Shown piece after piece: positions 1 through 64,000 of a DNA stretch of 64,000 bases. The stretch covers positions 3,756,001 through 3,820,000 of the forward strand of contig NC_092665.1 of the NCBI RefSeq assembly GCF_032118995.1, read 5' to 3'. How positions within the stretch are numbered: the stretch's first letter is position 1; each line of letters starts with the position of its first letter. Below the pieces are notes generated by a model that searched no databases, was not told where the DNA came from, and saw only the letters and a list, made by a program, of their open reading frames with translations. A program made the position numbers and the translations under genes. The stretch is from Asterias amurensis. Taxonomy: Eukaryota; Echinodermata; Asteroidea; Forcipulatida; Asteriidae.

Positions 1-80
1 ACTTAAGTTTAAATACAAAATTATTGCGTTAATATTGTGTTAAAATTATTGTGAAAATATAAATGTGACGGAACCGTCCT

Positions 81-251
81 AACTTCAACGAAGTATTGGA
101 ATCACCACTTGAGCAAGTTTTGATGGCAAGCATTAGTTTTATTTCTGCCGGAATGCCCCACCACTGCGCTTTGGATGGTAACTTCACCCACGCCTATACA
201 ATACCGCATGCAAGAAGTACAGTGGCTTGTATCACTCATCTAGATAAACGG
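81..251 (+). other. possible exon or relic, weakly SLC22-like
   Basis: An open stretch ends at a good splice donor (CGG then GTAAGT at 252). It reads FNEVLES near the start and PHHCALDGNFT later. The opening F-x-E-V-L and the later P-x-H-x-C-A-L recall the amino end of SLC22 organic ion transporters, but the expected segment between them is missing and no clear initiator or acceptor is visible. It could be an exon of a gene lying off the left edge, a decayed copy, or chance. No function is claimed. Confidence 0.2.
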
Positions 252-644
252 GTAAGTTTGTTTCTTTCTGTGTTTTTATTTCTTTTTCTTTAAAGTTTAA
301 AAGTCCGTTAAACAAACTAAAGTAAACTTGTGTCTATTATTAGTTACGCGTAGCACCTTTCCTGACCTCTGATTGGTCAATGGTTAAAAACGCTGCGTGC
401 AACTCCTGTTTAGACTGCAGAGGGCGCTATACACCGGCTCGTTGCTAGGGCAAACACCTGCTGAATGACCCTCCCCATAACACATCAACAAAACAGTGAC
501 CCAGTTTAATACCGCGCCAGACACGTACACACGTGAACATAGTAACAAATTCCACACTTAATTACCGGTGGTCTGCTAGACAGGGCGTGTTCTCGCAAGA
601 AAATTAACTACGATTTAAGAACAAGATAAACTTTTGGAAGGAAA

Positions 645-2752
645 ATGGCACAGGCAGATCCGATGAAATGGTCTCTTCCGGGGTGGAGAATTGAGCAGAA
701 ATATGCCAACGGAGTTCTGATTGGAAATTGGAACGAAGCAAGAAAAACGGTGAGCACACACATCTTTAAAAATCTTAAAATCTTAGTCTTTGTCTTTTGT
801 GTCAAGTCTTACTCTTAGGACTGATAATGCCACAAACAAAATCGTTTAATTAATACCGGTAGTTGTATTGTAGTAGACCTTTTCTTCAGTGCAGAGATTC
901 CAATTTATTTTGTGTATGAAACTTTTTATGAAACTCATGGAGAGCATTTCTTGATTTCGTTTTGTTTAAGCATGGTTTCCTCCATCATACAATTGTTCAT
1001 TCAAACAATAGTAGGTTTGGGTCTGTTTCAATAAAAAAATATAGTTTTTAGAAATATTTTTCATAAAATTATTGTCGACGTCATTGTGAACATTTTTATT
1101 AATATATATGTAATTTATTTTGTTAATGTCTTATTCATTTTTCTTTTCTATGTTTCAATTTGACAGTGGAAAAGGGGACAAACAGGGATAAACTCAACTC
1201 ACAGAATGGATTTTGTGAAATATCCGAACTACAAACCTGACGTCATGACGAGACGAGCAGCCATGATGAGAAGTGATGTAAGTAGATATCTCAAAGAGTA
1301 GACGACGCAGAATTTGTTGTTCAACAAAAACGAAAAAACATCCTACTAGACCCAGTAACTGGGGTGCTGTACACGCTAAACATATGGTCCTAGTACTTGC
1401 GAAACTGCAAATAAGTAAAAAAAAATTCCAACAACCACTCATAAACAACAAACACTGCTTCAATCATTTTGCAAAATAAAAGTTTTGAGAAAAACAATTC
1501 TCTGATTCTCATGTCTTTTGAAAGATTTTTGTGACAACATACATCAATATGCCTAAAATAAATGACAAAGACTATTTATTTATTTATTTTTTTAATCTTG
1601 AAGTCTACAATGGGAAAGTTTGAAAGGGTCAACAAGGCAAATACAAGAATCAACAACAGAGACCTTGTTGGCTTCTGTGTAATTCTTAATCCCACTTGAA
1701 AGTTGTAAAACTGTAGAGACTTTTGGAACAAATGCTGATCTTCTTGCTTTGTATTATTTTTTATTTCCAGGGTCTCGACAATAAACTTCTCTTTGAACAT
1801 CATAACAACGACTTCTCCAGTAATCTCATTTCGTGGTACGATGAGCAATTCAACAAACGAGAGCGGACAGGAAGAGATACGCTTCCTGAACAAAGATCTT
1901 GGGATTCACATAAACTGGCGTGGGAACCCGAGAAATCTGATCACCCCATACATAGTGAGTATAAATCTAATAAAGGACAAGAAAAGTAAACTAAAAGTGA
2001 CAAGCAAAAGTGAACTGAATTGAATAGTTGATGTGAGAAAAAACCCACTGCAAAACCAATCCACATGCCTGGCTCCGCTAAACCAAACTTTGTAAGTTGA
2101 AGACATTTCAGTTTAAGAACTGATGAAAACCATATTCACAAACAAGGCTTTCAGTGCAGAATTCAAATCGGGGTGAAAGGCAGGGACAAAAACCACTGAG
2201 CCAACCTGAATGCTATTAATTTTTATTTTATTTGGTAAATTTATTAAAAACGAAATCCAGAAAGAAGAATTCTTATTTTGAATTGGATTTCTTTGGCTTG
2301 GATTTTTCCCCTCAAGATTCTGATAATGACCAAATAAAACAAAACCTACTTTCTGTATTGCCACAAATGCTCTGTTCAGCCCAAATGATCTCTTAGCATT
2401 GCAATCAAACTTATTTTGCTAATTTTTTATCCTCACAGGTGCACCAACAAACTTCGGCCTCCGAGACAAGCTGAATGCAAAATGGCAAAAGGAGCAAATG
2501 CAGTCGGGTATGGGCGAGTACCGCACAACATACGGACAGTCTTACATCCCTCAAGCATCCGACGCACTTGTGAAGAATCATTATGCACCACCGAGGGCAC
2601 TATCAACAAGGCTTCACCGAGCTAACCTAATTAATAAAGACCTTAGTCTGAGGAGCGTTAACGTTTTACAAACACCACAAGAGCTGGGGCTACCAACACG
2701 GACTGAGCCAGCCACTAGGAGTGCAGGTGGTCCAACGCAAGTGTCCATGTAA
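645..2752 (+). CDS. CFAP107: cilia- and flagella-associated protein 107 (C1orf158 orthologue)
   Basis: Four exons: 645-749, 1167-1277, 1771-1954, 2439-2752. All introns are GT-AG, phases 0, 0 and 1 agree, and 237 aa result; the human protein is a little under 200 aa. Recognition rests on the order of conserved blocks shared with human C1orf158: PGWRIEQKY...GNWNEAR at the start, KYPNYKPD, HHNNDFSSNLISWYDE, RSWDSHKLAWEPEKSD and APTNFGL. The family binds inside the A-tubule of motile-cilium doublet microtubules and stabilises the axoneme. There is no signal peptide or membrane segment. The start ATG is the first in frame after an upstream stop. The carboxyl tail beyond APTNFGL is longer than in human. 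The neighbours are not functionally related. Confidence 0.88.
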
Positions 2753-2792
2753 AGAGAAATTATATTTTATTATTATCGTGGGACCTAGCAGT

Positions 2793-2798
2793 AATAAA
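2793..2798 (+). promoter_or_regulatory. poly(A) signal close to the CFAP107 stop
   Basis: AATAAA lies about 40 bp after the CFAP107 stop codon. It would give a very short 3' UTR. A stronger-looking distal end is described at 4382-4411. Confidence 0.4.
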
Positions 2799-2819
2799 TT
2801 AACACCAGCATTGGGGCCT

Positions 2820-2975
2820 TTCTCAAATCTCGGCTTGGGCTCAGGCTTATGCTCCGCGAGCTGCGTACGCATTGGAAATGCATCTCGGCCTGTAACCGAC
2901 GTTTTTTGGAGCAGTGCGTTTAGCACGCGATAGTTCAGCAGCTGGTGCCAGAGCCCAAGCCAAGGTTTGAGGCCC
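2820..2975. repeat. imperfect inverted repeat (MITE-like)
   Basis: The left arm carries CTCGGCTTGGGCTCAGGCTT and the right arm carries AGCCCAAGCCAAGG, so the segment can fold back. It sits in the CFAP107 3' flank. The motif resembles the 12-bp minisatellite at 57785-58105. Family not identified. Confidence 0.4.
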
Positions 2976-4618
2976 CTGGAATTTCATCTTGGATATCAGT
3001 CAGTGCCTTTTCTCGAGTAAAAAGTGTTTGCATATGTCTGACAATGTCTAAGGTAGTACTTGTAAAGGGGCACCAGACCAAGGCCATGGTCTGTATGGCT
3101 AGGTTTGATGTCTATAGAGTTTGCTTAACCATTTTCTGCTAAGCAAAATGAGCAGGAAACCAGTCACAGATGGTACATACATGTATACACCATTGTAGTT
3201 TCCCTGGTAATCATATTCTGGTAAGCACATTTTGTGTTGTGCTTACAAGTAGCTCTAAGATATTGGACCCAGCCCAAACTGAAGTTCCAGTCTGATGTTA
3301 AGACCAACAATGGTCAAGAAATTCAGCATTGATATCATCAGCTTAATCTTCCCATCAAGTAGTGTCATCCACTTACATCATGTCTTAAAGTTTGCTCACC
3401 AAACTGTGAAATATTTTACAAAGTTATTGCATATTAAATAATCATGGAAAAATACTCTGAAAGAACTTAATCTGATAAAACAAACTGTCTTTTAAATACT
3501 ATAGCAAAATGATAGTTTATTCATAAAATATCTTAACCTCATCAATTATGTTCTCCTATTACAAAAGCTTATCAATAATTTTGAACATCTTTAAACAGGT
3601 ACCAGTCAATACTTCCATATTTTTTTAGATTTTCAAGTTATATAAAGTTTCCCATTATGGAATTTACTATAAAATGTTAAACTTTACCTAAAGTTAAATT
3701 CACTATTATTGTTTTTCATTGAAAATGAGGCCTGGTTTTTTCATGAAGTACCTGACCATAATCACTCTTGAAATCTTAACTTTTTTTGAAAATGAGGCCT
3801 GGTTTTTCCAATCATGACATAAAATTTGCAATAATTTGTTATGACATAAATAACATGAAGTACCTGACCATTGTCAGCAAACCAGTTTCGAACCATGTGT
3901 TCTAAGGGTTTTAGTACATAAACCATTTTTCATTTGTCTGTTCCATGCACACAGGCAATAGCGTTCATTTTCTCAGTCAATTATTAGCTTGCTGTTTCAT
4001 CGTTATACTAATGATATGTGTTATGGCGCAGTGTGGTAATGTTTCTTATATTCCATTCATTTAATATGCAATCAAAGTGAGGCTTTAGAGAACAAATAGT
4101 CTGACACCATTCTGTATAATAGATTCTAGTATTCAACAGTGGTAAAGGAAGACGGGGAATAATACTTAGTAGAATTGTAGCAAAATAGTTCATTAATCAT
4201 GCTATCGTACATTTTAAAAAGTATTTTTGAGAATCAACATTGAACTACTGTATTATTCTAAGGTTATTTTGGCTGCCTTCCTGATGTTTCGTGTGTGGGT
4301 TATTGTTTAATGTTTGCTTGCCGAATGCAATGTGTGTACTTCCAATTATTTATGCAGTAATTGTTGCATTTTTTAACAAGTTGTAAATATTTGTAAATAT
4401 ATATAAATAAACAACAATATGAACAAAGACATTCTCCTTCATACATTGTTTCTGTGTTACAGTCTCACCAAAAATCAGAAAATAATTTGTCACAAAGAAT
4501 AAAATAATTTTGCAATATAACACCCCCCCCCCCTATTAAAAATTGATTTGTCATTTTCGCTCGGTGGTATAAAAAAGAAATGCATTTTCTGACGTAGGAA
4601 AGCAGGAAGAAAGACGAT
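2976..4618. other. 3' flank of CFAP107, no coding seen
   Basis: AT-rich sequence without a convincing gene. Around 3130-3265 lies a decayed copy of the CAGGGCCCAATTTCATAGAG-type MITE family (best copy 31205-31402). A local repeat of GAAAATGAGGCCTGGTTTTT occurs at about 3721 and 3788. Confidence 0.5.
4382..4411 (+). promoter_or_regulatory. tandem Pumilio-type elements next to a poly(A) signal
   Basis: TGTAAATA occurs at 4382-4389 and again at 4392-4399, followed by AATAAA at 4406-4411. UGUANAUA is the known Pumilio/PUF binding site. If CFAP107 uses this distal site, its 3' UTR would be ~1.65 kb and carry two PUF sites beside the cleavage signal. Assignment to CFAP107 is inference. Confidence 0.35.
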
Positions 4619-4946
4619 GTGTCGTGGCCGAGTGGTTAAGAGCATCGAATTCAAGATCTGGTGGTTAAGTCACCGGTGCGTGGGTTCAATCCCTGTACGT
4701 AGTGACACGGGTCTCCTTGAGCAAGATGCGTTACTATCATTACTTCTCTTTACCCACAGGTATAAATGGGTACCTGCGAGGGTAGAGACTGATATTGTGA
4801 ATGAAAAAGCCTTCGGAGCGCCACCACGGCAGCTTGGGGCTGTATACTCCCCAGGGAGCTGAGAAAGATTAAAGGGATATTGTTGGCCCAATGACCAGGG
4901 CACTAATGTAAAGCGAATTGAGAGGGTTTATTGTGAAATGCGCTAT
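4619..4946 (+). repeat. tRNA-derived SINE, family 1, near full length
   Basis: The head GTGTCGTGGCCGAGTGG...GGGTTCAATCC has A- and B-box-like promoter motifs of a class II (Leu/Ser-type) tRNA. The body contains AAATGGGTACCTGCGAGGG, and the tail ends in AAATGCGCTAT. Other copies: 59545-59895 (-), 27055-27275 (+, 3' part), 60510-60745 (-, 5' part). A fold-back element is inserted directly at its 3' end, at TTAA. Confidence 0.75.
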
Positions 4947-4950
4947 TTAA

Positions 4951-5322
4951 AGAAACACGTTGCCTTGGATCGGTCGAGTTGGTCTATAAAAAACACTTGT
5001 AACCGTTTGTTATAAAATGCATATGTTGTAAAAGTAGAATACAATTATCCATACAAACATGCACCGAAATTGCACGGTTGTCCTTTTACATCGTCGACAA
5101 ACACGGTCGGCCATTTATGGGAGTCAAATTGTTGACTCCCATAAATGGCTGACCGTGTTAGTTTGCAAAGTAAAAGAAAAACGACGCAATTTTGAGGCAA
5201 TAGTGTGTGGATCATTGTATTCTACTTTGAAAACATCTGTCTAACCATCTGCATTTTATACAAAATGGTTACAAAATGCTTTTTATAGACCAACTCGTCC
5301 GATCCAAGGCAAACGTGTTCCT
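4951..5322. mobile_element. fold-back MITE family M3 (TTAA target), copy 1
   Basis: An element of 372 bp begins AGAAACACGTTGCCTTGG and ends CCAAGGCAAACGTGTTCCT, flanked by TTAA at 4947-4950 and 5323-5326. The two halves are inverted copies over most of the length, with the centre at GACTCCCATAAATGG. TTAA duplications are typical of piggyBac-type transposition, so it is probably a non-autonomous piggyBac-like MITE. Sister copies: 29593-29963 and 45778-46164. Confidence 0.8.
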
Positions 5323-5375
5323 TTAAGACTGTTATTATTATTATTATTATGGTTGACAAAGTTGTTTACAAGTTT

Positions 5376-8234
5376 TCACAAATAGATTGATTTTGTATAC
5401 ATGTATTGAGGTAACAGTGCGCTGAGTGTCATGTCCGTGAACAATGCAGTCAATCCCCATATATGAAAACCGCTTCCTTTAAATACAGGCATGGTGTACG
5501 GCCCTTTCTTTGTTGACTTTGGAGGATCAAACCGTGTATAACTGTTGTTGCGTGGGTCACAAAGTTCAGATATTGGTACACTGAAGACTAGCTCTACCTG
5601 TTGAAGAAACAAACAAGAATTGTTCAAAGAAACCACTTGGAACGCGGAAGATAAGAAACGATATGCCAAGCCTAGTGTCAAATTGAGCACTCTCGCAAAT
5701 TCATAAAAATCTTAATTTTGAATTAACCAAACAACTGGGCCCAAATTCATAGAGCTGCTTAAAGCCATTGGACACCTTCGGTAAACAATATTGTCCAAGG
5801 CTCACACTTCAAGTATCACAACTTATATATAAAATAACAAACCTGTGAAAATTTAGGCTCAATCGGTCATTGGAGTCGGGAGAAAATAACGGGAAACATC
5901 CTTGTTTCCCTATGTTTCACCGTGTCATGACATGAGTTTAAAATAAATCCGTATTCTAGCTATCGAGAATTGATATTGTTTTAATGTTTTCTCAAAAAGT
6001 AAGCATTTCATGGAATAATATTTCAAGATAAGTCTTTCACCACTACCTTCTGTAAACCATGTAAGTTATTTGTAAATCTGTGAATTTTTGTTGTTGTCTG
6101 TACCGAAAGTGTATAATGGCTTTAAGCAGAAAATATTGCTTAACAAATTTATGCTAAGCAATTAATAAGCAGGATAATTGTCACAAGTTGTACACGTAGC
6201 ATGGTAATTTGCCATGGTCATGTGAACAGGGCTAGAAGACGGCTCATTAACTACCTGTATGTCGTAGATCTATTGACATCCATTTATATATCAGTGCGGT
6301 ACCCGCTGCCAAATCATAGCTTTCCAACTGCCTCTAGCTACCGGGCAATCACGCTAGTCTAGTTGGTAGAATTGCAAGGGTCGTGGGTTCGAATCCCACC
6401 CGAGTAATACGCCTGTGATATTTTTTCACAAGACTCGGGAAGTACCGAGTATACAGTACTAACACACATCGGTGTATATGGGTTTAAAACCAAAATTAAT
6501 ATATGTATGTCATTAGCTTTTTTAATCTGAACAAATTTGGGTTGAACCACATAACATTTTCTAGAACTGGACATGAACCTACAACCTCCGAATTAGTGTT
6601 CTGGAGCTCTACCAACTAGTAGCCCTATGTTGGCTATCTCCCTAATTTGTCAATATCTGAACTAAAAAACAATTGTTATTTACCTCCTTTTTGTTACACT
6701 GTTCATTTAATGTGTTGACATCCACGCTTTTGATAAAAGCAACTACTCCTGTTGCTAAAGCATCTCCTGTCTGAAACGGAGGACAGTATTAAAAAAGCAA
6801 AGACATTTATTTTGAATTTTCACAATCCCCTCACCTTCAGAGCAGTTCTTCAGTAAGGCATTTACCATTAATTCCTTCCCTTCAACCAGATGTACACGGT
6901 ACTGTTTAGAAATAAGATTGTTCTTTACTGGAACATTTCAAAGGGCACCAAGGCAGTGGTACCTGGGACATATTCTCTGTGAGGTTGATATACAAAGGGA
7001 CAACAGTCTGTTCTTGGAATGAATATTGTAATTATCAGAAATGATGATTAATATTAATAATTGTCAATATTTCCCACATACATGTTCTTACTCTGTTTGG
7101 AAGTGGGATGAGTTTACCCCAAACATCAACATCTTCAGGATTAACACCAATCTCTTCATTCATTTCTCTTAATGCCGTCTCGGTCACATCTTTGTCTCCA
7201 TCTTCCTTCAGGCCACCAGGAAAACTACAATTTATATATATTCAACATTAATTTTGATCACACTTTGAACTTTAACAATTCATGCCCCTTGAAGTTGATC
7301 CTTGGAATGTATGCAATAGATTGAAATGCAAAGCTTGAATGATTTTAGGGAAATTGTTTTAACTTTTTAAAATAGTTCGTGTTATTAGGTGTTTGGCTTT
7401 AGTACTTCTAGAAACTATTTATAAGGCTCCCCCGTGAAGCCTTAGTTTCTAGAAGCAAGAAGGGCTTTAGTAGCCCACCTTGTTGGGCTGTTGGCTCTCT
7501 TTTAACATAACATCGGTCTAAAAGACGGATGTTAAAGGAGAGCGTAACATCCCAACAAGGTGGGCTAGAGTTTTAGAGGACACCCTTTCTAATTTGTAAT
7601 AGTTTTAAAGTTAAAGCTGCAAGAGTGTTTTTGATGTTGTTTTAAGTGGGTTTTTTTTTTTCAGGGGGAAGCTTCAGGGGTGGGGGTGCTGTTTTGGCGA
7701 GACCAATTTTTAAGGGGGGGGGGGGCGCTTATGTTGATCTCACCAGATCTCTCCTCTGTGGGAAGACATATGCTGAGAGCGAAGTGTGAACAACACTGAA
7801 GGGATTCCATCGATGGTGCAGAGAGGAACGCACACGGCTGCTGTCTTTGGCGTTATTCCCTTTTTAGTCAGTCTTCTCACAGATGGTTTGATGGACTGCA
7901 TAAATGTTATTGCTCGAGCTTTATTTTCATCACTGAACACCATAGAGTTTATTGTAGAAGTTTGTCCAGAGTTCATGTATCGCAGTGTGTGATACATAAC
8001 AGAAGTTCGTGTTTTCTTTGCTGCACAAATTTTCTTTTGGTTTAGTGTGGAAAATGTCCTTGTTGTTGGTAAAAAAGACAAACTTGATGATGTAGTTGTA
8101 GTTGGTATAGTAATAGTAGTAACTTGTGAAGAAAGGTTTCTTTGGCATAAGCAACCTAGTGTATCATAATGTAAACTAAATAATGGTTTCCATCTCAAAG
8201 TTTTCAAACGCATTTTTCTACAAAACATTGCCAT
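5376..8234 (-). CDS. NUDT8: mitochondrial Nudix hydrolase, CoA diphosphatase type
   Basis: Four exons in coding order: 8234-7744, 7224-7092, 6770-6684, 5597-5376; intron phases 2, 0 and 0 fit and give 310 aa. Exon 1 holds a long Arg/Lys/Ser/Thr-rich start, acid-poor at its amino end and probably a mitochondrial presequence, then LFTLRSQHMSSHRGEI. This continues across the junction into CFPGG, matching the CoA-pyrophosphatase signature LLTxRSx3Rx3Gx3FPGG in spacing, with Ser for one Arg. Exon 2 carries the Nudix helix TALREMNEEIGV, whose acidic residues bind Mg2+. Exon 4 has the NUDT8-like end YTMPVF...IWGLTA. The family hydrolyses CoA and acyl-CoA to phosphopantetheine and 3',5'-ADP. The start chosen is the first in-frame ATG. 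The protein is longer than human NUDT8 (~236 aa), mostly at the amino end. NUDT7 is the main alternative name. Confidence 0.85.
5738..6240. mobile_element. MITE family M2, split by a nested M1 element
   Basis: The left end GGGCCCAAATTCATAGAGCT lies at 5738-5757 and the rest resumes at about 6123 with GCAGAAAATATTGCTTAAC. Joined across the insertion, the flanks match the intact copy at 31205-31402. It lies in NUDT8 intron 3. Other decayed M2 copies: 20885-20995, 33925-34172, 40125-40320, 46800-46915, 63275-63360. Confidence 0.65.
5761..6118. mobile_element. MITE family M1 (diverged copy) nested in M2
   Basis: Starts AGCCATTGGACACCTTCGGT and ends with the inverted equivalent AAGTGTATAATGGCT, flanked by TTAA on both sides. 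It shares the M1 interior (AACAAACCTGTGAAAATTTA, CTCAATCGGTCATTGG). Its divergence from copies such as 61217-61593 suggests an older insertion. Confidence 0.65.
6355..6640. repeat. tRNA-derived SINE fragments
   Basis: The plus strand at 6357-6410 reads TAGTTGGTAGAATTGCAAGG then GGGTTCGAATCCCACCCGAG, a tRNA D-arm and T-arm (B box). The minus strand at 6560-6640 carries a second, more decayed tRNA-like piece. Neither folds as a good tRNA. A related fragment is at 38675-38760. Confidence 0.45.
7471..7572. repeat. hairpin element with TA ends (MITE-like)
   Basis: TAGCCCACCTTGTTGGG on the left is mirrored by CCCAACAAGGTGGGCTA on the right, with ATGTTAAA arms inside. The ~100-bp palindrome lies in NUDT8 intron 1. 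TA on both flanks suits a Tc1/mariner-type target duplication, but only one copy is present. Confidence 0.5.
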
Positions 8235-10817
8235 TACTTTTAATTTACTTAAAAGACTAGTTAAGTATTTATATTTTTGTTTCAATCAAAACACCTTTAA
8301 AAAAGAGTAAGCCGGTAAGTCAAGTCAGCAGAGGTGCATATGCTTAACTTATTCTCAATATCGTTTCAACACCTGAGAAAGAAAACAGAAGACAATACAT
8401 AATTATTTTTAATAATTTAATTTAATTCAACACCCACCAACAAAAGTCAAAACAGAAGACGTCAAAAAGTTTGAACACTGCCTGTGTACACTGTACTGTT
8501 AGTGTTAGTTAGTGTACTGTAGTGTTAGTGTACTGTTAGTCATTTATTTAGTGTTAAATTTAAATCAAAATATCCCCAGCCATGTCCAACAATCTTTTAA
8601 ATTAAATTTCAGTAACCATGGTAACTAACAACATTATGATTTACTACCTACACAAGCAGAATTTCCTCAAATTAAAAAGAAAAGCGAAATAAACTTACAA
8701 CTTATGACACGGGGCGTTACTTTTTGCAGCAGACGGCTTGACGACTTGTGTTATTTTTTTTTTCATCACCACTAAATGTATCTGGCGCCCTCAAGAGTAA
8801 AAGTAGGTGCGAGCTTGAATAACCTTGTTTTCAAAATATTGTGTTGCTCGACCCCTCATGGCAATCAATTGTCATTTTGCTACACCTGTCGTATGAAGAC
8901 GCAAGGGCCGAGCGATTTATTAATTAAGTTTATTCATTTGGTATGACATCTAGTTGACAATATTATTCTCAATTTATCTTGACAAGCAGAACAAGTAGAA
9001 ATCGTTGCCATCTTAAGAAGTTTTTGTACTAAAAAACACAAAAATCTGAATTACGTAGGCTTTTTGATAAAGTACCTTTAACTTTCAACAGCCAATCAGA
9101 AACACTCTGTAATTGTATTCAGAAACTTTCTGAGCTCTTCTTCGAGAATTGAACAAAACTCAAACAAAGTCAAACACAAAGATAAATAATTGCCTTTTGC
9201 TGCAGCATTTATTTGTTCACAATAATTTAATAACTTGCACACACGAAAAGGAATGTAAAGGGCCTAATAAATTTGTAGGCGGGATTTTTTTCAAAGGATG
9301 GGGGGGGGGAGGCCTAAACAATACCCAAGGGCCTGATTTTAATACATTATACATCACTGCCAAAAAATCTGATTATTGCAAATTATGTTATAAATATTTA
9401 TTAATTATATTCAATTTAAATATATTACATCATCAAATAAAATGATTATCCATCACAACATTTGTTTCTAAAATTAAACAAGAAACTCGCAAATACTGTC
9501 ACAATCTTTTACAATTAATTGTCCTTTAGAAACTTTTCCCACATAAATTTATCAACAAAACCATTTGCAACACCTTCTTGTTGTTGCAGAATTCAGGACT
9601 GGGGTATCATCTTTTGCATAGGGCACTTTCATTGGAAAAGCTGAAAGTCTTTGGGAAATTTCTGAAGGGGCAGCAAGGCCAAGACCAGGGGAATGTGGAC
9701 TCCACTTAGTTCGACCCCTGAGTACAGTCTTTTTAATGGTAAGAATGATGTATTGAAATGTCCAGGGAAAGTTTGATGAGACATCACCTTATTAAAGAAA
9801 CATTACAGAATTGGTTTTGCTTTATTCAAAAACACTTTTCGTCAAATAATTTTTGAGAAAATGTTGATGATCTTGACACTCTGGCAGTTCCAAAGTTGTG
9901 TGCTCAAATAAATGTCTTTGTTGTATAACTTACAAAGTTATGTAAACAATAATAATACGTCTGTTTACAAATATTTTAGCTTAAATATCAAAGAGTAGAA
10001 TACTGTTTCAGACCGATACACAAATGGATGATTATTTGTCACAATTTTTAGTTGTTTTATGCAGCAGAAAAGGCCATGAAAGTGTTAAAGACATTTTTAA
10101 TTAGTCATGGAAGTAAAGTTTTAAATTCAACGCCCTCAAAGACCATAAATGATTGAATGCTAAACAGAATTAACACAAATGCTGATATTCTACTGACCTT
10201 TGACCTAGGTCAACATCAAGGTCACAACCTCAAGGTTTCTAAAAATCATGATGACACATTTTGTATGACGACAAATTAAAAAACAACCTTTTGTACCCTT
10301 AAAATATATATCACTTTAAGAATTTATTTGCAATTGATCAGCCGTGTATGCATTGCTTAAAAAAATTGCACCTTTAGCTTTTTGTTTTGAAACATTTTCA
10401 CAGTTATTTACTAAAATTGTTATCCTTTTATAAAAAATGCAAACAATTTCTTTTTTAGTAACTGTTAAACTGATGTTGTCAAGGCTTGCCAACTTTATAC
10501 ATTGTTTGCTTAAAGATCTATTTGTTAAGTTTTAGGAAAACAATTTCTTCTCGCTGTTCGTCCGGGAAAAAAAGCATTTGGTCTATATTCATATGTTTGA
10601 AAAGTTTACTCAGAATCATCTGAAGGCAGCAAGTTGATAAAGAGGAAACAAAATTCAACAAACGATCAATTTCAAATGCAACACACTCTTTGACAAATCC
10701 AAAAATCAAAATATCCAAGTTGAGAATGATCAGTACAGTATCTTGAACCATAAAAGCTTGTAGATAAGAATGTTTGCTGTAAAGTTTATGGTAAGCATTG
10801 CTTTATGCACACTTTAA
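8235..10817. other. intergenic, NUDT8 to KLHL17 3' ends, no gene seen
   Basis: AT-rich with no convincing coding exon on either strand. NUDT8 transcription should start in the first few hundred bases. A one-ended piece of the ACATTACAGAATTGGTTTT element (full copy 57210-57563) lies near 9785-9840. Homopolymer G at 9301 and short repeats of GTGTACTGTTAGT near 8490-8540 are also present. Confidence 0.5.
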
Positions 10818-11195
10818 AGGTAGTGGACACTATTGGTAGTTGTCAAAGACTAGCCTTCACAGTTGTTGTATCTCAACATATGCATAAAATAACAAACCTG
10901 TGAAAATTTGAGCTCAATCGGTCATCGAACTTGCGAGATAATAATGAAAGAAAAAATACCCTTGTCACAAGAAGTTGTGTACGTTTAGATAGTTGATTTC
11001 GAGACCTCATGTTCTAAACTTGAGGTCTCGAAATCAAATTTGTGGAAAATTCCTTCTTTCTCGAAAACTATGGCACTTCAGAGGGAGCCATTTCTCACAA
11101 TGTTTTATACCATCAACCTCTCCCCATTACTCGTTACCAAGAAAGGTTTTACGCTAATAATTATTTTGAGTAATTACCAATAGTGTCCACTGCCT
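10818..11195. mobile_element. MITE family M1, full copy
   Basis: Starts AGGTAGTGGACACTATTGG and ends CCAATAGTGTCCACTGCCT, flanked by TTAA at 10814-10817 and 11196-11199. The centre has an inner palindrome GAGACCTCA...TGAGGTCTCGAAATCAA. TTAA flanks suggest piggyBac-like transposition. Located just past the KLHL17 stop. Confidence 0.8.
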
Positions 11196-11263
11196 TTAAA
11201 AAGTACACGAATCGAATTAATAATAATTATTGCACAGTGTTCAGCGTAAGTTTTTGTTCCCCA

Positions 11264-14200
11264 TCAAAACTTAACTTGATTGAGCCCAATATGGGACACC
11301 ACCTTAGTTACCGTAATGCCTACACTACTTCTTCTTGTGACCATGGTACTTATATTGTTCCAGTGGTGTGTTTTGGGATCGTAGCGCTCCACGCTGTTTA
11401 GACTGCTACTGCCGTCGTTTCCCCCGACAACGTAGAGTTGGTTGTCCATGGCAACAGCATCATGGGTGCTCCTAGTCAGAATAATCGTCAAGAACATGAT
11501 TTATATTTTGGTCAAAAGAAATATTGTGACAAAGAAATATACCAACGAAGGTGTGGTAAGACTGGTCCCTCTTTCCTTAAACCCCCCACCCTCCCCCCCA
11601 ACAAATTTTGTTTCACCAATTTGAATACTTATTACCAATCCCTTGGTCAATATCGTTTTGATTTGGTCAGGTTTGCAGTAACACCATGTGAAAATCTTTG
11701 TTTTTAGTACTGCTGTTTCCAAAAACAACCGGTGGTTGACAACTCCACCAGTTCTGTTCGGAACCAACAGTACTCTAAAAAGGGAAATTTTCACATGGTG
11801 CTACCACAAACCTCACCTTATTATACTCCCACCAAGCAAGTTTCAAATCCTACTTAATGCATTAACTCTTTTGAAGTTCACTCCATGCCTGTTTTTTGAG
11901 ACAAGGCTACCTTATTTAGTGTAAAAGGATAAAAGTTGGGGTGCAAATGCAAGGCGTCCGGAGACTTCCTTTCTTATTAAAGGGGTGCAATTTGAATGGA
12001 AAAAGATGTGTTTCCAATGAAGTACTCAATGCCCTGTTTTTATCTGATAGATTTATGCTTTTTCTTTCAGTCCCCATCTTACCTCCTGACAGACATAGAC
12101 GGAACCGGTTCCCACAGGTTGATATCCGGATTAAACCGCTCTGCACTGCTCAGACAAGCCGCTCCATCATTCCCACCGACAACATAAAGAGCGCCCTCAA
12201 CCACAGCTGCTCCAGTGCTACTGCGTCGGCTGATCATGTGCGGCATTTGTACCCATATGTTCGTCTGTGGGTCGTAGCGTTCAACGCTGGAAAGGTGACA
12301 TGAGCCGTCGTAACCTCCGATCGCATACAAGCAACCGTCTGCAAAAAACCAGTAAGTTTGAAAGATTTGTTTATTTGCACACTGTAAGGTTGACATGGGC
12401 CTAATTTGGTCGGCAAAAATTGCTGTGCCCCTTCATGGCTTGAAATGACCTTGAGCATTTCCAATGACATGTTTTCAACACGAACGACATTTCAAGTAAT
12501 TTGCGTTTACCAATGACAATTTTTGGTCATAGTCGGTTCACCTACCCATAACAGTGACTTTCACATAGCGTCTTCTAACTGACATAGCAGCTACTGAAGT
12601 CCAGGTGTTAGTCAAGGGATCGTATCGTTCCATACTGTTCAGACAAGACGCTCCGTCGTACCCACCCACAGCATACAGAAGTCCATTCAGGACCGCCACA
12701 CCTAAGCTGCTTCGCTTGGTACCCATCGGCGTTACCTCTTTCCATGCGTTTGTTTGTGGGTTGTAACTTTCCACTAAGGCCAAGTCAACTGTACCGTCGT
12801 ATCTGTTGAAAAAATGGAAAGAAAAATGATCTCTTAGTGAGCAACTCCTTTTTACAAACGTAGTGAGATAACATAATCTACCTGGCAAGTAGTGAACACA
12901 TGGTGCTCCTGCAAACCAAATATATATTGATACCCCACCATGCAAAGCCTCAAAATCCACGTAGTAAGATAAGTTATGAATTCTAATGGGATTGGACGAG
13001 GACTTATATTTCACTTTGGGCAAAGCATTTTAAAAACTGTCAAGAGGAGGAATGACAGCAGTTTTGAATAAAAAACCAAAGACATGTCTACAAATATTTG
13101 TTTACTTTTCTAGAATGTAGAAGTGTTTTCAGAAACCAGCTCTTACAAACTTCCCCTACCGTGTCATGCTTTAAACCATTTTTTTTAAAAGAACTTGTAT
13201 ATTACAAACTTTAAAACAATCAGACTGCCAACATAGACGTGGCGTGTCATGGCCGAGTGGTTAAGAGCACCAGATTCAAGCTCTGCAGTTTGATCAGCAG
13301 AGTGTGGGTTCGAATCCCGGTTGTGACACTTGCTACATAAAATTGGGGAGGTAGTGCTTTCTGCTCTACCGGCCAGGCTTCGGACTGATGATACCTAAGC
13401 CTTCATCCGTATGGACTGTAAAAGGGGTAACCCTGTGTCAGCCCTAGGAGTAGGTGGCAACGACCTCTGGACAAAAATAATTGTAGCCCACACCTTGAAG
13501 TGGCCTTCAGTCCTTGTGTGTCTGGCGACTTGCATTTAGTTGTGAACAACCAAAGCAGTTTATCTATTGGTTTACAAGTTCAAGTCCTGGCTGTTGTCAC
13601 ACTCATAAAAAAAAACACCTCACCCTCCGACTGCATACACCAGCCTGCTGATAGTAGCTACGCCTAGTCGGGCTCTCCGGGTGCTCATGGGTGGTAACGC
13701 GTGCCACGTGTCACTCCGTGGGTCGTAACATTCACACTCGCTATGAATTGCGAATAGGCTACCACCGCCTGCAGTGGGATATATCAGAAATGATCGTAAT
13801 GAGATGTTGCAAAGTAAAGGATAATCATCCAGGAAAATTTCAATCAGAGAGCTTTCTATACATACCATTTACTCAAGCTTGGTGGTCTGGGGTGGATTTC
13901 ACAAAGAGTTAGGACTAGTCTTATCTTGAGTTAGGAACAGTTACTCGTCCTAACTTAGGACTATCCATGCAATTTGTATATCTCTTAGGACTAGTCCTAA
14001 GTTAGGACTTGTCCTAACTCTTTGTGAGATCGACCCCTGGTTAGCCGGTAGTGGTATCTTTCCTTGTCTTCTACCTCTAGGACCCCCAATTCAAATCACA
14101 CCGGTGTACTATGTGGATTGGGTTTTCAGTCCCTACCCAACTGCGTTGGGTTTTCCCTACAATAATTCTCTGGGGTTTTCCTCCCACATCTAAAACTGAA

Positions 14201-17200
14201 ACTTCCTTCATTGTCTTCTCTCTATTGGGTTTTTGGCTAGTATAGTTATTAAGTTCGCTTTTCGGAGAGTCCTTGGCTTCACAACATAAATAAATAAAAT
14301 TTAATGAAATTTAATTTTTGATCAGCAAAAGATCTTTTGCGGATTTATGTATCAAAATAAATGTTGATACTGATGATTATCATCTATAATTCAAATAAAT
14401 CAGTGCTGTTTCAGAAATAGGAATTCGGGACTTGAACTTCACTCTTGAAGGGGCGTGGCAATTTTCCTCAGGTAAGAGGAACACTATGAGGAAAATGTAA
14501 ACTTTTATTGAAACTTTGTAAAGGACACCACAACAAAAGCACAGGGCACCATGGCAATCGCTGTGGGTGCCGCAGGTTATTTTGTCGATACTGGTGCCGC
14601 AGGTTATTTCAAGGCCTGTGAATTTAGTTTTAATTTCGATTGCGACCCTACCAATAGAGAACAGCATGGGTACACAGGCTGAGTTATGTCTCTCTTTAGT
14701 TCGGGGTGTCTGCATTAAGGCTCGCTGTTCTGGTAGCAAGTGATACTTCAACGCTTCAATCAGGAAATCTTTACACTCGGGGCTGCCTCGGATAATCGGT
14801 TCCGTCTCAACATTGTTGACTAGAAAGTCACGGGTGAGGAGGGGGAGACGAACTAGCTCCATCAACTGTGAAGGAAATGTTTTGAAAAAGAGGAGTATAA
14901 TTTGGTGTGATATTGGTGTGATATATAAACTGTGATTTCAAAGCAGGTGCTGCATTGATTTGAGTAAGATTTGAAACTTTGCACGGTTGAAGAATAACTA
15001 TGAAAGCTTTGCAGTTACACATAATATCTCTTTTGAGTAGTGTTTTTGTGTGTTTAAACAATTTTTTTTATGCAAGTCGCCAGACACACAAGGCCTGAAG
15101 GCCACTTCAAGGTGTGGCCTACAGTTACTTTTTTTCCAGAGGCTGTTGCCACCTACTCCTAGAGCTGAAACAGTGTTACCCCTTTCACAGTCCATACAGA
15201 TGTAGGCTTGGGTATCATCAGTCCGAAGCCTTGCCGTTAGAGTAGAAAGCACTACCTCCCCAATTGTGTTGATTCTGAAAAGAACCGGTGGCTATAACGA
15301 CTCAACATTTCGATCATGCTCTGATTGTCTTCAGGGGAATGCTGGACTGTTGGACTGCTGTTGTTGGATGCTACTAAGTCCAGCATTCTCCTGAAGACGA
15401 TCGCTTTTGCCCATCTTGTCGGTGTAAGGGCGAAAACCAAGTAGAAATCTTTACCTATCCCTGATACAAAATTAATATCTATAAAAGCTTAATTTGGTTA
15501 CCTTGTCAACGTATTTTAGTCTGGGTTGTAGATCAGTTCTAACCCACATCACTACTGCGTTGAAGACGTCTTCCTCTGACGTTATGTTTAACTGCTCACT
15601 GGAGATGAGTTGGGCAACCTGTGAGATTAAATGAAAACAAAACCCTAAATTTTGTGTTGAAGGTGATCTTAAGACCTCATGGATTGTGAATGTTTCTTCG
15701 GTATCACTCTTGTGTGTATTTTTTTTACTCATCAAGTCATTTTATGTATACAGTGTAGGACAAGAATCTCACGTTGTTTCATCAATGTTACCAATAAATT
15801 AATGAATGCGCATGATGTCATTAGAGTAGGGCGCCCTCGCACAGAGGTCACAAGAAGGTAGCTTATTTGGCTCAACCTTGCTTCCAAACCGAAAAATTAC
15901 AACGTTCGTCAACTGCGTTCTTTACATCTCTGGATAACTAGAAACAAAGGAATAAATTTTGCAATTTATTGAAAGACTAGAAAACCATGTTGTTAAGACT
16001 TCAGTGAGTTATAATTACTGCTTTGGTTCATTGTCAAAGACCAGTGTTCTCACTTGGCGTATCACAACATTTACATAAATTAACAAATCTGTGAAGATTT
16101 GGGCACAACTGATCATCAGTTGCAAGAAAATAATGAAAGAAAAAACACCCTTGTTGCACACATTTGTGTGCTTTCAGATGCCAGAGGAAGGCTTCAGGCC
16201 AGAAGTCTTTCTCAGATTCAAATGTTTTAGTGAGAAGTTACCTCTTTCTGAAGAACTATATATGCCCAGTGCCTTTAAGGGAGTGGTTGGGTTTTTGGTG
16301 ATTAACATGTAGACGATGACAGCTTTTTACCTCATCAACAGGTAGATGAAGATACTCCTCTGTGTTCACAACATGATTAAAGTTTTGCAACGAGTAGAGA
16401 AGTGATGATTGTTCCAAGTCGTAGCATCCGTGCATATCGGCAAAGCGTCGGATCCCGAGGCAGTTTGACGGATCAAGCTGACCGAGGAGGAATTTACAGC
16501 AGGCATCGCGGACGCTGTGAAGCTGTAGGACACTGGCTGCTGGAAGGAGAGCCTAAATAAAACAGAAAGTACACCAGAGTAGGTAAGATTGCTAGGAAGT
16601 AAGCAGGAACCAGGATTTATGCAAGCAGTGGTGTTGTGGGGGACGGGGCGCGTTGCCTTAGAGTGCGGACACTGTCAAGCTGAAGGACACTAGCGGCTGG
16701 AAGGAGAGCCTAAATAAAACAGAAAGTAAACCAAAGTAGGTAAGATTGCTTTCAAACAAATGTCTCCTGAGTAAAAGTAACCAGGAAACAGGATTTATGC
16801 AAGCAGTTGTGTAGCTGGGGAGAAGGGGCTGGCCCTGGGGCGCGGGCCGTCTTAGAGGGCATCGCGGACGCTGTGAAGCTGGAGGACACTGGCTGCAAGA
16901 AGGAGAGAGCCTAGATTAAACAAAATGTCTCCTCAGGTAAAATAAGCAGGAACCAGACTTCAAACATGCAGTCAGTAAGTGCAGCTTGGGGGTCTGGGTG
17001 TCGCCTGAGAGGGCACCAAAATGTCCAATGTCAGTTTTATGTTCTTCAAGGATATACGCTTTGGGATAAAACCTCAAGCAAGTGACACCATTCAAGTATG
17101 GTGCCATCAGCCAGAGGTAAAACAAGTTTGTTCTTTGGCCCATCCATGTGCTACGCGTACAAAGAGGTGCACTTCTTCCGTTTCATCATCATTTGACAGG

Positions 17201-18550
17201 GGATGACATCAATGAAAACAAAAAAGTACAGGGGATGAAAATGTTCCTATTTGAAAATAGGAACATTTCAAGATGAAAAACGGCAAAGACCTTGAAAATC
17301 TCAGAATGCTTAAATTTTTAATTTCTAACCTGTACATTCTTCTCTCCGATGTTAATTTCTGCAGTGTACGCAAACTGAACGAGTTGTTCTACTGCACTTG
17401 CTTGGATGTCGTGAAGGCAGACCTCAGTCTGTCGAGACTCTGTCATATTACCTAAAAGAAGAAATTTCATCCAAGTTAGAAAAGAATGAGTTTACCAGTT
17501 ACAACCATGTACTAAATATATCTTTTCTTGAAGTGACGGTTCCCAAAAAAAACCCAGAGGTGAGTGAAGTCTCAAGTTTGAAAACTTTATTGAACTCTGC
17601 TCATCTTGAAGAAAAAAAGCAGAGTGCACTTTGATTTAAATCACCTCTGATTGTTCTCAACCCTCTTCTTCGAAGATAAATGTTATGGTCACCAATACAC
17701 CAGAGTCTTTTATTAAAGACACTGGACACTATTGGTAGTTGTCAAAGACCAGTCTTCTCACTTGGTGTATCTCAACATATAAACAAAATAACAAACCTGT
17801 GAACATTTGAGCTCAACTGGTCGTCTTAGTTCCGAGATAATAATGTAAGAAAAAAAACACCATGTCACATGAGGTTGTGTGCTTTCGGATGCTTGATTTC
17901 GGGACCTCAAATTCTAAATCTGAGGTCTCAAAATCAAATTAGTGGAAAATTACTTCTTTCTTGAAAACTACGCTACTTCAGAGGAGGGAGCCAATTCTCA
18001 CAATGTTTTATACTATCAACAGCTCTCGATTGCTTGTTGCCAAGTAAGTTTTTATGCTAATAATTACTTTGAGTAATTACCAATAGTGTCCACTGCCTTT
18101 AAGTACACATCGTTAAGCTTCAAAACACAACACAAAGGACACCTAGAGACTTTCAGCCTTGGATCTCCTCAGCGTTTATAAACTGCTTCTTCAAATACCC
18201 TTTCACCTTCCAGCAATTTTCAATTTTGAAAAGATGATATATTTAGACTTAAACTCACTTGTAAACATTGCATGGAAGTATGCACTGCAAGACGCCAGGA
18301 CCAACTTATGAGCCGAAATAACCTTGTCACCGACTTTCAGTATGATGTCGCATAGTGTCGCTTGTTGACGCATACGATTCATCGCGACGAAAGCGTCGTT
18401 AGCGTGGCGCGATGCCCGGTGTGTGAAGTACTCTCCGAGTTTGGCATTCTGTGATGTACAACCCACTGGGCTGATTACCGGTGAAGCAGGGTGCCGGGAT
18501 AGAGCCCGGTGGTGGGAAACTTGCACAGAGAGCTCCAATTTCTTATCCAT
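11264..18550 (-). CDS. KLHL17: kelch-like protein 17 (actinfilin) orthologue, BTB-BACK-kelch
   Basis: Nine coding exons in order: 18550-18259, 17451-17330, 16552-16331, 15618-15502, 14865-14652, 13768-13624, 12802-12546, 12338-12083, 11471-11264. Phases agree and give 610 aa; mammalian KLHL17 is ~640 aa. The BTB domain is in exons 1-3 (NDAFVAMNRMRQ, LCDIILKVGDK, AHKLVLASCSAYFHAMFT, QLVQFAYTAEI). BACK follows (DPSNCLGIRRFAD; VRLPLLTRDFL; CKDFLIEALKYHLLPEQR). Six kelch repeats start at GGGSLFAIHSECECYDP, each with GG, Y and W marks. The paired phrases GGGSLFAIH and GGYDGASCLNS are those of KLHL17 rather than KLHL20 or KLHL8. The family bridges CUL3 (BTB side) to substrates (kelch side); mammalian actinfilin binds F-actin and targets GluK2. 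A likely 5' UTR exon is 18667-18551. Exon 3 has decoy copies upstream (16665-16910). Confidence 0.93.
11680..11870. repeat. inverted-repeat element in KLHL17 intron 8
   Basis: AACACCATGTGAAAATCT on the left pairs with AAATTTTCACATGGTG on the right, and GTACTGCTGTTT with CAACAGTACT inside. Related sequence with ACATGGTGCTCCTGCAAACC appears at 12880-12990 and a further relative at about 32165-32330 in EXOC8. Probably a MITE family; ends not fixed. Confidence 0.4.
13244..13540 (+). repeat. tRNA-derived SINE, family 1 head with a second body type
   Basis: Head GTGTCATGGCCGAGTGG...GGGTTCGAATCCCGG, then a body (GGAGGTAGTGCTTTCTGCTC ... TGGCGACTTGCA) that differs from the 4619 copy. The same body recurs in inverse orientation at 15068-15268. 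It lies in KLHL17 intron 6. Confidence 0.7.
13890..14037. mobile_element. palindromic MITE family M4
   Basis: Starts GGTGGATTTCACAAAGAG and ends CTCTTTGTGAGATCGACC, with repeated TTAGGAC/GTCCTAA words inside so that almost the whole 148 bp folds back. Two more copies: 35757-35907 (EXOC8 intron) and 39003-39175 (EXOC8 last intron). Superfamily not clear. Confidence 0.7.
14038..14295 (+). repeat. SINE family 2
   Basis: Begins with a tRNA-like segment (TTAGCCGGTAGTGGTATC ... CCCAATTCAAATC) followed by GGATTGGGTTTTCAGTCCC and TTTTCCTCCCACATCTAAAA. An antisense copy with the same order lies at 26430-26695 in EXOC8 intron 1. Confidence 0.6.
15068..15268 (-). repeat. SINE body, inverse of 13325-13540
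   Basis: Reverse complement of the body of the SINE at 13244-13540 (TGCAAGTCGCCAGACACAC ... AGCACTACCTCCCCAATT). Both lie within KLHL17 introns, about 1.6 kb apart and in opposite orientation, so the pre-mRNA could form a long duplex. Confidence 0.65.
15800..15862. repeat. fragment of MITE family M7
   Basis: ATGCGCATGATGTCATTAGA then GGGCGCCCTCGCACAGAGG matches one end of the elements at 21186-21362 and 37757-37906. Another faded relative may be 17000-17215. Confidence 0.4.
16020..16274. mobile_element. MITE family M1, diverged and 5'-decayed
   Basis: Contains the M1 interior (TGTCAAAGACCAGTGTTCTC, AACAAATCTGTGAAGATTTG) and the right end CAGTGCCT followed by TTAA. It lies in KLHL17 intron 3, between exons 3 and 4. 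Confidence 0.55.
16665..16915 (-). repeat. two partial copies of the KLHL17 exon 3 acceptor and exon start
   Basis: Exon 3 starts at 16552 after TATTTAG. The same acceptor and about the first 45 bp of exon recur with junctions equivalent to 16709 and 16910. The nearer copy still reads ALLPAASVLQLDSVR in frame, while the far copy has an extra CT that shifts the frame. Flanking intron words (AAATAAAACAGAAAGTA, AGGTAAGATTGCT, CAGGATTTATGCAAGCAG) are duplicated too, so whole ~157-200 bp blocks were tandemly copied. Confidence 0.8.
17717..18098. mobile_element. MITE family M1, full copy in KLHL17 intron 1
   Basis: Starts AGACACTGGACACTATTGG and ends CCAATAGTGTCCACTGCCT, with TTAA flanks. The interior palindrome and the poly-A-like AAAAAAACACC match the other M1 copies. 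Confidence 0.8.
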
Positions 18551-18667
18551 TTTGAATAATTCTTAAAGTCCTCACAGTTTTTGTCTATCCAAAGTAAAAA
18601 CCGAACTTGTTGATATTTCTTCGTTGGATTAGTGAGAATATCATTCACTCCATCAATGTAGTAGATT
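18551..18667 (-). other. probable 5' UTR exon segment of KLHL17
   Basis: On the minus strand a pyrimidine-rich acceptor (TTTTTTTCTCCCTCAG) ends at 18668, and the sequence from 18667 runs into the KLHL17 ATG at 18550. A different frame is open here, but it overlaps the conserved KLHL17 frame and is read as chance. The upstream first exon and promoter are not located; they may lie anywhere up to about 22.9 kb. Confidence 0.45.
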
Positions 18668-20238
18668 CCTGAGGGAGAAAAAAACCAACAAAACAGACTA
18701 TGAATTCATGCAACTTAAAACAACGTATGTACTAAGTCAAAACTCATGTAAAAACAAATGACAAATTTAAGGGGAAGAGTTTCAATTTTATACTGCATAC
18801 TGTATGACGTTTTCTGTTCACTGTTCCATGAATACAAAAAATGTTTAACCACAAAACAACAAAGATGTATCTCATTCAAACACTCATTACAAACAAGTAA
18901 ACATGTAAACATGTTTACCATTATAAGCTTGTTTACACATACCAAAAGCTTTTAAACCTAAGTCAGAGATTACTTTTGACATTCTTGTAATCTTTACTCA
19001 ATTATTTGGAGTTGAGCTTTTAAGATACAGTTCAATTGATACAGTCAAAATATCTTGTTCGTAAAACCACAAAAGTACACTTTTTTACAATCCCTGGGAA
19101 ATGCGCACAATAGAAAACCTTGGCACCATTTATTGTCGACTAAACGTGTTGGTCATACACAATGAAAAGAAAAATTAGCTTAAAATTCCACAAGACCAAT
19201 GGTCTGTTACGAGATAAACATCCTGCGTTTTTGTGTAGGGGTATTAAAATATTTAGTGGACGGTATCATGTAGTGTAAATGTGTGGGTTGTTAGGACTTT
19301 TAACTGGGGAAATGCACTTATTCATATAACATGCAGCACAGGAAGTGGAGTTAAGCTGGATGGGCTTGATTTCCCTTGCTCTATAATTTCACAAAGCACT
19401 AAGATTCATCTTTAAAGACGAGTTCAAGCTGTGAGTTACGTACCTTAGAGCACAAAGGAAGGAAAGAAATAGGACAAGGGTAATACAGACATGAAATATT
19501 TCAGCCTTCAATGTGATTTTTAATTCTGCCTCAGAAAAATCAGCAAAATTGATATCAAATAGCTTGGGAAAAAAACCTATTGTACCATTCCCCCTTGTTC
19601 TTGCCAGAATTGTCCTACCTTTACCTATTCCTGTTTTTTCAAAAGAGCCATAAATTATATTATGCATGCGTGGTATTAGCACAGAAGATAGCAGTGTGAT
19701 ATCAAACTTTGCTTAGCAATTAAGATTGATACACATTCTTTTAAGAACAATCTTAGCTCGTTGTGATGTCAAGCCCTGTACATGTACCCAGATTTCCACT
19801 TCACCATTAAATGAAGCTTCTCTTGCTGCTAGCAAAATTGACAAGTTCAAAATGAATAATAGCTAAATCTTGATGATATTGTTGTTAACCAAACTAGAAT
19901 TGGGTCAGATGTTCATTTGAACAGGAAGGAAAAAAGGCTTTGATAAAAATTACAATTTACAGAAATAAGTCAGACAAAAAATTGGCAAATTCTTGTTTTT
20001 GAAAATGTATAATCAATCAAAGTAAGCAAATAACAATAGGCAAAGTGTTTTTTTAGTTTGGTATGGTCACAAGTACTTAGTAAACCAGTCCTTCATGAAT
20101 TTATCAGCCAATTTTATCAGTCAATAAAGTTCAAGGTGCTTTAGCCTATCCATTGAATATTAAAACTAACTGCCCCACGGATTTAAACCTTTTGAATACA
20201 TTAGGTAATTTTGTAGGCTACAACTGCTTCATTTTTAA

Positions 20239-20618
20239 AGGCAGTGGACACTATTGGTAATTACTCATAATAAGTATTAGCATAAAACCTTTCTTGGTGA
20301 CGAGTAATGGGGAGAGGTTGATGGTATAAAACATTGTGAGAAACACTCCCTCTGAAGTGCCATAGTTTTCGAGAAAGAAGTAAATTTCCACCAATTTGAT
20401 TTCGAGACCTCAGATTTAGAACTTGAGGTCTCGAAATCAACCATCTAAATGCACACAACCTCGTGTGTTAAGAGTGTTTTTTCTTTCATTATTATCTCGC
20501 AAGTTCGATGACCAATTGAGCTCAAATTTTCACAGGTTTGTTATTTTATGCATATGTGTTGAGATACACCCAACTGTGAAGGCTAGTCTTTGACAGTTAC
20601 CAATAGTGTCCACTGCCT
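20239..20618. mobile_element. MITE family M1, full copy
   Basis: Starts AGGCAGTGGACACTATTGG, ends CCAATAGTGTCCACTGCCT, flanked by TTAA. Orientation is opposite to 10818-11195. Confidence 0.8.
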
Positions 20619-21185
20619 TTAATAAAATAAAATTAAAGTGGGTTTTGTGATTTAATTGGTATATTGGTGACTTGTAATCAATCAAGGCAGGATGCTGTAC
20701 TTTATTTATGAATGAACTCATCGTAGCATGACCTACTTTAAAAATTTGCCGGATACTACCCATGATTGGTCACAAGGAATTTACTTTTAAAGCATGAAAA
20801 TAGCTCGCTTATTTTACACATGTTACTGGCCAAAATTTCATGCCATATACATTGCTTATGACTAGTATTTAGCTGTTGTTTACTTAACATAACAATTGAG
20901 TGGAGTCTTGGCCGGTAATCTGATTTTACTAAGCAATGAATTTTTTGCTTAAAAGCAAACTTTTGTGCTTAAGCAGCTCTATGAAATTGGGCCCTGGATA
21001 CACGGAGGGCAAGGAAAAAGCTCTTGAAAACACAAAATTACAATAGTACACTGTAACTCCTTTTATGGCAAATATGCACAGTGAGGTGATGATGTTGACA
21101 AAACAAATATTTAGCAAACTGGTCACAGCATGGAGCTATACAAAGGACACAGCTGGAGGAGATGTTTGCCATCTCACATTGGAGT

Positions 21186-21362
21186 ATAGACCTTAATGCA
21201 CATGACGTGATTTCAGTAGGGCGCCCTCACTTAGAGGTCAAAAGGAGGTTGTTCATTGGCCAATCCTGTGGGCCGTGCGTACAAATCTGTGCGTTTTGAT
21301 TGTTTCGTCACCGTTTTTCCACTAAGATGGCCACTGGATGACGTCAATGCATTTTAAGGTCT
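21186..21362. mobile_element. MITE family M7
   Basis: AGACCTTAATGCACATGACG on the left mirrors GACGTCAATGCATTTTAAGGTCT on the right in inverted form. It contains GGGCGCCCTC and a CCAAT-like ATTGGCCAAT. Sister copy 37757-37906 in an EXOC8 intron. Confidence 0.65.
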
Positions 21363-21945
21363 GTTTTAGATTATACAACTATAAACCAATTAAGGGAATG
21401 ATTTTGAATTGAAAGATAAAAATAGATTTTATGCCCGACCAAATCATACAACTTCAACTGCCCCATGAAAGAATTGCAGCCCTCAGTCTGTGCCACCCAA
21501 ATTGAGCTAAAATTATTAATACTTGATAGAATGACTCACTAGGGTGGGATTATTTTAAAGATTAGCTGAGCATTGATTTATAATTCAGGGTCTATTTATG
21601 TACCATGTAGATGATGAGTCAGTCGGGATGCAATTTCAGCTAGCCACTCACACTTACACTAGACAATAAGGCGTGAAAAGATCTATGAAGGTGTAGAGAT
21701 GGGATTTTAAGTGAGAAAGGTGGGAGGGGAATAGGGATTGGGGGGGGGGGGTAGGTCCGTGGCGGATTTTGGCAGTGGCAGTCTTTCATTGGGGGTGACC
21801 TCCCACCCCAATGACCTAGCCCCATTTGTGGGTCAAACTCGGAATCCCAAGATTCAGAGCCACACTAGTGGGGCTGAAGGGTAACTCTAACCCTCCATCC
21901 TCCCAACTGAGATTGTATGTCTGGAGGATCCGGAAGGTTACAAAA

Positions 21946-22163
21946 GACCCTTCCCATGAAATATGTAAATTGCACGTAGCGCATGCGCACTAACCTTTTG
22001 GTTGGCACTATGAGGGAACATCGCGCTGTTTTGTACGCGGCGAATGGGTGCGTGACGCAGACGCGACTGCGTGTCTGCTTAGTGCACAACTCTATGGCGT
22101 TTGCCAACCAACAGGGTCTGTACGCATGCGTGAATGTGATTAGCATATTTCATGGGAAGGGTC
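21946..22163. mobile_element. inverted-repeat element (GACCCTTCCCATGAAATATG ends)
   Basis: GACCCTTCCCATGAAATATG at the left end is matched by CATATTTCATGGGAAGGGTC at the right end. Inner arms carry GCATGCGCAC and GTACGCATGCG. Single copy here; probable MITE of about 218 bp. Confidence 0.65.
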
Positions 22164-22439
22164 CATTATCACAACTATAACTTGTTTTATAAGCCTATTG
22201 TTACAGTTTCTGTCTGTAGACATACATGTAAGTAAGGTAGATACAATAAAAATGCATTGAAAAACACGTTCAGAAACATACAATTAATAATTGTAATATA
22301 TAAAAATAATAGAAAGAAAAATAATAATATTATTAGGCCTAGCCTAGGGCAGCTAGGTCTAGATTTGTTCATACAATTTTTCAATTAAAAACAATTATAT
22401 GTGAAATTTAATATGAAAATTGAAATCAAAGTCAAAGAC

Positions 22440-22760
22440 TTAAGCACATATACTACAAAAACAGACATATTCAATGACTTTCACAGAATTCATACTTGCC
22501 TGTTCAATAACATGATCATCGCTCCTTATTTGGCGTTGATCAGCATCTATTTCATTCATATCGCCACATCCCAAAACACCATCACTGAACCGCTGAGCAA
22601 GTTGAGTTCGTCTGGATTGTAAATGTACCCCAAAAATAATCAAAAAAACACTCATAAACCCGCCAATACACAACAAAGACCCGCTAGTGAAGTCTTCTAT
22701 TATCATGGAGAAAAAAACAGCAACAATAGGCCATCTGGTTGTTCCTTGTTTATTCACCAT
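22440..22760 (-). CDS. candidate small single-pass membrane protein
   Basis: A 106-codon ATG-started frame of which I do not recognise the product. It starts MVNKQGTTRWPIVAVFFSMI, has a hydrophobic stretch around residues 27-44 (SGSLLCIGGFMSVFLIIFGV) and then a basic stop-transfer QSRR, followed by an acidic, hydrophilic tail with MNEIDADQ. This is the shape of a type III or tail-cytoplasmic small membrane protein. It lies in the GC-richer stretch upstream of EXOC8, in divergent orientation, with 695 bp between the two ATGs, so a shared promoter is possible. A GC-type donor (GAACAG then GCAAGT) near the end of the frame could lead to other exons. It could instead be a chance frame in a 5' UTR. 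Confidence 0.4.
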   Translation of the reverse strand: MVNKQGTTRWPIVAVFFSMIIEDFTSGSLLCIGGFMSVFLIIFGVHLQSRRTQLAQRFSDGVLGCGDMNEIDADQRQIRSDDHVIEQASMNSVKVIEYVCFCSICA

Positions 22761-22779
22761 TCACTGTTCCACATTCAGA

Positions 22780-23454
22780 CATAATCTGCTCCTCGCACCT
22801 GCTCGAAGACCCGGATACTAGTCGGGTACATTTCCTGCATTCCCCCCACCGATTTGGTCAGTCGACACCCGGCCCGCCGCCTGGTCACCGGTAAATGTTT
22901 ATCATTTTCTGCACCAATGGTTTCACGTGACGCTGTTGACTAAAATTTGCCCCAGGCAACATTTTATACAAAAGCTGTGGTTTTAGTCACGGCCGGATAT
23001 AAGCTTCGTTGTAAAATCAGCATCTTCGCCTGTTTGATGTGTTTCGGTTTGTGTTTTTAGAGGATGATGTTGAATTGTTTATTACATGAAAACGAGGCAA
23101 ACTGAGAATGGAATCCATCAAGCCTCGAAATCAATCAATCAAAAGGAAATAGTTTGACCGCTGATGGCGCGCCCAGCCGTCAGTGCTGCTTCGGAATATT
23201 TCATAGGTTATATAGGGGTGTTTAAATTTTAGCATAAAATATTTATAATATATTTAACCCACAAAATATCATTTGATGGTTTTTTTTTACGATTGTTTGT
23301 AAGAATTACTAAACAATGAACTTGAAGGGAGGCATTAGTTTTTATACTGAATGAACTTGCTCGCATTTAAATATTGTTTTGGATATAAATCTATTCTTTC
23401 CCTATGGGTAAAATGGAATGGTCTAGTGACCCCGCCTACAATACAGAACTCAAC
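22780..23454. promoter_or_regulatory. probable bidirectional promoter region upstream of EXOC8
   Basis: Locally richer in CG (CCGGATACTAGTCGGGTAC, GGCCCGCCGCCTGGTCACCGG, GATGGCGCGCCC) than its surroundings, without a TATA box placed for EXOC8. It lies between the EXOC8 ATG at 23455 and the divergent frame at 22760. Promoter role is inferred from position and composition. Confidence 0.4.
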
Positions 23455-26400
23455 ATGGCGGACCACGTAAAGAAAAATCTTTCGAAGGACGATTTTGATG
23501 CCCAAAAATGTAAGTTTTCCACTCTCTTGTGTTGTTAGTTTTATCACACAGACTTCGAATAATTACCAAACATGCTTTGGGGTTTACTAAATTTATATGA
23601 GCTCGTTGAAGAAGAGGTGGTTAGAACAAAATGTAAAGTTGTTGACGTTGGTTTGCCCAGCATTCAGTATCATGCAAATTGCTTCGTATCCTGAGCGCAG
23701 AATGCACAATGTGCACTAAGCCTCATACGCTGGTTGTCGCGCTTAATGGAAATGCTCAGCGCACTTTCGAAAACGCGCTATGTTATTAGTTTACAGGAAA
23801 ACTTTACTTTAGTTTATTTTTGATACTTGGCTTTTTTATCCAGATTGGTTCCTCAAGTCATAAAATAGTCTAACCATATATAACACATTCATTCAACAAA
23901 GTAACTGACACCCTTTATAAAAAAGCAAAAAAAAACAATTACAAATAGTGACTTTCAAATACATTTATTTTGTGAGACCCACTCTTCTCTTGTTTTACTT
24001 TATTTAATTATGTTCACAGTCTGACGGCAAGTGTTTAGTGTTTTGTGTGTGTCTGTCTGTGTGTGTGAGACTACAAAAATATTGAAATACTGTATTTCAA
24101 AAAAACAAAAAACCTCACTTCCTTAGCTTGAATATATTTGTATATAAAAGAGAAAAATAGTTACATACATACCCGAAAATAACTTATTTTTATTAGAACT
24201 TCTTCTTGTATTTATTTGTATCCTCTGCTTACCAGTTATCACGCTATTATGCCTTTTTATTTGAATTGGGGAAAAAATAATGATGCCATATATCAACCGA
24301 TGCCCTAATTATCTTCATTTGTTAATACGAAGTATGCAAACATGTATTAAAACTTGATGGACATTGAAATGTTCACACCACACACCGATCTTGGATGACT
24401 TCAACTGGCCCCATTTGTTTTGAGTTTTTCCTGTTTTCACGGCAAACGAGAAAGTATGGTTTCCCGGTGAAGCCATACATGTAAGAAACATCTGCAGTGA
24501 CTACAAGTGTTCTTTGAGACTCTGTGTATGACTGTATAGCCAGCAGTTCCCTTCATTTTATTCAAAATATTTTTTTATTAAATTTTAAAAATTACCATGG
24601 TAACTTGCAAAAAAAAAAAAAAAAAAATATATAAAAAGTGTGAATAATTACTGGCTTCAAAATCTGATTTCTATTTATTTTTTTTCTTAATATTTATAAT
24701 AAAGCGTATAAATAAACAGTGATAACAATTGAATCAACAAGCTGATATTTAAATTTTAATATAAATAATAGTATTGATACGAGGGTTACATAATAAAAAT
24801 CTCCAAAAATATTAGAAAATGATATAAGGCACAGGCTTCTTTAAGCCTCGGTATTTTTTTCAAGAATGCTCAGCAAAACATTCAGTCACATGATTTTGAT
24901 CATCATGAATTGTGAATTGAAATAGCGTTTGATGAAACTTTTTCGGTGGGCAAATATTTTTATATGGCCTCAACATTATGACATATTTGTGTACCTTGTA
25001 GAAATGCCTAAAATACCAAACTTTTTGCATTTACAAGTGCAAATGACCAGTGGAGCCTTACGTGTTTCTAAGTTTTGGTCAAAGAAGAGGAGACTCTTTG
25101 CTTGACGAATAAAACCACACAATTTTTATCTTGGGACTGTTTACATCACGCACAGAGAGGTAAAAGATTTGCCACGATATTAGGGACACCTCGAAAACAG
25201 GACCTCCTACGATACAAATAGTGACTTTCAAATACATTTATTTTGTGAGACCCACTCTTCTCTTGTTTTACTTTATTTAATTATGTTCACAGTCTGACAG
25301 CAAGTGTTTAGTGTTTTGTGTGTGTCTGTCTATGTGTGTGAGGCTAAAAAAATATTGAAATACTGTATTTCAAAAAACAAAACAAAAACACTTCCTTAGC
25401 TTGAATATATTTATATTGTAAAAGAGAAAAATAGTTACATACATACCCAAAAATAACTTGGAACTTCTTGTATTTGTTTGTATAATTGTATAATGTACCA
25501 GTTATTTGAAAATCTCATTCTAAGTCTAAATATTTGAAGATTTATTTACATCCTAATTGATCTTTATTTTCTTTAGAATGTGTTCCCTAGTTTTATTTTT
25601 CATTATCATTTCATAGCATGGGACTATGATTGTTACAAAAACTTATAGTTGTTCACTGTAGCATAACCAAGTCAAGTCATCCATTACAATTCATTGAACT
25701 AACCACTTATGAAACCAACCCAACTATAGTAGGGTAATTTTCTACAAGAATCAAATGCATTAGTTTAGAAAACCTGACCACAGATTTTTATACAGTTGTT
25801 TACAGTGAGTAATGCACTAAATCCCTGTCAAAAATACCTCTTGCCCGGAACTACAAATACTTGTTTAAATGTTGTATAGCCTTATGAGGAAAACAACTTG
25901 TCAACACCATTGTCCCCCAGAATGCCAAAAATGCACTCTTTGCAGGATTTTGCCATTTATTGACAAAAAGTGAGGTCATGTTAAACAAAAAAATAAGTTA
26001 CTTGGCATCCCCGTCCAACTGTCAAAAATGTTACGGATTTGGACCTTTTTGAGTTTTAAATTTGTAAACACTTTTTGTAAAAAAAAACACAATACTTGGC
26101 AATGTAACACAAAAGCTTGGTGTTTTTCAGCCACAAACCTTTGTAGAATTTCACACGTCACTCTCTATCTCTAGTTCGCCAGCTTTTCTACATGCCACTT
26201 TCATATTTAATACAGTGCTTTTACATACTGAACTTGCTGTAAATTTTGACTGATCCTCAGATGATTTAACTTGCATTTAAAAGCAGACCCATGGAGGGAG
26301 AGCGCTTAACTCCTAATTTCGTTTAATTTATTCTGGTTGTTAAGCGAAGGTCTCTTGGAAAAGATGATTTAACTTGCATTTAACAGCAGACCCATGTAGG

Positions 26401-29400
26401 GAGAACGCTAAACTCCTAATTTCATTTCATTTATTCTGGTTGCGAAGCCAAGAACTCTCGGAAAAGCAAACTTAATCACTGTACTGGCCAAGAACCCCAT
26501 GGAGAGAAGACAAAGAAGGATGTTGCAGTTCTAGATGTGGGAGGAAAACCTCAGAGAAATATTCCAAGGGAAAAAACAGACAGTCAGGTAGAGACTGAAT
26601 TGAAAACCCAATCCACGAAGTGCCCCCAGTGGGATTCGAACCGAGGTCCTAGAGGTGGAAGGCGAGGAAAGACATCACTACGCTAACACAACCACCCCAA
26701 CCACCCTATTATTCAAGATTGATTTTTCTTTTTCAACAGATGTTTTTGACATCTGCTCTGGAGGTGATGTTTACAACGAACTCCTTGAGCATCGGCAGAA
26801 GGTTCAGCATCTCAGCGAAGACACAGCGATAGCACTCAAGAAAAATGTCTACAGGAACTATACGCAGTTCATTGAGACGGCGAAAGAAATATCATGTATC
26901 CTTTTATAGAAACAAGTAGGAAGTGTTTTGACTTTGCTCCTTCAAGAGTGAAGTTCAATACCTGTTATTCCTTTGTATGTTGCATTGCATGGCAAATTTC
27001 TCTTGGGTTACTTGTGTTTTCTATTAGGACACTTAACTATAATTGCTGGACTCCACCAGGGGTGAATGGGTACCTGTGAGGGCAGAGATAGTTCTTGTGT
27101 TTGATTTAGCTTCGTATGGCATACTTGTTGCACAAGCTACACATGTATATACTCCCTAGGGAACTGAGATGGTTTTAAGAAATGAATACAATGGCCCAGT
27201 GACTAGGGGTAATAATTTTAGAAGAGCTTTGAGACACCCTTCGAGTGTGCAAAGCGCAATATAAAAACCTATTATTATTCTTCTTCCTGAACTCCTTTAT
27301 GGATCAGATCTGGAAGGAGAGATGTATCAACTGAGCCATGTTCTAACAGAACAGAAATCCATCATGAGCCAAATGCTTGAAATGTCCATTGGAAAGAAAG
27401 GTAAGTTTCTTAATGATTTATAAACAGATCAAATTAAATAAGGAAAGCAGTCTGGTAAAATTTAAAATAATTTTGGGTTGAACAAAGAGAATAGACCGAT
27501 CCAGTAGGCTCCGCCCACGTCGACGTGTTAGCATGAACATGTGGGGCTCTCCAATGCCTTTTGCACAACTCTGCGGCGCGCGTCAAGCAGATGGGCACGC
27601 ATGTCGGACCTTAGTGTCGGACCTTCGTTGTGTTGTGGTTGGTCAATACGCAATGGGGCGGGGCTTAATGGATCGATCTATTGACTAGAGCTTGACTTGA
27701 ATATGTGTCCTCTGGCACGCTAACTATTTTTTTCTTTCTTTGAAAAGCACTGTATAAACAGTGCTTATGGCCTAACATCACATACTAGTGTATGGCAGAA
27801 AACCAAAATAATATTATTTATCCCTTGTGAACTTATTACATCTATTAAACAATGAGTTTTATTGATTATGACTTCTCGATTATTGTGTTATTTTCTCGAT
27901 TCTTCTGTTATTTCCCAGAAGCTTCAGTAAGAAATAAAGACTTGCCGCAGAACAAAGATGATCAGAAGAGAACAATAGCCTCACTCCTGGATCGAGTAGA
28001 AGGATGCTCGGTCAGTATTTAAAAGAACTCCTAATCTATTAACTTTTGAATGTGGATTAGGTTAAAATAAAGACAAATAGTCTGGCACCTTTCCAGCGCT
28101 GATGCATTTCTAACTGTATTTACCTGTCTGTTTTTTTGCAGAGGATAACCGAGGTACCAGGTCGATACATTGTCCATGATGGCGACCTAGTGGAGTTAGA
28201 CACGGATACGTTCTCTGAGGTTCAACGAGTTCATGCTTACCTGCTCAACGATAGCTTAGTTATTACAACATTCGTTCCAAACAGGTAGAATAAACTTCAG
28301 GCTTTGAAATAACCCACAGCATTTGCTGTGGTGCCCTCTGCTTTTATTGTGGTGCCCTCTGCAAGGTTCCAATACAAATTTACATTTTTTCTCAAAAAGG
28401 TACCCCTTACCAGAGTTAAATTACTATGTAATTTATTTTTTACTGATTTGGGGGAAAGACAAATTTGCGAACCTCCGCCTCTACCAACTGTTTCAAGTTT
28501 ACACTCCGTTAAGGAATCTTTGATCAAGTTCCATGCTTCTCCTCATTGAACCCAAGTCTCGACACTCATGGGGTGAAAGGTCTTTTTCTTCAGCTGCGCC
28601 ACGCATCTTGAACTCTCTACCACTTAATCTTAGATCTTGTCTTTGTACCACAAAATTTAAATCTCTTCTCAAAACTTATCTTATGTCACAGGTTTTCAAC
28701 AATTAATTTTGTTGTGTTTGTTTTTCTTTGTTTTTGTTTTTTGGTTTACTGCGCCTTGAACACCCAGCAGGGTGGATACGTGCGCATTACAAGTCTTATT
28801 ATTACTATTGATCTATTAAGCCCAATTTTGGTGGTCTCCCTATTGGTCAATGTCTTTGTTTAAAGAGCCAGTAAGAAGTCATGCAATGAGATTTTGAACA
28901 ATTGTTTTGCAGACGGGGACCAGTGAGGTACAAGTACCAGGCATTATATGAGCTGGACAGCCTTGCTGTTGTTAACGTCCGAGATGTTGGTCGTAAGTCA
29001 CTTTTTGGAATTTCCATCATAACATAATCGATTAAAGCAACAACAACTACCCTTAGAATACGCCTTTGAATGTCTCAAATTTTGTTTGTGATTTGCAAAG
29101 TATAAACATTTTAAAAAAATTATGATTGAAGTAATTCACAGAGTTTTCGTAGTCTTCATGAAGAGTAAAACTGATCGACAGAAATCATGTATAATAAAGA
29201 TATATAATAGTGTGTGGTATCTTGTATTTATAACTTGTTTTTCTTTTTGACTCCATAGCTGTGAAAAATGCTTTCAAGATACTGATGTTTCCTGATCAGA
29301 GGATTTACAGAGCGGACAACTCAAAAACAAAGGTACAGGGAGTGAAAAGAGGATCGCTGGTTTATGAAAATAATAATACTGAGTTCTTATATTGATAATG

Positions 29401-32400
29401 CTTTATCTTTGAGCAGGCCTCAAAATAGCCCACGGCACCGACAGCAATACACCGATCCATTAGGCTCCGCCCACGGCACACTCTGCTGCGCGCACCCCAA
29501 GCACATGCGCACACATGTTGGACTTTATAGTGTCAGACTTTTGACTGTGCAATGGGTTGTGATTCGTCAATACCCAATGGGGCGGAGCTTAAAGGAACAC
29601 GTTGCCTTGGATCGGTCGAGTTGGTCTTTGAAAAGCGTTTGTAACCGTTTTTTATAAAATGCATATGGGTAGAAAGATGTTGTAAAAGTAGAATACAATG
29701 ATCCACACAAACATGCCTCGAAATTGCGTGGTTTTCCTTTTACCTCGTCGACTAACACGTCAGCCATTTATGGGGGTCAAAATTTTGACTCCCATAAATG
29801 GCCGACCATGTTAGTTCGAACAGTAGAAGGAAAACCATGCAAACTTGTGTGGATCATTGTATTCTACTTTTAAAACATCATTCCAACCATATGCATTTTA
29901 TAAAAAACGGTTACAAACGCTTTTGTTTTGACCAACTCGTCCGATCCAAGGCAACGTGTTCCTTTAATGGATCGGGTGATTGCTGTGGTGCTTTGCTTTT
30001 GCTGTGGTGCCCTTTGTAAAGTTCCAACACAAATTTACATTTCCTCATAGAAGTTTCTCTTACCAGAGAAAAAATTGCAAAGCATGTAAGAGCATCTTAA
30101 AGCGGTTGTTATTTTATTGACTGGTAAGCAAAGTTTGATAAGTAGGAGACTCATTTAATATAGCATAAGGTAGGACTTTTATGCCATGCAAAATCTACAT
30201 TGAATCCCTGAGGTGATGTATGGACATTCTTGTCATTGTTTTGAATTTTATTTTCAGCGAACATGGCTGGATAAACTCGAAGAGGCGAAGAAGACTAAAG
30301 CAGCTGCCGATACTCACAGGAGGGAGTTGGCTGAGCAGATGAGCGTTGAGTCCACTGATTATAATCGTGAGTATTGAGTAACGAGTAACGAGTATTCAGG
30401 CCTTGGACTTCAAGACAGTTGCTATGACACTTGATTAGGGGCAGGCTTTTTGTGAGTTACGTAAGAGTTGTTGAACACCCATACACAGTTCTGAATGGAT
30501 GTGTATGGCACAGTGGTACTAGGGTTTGCTCATCTGTAGGTTGCTATACAAAGGTTTGCCTCAAACCATTTGACATAGCAACAACAACAAAATAATATTT
30601 TGCGGAAATATTTTGCTATATTTTTGGGCAAAATAGCTAGGGTAAGGAAAACAGAATCTTAATGTTTTGGGTTATTTCTAAGTTGTATTATTTCATTTAT
30701 TTGTATTACTTAGAAAAGACAATTTATAAAATTTTGCTTTCAAATTGTGTTTCCTTATACAAATTATTCAAAACCTGACTTCCCAAGATGACATTATAAG
30801 CTGCATAGAAAATTATAACATTTCTTTTTTTGTTGAGTTCTTTATAAATTGTATTGAGAGCTTGGATATTTGCGATCGTATTTTCAGATAAGCCAGATAT
30901 ATATGGATTCTTACAGAGTGAAGGTATATCTTGGTGTGATTTAGCATGACTGCCTGCAACTTTTATTCATTTGAAAATCTCCAGAATGTATCTACCATGA
31001 TTGTTTCTTTACGTGATATGAATGTACCAAGCCTTGCAGATAGAACTTGAAGTAATTGTGTCAAACTGCATGCAAAAGGATCTTTTTTCTTAGATGTTTG
31101 GTTAGAAATTACAAAGAAATATTACTACCAGAAGTTACCCAAACCGCATCCCATAGTGTTGCCTGTTATAGTTTTACCCTTATGAAAACAGGGCTGTGAC
31201 ATCCGGGCCCAATTTCAACGAGCTGCTTTTAAAGCAGAAAATATTGCTTAACATTTGTTTCTGCTAAGCACAACTATGCAAGATACCAGTTACATTCTGC
31301 ACACGTAAAATGGTTATTTAGCTTGTAACCTTATTCTGGTTAGCATAATTTTGTTGTGCTTAGCAACTTGTTATGCTTAAGCAGCTCTATGAAATTGGGC
31401 CCTGCTCTGGCTTAGGGTTTTGATCTGCCATTTGAAGCCTTGTATCAAATGTGCATGTCTTCTGAGTGAGCCTAAGCCAGAGCCGCTGAATCAGCCACTG
31501 TGGCTGTTGCTAAGGGTGTTGCCATGGGCCTCCTATGCCTCAATGCATGTTGTCATGACGATCAAGCCACAGCCGCTTTTTCAGACATAGCCTTAGGCTG
31601 TGTCCGAAACGGCGACTTCGACTACAGCTACGGCTAGATCAGCGCATCTGCCTGTGTTGAAGAATAGGCAGATGCCCTGATCTAGCCATAGCTGTAGCCG
31701 AAGTCGCTGTTTCGGACACCGCCGTAGACTCAATTGAGCCCTATCTTGCATCCACCATTTTGTCTTGTTACCCATGTGCAAGAGCAATGGTCGATACTGA
31801 TTCCTGTTATACCAAATGGTCTCTGACTATTTTGTTTGTTTTGTATGGTTGACAGCGTTTGATGAAGATGATGATGTGATGTCACCCACGATGCCAGTGG
31901 AATCGTCCAGTATGCTCAAAGTGGATTGGCTGATAGAACTACCTGAAGACCTAGACATGTGTATCGCCCAGAGGAACTTTGAAGAAGCTACTGATCTCAT
32001 CATCAAAAGTAACTAAATACCGCCCTCTTGGGATCAATATAGAATTGCATTCACTTTGCACACGCATCAAACAAGATTTCATTACCTTGCCAAACAACTC
32101 GAGACAGGAAACTTTTGCAATTGAAAAGTCTCTTAAATGTTGTTATAATGAAGAGTTACTAACCACTGTTTTTTCTTTAAGATCCAACATTACTCAAAAG
32201 AGATATCCACATGGTTTTACTACAAATCTCTCCTAGATATTCTCTCTACCATGCAAAGTTTCAAAACCTGCTTATAAAGAGTACACAGAAAGAGTACTAA
32301 AAAACAGGTGGAAAGTGTTTTCCTGTCAGATTAAGGTACAAAGAAGGATGGTGTCGATGATACGTACAAATCAGGCAATAAATCCTCTAGAAATACTGGA

Positions 32401-35400
32401 GCCCCAGAGTCAAAGTGGTTATTAGCCCTAGTAACAAAGTACCATTTTAAAACAGACGGGGCATTTGTATTTCTTCATTAGAAAGAGTCCTTTTCTAAAG
32501 GAGATGAAATCTAAGAATTTCTTTTAATTAACAGAAAACTTTTTGTTTTACAGCGAATGAATACCTTGATTCCATTCCACAGAGTCCAGCGCTCAAAGAA
32601 ATGAGGTAAGATAACAGAGAATTATTGCTAGAAATAACAATCTTGTTTTGTGTGTTAGTCCTTGTTCAAGCTAGGTATCTTAGACTGCATTAGAGTTTTT
32701 GTTCCATACTTGAAGTAACTTTTAAATTTCTGTTGCTCCTTCATCAATGACAAGACCTCCAAGCAAAATCAAACATTGTGCAAACATAATTATGGTATAA
32801 TTTGTTTTTACCCCCGCACCGATGTGTTTTAAGAACTGCTAACTACAAAGAACTTTCCAAAATTTGATGATGATGGCATGTCTGCCATCCACTTTTTAAA
32901 TTGAAATTACGTTGAGAAAGTTCAGTCTGAAATGCACCAGTCTTCTGAAGGTCCTTAAAATCAAATTGATGGTACATTTGAAGGGGAAAAAACAAAATTA
33001 AAAAATGTTATGCTTTTTTGAAATGGTTAAAAATAAATTTTTATTATTTGCAGGGCTCGAGTTGACCACAGAGTGAAGCAGTTGACTGAGGTGCTGACTC
33101 GTGAGTTACAGGTATCACCTGACCGGTCACTCAGAGGTGGACCTCAGGTGACTCGAAGGGCAGTCACAGAACTCATCCGCCTTGGAAGAGCAACTCAGGT
33201 ATGTGAGTAACCTCGAGCCCTCAGAGGTTTTCTCATCGAGCCTCAGCCTGTAAGCAGACTTTTTCTGCTTACGGAGTGGCCATTGGTAGAACTTCTATTT
33301 CATTAAAATTGCTTGCCCGTGTCCCAGGTCCACCATAGATTCTGTCCCCCATATGGGAAATTAACATGAGCTGGAAGAGGATGATTCAAAAGAGGGCGCT
33401 ATCAGACGAAGCTTGTACACAGTTTGCCATATTGGGGGACAGAACCTGCAGGGGATAGAATCTCCTGCCACACTGTAAGCAAAGTAAATTAATAATAAAA
33501 ATTTGGGGGGCTAATCATCCTTACTCGCAGCTAAGAGCTGAATTGCGAAGGACGCGGCTACAGCGTGTTCGGGAAGCAGGCATGCAAGGGCGCCTTTGGC
33601 TGCCAGCCACATCAACCCATTATGACCATGGAGCACAGCCAAGATCGAAAGTGTTTGATTTTTCCCGAGGGAGGAAAACCGGATGGTCTGGAAAACCCTC
33701 GTGGCACAGCAGAGAACCAACGCACGACTCAACTCACATATGGCCCCGTCCGGGAATCGAACCGAGGTCACCTTGGTGAGAGGCGAGCGCTTTTTGCACA
33801 CGCCAACCATGCCACATGAAAATGCACACTAGCTTTCCGGCTTTCCGGCCGTTCTTGTTGACAAACGAGTGATGCTACAATGCACATACTCACTAACTGA
33901 AACCATACTGTTTATGAAATGGGCTTTGCTTTCGATTGTTTTTCTCTTATAGTAGGCACAAATATTTCCTTACCGGTAAACAACTTTATGAAATTGTCCC
34001 CGGGTTAATTTCTTAACTAAACTTTTAACAATTCAAAACTTACATTAGGTGTTACCAGTTGCAACAATGTAAATTCTATGGAATTTTGGCTGGTTCCCAG
34101 TTTCTTTTAAGCAAGATTTTTCTGTGCTTAGCATAAAGAATTCTGTGCTGAGCAAGTTTTTATGCTTACGAGACCCAGATTATGTGGTGATTCTTCAGAT
34201 TAAATAACACTTCTATGGATTCTTTTTTTCTCAATTTGAAACTTTCTTGATTTGTTTTTTCCTTGTAGGCGTGTGATTTGTTCCTGAAGAACCGTAGCGC
34301 ATCCATCAAACAATCTCTTCGTCAGTTGAGGATAGAGGGCGCCACAAGCATGTACATCACAAAGCTGTGTGGTGTTTTCTTTAACAACATCATTGAGACG
34401 GGCAAAGAGTTCCGTATCACATTTTCTGAAAATCAAGGATGTTTCTCAGGTAGTTATTTAACCAAACCTTAATCTTACCCTAATGTTAACCATACCTTAT
34501 TGTGATGATTTTCCCTCTCAAATTTGCCAAGTTATTACAAGCTACTGGGACAAGTCTATTGTCTCATTTGCCCTTGGTAGCAGAAGGTGGATAATGACAA
34601 ATACTCGAGTGACTGGTAAAAGTCTACTGCCTCATTTTCCTGTGTATCAAGAAAATGTGTTATTACAAATGCTTGAACAATTAGTAATAAGTCTACAGTG
34701 TATATCCTCATTTTCCTGGCCAGCCAATGCTCAATCCAGGCTAACCCAGGGTCCATTGATAAAATAACTACTATGATTCGGTTTAGTATATATTATTTCA
34801 AACTTTGTTTCTAGCGTTTGTCGTTTGGAGCAAAGCTGAGTTGAAAACCTTCGCTAATCACTTCTCGCGTCAAGCCCTCGCTAAGAAGACAAGTGTAGCC
34901 ATCGTAGCAGAGTGTGTTGGAATCGCTCGGACATACTGCCAGCAACTCTCAGTGATTGGTCTGGAGCTCCTGTTTGCTATGAACACATTATTATTGAGAG
35001 GAATACGGGAGGCAATGCAGTACAACAAAGAACAGCTTATTGAAGCTTCCAGACATCGAAATGTGGTAAGTTGCAGGCTTGGGATTTCATCTTTGAGAGG
35101 GCAAGCCCATTTCAGGCCTTATGCTTCGTTTTTTCCTTAATAGTAAAAGGCACCCTTCTACTCGAGCATTTCAAAGACACCAAGGCAAGGCCATTTCAGG
35201 CCTTATGCTTTGTTTTTTTCCTTAGTAAAAGGCACCCTACTACTGGAGCATTTCAAGGGCACCAGGGCAAGGCCATTTCAGGCCTTATGCTTTGTTTTTT
35301 CACCCTACTACTTGAGCATTTCAAGGGCACCAAGGCAAGGCCATTTCAGGCCTTATGCTTTGTTTTTTTCACCCCACTACTGGAGCATTTCAAGGGCAAC

Positions 35401-38400
35401 AGAGCAAGGCCATTTCAGGCCTTATGCTTTGTTTTTTCACCCTACTACTGGAGCATTTCAAGGGCAACAAGGCACCCACCTTCATTGCCGCTGTGAGGTA
35501 CCAGGCCTGCCCATTGTATACCGAAAGGGCACTTCCATTTGTTTGAAGGGCACCACGGTCAAGAAAAGGGCAACGAAGGCTATGGCCTCCTTGGCCTGTT
35601 TGTATTCCCTGGCCTGAAATTGTGGTGTGATGGTTTTATGTTGTCATTTTTTCGTGATCAATTGGAAACAAAAATTCATCATTTATCATTGGAGTTCCCT
35701 AGTGGATAGTGTTTTAGGTGCTGTATACCTCACTGGTTTTGAGCTTGTAAGCCCAGAGGTGGATTTCACAAAGAGATAGGACTAGTCTTATCTTGAGTTA
35801 GGACCAGTTACTCTTCCTAACTTAGGACTATCCATGCAATTTGTATATCTCCTAGGACTAGTCCTAAGTTAGGACTAGTCCTAACTCTTTGTGAAATCGA
35901 CCCCAGCTCCACTCAGTCTCCCTGCAAATAATAATAATAATAGGGGCTTCTTATATAGCACTCATAGCGACCATTGATGCGTTTAGTTCTTCTGTAAGGT
36001 ACTGTGGAAATTGAAGTATGAGACCAATTCTTTTACATAGCTACATGTGATGGTTACAAGGTGCTCTGTCGCAATATGCAGCCAGTTAAAGGATGTTTAC
36101 ATTCTCAAAGAAACAGTTTAAATTGACCTTTTCATTTTCGTTTTTCAATATCATAGTGTCGGTTTCTACTCCTCTCTTAGATTGAACTCGGCTGTACAGA
36201 GTATTGTTTAGAATTTTAGAAGTCTCATGAGGTTCTCCTTGTTGTTTGTTTTCTTTAAAGGATGAACGATGGTACCCACTGAATCTGAAGAATCCCACCG
36301 CAGCTAATAACCTCATCCAAGAAATGTTCCAACTTGGCTTTGAAGATTTCAACACTCTGGTTTATGGTACGTCATCTTATCGGACTTTTACCCATTGAGT
36401 CATTCTTATAATCATTGCTGCGATATTAGTGTACATGAAGGATTGGGGTATGTGGTGAATTAGTGACATCATTTCTACAAGATACCTAGTGGCTCCCTGC
36501 TTAAGCCCACATTCATACAGCTGCCTAATATATTGCTTAATTTTTGTCTGCTAAACAGAAATAAGCAGGATACAAAGGACACAAAAGATGCAATACCAAA
36601 CATACTTTGTTTTGCATGATTGATCATTGTTGATTATTTATATAGTTATCGATTTGATTAAATGTATTTTTTTTCTTCTTACAGACAGTTGCTTTGTAAG
36701 TCTTTCCAGCAGTAATGTTGCTTTTACCAAGGTGCTTCTGTCATTTCTACTCGATGCACTCAAGCTTTATGTTCCAGAGGTAAGTCTTCAATGAAACTCC
36801 CTGATTACACAAAACTGGGGGTACTTTGACTGGGTAACAGGTGCCTGATCATACCTAGCAATATCCAGCACCCTCTTATCTACAGTTGTACCCAGATGTA
36901 ACACGGGCCACTGATGATACAATGAGCGTGTTGTATTAGGGTGAAGGGGATGGCATACCCAAACTGGGTGACTCGGACTGGGTAACTAGGTGCCTGATCA
37001 TACCCAGCAATATCCAGCACTGTCTTATCTTCAGTTGTACCCAGATGTAACATGGGCCACTGATGATACAATGGGCGTGTTGTATTAGGGTGAAGGGGAT
37101 AGCATACCCAAACTGGGTGACTCAGACTGGGTAACTAGGTGCCTGATCATACCCAGCAATATCCAGCACTGTCTTATCTATGGTTGTTCCCAGATGTAAC
37201 ATGGGCCACCGATGATACAATGGGCGTGTTGTATTAGGGTGAAGGGGATGGCATACCCAAACTGGGTGACTCGGACTGGGTAACTAGGTGCCTGATCATA
37301 CCCAGCAATATCCAGCACTGTCTTATCTACAGTTGTTCCCAGATGTAACATGGGCCACCGATGATACAATGGGCGTGTTGTATTAGGGTGAAGGGGATGG
37401 CATACCCAAACTGGGTGACTCGGACTGGGTAACAGGTGCCTGATCATACCTAGCAATAGCCAGCACCCTCTTACCTACAGTTGTTCCCAGATGTAACATG
37501 GGCCACCGATGATACAATGGCCGTGTTGTAATAGGGTGAAGGGGATGGCATACCCAAACTGGGTGACTCGGACTGGGTAACTAGGTGCCTGATCATACCC
37601 AGCAATATCCAGCACTGTCTTATCTTCAGTTGTACCCAGATGTAACATGGGCCACTGATGATACAATGGGCGTGTTGTATTAGGGTGAAGGGGATGGCAT
37701 ACCCAAACTGGGCATACTTGGACTGGGTAACTAGGTGCCGATCATACCAAGCAATAGACCTTATGCATTGACGTCATCCAGCCGCCATCTTTGAGGTCAA
37801 ACGGTGACGAAACAATCGAAACGCACATAGATTGGCCAATGATCAACCTCCTTTTGACCTCAATGCGGGGGCGCCGTACTGAAATGACGTCATGTGCATA
37901 AGGTCTATAGCCAACACCATCTTGTCTACAGTTGTACCCAGATCTAATATTGACCCTTGAGGATGCAATGGGAGTTTTGTACTAGGGTGGGGTGGTATAC
38001 CCAAACTGGGCGTACTTAGACTGGGTTTCTATTTGCCTGATCATACCCCACACCCAGATCTAAGATGGACCATTGAGAATGCAATGGGAGTGTTGTACTA
38101 GGGTACTATATACCCAAACTGGGCGTATTTAGACTGGGTAAGTGGGTGCCTGATCATACCCAATACCCTCTTGTCTACAGTTGTACCCAGATCTAATCTG
38201 GATCACTGGGGATGCAATGGGAGTGTTGTATTAAAGTATACTCAAACTGGGCGTAGTTTGATTGTGTAACTAGGTGCCTGCCTGATCATACCTAACACCC
38301 TCTTATCTACAGTTGTACCCATATCTAACATGGACCATTGAGAATGTACTAGGGTATTACATGTACATGTATATACCCAAACTGGGCGTACTTAAACTGG

Positions 38401-39397
38401 GTAACTAGGTGCCTGATCATACCCAATACCCTCTTTATTTCAACAGTTGTACCCAGATCTAATCTGGACCATCAAGGATGTAATGGAGAGTCATGTTCAC
38501 CTAATGGAGACGGCAGTCATGTCGGACAGGTTTGCCGACGAGCGACCATTCATCATGAAGAATATTGACTACCTGTTCACTGTCCTGCTTCCTCATGTTG
38601 AGAAAAAGATCAAGGTAAAAATAAACCCCTCAAGTAAACTTGTTCTTGTGATACGACATCTACTCTAGCAATGAAAAGGTTGTGTGTTAGAATCCCACCC
38701 GAGTGATTTGATAGTACTGAGTGTACTGTGCTACAAAATTTCCATCTATTCAACTGGTTCTGATTTCTTTCCAGTCTGTGTCAAATGTTTTGTCAATACT
38801 TTCCAAAATGCGTACATCTTTTCTGTTATTATTAGGTTTGGTTAAAGATACTTTATTAATGTATTGCATTAATCATTTTAAATGTGAAATTTACAAACTG
38901 TCAGTAATAAATATATTAAGTTAATCAGTAGGGAAAACTGATCTGTAATTTTCTCAAACTGTTTTTCTTCAACTCAAAAATATTAAACTCTCTTCAAGAA
39001 ACAGCCGTCGATTTCACAAAGAGTTTGGACTCGTCTTATCTCGAGTTAGGACGAGTAACTCCTAGTCCTAACTTAGGATTAATCTTAAGGTCTGCATGCT
39101 ACAGTGCAGGGTTGGGACTTGTCCTAAGTCCTAAGATTAGTCTTAAGTTAGGAAGAGTTTTTTGAAATCGACGGCAGTCTTCCTAAAGTTGAAACCTATC
39201 AAGAATGTAGTGATTATGCACTATTTCAAATAAGCAAATGTATTTCTTTAGCTGATCAATTTGTACTTTTATAAATTTTTAATCTTTGGAATCCTTTACA
39301 GTGTGTTGCAGATCGGAGCCTGAAAGAATTGAAGGACTTCCGCAATCGCCACCGACAAATCGCCCGAAAGGTTCAAAATCTTGGTGCACTAATATAA
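23455..39397 (+). CDS. EXOC8: exocyst complex component 8 (Exo84)
   Basis: Seventeen exons: 23455-23509, 26740-26895, 27308-27400, 27919-28010, 28142-28284, 28913-28992, 29259-29332, 30258-30366, 31856-32008, 32554-32605, 33054-33198, 34269-34449, 34815-35065, 36261-36366, 36685-36779, 38447-38614, 39302-39397. Phases agree; 682 aa (human ~725). Order of parts: amino coiled coil, residues ~20-130 (NVYRNYTQFIETAKEIS, EGEMYQLSHVLTEQKS), the exocyst CorEx region; PH domain ~133-245 (GRYIVHDGDLVELD, FKILMFPDQRIY), which in mammals binds RalA and phosphoinositides; acidic linker NPFDEDDD; then the helical Exo84 carboxyl part (LPEDLDMCIAQRNFEEA, LRGGPQVTRRAVTELIRLG, IRQL-like RQLRIEGAT, SAFVVWSKAEL). 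Exo84 helps tether secretory vesicles to the plasma membrane. Exon 16 begins at the end of a tandem array made from its own start. A 36-nt optional exon may lie at 30888-30923. Confidence 0.93.
23943..25480. repeat. pair of ~250-bp direct repeats, 1.28 kb apart, EXOC8 intron 1
   Basis: The block starting AAATAGTGACTTTCAAATAC recurs from 25219. It runs through GTGAGACCCACTCTTCTC and the GTGTGTGTCTGTCT tract to AGTTACATACATACCC, with few differences. The interval has no coding content and no transposon ends. It is most simply a recent segmental tandem duplication followed by divergence or insertion between. Confidence 0.6.
26263..26463. repeat. two-copy tandem repeat of ~103 bp
   Basis: GATTTAACTTGCATTTAA(A/C)AGCAGACCC occurs at 26268 and again at about 26368, each followed by CTCCTAATTTC and TTTATTCTGGTTG. 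It includes the 3' edge of the adjoining SINE (GAAGCCAAGAACTCTCGG). Confidence 0.6.
26430..26695 (-). repeat. SINE family 2, antisense copy
   Basis: Reverse complement of the element at 14038-14295: the same TAGATGTGGGAGGAAAACC, GAAAACCCAATCCACG and tRNA-like GGGATTCGAACCGAGGTCCT in inverse order. It ends 45 bp before EXOC8 exon 2. Confidence 0.6.
27055..27275 (+). repeat. SINE family 1, 5'-truncated
   Basis: Matches the 3' half of the copy at 4619-4946: GAATGGGTACCTGTGAGGGC, TATACTCCCTAGGGAACTGA, GGCCCAGTGACTAGGG, then CAAAGCGCAATATAAAAACC and ATTATTATT. It lies just upstream of EXOC8 exon 3. Confidence 0.65.
27492..27691. mobile_element. MITE family M9, intact copy
   Basis: ATAGACCGATCCAGTAGGCT on the left mirrors GGCTTAATGGATCGATCTAT on the right, with CTCCGCCC/GGGCGGGG inside; ~200 bp. 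It provides the unoccupied version of the insertion site seen in the second copy at 29446. Confidence 0.7.
28480..28805 (+). mobile_element. 3' fragment of a CR1/L2-type LINE
   Basis: Reads VYTPLRNL, a stop, then SSSMLLLIEPKSRHSWGERS and FSSAAPRILNSLPLNLRSC, ending TKFKSLLKTYLMSQVFNN and a stop. This is the usual carboxyl end of the reverse transcriptase ORF of CR1/L2-like non-LTR elements. The 3' tail follows: GCGCCTTGAACACCCAGCAG ... TTATTATTACTATT. At least one internal stop is present, so the copy is dead. A bare tail of the same family is at 50504-50570. It lies in EXOC8 intron 5. Confidence 0.7.
29446..29976. mobile_element. MITE family M9, interrupted by a nested M3 element
   Basis: Left part 29446-29592 (ACACCGATCCATTAGGCTCC ... 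GGGGCGGAGC then TTAA). The short right end, TGGATCGG, resumes at 29968. The M3 fold-back occupies 29593-29963. Compare the intact copy at 27492-27691. Confidence 0.8.
29593..29963. mobile_element. fold-back MITE family M3, copy 2
   Basis: AGGAACACGTTGCCTTGGAT on the left, CCAAGGCAACGTGTTCCT on the right; 371 bp, flanked by TTAA at 29589-29592 and 29964-29967. The arms are inverted copies of each other except near the centre. Confidence 0.85.
30888..30923 (+). other. EXOC8: possible 36-nt cassette exon of EXOC8
   Basis: TATTTTCAG precedes and GTATAT follows a 36-base stretch that reads through in phase 1 between EXOC8 exons 8 and 9 and would insert 12 residues (HKPDIYGFLQSE) into the linker. 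Skipping gives NPFDEDDD, as in the human NPFEDDEEEE, so skipping looks like the main form. No expression evidence is available. Confidence 0.35.
31205..31402. mobile_element. MITE family M2, intact copy
   Basis: GGGCCCAATTTCAACGAGCT on the left mirrors AGCTCTATGAAATTGGGCCC on the right; GCTTAAGCA-type words and TTTCTGCTAAGCACAA repeat inside. Located in EXOC8 intron 8. Confidence 0.7.
31596..31724. mobile_element. 129-bp hairpin MITE family M5, copy 1
   Basis: GGCTGTGTCCGAAACGGCGA on the left and the inverse TCGCTGTTTCGGACACCGCC on the right, with TA on both sides. The whole element folds into one stem with the loop near TGTTGAAGAATAGG. The copy at 47324-47452 has the same length. TA flanks fit a Tc1/mariner-type origin. 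A loosely related piece (CTGGCTTAGG ... GCCTAAGCCAG) lies just upstream at 31410-31570 and another at 41195-41340. Confidence 0.75.
33513..33825 (-). repeat. tRNA-derived SINE, family 3
   Basis: On the minus strand: GTGGCATGGTTGGCGTGTGC, then B-box-like GGTTCGATTCCCGGACGGGG, then a body with GAGGGTTTTCCAGACCATCC and GGTTTTCCTCCCTCGG. It lies in EXOC8 intron 11. Confidence 0.65.
35090..35600. repeat. minisatellite of ~65-90 bp units in EXOC8 intron 13
   Basis: CATTTCAGGCCTTATGCTT recurs at about 35109, 35191, 35275, 35342 and 35411, alternating with GAGCATTTCAAGGGCA. It starts 25 bp after the exon 13 donor. The unit contains GGCACCAAGGCAAGGCC, also scattered singly at 62585-62750 and near 14530. 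Long frames here are products of the repeat. Confidence 0.7.
35757..35907. mobile_element. palindromic MITE family M4, copy 2
   Basis: GGTGGATTTCACAAAGAG ... CTCTTTGTGAAATCGACC with the TTAGGAC/GTCCTAA interior, as at 13890-14037. Confidence 0.7.
36829..38446 (+). repeat. tandem array built from the start of EXOC8 exon 16 and its acceptor
   Basis: About ten units, ~149 bp each on the left and 118-152 bp on the right, fill intron 15. Each carries an intron piece (GTGCCTGATCATACC ... CTCTTATCTACAG) and then sequence matching the first ~40 bp of exon 16 (TTGTACCCAGAT...). Exon-start equivalents lie at 36886, 37035, 37184, 37333, 37481, 37630, 37932, 38181 and 38313, with a truncated one near 38050; the real exon starts at 38447. 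In most units the AG is kept; at 37184 it is GG. Units next to the real exon resemble it most (TTGTACCCAGATCTAATCTGG at 38181), while the left units are near-identical to each other. Confidence 0.9.
37757..37906. mobile_element. MITE family M7 inside the exon-derived array
   Basis: GACCTTATGCATTGACGTCA on the left mirrors TGACGTCATGTGCATAAGGTC on the right, with TA flanks. It separates the homogeneous left half of the array from the diverged right half. Confidence 0.7.
39003..39175. mobile_element. palindromic MITE family M4, copy 3
   Basis: GTCGATTTCACAAAGAG ... TTTTTTGAAATCGACGG with the same inner words, in EXOC8's last intron. More diverged than the other two copies. Confidence 0.6.
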
Positions 39398-41974
39398 CGA
39401 GGTATAGAAGGGCTTTGTGACTATCCAAATTATTTTGTTTCTTTGTTTTTGTTTTTATAACTCCACTCGCTTATTCTATGATGTTAACATATTGCTGATT
39501 TTATTTTCAGATATATTCTAGAAATGTTTTTGTATGTTTCCTTTTTGTTTTAAGTGCAATATTGATTTTTGTAAAAAAAATGAATCTCATATTTGATGAA
39601 CCACGGGAGCAGATGATGTGATGTCATTTTAGTTTCTTTCACAAAAATGGAAAAGTTTTGGGATATAATTTTGTTTTAAAAAATATCAAGAAAACTTCAT
39701 TGAATATGTTAACTTGGATTAAAATCCCAGTGTTTTTTGTTGTTGTAGGTTTTTCAAGTGGGCTTTGGATTGTTGTCTAAAGATTCAAACTTGTAATAAT
39801 TTAGTTATTGAAGCTCAAAGAGAAACCAGTCATGTTCTAGAGTCTGGTGCTTATGATGTAATGACAAATGTCATAATGATTGGCACTATGGCTTCTGAGT
39901 ACAATACAAAGATGGCATCTCTCGTTTGAACTGGCACTAATCCATTGAATGTTAGTAAAAGTAGAAAGCTGTATAACTATTGTTGACTGACCAAAGATTA
40001 TTTATTCAGAAAACATCAGTTAAATATTATATCCAAAACATGGACGCTTCTTCCCTCAGACACCCCCCCCCAAATGAACATTGACAACTTTATACACTTA
40101 TAAATGACACTCGGATAGATCCCAACTTCATAAAGCCTGTAAGCAGAAAAACATGTTTAGCACCTAAAAGATTGGCTCAACAGAAACAGGTTACCAGCCA
40201 AAATTACATTTAGTGTACATTGTTGTGACTGGTTGTGACTGGTGCCCACTCAATATTTACTTAGCAAATAAATTTATCAAGAAGTAGTCTCTGCTTAACA
40301 GCTTTATGAAATTAGTCCTTAATCCTTGTCATTTGTTCGGAGGATTTAAGGTCACATGATAATTTAAAAATCTGTCGCGTCAGTTGAAAATTGTCAGATT
40401 TCAGCATATGCTTATTTGGTGTGTACATCCAGGCTATTTTAAGCCAAACACGTAATTTTGAAAAATTTAAACTTTATTTATTTTTTATAGATTCATCTTC
40501 CAATCAGATTATATAACAAATAGTGAACATTTATTTGTGCAATAATATTTAATTCATTGAAAGATGGAATGTTTCATTCGACTCTGCTTCACCTTGTTAA
40601 ATGGAACATTCCATATTTCAATCTATGAAAATATTCTCACCCATTGCACTCATAAATATTCATTATTTACATCTCATGGTTTTTAACCTTGTTTGGCTGG
40701 TTGTTTGCACACTCGAGGCAAACTGTAATTAGTTCAAGCCAATAGAAGGTCCACAACTTTAGTTATGCGGGGAGTTTGGTCTCCGGTCAGAAGAGTTACT
40801 AGAATACGAAGTCGGCATTAGCTTCAGAAACAAAGATATGATCTGTATCATATTAATAAAATCTGCAAAGAAATACATAAAAATAAAACAATTATAGACT
40901 GCAGAACCTTGATCTATGTGTTTATTTCTGATTTAGACCAACAATTCAAGTTATTCCAGAACTATTGAATAGCTAACGTATAACTTTTACAACCATGATT
41001 CCGTTTATGGGAAATTACAGTGTTAAGGCCGAGTGACACTGCAGCAATAGCGAAAACGATCACTGCGTAGTCTGCGTGGAGCAATTCAAGCAATAAAATG
41101 AGTTCTTTTTGCATCTTGATCGTTATCGTTTTCGTTATTGTTATTGTTTTCGTTACGGCTGCAGTGTGACTCGGCCTTAAGGCAGTTTTATTAATAAGGC
41201 TCTGTTCGAATTGGTGGCTACAGCTCTGGCTACGACTGTTGCTAAGGGTGTTTCCAAGGACGTCCTATACTTCAACACATGATGATGTAGCCGTAGCCAT
41301 AGTTGTAGCCATCAACTAAGACACAGCCTATGGATAAGGTTAGAACATCAGTCTTAACTTTTGTCTTACACTAAGTTGTTTTCATTGTATTTGTAAGCTA
41401 CACTACTCAATCTACACAACTATGTTTTTTCTTTCTTATTATTGCTTCATTTTCCTACAACATTGCTTTCATTACACTTTGAGAATTTCAGTGAAGGTGA
41501 TTTTTTTAATATTGCCTGGAATTGTAATGATGGTAATTGTTTTCTTTAAAACTGAACAGTGTAAGCTGCTCTTTCCAAACTTCCAAACTTCGAGACTTAC
41601 TCCCTGGTTTTGCCTTACTTGTGGAATCCAAACCGAACCAACCATGGTTGGCAAAGGACTCAATTTATCAAAGAATTACTAAGATTCATCTTAAGTTGAG
41701 TTTATCACAAAAGTGATTTGTATTGGGTTAGATGTGGTGCTCTGCAATTTAAAGTTACACACTGGTTAAGATTAGTGACAGCTATTAGTGAAATCAGGCC
41801 CTAAGTTAGTAATCTTCTTTGTGCAAAGCCCGTTTCTTAAGTGTGAGAAACAGGAAAGACTTCATGCACAGTGTATTTGCTAATCAGGCTTTGAACGGTT
41901 ATTTAACTGAGAGAAAAACTAGGTTGTTGGTAAAAGCATTTTGCGAACTGACCAATTTAACTTGCCTGAAGTCT
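39398..41974. other. between EXOC8 and the repeat-protein gene
   Basis: AT-rich, no exon recognised. EXOC8 3' UTR occupies the first part; ATTAAA near 39716 and AATAAA near 40855 are candidate ends. A decayed M2 lies at 40125-40320, a TTAA-flanked element at 41027-41176 and a decayed M5-like hairpin at 41195-41340. The 3' UTR of the minus-strand repeat-protein gene should also lie in the right part. Confidence 0.5.
41027..41176. mobile_element. MITE family M6 with TTAA flanks
   Basis: GGCCGAGTGACACTGCAGC on the left mirrors GCTGCAGTGTGACTCGGCC on the right; TTAA at 41023-41026 and 41177-41180. 150 bp, single copy. CG-rich ends and ATCGTTATCGTTTTCGTTA inside. Confidence 0.7.
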
Positions 41975-44350
41975 CTAAAAGTCAGGACCAGTCTTGCTTT
42001 CAAGTGGCAGGGCAGTCGGTACCTTCAACTCAAAGTCAGGACCAGTCTTGTTTTCAAGTGGCAGGGCAGTCGGTACCTTCAACTCAAAGTCGGGACCAGT
42101 CTTGCTTTCAAGTGGCAGGGCAGTCGGTACCTTCAACTCAAAGTCAGGACCAGTCTTGCTTTCAAGTGGCAGGGCAGTCGGTACCTTCAACTCAAAGTCG
42201 GGACCAGTCTTGCTTTCAAGTGGCAGGGCAGTCGGTACCTTCAACTCAAAGTCAGGACCAGTCTTGCTTTCAAGTGGCAGGGCAGTCGGTACCTTCAACT
42301 CAAAGTCGGGACCAGTCTTGCTTTCAAGTGGCAGGGCAGTCGGTACCTTCAACTCAAAGTCGGGACCAGTCTTGCTTTCAAGTGGCAGGGCAGTCGGTAC
42401 CTTCAACTCAAAGTCAGGACCAGTCTTGCTTTCAAGTGGCAGGGCAGTCGGTACCTTCAACTCAAAGTCGGGACCAGTCTTGCTTTCAAGTGGCAGGGCA
42501 GTCGGTACCTTCAACTCAAAGTCAGGACCAGTCTTGCTTTCAAGTGGCAGGGCAGTCGGTACCTTCAACTCAAAGTCAGGACCAGTCTTGCTTTCAAGTG
42601 GCAGGGCAGTCGGTACCTTCAACTCAAAGTCAGGACCAGTCTTGCTTTCAAGAGGCAGTGCAGTCGGTACCTTCAACTCAAAGTCAGGACCAGTCTTGCT
42701 TTCAAGTGGCAGGGCAGTCGGTACCTTCAACTCAAAGTCAGGACCAGTCTTGCTTTCCAGAGGCAGTGCCGTCGGTACCTTCAACTCAAAGTCAGGACCA
42801 GTCTTGCTTTCCAGAGGCAGTGCCGTCGGTACCTTCAACTCAAAGTCAGGACCAGTCTTGCTTTCCAGAGGCAGTGCCGTCGGTACCTTCAACTCAAAGT
42901 CAGGACCAGTCTTGCTTTCAAGTGGCAGGGCAGTCGGTACCTTCAACTCAAAGTCAGGACCAGTCTTGCTTTCAAGAGGCAGGGCAGTCGGTACCTTCAA
43001 CTCAAAGTCAGGACCAGTCTTGCTTTCCAGAGGCAGTGCAGTCGGTACCTTCAACTCAAAGACAGGACCAGTCTTGCTTTCAAGTGGCAGGGCAGTCGGT
43101 ACCTTCAACTCAAAGTCAGGACCAGTCTTGCTTTCAAGTGGCAGGGCAGTCGGTACCTTCAACTCAAAGTCAGGACCAGTCTTGCTTTCAAGTGGCAGGG
43201 CAGTCGGTACCTTCAACTCAAAGTCAGGACCAGTCTTGCTTTCCAGAGGCAGTGCCGTCGGTACCTTCAACTCAAAGTCAGGACCAGTCTTGCTTTCAAG
43301 TGGCAGGGCAGTCGGTACCTTCAACTCAAAGTCGGGACCAGTCTTGCTTTCAAGTGGCAGGGCAGTCGGTACCTTCAACTCAAAGTCGGGACCAGTCTTG
43401 CTTTCAAGTGGCAGGGCAGTCGGTACCTTCAACTCAAAGTCAGGACCAGTCTTGTTTTCAAGTGGCAGGGCAGTCGGTACCTTCAACTCAAAGTCGGGAC
43501 CAGTCTTGCTTTCAAGTGGCAGGGCAGTCGGTACCTTCAACTCAAAGTCAGGACCAGTCTTGCTTTCAAGTGGCAGGGCAGTCGGTACCTTCAACTCAAA
43601 GTCGGGACCAGTCTTGCTTTCAAGTGGCAGGGCAGTCGGTACCTTCAACTCAAAGTCAGGACCAGTCTTGCTTTCAAGTGGCAGGGCAGTCGGTACCTTC
43701 AACTCAAAGTCGGGACCAGTCTTGCTTTCAAGTGGCAGGGCAGTCGGTACCTTCAACTCAAAGTCAGGACCAGTCTTGCTTTCAAGTGGCAGGGCAGTCG
43801 GTACCTTCAACTCAAAGTCAGGACCAGTCTTGCTTTCAAGTGGCAGGGCAGTCGGTACCTTCAACTCAAAGTCAGGACCAGTCTTGCTTTCAAGAGGCAG
43901 TGCAGTCGGTACCTTCAACTCAAAGTCAGGACCAGTCTTGCTTTCAAGTGGCAGGGCAGTCGGTACCTTCAACTCAAAGTCAGGACCAGTCTTGCTTTCC
44001 AGAGGCAGTGCCGTCGGTACCTTCAACTCAAAGTCAGGACCAGTCTTGCTTTCAAGTGGCAGGGCAGTCGGTACCTTCAACTCAAAGTCGGGACCAGTCT
44101 TGCTTTCAAGTGGCAGGGCAGTCGGTACCTTCAACTCAAAGTCGGGACCAGTCTTGCTTTCAAGTGGCAGGGCAGTCGGTACCTTCAACTCAAAGTCAGG
44201 ACCAGTCTTGCTTTCCAGAGGCAGAGCAGTTGGTACCTTCAACTCAAAGTCAGGACCAGTCTTGCTTTCCAGAGGCAGGGCAGTCGGTACCTTCAACTCA
44301 AAGTCAGGACCAGTCTTGCTTTCAAGAGGCAGTGCAGTCGGTACCGCCAA
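41975..44350. repeat. 54-bp tandem array (coding for the repeat protein)
   Basis: 44 units of 54 bp. Variable sites fall into a few types: CAGGACC or CGGGACC; AAGTGGCAGGGCAG, AAGAGGCAGTGCAG or CAGAGGCAGTGCCG. The rare TTGTTTTC variant occurs at 42047 and 43451, 26 units apart, and the order of unit types after each is alike, which shows that a block of 8-11 units was copied. As 54 is a multiple of three and the unit lacks stops in several frames, long frames appear on both strands. Confidence 0.95.
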
Positions 44351-45005
44351 CAGCCCCTTAATATTAATCTGTCGGACATAAAACAAATTACAATACAATG
44401 TATTTGTAATTGGTTGAAATGGTTGAGCAATATTGTTGGTGTTTAGGAAACAATAGTTTGGGATTGGAAATAGTATTGTAAAGACAGATTGATAGTGAAG
44501 AATGGTTATTGCATTACTACTTTTAGTTGTTTTTTGTTAGACATCTCGACAGAATTCTTTAATTAACGTGGACAAAACAAGTTAATTAAATACAATAATC
44601 ATACATTGGAATCTGAATGAATTATCGCGGATAACACAAAAATGCTACAATTGTTTTAATTTCCATTGTGGTCCTCATAGTCATTGTTGTAAGTATTGCA
44701 GTTAATCTCTATTTAGTCACCATACTTTTCCCCTTCTATTTTAATTACACAAGTATTTGGATATAATTTTCTGAACTTTGCATTTTCTTCAAACTAAAGA
44801 GGAAAAAAGTACTAAAACAAACTGTTCAGGATGAATAGTGTAATCAACTCAATTTAATCAAAAACACCTAGAAATTGATTTACCATACGGAATAAATCAC
44901 GATTTTAGGCTTTCAAAATAACTTTTAGAAAGCTATAAAACTTACCGGCTTGGCAGAAGCCAATCCAAGTAGTACAGTTATCATCAGTGTAAACCGAAAC
45001 ATCAT
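41975..45005 (-). CDS. secreted tandem-repeat protein, 44 units of 18 aa (novel)
   Basis: Two exons on the minus strand: 45005-44946 and 44368-41975, 817 aa. Exon 1 codes MMFRFTLMITVLLGLASA-KP, a textbook signal peptide with a hydrophobic core and an A-x-A cleavage site, then a consensus donor (CCG then GTAAGT). The 577-bp intron ends TTTGTTTTATGTCCGACAG; phase 0 is kept. Exon 2 codes INIKGLLA, then 43 full and one 15-residue copy of VPTALPLESKTGPDFELK, then TAG. I see only three residue changes among the 44 units (Ser to Asn twice, Asp to Val once), while most nucleotide differences are silent in this frame. The mature protein is ~85 kDa, Pro/Leu/Glu/Lys rich, slightly acidic, without Cys, Trp or Tyr, and with no dibasic sites, so not an obvious neuropeptide precursor. 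I recognise no family. A structural, adhesive, mucous or coelomic protein is possible; the function is unknown. Confidence 0.75.
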
Positions 45006-45157
45006 TCTTGCTAAGCAATTCTCTCCCAAAACTTAAAAATTAAAAATCGGTTTTTACGCCGAGCTGGCTTTCCCAAGAACCTAATGGATGTGTCAAAGTT
45101 GGTAAATTTCACATCCAAGTAGAATGACCAATTATAAAATGTATGATAGTCTGTTCT

Positions 45158-45172
45158 TCATGCGTTTATATA
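45158..45172 (-). promoter_or_regulatory. TATA box for the repeat-protein gene
   Basis: On the minus strand GAATAAGCTATATAAACGC lies ~160 bp upstream of the signal-peptide ATG. A start of transcription about 30 bp downstream would give a ~120-nt leader. TATA promoters are common on strongly expressed tissue-specific genes; the assignment is inferred from position. Confidence 0.5.
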
Positions 45173-45777
45173 GCTTATTCACATGAAGCAGCTATTGACA
45201 CGTTGGACTTGGTATGTGCTCCGCTTCGATGTATAAACGTCTTGTGAAGAGTCCAGGTGATTAGTTTGGCTTTCGAGACCTACCAGTATAATTTCCAAAA
45301 TAAATTGTTTTAGGTTATAAGAGGGCCTTCCTTTATAATTACATGTACTTATCCATATTGCTGGTAGCTCGCAATAAAGATAATATTTATTATTTAATTG
45401 TTAATACAAAATTAATTTATTTTCGCAGGACTTTTGTCGAATCAGTTTAATGATGATGTATAATGGTGGATTATGCCGTCACTTTGACGTCACTTTGACG
45501 GATGAGTGTTCAGCAAAAACAACTGTGTTAGCTATTATGCCTAAGGTTGCTGCTCAGGAGGGATGTTATGCCAATTCTTGATTTTTAGATTTTCAAGTTG
45601 CAAATAGTTATATGTAAGTGAAGCCACTATTGGGTGGTGGAATTGAGACAATAGCTTTACGAGAACAATGTTTTTGACAAGTTGATTGTCAATCTAGACT
45701 CAGGGGCAGAAGGGCTCTGCACTTAACAAAAATTGCCGTAAGTGCACAAGTACAAATGCAAATGTCAATTTGTTTAA

Positions 45778-46164
45778 AGGAACACGTTGCCTTGGATTGG
45801 TCGAGTTGGTCTTTGAAAAGCGTTTGTAACCGTTTTTTTTTATAAAATGAATATGATTAGAAAGATGTTGTAAAAGTAGAATACAATGATCCTCACAAAC
45901 ATGCCTCGAAATTGCACGGTTTTCCCTTTTACCTCGTCGACTAACACGGTCGGCCATTTTATGGGAGTCAAATTTTTGACTCCCATAAATGGCCGACCGT
46001 GTTAGTTCGCACAGTATTTGGAAAACCACGCAACTTCGAAGCAAACTTGTGTGGATCATTGTATTCTACTTTTAAAACATCTTTCCAACCATATGCATTT
46101 TATAAAAAACGGTTACAAACGCTTTTTATAGACCAACTCGTCCGATCCAAGGCAACGTGTTCCT
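45778..46164. mobile_element. fold-back MITE family M3, copy 3
   Basis: AGGAACACGTTGCCTTGGAT ... CCAAGGCAACGTGTTCCT, 387 bp, flanked by TTAA at 45774-45777 and 46165-46168. It keeps long arms with the central GACTCCCATAAATGG. Confidence 0.85.
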
Positions 46165-47323
46165 TTAAATGAGTACAGAACCTCAGTTACTATAGATATG
46201 GGTCTAGATATGGGTCTAGGATCGAGAGTGCATTTTGTAATGTATATGACTTGTTGAAAAACTGCTTAGCACAATGGGAAACTTTACACTATCTGCCATT
46301 CACCAAGAGAGGGCGCTCTTCACCAGGTAATGTCAACAACTTGGGAATAGGAGATCAGGAGCATGAGTGACGGTCACTGACAGCAAATACCATGTGTTTT
46401 GCGTGTTTTTGATTTTGTATTTTGATTTAGCCAAACTTTATTTTGTTTTTCATAACACAATGCCAGCATAAACCGCACTGTTCTGGAACAGGACGTACTG
46501 GACACGAGTTCCCCTATGATAACAAGCGTAGTTTATGAGGTTTTGGGAGTGTTTCTTCTAGGGTAATTAGCAAAAATTCCAAAATGCTGACCTACAAAAA
46601 AATTGAGAAGAAATCTGAAGTTTAGTGTATGACAATGTATCTGATTTAGTTTTCAAGAGGCTGAGAGACTTCTAAATATTTTTTGAGTATTTTTGAATTT
46701 TTAGCATTTACCATTGTTTGGTATAGGAGTTGTGCACCCTTACCTGGTAGGTCTGCTGCCCTCTAGTGGCAGAGCTTTCGAAAAGTCTCCCATTAAAAGA
46801 AATGTCTAACTAAGCAAAAATGAGCAGATGGGTTACAACAATACATTGTAGTTTGGTCGGTAACCCAAGCATATTCTGGTGTAAGCATAAGAGCTGAGAG
46901 CATGGAGAGTAGGGCCCACACCAGACTGACTGACGAAGCTGACTTTGGACTTGCTTGCTTTAGGGTCGCTTATTAAAAGAGTTGGTAATTAAATTTTACA
47001 TGAATGAATAAAAAAGTATTTGAAAAAATGGAGAAAATACGAAAACTGAGACAGGGTTGCGTCATCAGTATTCTACTGCCCCATAAAACAAAACGTCAAA
47101 TCCACTCGGAGTGGATTGGACCAAGTTTTATGGAGCTACATTCTAGCTTTAAAAGCACTGCTGAGAGAAGACAAATTGGTTGGTAAGAGTTTTTCGCTCA
47201 TATTATTGGAGATCAAAAACAGTCTCTTTTATTTTCCTTCAATATTTGCCAGAAATAAAAATACCAACAGTGCGCTGCGGATTGGTGATGACGTGGTGCT
47301 GTATATGCAAATTACTAGTATTA

Positions 47324-47452
47324 GGCCGTGTCCGAAACGACGACTTCGGCTACAGCTACGTCTAGATCAGCGCGTCTACCAGTGTTGAAGAATAGGCAGA
47401 CGCGCGCGATCTAGCCGTAGCTGTAGCCGAAGTCGCCGTTTCGGACACGGCC
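47324..47452. mobile_element. 129-bp hairpin MITE family M5, copy 2
   Basis: GGCCGTGTCCGAAACGACGA ... TCGCCGTTTCGGACACGGCC with TA flanks; same length as 31596-31724 and nearly perfect pairing of arms. Confidence 0.8.
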
Positions 47453-48080
47453 TAACTTCCGATTAACTCCTGTGATTGGCCATTGCGTACACACCTCTTT
47501 CACACCCCTTAATTATTGAAACACTTGCAACCAATCATACTCAGTCATTTTTCATTATTTTCATTGCAAAGGCTATTCACTTTGTTTATTTTAAGCGGCT
47601 TTCATGAAGAAGAGGGTTTTATGTGTAAGTGTAAGTGTAAAAATTGCAAGCTAAACAAGTATTTTACTTCATATTTTGTGGAAGTTATTTCCCGTGTGTA
47701 GTGCGCCCTCTATCATAATTCTTTAACATAAAATATCAATTGGTGCAAGATATGTGAACAGATTTCCTATGGTACATGTACGAGTAGGATTCTACTCTAC
47801 TCTACTCACTACATAACTGGTACTCTTCACGTCGCTGTGTTAAACCAATGCAAAAATAACTGAGTACCAGCATACAGCATACACCATACATAATGTACAT
47901 TACATGTACATACACACTGCATGCTCTCGTCCGTCCGTCGTCGTCCACAGCTAGTTTTGACGCGGATTTGGTGATTTATGATGCCGATCCGAAACATTGA
48001 TGGACATCTTTTCTCGGTAAGAAGTTGATTTTGTGCACGGTGGTCTTAACTGGTCACTCTCAAATTGTTAAATGATCAAC

Positions 48081-48389
48081 GTCAATTATTTTATATCAGA
48101 TACTTAATTAAGAATAATCAATAAGACTTCCATTAAACATTATTATCAAATAACATGTTCATCCTACTCCTAAATCCTAGCCCGTCAATTATTTTATATC
48201 AGATACTTAATTAAGAATAATCAATAAGACTTCCATTAAACATTATTATCAAATAACATGTTCATCCTACTCCTAAATCCTAGCCCGTCAATTATTTTAT
48301 ATCAGATACTTAATTAAGAATAATCAATAAGACTTCCATTAAACATTATTATCAAATAACATGTTCATCCTACTCCTAAATCCTAGCCC
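48081..48389. repeat. three near-identical tandem copies of a 103-bp unit
   Basis: GTCAATTATTTTATATCAGA starts at 48081, 48184 and 48287, each copy ending CTAAATCCTAGCCC. I see almost no differences among the copies, so the expansion is recent. No coding frame of note. Confidence 0.9.
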
Positions 48390-48635
48390 CATATATGATA
48401 ATATCGATATGCCATAAACATGGCCCAATCCAGTGGATTTTTGGACCGATTTATTGGGCTAGGTCATCCCTTATTCTTATTCGTATTCTTTATTTGGCCA
48501 TTAAACAATAACAATATACAAACAGACAGTATGTAAAATAAATAATATAAAAACAAAAGTAAATACAAAGCAAGACAAACACTGTTTGAAACAGTACGGC
48601 ACAGGAAATTACAAAACAACCCTAATGTGATGGCC

Positions 48636-49374
48636 AGCCCCCGATTTCACGAAACTCATCACAAGTAGCGACGCATCGCAGGGTTTGCGAAGTGTCGCAG
48701 ACCTTAGACACCTCGCGGCTGCGACGAGTTCCACAATCCATTGCACCAAGCACGTCGTAAGTGCGACGAGTCGCAATACAAACTATTTTCATTCTTAATA
48801 AAAAACAACCTTTTGGACGAGGATTAACTGCTAAAGTTCTGCGGCTGTTTTATGTTATGTACAGCTTGGTCATGAAACAGTCGTGTATTATAGTTCATTC
48901 AATTTCAAGATGGCAGACACTCAACCATTTCGGACTAGTGTTTAGGTTTGGGTTGATTTGGTTGGTTTATAATTATTAATTGGTTGAGTTGTTTAAGTTT
49001 GTGTGTACTTTGTTATGCGTGTGTTTGTTTTCTTTTACCCGTCCTTTTATTTTTTTTGGGGGGGGGAAGGTAAATTTCCATTTGTTGTCTAGTGTCTTCC
49101 CGATTGGTTCACGGAAGTTACGTGTGGTAATTGTTATGTCCTTTCATGCATTTTTTGCGTAAACAAATGAAACATAGCATTCTTACAACGACCCTATGGG
49201 TAGTCGTAACTTACAACGTGTTCTTCCTTGTTGTCAAGGAACTTACGATGTATCCAATGCATCATAACTTTGATGAAACGACTTGCAACTTGATGAAACA
49301 ACTTACGACGTGTAACCGGTCGCAACTTGAACTTGAACTTGCAACGCGTCGCAGCGCGTGGTGAAATCGGGACA
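48636..49374. mobile_element. large inverted-repeat element, ~740 bp, non-autonomous
   Basis: The left end CCCCGATTTCACGAAACTC and CG-rich words (GCGACGCATCGCAGG, TGCGACGAGTCGCAA) are mirrored on the right by CAACGCGTCGCAGCGCG and GGTGAAATCGGG. The interior is AT-rich with no transposase frame. Family unknown. Confidence 0.5.
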
Positions 49375-50503
49375 GGATCAACAAAAGTATAATTAAACAC
49401 TCTGTAGCTCGAACTCCTGTTAATCCACTCACATAGGGAGGCAAACTCACTATATTATATATTCTCTTATGAAAAATAAAAACAATTAAAAGTAAATATA
49501 AATAATCTGTATACACAAAGCACAACTTGAAACAACAAAACCAAAAACAAACACCGGAAATTAGACAAGCAAATAAATAAATAAATAACCAAATTGTTAA
49601 TTAAAAGTGTAAACAAAAAGTAACAATAAGTAAATGAATAAATAGTTGGAAAGGTACATGTAACAAGAAATATAGCAACAAACAATCAAAATATTGATGG
49701 ATAAACAAAAAATAGGTCAATAAATAAACAGACAAATCGATAAAATAACAATGCAAGCAACGAAAAGTTAATCAAACTAACTCCTTTTCCAACATACATA
49801 CCTTTACATCAATAAAAGGATGATTAAATATCAATAAAACAACCGATCAATTAATAAACAAATAATCAATAAACCAGAAATTAGATAAGCAAATAAATAG
49901 TTAGATTAATAAATAACAAAAATATTGATATTTTATTTCTGCGTTACATGCACTCATCCGTCTATCTATCCACTCATTCATTCATTCGACCACATTTTTC
50001 CTTTATTATATCCAACTGCAGGTATAAATGTAGAAATCAACCTTCAAGCAGTACTGGACTACCATGAAATAATGCAACTACTCCTCCGCCCCACTAGCCT
50101 TTTGTCAAGGCCTTCGTGGCTTAGACACTAGTTTGGTAGAGCCGTGATTCGAAGCGCCTGGAGGGGGATATTTGCAGGCTGGTCAAACCTTCCAGTCATT
50201 TTGAATGCGGATCTATGAAGCAATGAAGGCTACAGTCCCCCTGGTGGTACACAAGAGTATCAGACCAGTTGTCAGTAAAAGTTCTCATGCACACTGCATA
50301 GTCTCTACAGCTTTTAAATATTGTGGGACAGAAACCTCATTTCATATTTGGGGAAAACAGCAAAAGTATACAAAAATCACATACCCATGTCAAAATGTTA
50401 CTTTCGACATGAATACTACAAAATACAGTATGTTCAAGTTGCAGTTAATGTTAAAAAATGTTGTACTTATGTAAAACGCGTTTAGAAAACTCAATCATAT
50501 TAT

Positions 50504-50570
50504 GCGCCTTGAACACCCAGCAGGGATGATATGTGCGCATTTTAAGTCTTATTATTACTATTATTATTAT
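50504..50570 (+). repeat. LINE 3' tail
   Basis: GCGCCTTGAACACCCAGCAG ... GTGCGCATTTTAAGTCTT then ATT repeats, matching the tail of the LINE fragment at 28480-28805. An M1 element follows at once. Confidence 0.6.
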
Positions 50571-50574
50571 TTAA

Positions 50575-50800
50575 AGGCAGTGGACACTATTGGATAATTA
50601 CTCAAAATAATTATTAGCATAAAACCTTTCTTGGTGGCGAGTAATGGGGAGAGGTTGATAGTATAAAACATTGTGAGAAACGGCTTCCTCTGAATGTGCC
50701 TTAGTTTTTGAGAAAAAAAGGTTTGTTATTTTATGCGTATGTTGAGATACACCAACTGTGAAGGCTAGTCTTTGACAATTACCAATAGTCTCCACTGCCT
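50575..50800. mobile_element. MITE family M1, internally shortened
   Basis: Both ends are intact (AGGCAGTGGACACTATTGG and TCTCCACTGCCT) with TTAA flanks, but most of the central palindrome is missing. Confidence 0.75.
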
Positions 50801-50965
50801 TTAAATAACAATAGTCCATTATACTATAATGCATGTTACATGAAACAGTTTCCTAGCTACTACTAGACCATTTTTATATTATTTGGATGTTGATATCAAT
50901 GACCAAATGTCATGGTTGAAAATAATAATAATAAAGCATGCAAAAACATTCAATGTAACTTTTAA

Positions 50966-51289
50966 AGGCACTGGACACCTTTGGTTACCAGTCTTCTCAC
51001 TTGGTGTATGTCAACATAATGCACACAAAAACAAACCTGTGAAAATTTGAACTCAATCGGTCGTTGAAGTTGCGAGAGTATAATGGAGGAAAAAACACCC
51101 TTGTTGCTCAAGTTATGTGCTTTCAGATGCAAAATTCGAGCTTGAAGTCAATCAAATATTTGAGTGAGAAATTTTTGTTCTTCTCACAAACTACGTTTAT
51201 CAGAGGGAGCCATTTCTCACAATGTTTTATACTATCAACAGCTCACCATTACCTGTTACCAAGTTAATTACCAATAGTGTTCAGTGCCT
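50966..51289. mobile_element. MITE family M1, diverged subfamily
   Basis: Starts AGGCACTGGACACCTTTGG, ends CCAATAGTGTTCAGTGCCT, TTAA on both sides. Interior related to, but clearly different from, the 61217 copy, so M1 has at least two subfamilies here. Confidence 0.75.
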
Positions 51290-52936
51290 TTAATAAGGGA
51301 ATAAAAAGGTAGCGACAGGTTGTTACATGTGATCGGCTTGGTTGAGGGTATTGAGCGCATGGCAATGACCCTGCAAGGTTTAAACGGACATTTAAGAATG
51401 AGTCACTACTTTTTTATTCGGAATCATAAATGCCCTTTTGTTTTAAACATTACAAAAATACAATTACATGTACAGACACTTTGACCGTTTAAAATTTGAG
51501 TTTTGAAATATTTTTTTCAAAACCTTTGTGGAGAGTCTGTTGTGCGTGGGTGTGTGTACGCGCGCAAGCTTAGAAATAGATTACGTGCACGCACTTAGAA
51601 GTAGATTAAGGGCTGTTTCTAATAGCTAGTATGAATTGCATTTTGCGTGATAATCTTGTGCAGAGGCCAGCCAGTTAAAAACACTGGTCATTATCAACCA
51701 TTTAAACACCCCCACGTGACGCGCTCTCCACCAATAGGAGTAGAGAAACTGTCTGGGGTATTTATGAATGCTTTTTAAATCTCTATTCCATACAATGCTT
51801 TTCATAGTGTCATTGTGTTATTAACATCTCAAAATCTTTATATGCCTCTCTAGTAGAAAGTAATTGGTGACAGAAACCTGCATTATGTGACATTCAAGAG
51901 ATGTGCCCTGTAATCCTGCAGTGAACATGTGAATGACACATGGCAGGAGATTTAAGTTTGTAGCAAGTGATGGTCTTTTGCCATTGTTCAACAGTGGCTG
52001 TCAATCTTTAGCTTCCATGGAATTGCAACAAAATGTTGTTAAACACACTTGCTTGGCAAACAAATTACTTCTCACAAACTGTTGTTTAAAATGTTCAATA
52101 CATTTTCACACAAAAACGGTTTTTGGGATACATAACTTTGAGTGAGCAATGAATGCTCACCCATAATAGGACCTTGGTCAGACAATTTTCTCACAAGAAA
52201 AAGGTTTCAAAACAATTTCAAAGTTGGAAGCACTTTCTATTATTATGACAGATTTCTGCTAAATGCATAGAGCTATATATATTGATGTAACTAGAGTGCT
52301 AACACCCCATTTATACACGCAATAAAGTTTTGAAGCCGTGTGGGCGCATCAAATGTTCATGTACAAACGAATACAAAAAAGCTTGATAATTTGTACGGCA
52401 ATTGTACGGCTATTTGCATGATAGTGCATTTGTTATTTTCTATGTGTCATCGAACCAAAAGATGCAGCAAATGTAAACGCACAATCTGCTGATGAGTGTC
52501 CAAACTGCGAGCGTCATTTGCGTCATGTTTAAAAGGCATGTATACTATTTTAAGTTTTCGTAGTGCAGACAGATGTAATGGGCAGTTGCGAAGGAAAGCA
52601 CACACGGCGAATAAAAAAAAAAAAGCGTCAATGTGAATTAAAATCATGTCATAGTCATGCAACACATCAAACATGTCTGTTCCCAGGGTGGCTTCAAAAC
52701 ACAGAGCAAGTTAGCGCTATATAAATGTAGATTATTATTATTCAATATGTATAGCTCTATGGTTAAACGCAACCTTAAAATTTGTTTTTTATGTGATTAT
52801 TTGACATTAATATGTGGAACTCAGTTTTGTAATTGCGATGGATTTTTTCAATAAACCTGTTTTATATTAAATTGAGTTAATTTTGTCAACTTTAATTTGC
52901 ATTGCATTGATTAAGGTTCTTCCTCTTTAATGCGTT

Positions 52937-54430
52937 ATTCTGGCCCTATGGTTTAGCATTGAGTAGGATTCTGGCCCTATGCTTTAGCATTGAGTAGGAT
53001 TCTGGCCCTATGCTTTAGCATTGAGTAGGATTCTGGCCCTATGCTTTAGCACTGTGTAGGATTCTGGCCCTATGCTTAACCATTGAGTAGGATTCTGTCC
53101 CTATGCTTTAGCATTGAGTAGGATTCTGGCCCTATGCTTTAGCATTGAGTAGGATTCTGTCCCTATGCTTAAGCATTGAGTAGGATTCTGTCCCTATGCT
53201 TTAGCATTGAGTAGGATTCTGGCCCTATGCTTTAGCATTGAGTAGGATTCTGGCCCTATGCTTCAGCATTGAGTAGGATTCTGGCCCTATGCTTTAGCAC
53301 TGTGTAGGATTCTGTCCCTATGCTTAAGCATTGAGTAGGATTCTGGCCCTATGCTTTAGCATTGAGTAGGATTCTGGCCCTATGCTTTAGCATTGAGTAG
53401 GATTCTGGCCCTATGCTTTAGCATTGAGTAGGATTCTGTCCCTATGCTTAAGCATTGAGTAGGATTCTGTCCCTATGCATTAGCATTGAGTAGGATTCTG
53501 GCCCTATGCTTTAGCATTGAGTAGGATTCTGGCCCTATGCTTTAGCATTGAGTAGGATTCTGTCCCTATGCTTAAGCATTGAGTAGGATTCTGTCCCTAT
53601 GCATTAGCATTGAGTAGGATTCTGTCCCTATGCTTAAGCATTGAGTAGGATTCTGTCCCTATGCTTTAGCATTGAGTAGGATTCTGGCCCTATGCTTTAG
53701 CATTGAGTAGGATTCTGGCCCTATGCTTCAGCATTGAGTAGGATTCTGGCCCTATGCTTTAGCATTGAGTAGGATTCTGGCCCTATGCTTTAGCATTGAG
53801 TAGGATTCTGGCCCTATGCTTCAGCATTGAGTAGGATTCTGGCCCTATGCTTTAGCATTGAGTAGGATTCTGGCCCTATGCTTTAGCATTGAGTAGGATT
53901 CTGTCCCTATGCTTAAGCATTGAGTAGGATTCTGTCCCTATGCATTAGCATTGAGTAGGATTCTGTCCCTATGCTTAAGCATTGAGTAGGATTCTGTCCC
54001 TATGCTTTAGCATTGAGTAGGATTCTGGCCCTATGCTTTAGCATTGAGTAGGATTCTGGCCCTATGCTTCAGCATTGAGTAGGATTCTGGCCCTATGCTT
54101 TAGCACTGTGTAGGATTCTGGCCCTATGCTTAAGCATTGAGTAGGATTCTGTCCCTATGCTTTAGCACTGTGTAGGATTCTGTCCCTATGCTTTAGCATT
54201 GAGTAGGATTCTGGCCCTATGCTTTAGCATTGAGTAGGATTCTGGCCCTATGCTTTAGCACTGTGTAGGATTCTGGCCCTATGCTTAAGCATTGAGTAGG
54301 ATTCTGTCCCTATGCTTCAGCACTGTGTAGGATTCTTCCCCTATGTTTCAGCATTGTGTAGGATTCTTCCCCTATGCTTTAGCACTGTGTAGATTCTGGC
54401 CCTATTGCTTTAACATTGTGTAGCATTCTC
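52937..54430. repeat. 31-bp minisatellite, about 48 units
   Basis: Unit ATTCTGGCCCTATGCTTTAG + CATTGAGTAGG. Variants: GGCCC or GTCCC; CTTTAGC, CTTAAGC, CTTCAGC or CATTAGC; ATTGAG or ACTGTG. Longer runs of variants recur in the same order, so blocks of units were copied. As 31 is not a multiple of three, no long frame exists and it is not coding. It ends ~430 bp before the ALDH4A1 ATG. Confidence 0.95.
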
Positions 54431-54861
54431 TGACACTTACGTCATAAAAACTCATGTTATTCTGCAAACACATTATAATGATCCATGATTAACAAGGCAG
54501 AGGGCGCCCTATCTAGCCCTCCGTTGGTTTTAGCAATCATTGGTTTTGTACAGTACTATATGGAGTAGAGCAGAAAGCACAGAGGTCAATGAGTAGTGTA
54601 GAATCCTACTTCGCCTGTGTGGTAAAATTTTTGTTAACATATCTTGCAGGGTATATAAAATATAACAATTATAGTCGGATACCCCTTGTAGGTGAGAACA
54701 GTTCAAGATTATACTCAATCTTGAAGTCAGGGGAGTGCACTGTCACGCGATTTTGATCATACCACTCAAGTTTTACACGTCGTGCCCGCAAGTGAAGTTT
54801 CTACACACATTTTCAGCTATTTCTCATACTTGTGACGACCTGAATTCAGCGAACGTATAAA

Positions 54862-57800
54862 ATGCTGACGACGAAGATTTTGCTCCGGAGAGCCTATCAA
54901 GGGTAGGTTGACATTTATCTTAGTTATTATTGAGCTGTCCGCACTCTCCAAAAAAGTGAAGGACATTTAAATTGAGTTAAATTGTGCATTACAGTTTTTT
55001 TTTACATGATTACACTTGATAATGGTAATAATTACTCATAATTATAGTACGACCCGCCGTCCCTGGCTGGAAGTGGAACATTCGATCAAGCTCAAGTTCA
55101 ACCATGTGATGTACATGTATGTCCAACACTTCACCCACGCTACTTACGACCATGCGTGTCGAGTACACACTAGCACTGCAGCATGTACAGTGACTGGGAA
55201 AGTCAAAGAGGCCTAGTGAGCTAGCTAGTTGGCGGAAGTCAACTCTCTCTCATGAGTCATGCACCACTGCACTGCACTGACTGACGTCCTGGGGATGATC
55301 TGATGGGTGTAAATTTATTTTAAAAATCTCGGGGCGACTCGCTGGTCTAACTAAGATGAATCCTTTCATAAAATTTGAAACACCAGTGAGGAAATAATTG
55401 AAGGGATAACATTTCGTACGACGCCACCACTTTTTCACTCATTTTTACAAAAAGGGATATCTCATTGAGGTAAATTAGATACTATGGGTCTATATTATTT
55501 CATATCGAATGAAAAAGTGGTGGCGCCATACGGAAACTTTTCCAATTGAAGAATAGGGACAAAAACTTACCAGAGCCCGGAGCAAAATGAACACAAATGT
55601 TTTTGTTTTCATTTCAGTTTGTTTGATTTTTGTTTCCACAGTGTCCGATGTTTGTCATTTAAAGCTCAGAATGAGCCTATCTACCAGTATGCCAAGGGCT
55701 CTCCAGAACGTGAGAGAACTGAAGAGGTAAATAAAATATAAATACATTCTTGTGTGGTTTGAGTCCAAATATTGGTTTGGACTTGTCATGAATTGAAGAT
55801 TTAGTGGGCGCCAGTCGGTTCTTAATTTGGACACTACAGCCATCACTTGGGTGTAATGAGGTTTTCAAGACAAGATAAGCTGAATTTGGGTATTGTTGGG
55901 CTTGAAATAATAACAAGCATTTATATAGCGCCAAGGACCTTTACAGATTAAAAGAAGTAAAACAAGCAGCCAATAAACAAACAAAAATATACAAAACATC
56001 TGTAACTAAGCATAAACAGGAATTCCATGAACCCCTAAAAAAGCCACAACAAAACCCTATGAAACTACAAAAATAAAAATAAGAAGAACCGTTAAAGTAA
56101 AACACTTGACCCTTGAGCACGCATACCGCCAGGAGCCGCCCTTCATATCAGCCCAGATGTCGCCCCACGCACCCATGCAATTTGACATGGTGTACTTTGA
56201 GTTATAAATATGCGAGTAAAACGCAAACAACAGCCTTAGATAGTGCACGATCTCAAGATGACAACAGTCTAAAAATAGCACATGGTCCACATGAGAAAAA
56301 ATGACACATTTTTGAAAACTGTGAACTGAAAATCATTTAAAAGATAAGTTCATCCTCTACAAAATATACACACCGAAAGTTATCTAATGACTTCGGGATA
56401 CTGCTGGAAATCGATTGAATTCTCATGGCGCAGTTAGGAGTGTATGGCACTATGTTTAATACTGTGTGCGTGCTAAAGGGTTACATAATGTAGAAATACC
56501 CACTGGGTGACTGCAAACCCCTGTAGGGACCAATTTTGGGGTACTGCCAACTAGACCAGTTGGACCTGAAGCATGTTGCCACGCCCTGAAATAACAATCA
56601 TCCTAATGCTGCCCTACATGTATTATTTACAATTTATTTCAGGCATTGAACAGACTTGGAAGCACTGTGTTGGAGGTTCCATGTGTCATTGGTGGAGAAC
56701 AAATATTCACCGATGACGTTCGTTCTGAAGTTTCTGTAAGTATGAAGATGAAATACCAAAAGTTAAAACCAGACACTGTGCACAACTAATCATTTTATGA
56801 AATTAATTTGTATGGCTTGATAAATTCATCGCTTATCAGCATTATAAAGTCCACGTCTGTGTTGTATTCTGATCACCCCTAGACAAGCAGTCTAGCCGGA
56901 ACGATAGTCAATGGAGTTTAACCTCAGATTTCATGCTGAGCTAATGCATTTGAAACAATCTTTCTGCCATGATAATGACATAGTTATGAAAATTAGTCTA
57001 ATGAGTGCAAAGGCCACTCCACCTGTGGTTTCTGCATGTATGCATTTCTAGGCTATTTAGTAACACTCAAAATAAAATTGGAAGAATGTCATGACCTAAA
57101 AGATAGTAGTAGCATTTAATCTGACCTTAAACTGTCCAATAAATGTACTAAATATTGTTCATATATATATGTACCAAAAAACTAAACTTTTTCACATTTC
57201 TAGGGTTAAAGGAACATTACAGAATTGGTTTTTTGCTAACAAAACAGTTGCTGGCAGTGTAAGCACTTTATGTTATCCACCATTATACATAAACTGACAA
57301 ACCTGTAAAAGTTTGAGAGAATAGTGAAGAACCGATTACAAATTTTGCATTGCATCGATGCCAAAATAAAAATGAATAAAACGCTCACTGAGCGATAAAC
57401 TCCAAACGCAAAGTTAGATTATTTATTTCTCAACAAATATAACATTTCAGACAGAAATATTTCAAGGGATGTTTTCAACTATCATCATCATTAGACCATG
57501 TAAGTTTTATGTAAATCTGTGATCTTCACGTTTTTTGTTTCGTACCAATTCTGTAACGTTCCTTTAAATATGCTGTTAAGATATTTGACTTGAACTTATT
57601 TGTCTTTTACATAGTGTCTAATCTGTTATTTTGTCAACACCATTTTTTATTTCCAATCACGAATGGAATTTTCTAATTTGATGTTGTTTATCTTTTATAG
57701 CCTTATGACCACCAGCATAAATTGGCGTCAGTGCATTATGGAAACAAGGTAAATAATACTCACGTCCTTCTAAAAAGTAAAGCTCTGGCATTGGCTCTGA

Positions 57801-60800
57801 CTTAGGCTTGGCTTGGGTTCTGACTTTGGCTCTGGCTAAGGCTCTGGCTAAGTCTCTTGCTAAGTCTCTGGTTTAGGCTCAGGCTTACGCCCCAACTTAG
57901 GCTCCGGCTTAGGCTCCAGCTTGGGCTCTGGCTTAGGCTCAGGCTGAGGCTGTGACTTAGGCTCTGGCTTAGGTACTGGCTTAGGCTCCAGCTTGGGCTC
58001 TTGCTAAGGCTCAGGCTGAGGCCCTGACTTAGGCTCCAGCTTAGGCTCTGGCTTAGGCTCCAGCTTGGGCTCTTGCTAAGGCTCTGGCTTAGGCTCTGCT
58101 AGTAATTTTGAAAACTTACACATTCTGTAAATTGCAAGCAGAGTCTCTGCCATGCTGAGCAGAAGCAGTGGGTTTGAAAAGTGTGTTTATTTTGTGTGTT
58201 TTTTTTAATGTCCAAGTGCAAATTTGTATTTCCGTCATAGATGTGCACTTTACTAAAACAAATACTGCCTTGCCCTTTCAGATGTCTAAGGCATGCAAGC
58301 TTAGTCAAGCACAGTATTAATCTCTGCCTACACCACTCCTGGCTGAAGTGAAGCAATTAATGATTAAATACATGTACATGTACTTCACTAAAAGGACTCT
58401 AGACACAGATACCCTCATAGACAGCGTTGTAGCCACGGTGGGCGGCGGTGGGCGGGCCTGCCCAGCACTGACAATTTCCGCCCGGCACTTCAGCTGAAAA
58501 ATAGACTGCTGCCCACCACAACATTTCCCCCAAAATTAATAAAAAAAATTAAAGTTCTGCTGATATTGATCACGTTGCAAGAATATAATGTCATCTTTGT
58601 TCGTGTTTTGTCATTTTAAATGCAGTTTGTAATTTTTATGAGCCAGAATTTCGAGCAATAAAAACCTCAAACGTGTTTCCCACGCAACTTGCCTCTTGCC
58701 ATCTTGTGAAGTTTTCTTTGTGAAATGTGCCCTGACGTTTTTATTGAACGAACTATAGTATAGTGTAGAAGGCGTACCGTCTATACAGTCTGACAGCAGT
58801 GCTGGTACCGTGCACATGTACACGATGTATGTATGTACATGTGGTGTACACCAGCGCGCGCTGTGGTAGACCCTAGAGTGCACTACAAGTCTAGTCGTGA
58901 GGTTTTTGCGGGGATTTCACGCATTCCATGTACACACAAACAGTATCGCCACACAACAGTACAAGGGGTGTGTAAAGTCTAGTGTACGAGTTCGCGTATC
59001 CCGGATGTAGGCATGTAAACACGTTCGCTTCGTCCACACGTATGTGTGACAGCGCGCTGGGTTTTTAACTTGAATGAGATCTGTGTAAATTTTAAGATGG
59101 CTTCGCAACGTAAGCTGGACGACTTTTTTTGGAAAACGGAAAAGATTGGAAGATGATATAACAGTATTTCGTACAGATTCAGTTAGTGCTGAGAATGAAA
59201 CTGTACCTGAGACTATCGAGACAGTTACTCCACCTTTAAAGTTCAGTTCAACTTCATCGCGGCGGGATTACAACAAGCAAACAGCAGAAACTATTTCACA
59301 AACAGTCTGTTCACAACAAATGCATCACAATTATTTTGTATTAACACATTTTTGTTATAATAATTGTAATTATACTTAAAAATTGTGATTCTTGGATCTT
59401 ACATAATGTGCATTTGGCACGATTGGAATGTTAATATTTAGCCCTGAAAACAATCCTTACAACAGAGTACGTGCGCACTGCTCGCAATCTCTGACCAAGT
59501 TTAAATTCAGCTGCGCCCACCACTAAAAATGTCTTGGCTACATAATAATAATAACAAATTCTTATATAGCGCATTTCACAATAAACCGTATCAATAACCT
59601 TTACATTAGTCACCTGGTCATTGGGCCAATAAACATCCCTTTAATCTTTCTCAGCTCCCATTAGGGAGTATACAGCCCCGAGCTGCCGTGGCGCTCCAAA
59701 AGCTTTTCATTGACAATATCAACCTCTACCCTCGCAGGTACCCATTTATACCCCTGGGTGAAGAGAAGCAATTATAGTAAAGTATCTTGCTCAAGGACAC
59801 AAGTGTCACGACCGGGATTCGAACCCACACTCCGGTGAATTAGCACCAGAACTTGAATTTGATGCTCTGTAACCACTCGGCCGTGACACTCTACAACACT
59901 GCTCATAGACACCACTGTTGTTTGAAGGGAAGCAATTAATGGTTAAATACCTCACTGAAGGACACTAACCTGCGAAATGTTCTCTGAGTGAAATACCAAG
60001 CTACAGGGATTTATCTAAAAATTAATCAAATCAAACTAATTTTTTTCTTTTTAAATTTTGTAGGTATATTTTCCTAAATTTTGACCCTTGGTTGCCATGA
60101 ATTAATGAATGAATGAATGGTTCTCTTCCCTGATTTAGGAGCTTATCAATAAGGCCATAAATTCAGCTCTCTCAGTCAGGAAAGAATGGGAAGCCAGGCC
60201 TCTCGAAGACCGCGTCCAAATCTTCCTCAAAGCAGCTGATCTTATCTCCAATAAATACAGAGCAGATCTTGTCGCTGCTGTTATGCTGGGTCAGGTAAGT
60301 CATCCCAAGATTTAAAAAAAATAAAATATTTCATGATTCCACTCAAGACCCTTGAAACTCTTTTTTTTCCATTATTATCTCGCAACTTTGACGACCAATT
60401 GGGGTCAAATTTCCACAGGTTTGTTATTTTATGCATATGTTGAGATACACCAAGTGGGAAGACTGGTCTTTGACAATTACCAAAGGTGTCCAGTGTCTTC
60501 AAACCATCTCAGCTCCTCCGGAGTATACAGACTGAGCTGCCAAATATGTATCGCACTAAGCTAAATCAATCACAAGAACCATTTCTGCCCTGGACTCGTA
60601 CCCATTTACTCCTGGGAGAAGTGAAGCTATTATAGTTAAGTGTCTTGTTAGTGGACACAAGTGTCAACAACTGGGATTACGTGATGACTTAGCCACCAGA
60701 AGTTGAGTCTGGTGTACCATACAGTTCGGCCATGACACGCTAAAATTTAGTTTTCAAGCAGTGTTTGTTTGTTTGCTTGTTTTTCACCAGGCGAAGACAG

Positions 60801-63621
60801 CGTTCCAAGCTGAGCTAGATGTCGTCTGTGAGCTGGCGGATTTCTACCGCTTCCACGGCCAGTTCGCTCTGGACCTTGTGAATATCCAGCCAGTCAGCAC
60901 AGAGGAGAGTAAAAACTCCATGTTGTATCGTGGTATGGAGGGATTCGTCGCTGCCATTTCGCCTTTTAATTTCACAGCTATTGGTGGGAATCTAGCTGGT
61001 ACCCCTGCAATGATGGTAAGTTTGTTATTAAGACTTTGGGGACCAGGAAAATGCATTTACTTTATTTGAGGTTGTGAAAATAACAGCAAACCATAAGTTT
61101 GTGTTAAAAAGACATTGCCTTGTACTTACCTTTCCGACTATAAATTTATGTACTCTATTGGATACAGGCTTATACTGAACATTCTATCTATATATTTGAT
61201 AATTTGTTTCCTTTAAAGGCAGTGGACACTATTGGTAATTACTCAAAATAATTATTAGCACAAAACCTTTCTTGGTGACAAGTAATGGGGAGGGGTTGAT
61301 GGTATAAAACATTGTGAGAAACGGCTCCCTCTGAAGTGCCATAGTTTCCGAGAAAGAAGTAATTTTCCACGAATTTGATTTCGAGACCTCAGATTTAGAA
61401 CTTGAGGTCTCGAAATCAACCATCTGAATGCACACAACTCCGTGTGACAAGGGTGTTTTTCTTTCATTATTATCTCGCAAGTTCAATGACCGATTGAGCT
61501 CAAATTTTTACATGTTTGTTATTTTATACATATGTTGAGATACACCAAGTGCGAAGACTGGTCTTTGACAATTACCAATAGTGTCCACTGCCTTTAAGTT
61601 ACCCCTAAAATTCCATAAAAAAGATTGACAGAAAATCTGACCTTCTCTTTGAAAGTAGTTTGAGGGCACGTAAAAATTAATACTAGTTATCAAATCAAAT
61701 TATTTTCAGCATAGCATGTTTGTCCATTCACATGTTGAAACACTTTTGGGTTTTCAGGAAATTAAATTGAAATTGGAAACTGGAGACTAAAGTAGCGACT
61801 TGAATGCATGTTACAATTTGGTTTAACTCTTGATCACAACACTGAAAATAATTTCGACCGTCACTTCATCAGCAGGATGACGTGGATGTTGAACCCGTGA
61901 CCTTGCGGAGACGTGATTCCAAGAGCGCGTCATAGACGCAGTCATTGAATGCGTCATGAAATGCATGATTTGAATTGACGCGTCATTGAATGCATGGTGT
62001 TAATAAATGTTGTTTAAAACCAGACATAAAAACAACAATCGAGAATGTTTTAATTGTCCCCTGTCTGCTCGGTTACACAACCATCAGAAAAACTGCTATT
62101 GTGGCGGTAGAGAAGTAGTTTTGTGTTTCCTGCCTTATACCAATAATCCAATCCAAATAATAACTTTTGTCTTATTATGGATGTGAACCCTTAGGGTAAT
62201 GTGGTAGTCTGGAAGCCAAGTCCTGCCTGTTGTTTCTCAAGCTACAAAGTCTTTGAGATCCTTAAAGAAGCTGGTCTTCCCGATGGTGTTATTAACTTCG
62301 TCCCAGCACCAGGGACTGTCTTTGGAGATGCAATCACAAAGTCACCTGATCTGTCAGCTGTTGCATTCGTCGGAAGCACAAAGTAAGGCTAAAGTCAATT
62401 TTTAAAAATTTATGCAGATTTTGTTTTAATATTTAAGTTGTTTGGAGTTGAACAAATATGAATTGACTGAAGCGGGACTTGAACCAACGACCTCCGGATT
62501 TACGTACCGGCGCTCTACCAACTGAGCTATTGAGCACTGGTAATATTAAACAAAACACATCTTTTTTAACTCCACAGCAGGCCTGATACTCCACGGAGGC
62601 AACGAAGGCGATTGCCTCCGTGTCCCCTGATCATTGCCTTGGTGCCCTTGAAATTCTCCAGTACAAATTTGCAATTTCATCATAGGGTGCTCTTTACCTA
62701 GGAGAAAATGCCTTGGTGCCCTTGCCCTTTCAAAAACGAAGCATACAGCCCTGCCACAGTGTGTGTTACGAATTGTTCACTTCTGCAGGAAAATATCCAC
62801 AGGGATGCTACTTGTGTGGGATTCGAACCCACAACCCATGCATTCTAGAGCAGATGTGTCATCGCTAGGTCTCGGTGTTTGCCAAGTGACAAACAGCCAG
62901 CTCAAATCCTGTAATTAGTACCATGTTTAATTGTCACTATTGGGTGGTGTTTTATTCTTTTCAGGACATTCCAGAGGTTATGGAAACAAGTTGGGGAGAA
63001 TCTAGATACATTCAAGACTTTCCCAAGACTCATTGGAGGTGAGTTAACGTCAACTTGTACAATCATAAATAAATAGACCCCCCCCCCAAAAAAAAAAAGT
63101 TAAATATTCAAATGCTTGCTCTGTTTGGGGTGCAAGGAAACAAGAAAAGAATTCTATGTGTGCAAGGATCTAAGGATCTAGCATGATCCTTCAGCATGAA
63201 AATAAACGACTTCACAATGCAAATCCATGGTGACAAGCAATATTGCCGCCTATTTTTTCTGCTAACCTGTGAAATATGTTTGCACCTTAGCAAATTTGTC
63301 TGCTTACAGTAAGCACAAAAATTTGCTTACCGTTAAGCAGCACTATGAAATTCGGCCCAGGCGAGAAGGCGGGCAGAGGGACAAAGAATGAATTCATCGT
63401 AAAATGTGATTTTGTTTTTTCTAGAATGTGGAGGGAAAAACTACCATCTGGTGCATCCATCAGCTGATGTTGATACCGTTGTTAACTGTACTGTCCGATC
63501 AGCGTTTGAGTTCAGCGGTCAGAAGTGTTCTGCATGCTCTAGGATGTATGTTCCTGAGAGTATGTGGCCGAAGGTCAAGGAAGGAATGGTGAACATCCAT
63601 AAGCAGATTAAACTGGGCCCG
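54862..63621 (+). CDS. ALDH4A1: delta-1-pyrroline-5-carboxylate dehydrogenase, mitochondrial (5' part, runs off the window)
   Basis: Nine exons are visible: 54862-54902, 55642-55726, 56643-56735, 57701-57748, 60139-60294, 60791-61015, 62195-62382, 62965-63038, 63425-63621 (369 codons of about 560). Phases agree. The start MLTTKILLRRAYQGVRCLSF is a basic, acid-free mitochondrial presequence. Hallmarks follow: GSPERERTEE, EWEARPLEDRVQIFLKAADL, GFVAAISPFNFTAIGGNLAG, GNVVVWKPS, and then ECGGKN with the general-base Glu at residue 304 and SGQKCSAC with the catalytic Cys at 338. These line up with human Glu314 and Cys348. The enzyme oxidises glutamate semialdehyde/P5C to glutamate with NAD+, the last step of proline breakdown in the matrix. 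The remaining carboxyl-terminal exons lie past base 64000. Confidence 0.95.
57210..57563. mobile_element. MITE with TTAA flanks in ALDH4A1 intron 3
   Basis: AGGAACATTACAGAATTGG ... CCAATTCTGTAACGTTCCT, flanked by TTAA at 57206-57209 and 57564-57567. The interior shares ACAAACCTGTAAAAGTTTGA-type words with M1, so it is probably a sister family. A one-ended piece lies at 9785-9840. Confidence 0.7.
57785..58105. repeat. 12-bp minisatellite (GGCTTAGGCTCT-like) in ALDH4A1 intron 4
   Basis: About 25 degenerate units of GGCTCTGGCTTA / GGCTCCAGCTTG. They would read as Leu-Gly-Ser-Gly-type dipeptides, but the run lies inside an intron and has no splice-compatible context. Related words occur in the hairpin at 2820-2975. 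Confidence 0.75.
58429..59542 (+). mobile_element. hAT-like DNA transposon, internal-deletion derivative
   Basis: TGTAGCCACGGTGGGCGG at the left end and CCACCACTAAAAATGTCTTGGCTACA at the right end share inverted TGTAGCCA termini. Inside, ATGGCTTCGCAACG at 59098 opens MASQRKLDDFF, the usual start of hAT transposases of the ZMYM/TTF zinc-finger group. Soon afterwards a frame change leads into a short acidic stretch (RLEDDITVFRTD ... SSTSSRRDYNKQ) and the frame ends. The rest of the transposase is absent, so it is non-autonomous and dead. Confidence 0.5.
59545..59895 (-). repeat. tRNA-derived SINE, family 1, full length
   Basis: Reverse complement of the 4619 type: the head AGTGTCACGGCCGAGTGGTT ... 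GGGTTCGAATCCCGG lies at the right end, and the tail GAAATGCGCTATATAAG with ATTATTATT at the left. It sits directly against the hAT-like element. A smaller fragment of similar sequence follows at 59899-59990. Confidence 0.75.
60352..60500. mobile_element. MITE family M1, one half only
   Basis: The right half of M1 (TTTCCATTATTATCTCGCAA ... GACAATTACCAAAGGTGTCC) without its left end, followed by the SINE fragment at 60510-60745. It lies in ALDH4A1 intron 5. Confidence 0.6.
60510..60745 (-). repeat. SINE family 1 fragment with head
   Basis: On the minus strand GCGTGTCATGGCCGAACTGT and the body TACGAGTCCAGGGCAGAAA, ending near GGCAGCTCAGTCTGTATAC. It lies 45 bp before ALDH4A1 exon 6. Confidence 0.55.
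61217..61593. mobile_element. MITE family M1, full copy in ALDH4A1 intron 6
   Basis: AGGCAGTGGACACTATTGG ... CCAATAGTGTCCACTGCCT, TTAA flanks. Nearest in sequence to the copy at 20239-20618. Confidence 0.85.
62461..62545 (-). repeat. tRNA-like SINE head or tRNA pseudogene
   Basis: On the minus strand TAGCTCAGTTGGTAGAGC (A box) and GGTTCAAGTCCCG (B box) are spaced as in a tRNA. The anticodon loop ACGTAAA would give GTA, but the T and acceptor stems pair poorly. A second, poorer tRNA-like piece is at 62815-62885. Not called a working tRNA gene. Confidence 0.45.
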
Positions 63622-63699
63622 GTAAGTTTTTGCTTCAATCCAAAATAAGTTGATGGCGTTTGATTGTATTGGTTACAGAATCACATTATATCACTGCGT

Positions 63700-64000
63700 G
63701 TTATGGCCGAGTGGTCTAGTTCACAAGCTCTGGTGTTGGCAGCAGCGGAGTGTGAGTTCGATCCTGGTCTTGACACTTTTGCCCTCGAGCAAGGCACTTG
63801 TCCATAATTGCTTTGAAACATTTTGGAAGGTTTTGAAATAAATAATTGATCGATTTGATTTGGAAGGTAGTGTATTCTGCTCTTCCAACCAGGGATTCTA
63901 TTCGTTCTTCGGATGGGACGTAAAGCCGTTGGTTGTGTAGTGCATGTAAAAGAACCCAAGGCACTTATCGAAAATAGAAGGAGTGCGCCCCGGTGTTCCT
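63700..64000 (+). repeat. tRNA-derived SINE with conserved body, cut by the window edge
   Basis: Head GTTATGGCCGAGTGGTCTAG ... GAGTTCGATCCTGG, then GGATGGGACGTAAAGCCGTT, GCATGTAAAAGAACCCAAGG and CACTTATCGAAAATAG, a body type seen in many marine invertebrate SINEs. It lies in ALDH4A1 intron 9. Confidence 0.65.

Follow-up and report, generated by a model that had tools for sequence, protein, structure and literature searches.

A 54-bp tandem array in the sea star Asterias amurensis that may encode a secreted protein of 18-residue repeats

Can a minisatellite form the body of a gene, and, if so, what kind of protein would it specify? The question is raised by a tandem array in the genome of the sea star Asterias amurensis. 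It lies in a 64,000-nucleotide stretch of DNA, which we call the window and to which all coordinates below refer. Tandem Repeats Finder places the array at 41978-44345 (period 54, 43.9 copies, 96% matches, 0% indels). A first-pass annotation, made from the sequence alone, had read it on the minus strand as the large exon of a real, strongly lineage-specific gene for an undescribed secreted protein. Here we consider the gene model, the variation between the units, the predicted product and its possible relatives.

In the predicted minus-strand gene, exon 45005-44946 is joined in phase to exon 44368-41975, and the product is 817 residues long (Table 1). The elements named by the first-pass annotation are all in place. 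The signal-peptide exon, which translates as MMFRFTLMITVLLGLASAKP, ends at a consensus donor (CCG/GTAAGTT, the slash marking the splice junction); the acceptor CCGACAG/, with its last base at 44369, is in phase and keeps the joined frame open to a TAG stop at 41977-41975; and a TATA box lies upstream on the same strand. Transcription would be expected to start about 30 bp downstream of this box. The frame of exon 2 is open up to 44536 and has no Met before the array, so that an upstream start exon is needed. The 44 repeats counted earlier correspond to a 54-bp array that does end in a stop, made of 43 full units and a partial one of 15 residues. Judging by these signals, the transcript is predicted to be spliced and the product to be secreted. 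No AATAAA was found within 780 bp downstream of the TAG stop, and a search for paralogues elsewhere in the window had no convincing result, with best E-values of 0.41 when exon 1 was the query and 0.18 when the unit was. The predicted 5' leader also contains a minimal start-stop upstream ORF (ATGTGA, 45109-45114, minus strand).

Table 1. Features of the predicted repeat-protein gene, in window coordinates
Feature	Position	Strand	Remarks
TATA box, TATATAAA	45165..45172	minus	sequence match; likely promoter element
Exon 1: start codon and predicted signal peptide, MMFRFTLMITVLLGLASA/KP	44946..45005	minus	
Predicted intron, GTAAGTT...TGTCCGACAG	44369..44945	minus	577 bp, phase 0
Start of exon 2	44345..44368	minus	eight non-repeat residues, INIKGLLA
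43 full 54-bp units, VPTALPLESKTGPDFELK	42023..44344	minus	
Partial 44th unit, VPTALPLESKTGPDF, and TAG stop	41975..42022	minus	

An open frame alone is weak evidence of coding at this locus, because across almost the full array four of the six frames stay open. This openness, a period divisible by 3 and the presence of other minisatellites in the window would all suit a non-coding minisatellite that is open by accident and lies near a chance signal-peptide-like exon. The variation between the units bears directly on this alternative. The 43 full units hold nine distinct substitutions and 51 variant sites, and fall into 10 types at the DNA level (11 types when the partial unit is included); 40 of them are identical in protein, two carry S9N and one carries D14V (positions within the unit). 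In the proposed frame, seven of the nine distinct variants and 48 of the 51 variant sites are synonymous, and between-unit piN/piS is 0.025. The next best frame, plus frame 1 (+f1), has five variants and 27 sites synonymous, and in the remaining four frames only 0-1 of the nine variants are synonymous. When the same substitution types were placed at random, the probability of reaching seven of nine was 0.003 for the proposed frame and 0.007 for any frame, values that come from only nine distinct variants, partly dependent through a block duplication (see below). A 12-bp array at 57782-58098, the one array used as a control among those of the window whose period is divisible by 3 (the others being of 24, 12 and 132 bp), has 4-9 of its 23 distinct variants synonymous, depending on the frame, which is near expectation. 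This control array has a 72-bp higher-order structure, and its minus strand is open as an LSQS-like repeat.

Both strands of the 64 kb were also scanned for signal-peptide exons by crude criteria (an ATG, a hydrophobic core and a GTRAGT donor within 14-35 codons). The scan gave three rows: exon 1 accounts for two of them, as nested starts, and a weak 14-residue stretch at 55612 for the other. The sole good candidate thus precedes exon 2 by 577 bp and matches it in both strand and phase, a coincidence that seems unlikely to arise by chance alone. The case for coding is thus made by the synonymous bias together with the only good signal-peptide-plus-donor exon in the scan. The bias is limited to one frame, the very frame that this exon joins in phase, which argues against accidental openness; we regard a non-coding array as improbable, and the earlier claim of a real gene is sustained as a prediction.

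A different alternative is that the array does code, on the plus strand, in the frame FNSKSGPVLLSSGRAVGT, which is open at 41979-44381, over 800 codons. Its five synonymous variants are within chance (P 0.11), and the signal-peptide exon sits on the opposite strand. Codon usage, compared with that of the neighbouring KLHL17 gene (615 exon codons), gives this frame a slightly better score, with 5.0 bits per unit for +f1, 4.7 for the proposed frame and 4.5 for +f0; as these values do not separate the frames, codon usage was rejected as a frame test. The plus-strand product also gives the more confident structural model: for 12 units of this antisense decoy AlphaFold2 reaches pLDDT 95.6 and pTM 0.88, against mean pLDDT 57.5 and pTM 0.37 for 12 units of the proposed protein, where strands appear in a low-confidence model. 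According to the account in PMC11795689, AlphaFold2 gave confident solenoids for random perfect repeats in 32 of 78 cases, and the antisense fold is probably an artefact of this kind. Taken together, these observations make plus-strand coding very improbable.

The same comparison led us to reject AlphaFold2 as evidence for a β-solenoid, since the decoy outscored the real unit. Foldseek, run on the low-confidence model, returned 123 matches at E up to 10, none of them at or below 0.001 in PDB (best E 0.14). On this modelling, no fold should be claimed for the repeat protein.

The order of the units suggests how the array has grown. Units 7-14 recur as units 30-37, one 8-unit block present twice, and such a match was seen in none of 2000 shuffles. 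The duplication fits unequal exchange, so that the copy number of the array probably differs between animals.

Signal peptides are cleaved at sites with a small-X-small pattern, and in the predicted protein cleavage would fall after ASA, removing the first 18 residues and leaving a mature chain of 799. The computed mass of this chain is 85 kDa and its pI is 4.7. It uses 13 kinds of residue, with Pro, Thr and Ser together accounting for 32.9%, Leu for 17%, Glu for 11% and Lys for 11%; Cys, Arg, Tyr, Gln and dibasic pairs are all absent. Only 28 residues of the predicted protein lie outside the array. N-K-T sequons for N-glycosylation arise in the two S9N units, at residues 325 and 793. Because of the missing residues and dibasic pairs, disulfide bonds, DOPA and Gln-Lys cross-links and the usual convertase processing are all unlikely.

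Searches of about 5.8 billion proteins found no relative at E up to 1 with a 352-residue query or at E up to 10 with all 817 residues. These searches scored 7998 and 7993 candidates, those sharing most words with the query, with lengths of approximately 194 to 1430 residues. The same database yields matches to KLHL17 from Asterias, Acanthaster, Lytechinus, Diadema, Amphiura and Anneissia, so that sea star, sea urchin, brittle star and crinoid proteins are all represented in it; no sea cucumber KLHL17 was seen among the 120 matches listed. The reach of the search was gauged with synthetic 30-copy relatives. All 15 of those that differ by 1, 2 or 4 residues in each unit share 3-14 five-residue words with the query and score below 1e-200, with the proviso that relatives sharing only 3 or 4 words might drop out of the candidate set, which is capped in size. 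With 6, 8 and 10 changes per unit, four of five, four of five and five of five, respectively, share no word and cannot become candidates. The unit thus appears to have no close relative in the database, and more diverged ones would be missed; the strong lineage specificity claimed earlier holds for close relatives and goes beyond what the search can say of distant ones.

Other comparisons gave no recognisable kin. A Pfam search with the signal peptide plus 13 units gave two families, EIIBC-GUT_C (17.9 of the required 25 bits) and Rho_GDI (10.9 of 26.5 bits), each short of its cut-off and therefore rejected. Six units compared with the sequences of solved structures gave 11 matches at E up to 10, seven of them with E below 0.01. 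These seven are dnHEM1, dTor_6x35L, TRP variants and a de novo designed tandem repeat protein; dnHEM1 and dTor_6x35L are, we take it, designed proteins as well, and all such matches were set aside as repeat matching repeat. Exact DNA patterns were found neither in prokaryote genomes nor in viral contigs (0 and 0 matches), as expected. Four 8-residue strings of the protein occur in no paper among the 5.39 million searched, and none of the titles listed for starfish, mucus, repeats and adhesives is about this protein, in agreement with its description as undescribed.

Several known systems resemble the predicted protein in part. To our knowledge, sea stars have no Cuvierian organ. The Cuvierian organ outer-layer proteins (COOLPs) of the sea cucumber Holothuria leucospilota are described in PMC12472103 as having long tandem repeats, no known domain and a predicted all-beta or amyloid-like structure. 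The sea star protein likewise consists mostly of long tandem repeats (43 full units) with no Pfam domain, a likeness at the level of description; it differs from this holothuriid product in its host, and the strands modelled for it have pLDDT 57.5 only, below the antisense decoy. The tomato frog skin glue protein PRIT, in the account of PMC11237159, is secreted, has segments of 12-24 tandem 18-residue repeats, is proline-rich with 0.5% Cys, and carries predicted O-glycosylation sites. It shares the repeat length and the secretion, whereas its repeats are imperfect, contain Pro-Gly motifs and alternate with large IgGFcBD domains; in the sea star protein no domain was found besides the repeats.

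The antifreeze glycoprotein (AFGP) genes of codfishes and notothenioids have, as related in PMC8622921, a signal peptide and, after it, a single long tandem repeat; this coding repeat is new in one lineage, and its growth is ascribed to slippage and perhaps unequal exchange. The overall plan is the same here, and a single Lys is also a possible cut site in gadids; AFGPs, however, are built of Thr-Ala/Pro-Ala tripeptides, while the sea star unit VPTALPLESKTGPDFELK is acidic, 18 residues long and has no such pattern. Closest in host are the footprint proteins (Sfps) of the sea star Asterias rubens, which occur in footprints and in gland cells of the tube feet and are secreted, as the repeat protein is predicted to be. 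According to PMC9382459, disordered regions are predicted for Sfp7 and Sfp8, those Sfps that are specific to AC1 are rich in Cys, and EGF, FAMeT, vWF or hyalin domains are present in the Sfps mentioned there, whereas the mature repeat chain has 0 Cys and, by Pfam on the signal peptide plus 13 units, no recognised domain. Since the repeat protein lacks a defining feature of each of COOLP, PRIT, AFGP and Sfp, we file it under none of them; by its sequence, it is best read as an orphan secreted tandem-repeat protein.

What would such a protein do? The explanation that we favour, with somewhat more confidence than doubt, is a sea star gene of two exons whose product, a repeat protein of 817 residues that is likely secreted, would serve outside the cell as an intact polymer, in a gel, fibre, coat or glue; a structural, adhesive or mucous role is our best guess. 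Within each unit one may discern an alternating stretch bounded by prolines (D-F-E-L-K-V), a Pro-Leu stretch (TALPLESK) and a turn (TGPD). Repeated many times, the unit would provide multivalent weak contacts, hydrophobic through F, L and V and ionic through E-K salt bridges. With Cys, Tyr and Gln absent, assembly would need to rely on such non-covalent contacts instead of covalent cross-links. Unequal crossing-over would set the copy number, and selection would keep the sequence of each unit: amino acid change is nearly absent while third positions diverge, which implies that the unit sequence matters. This constancy would fit a material whose blocks all pack alike.

The same constancy would also fit a precursor of many identical peptides, and this is the main rival to the intact polymer. 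The chain would then be a polyprotein, cut at single Lys residues, of which there are two per unit, into dozens of copies of TGPDFELK, VPTALPLESK or an 18-mer, with a role as signal, attractant or antimicrobial. Strict identity of the units would suit many copies of one ligand, and for gadid antifreeze glycoprotein precursors cleavage at single Arg or Lys residues is proposed (PMC8622921). Against this, the mature chain has no dibasic pair or Arg, so that the usual convertase sites are absent. Convertase-processed precursors have dibasic cleavage sites between their peptide copies. Most antimicrobial peptides are not net acidic, and the peptides expected here are, which tells against that role in particular. 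We consider cleavage into peptides unlikely.

Another way to read the chain is as a mucin-like glycoprotein, in which the Thr and Ser of each unit would be O-glycosylated and the chain would form a hydrated mucus polymer. T and S stand beside prolines in every unit (VPTALP, ESKTGP), the S9N sequons would add N-glycosylation, and a signal peptide followed by a single large repeat exon, as predicted here, is a mucin-like build. Mucin domains, however, have a P+T+S content of roughly 40% or more, and that of the mature chain, rounded to 33%, is under this mark, with Leu, Glu and Lys taking large shares; nor does Pfam report any family at cut-off for the signal peptide with 13 units. To a mucin-like chain we give about as little credence as to the peptide precursor.

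The intact polymer also has a more specific, evolutionary version, which we hold only tentatively: a minisatellite open in most frames may have been captured in frame behind a signal-peptide exon, giving rise to a gene of the sea star lineage whose product is an extracellular polymer under unit-by-unit selection. If true, such a capture would be a sea star counterpart of the birth of antifreeze glycoprotein genes, with a structural material as the product, and the locus is well suited to studying how minisatellites that keep the frame may turn into genes. If expressed, the protein would add a sea star orphan to the tandem-repeat secreted proteins of echinoderms, and would be an unusually clean block copolymer, made of one 18-residue unit and 13 kinds of residue. 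Genes of this kind may be missed by annotation.

The remainder of the window contains more conventional genes and further repeats. The gene for KLHL17 (kelch-like protein 17), at 11267-18550 on the minus strand, is 95% identical to its counterpart in Asterias rubens and 85% to that in Acanthaster planci, when compared as a hand-joined gene model. Seven single-exon pieces align with A. rubens at 84-100%, the values falling where a piece extends into an intron, and two kelch exons that the alignment program bridged across an intron gave 55%. These identities place the host near A. rubens (Asteriidae), probably as a distinct species. Exon pieces at 7038-8285 (minus) resemble what we take to be a Nudix hydrolase, those at 26604-32013 (plus) presumably an EXOC8-like exocyst subunit, and those at 60139-63645 (plus), in our reading, an ALDH4A1-like aldehyde dehydrogenase; for the last, there is a sub-threshold match to the Pfam family Aldedh. 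An Rfam tRNA match of 40.1 bits, with no ARAGORN call, lies at 62464-62536 on the minus strand and may represent a tRNA gene or an element derived from one. Among the other repeats, a 31-bp minisatellite at 52937-54429 (48.2 copies) is unlikely to be coding, because its period is not divisible by 3. A 149-bp tandem array occupies 36812-37756 (6.3 copies), and further tandem units with periods of 113 and 132 bp are found at 37936-38491. At 48080-48389 a 103-bp unit occurs three times with 100% matches, which may reflect a very recent event or an effect of assembly.
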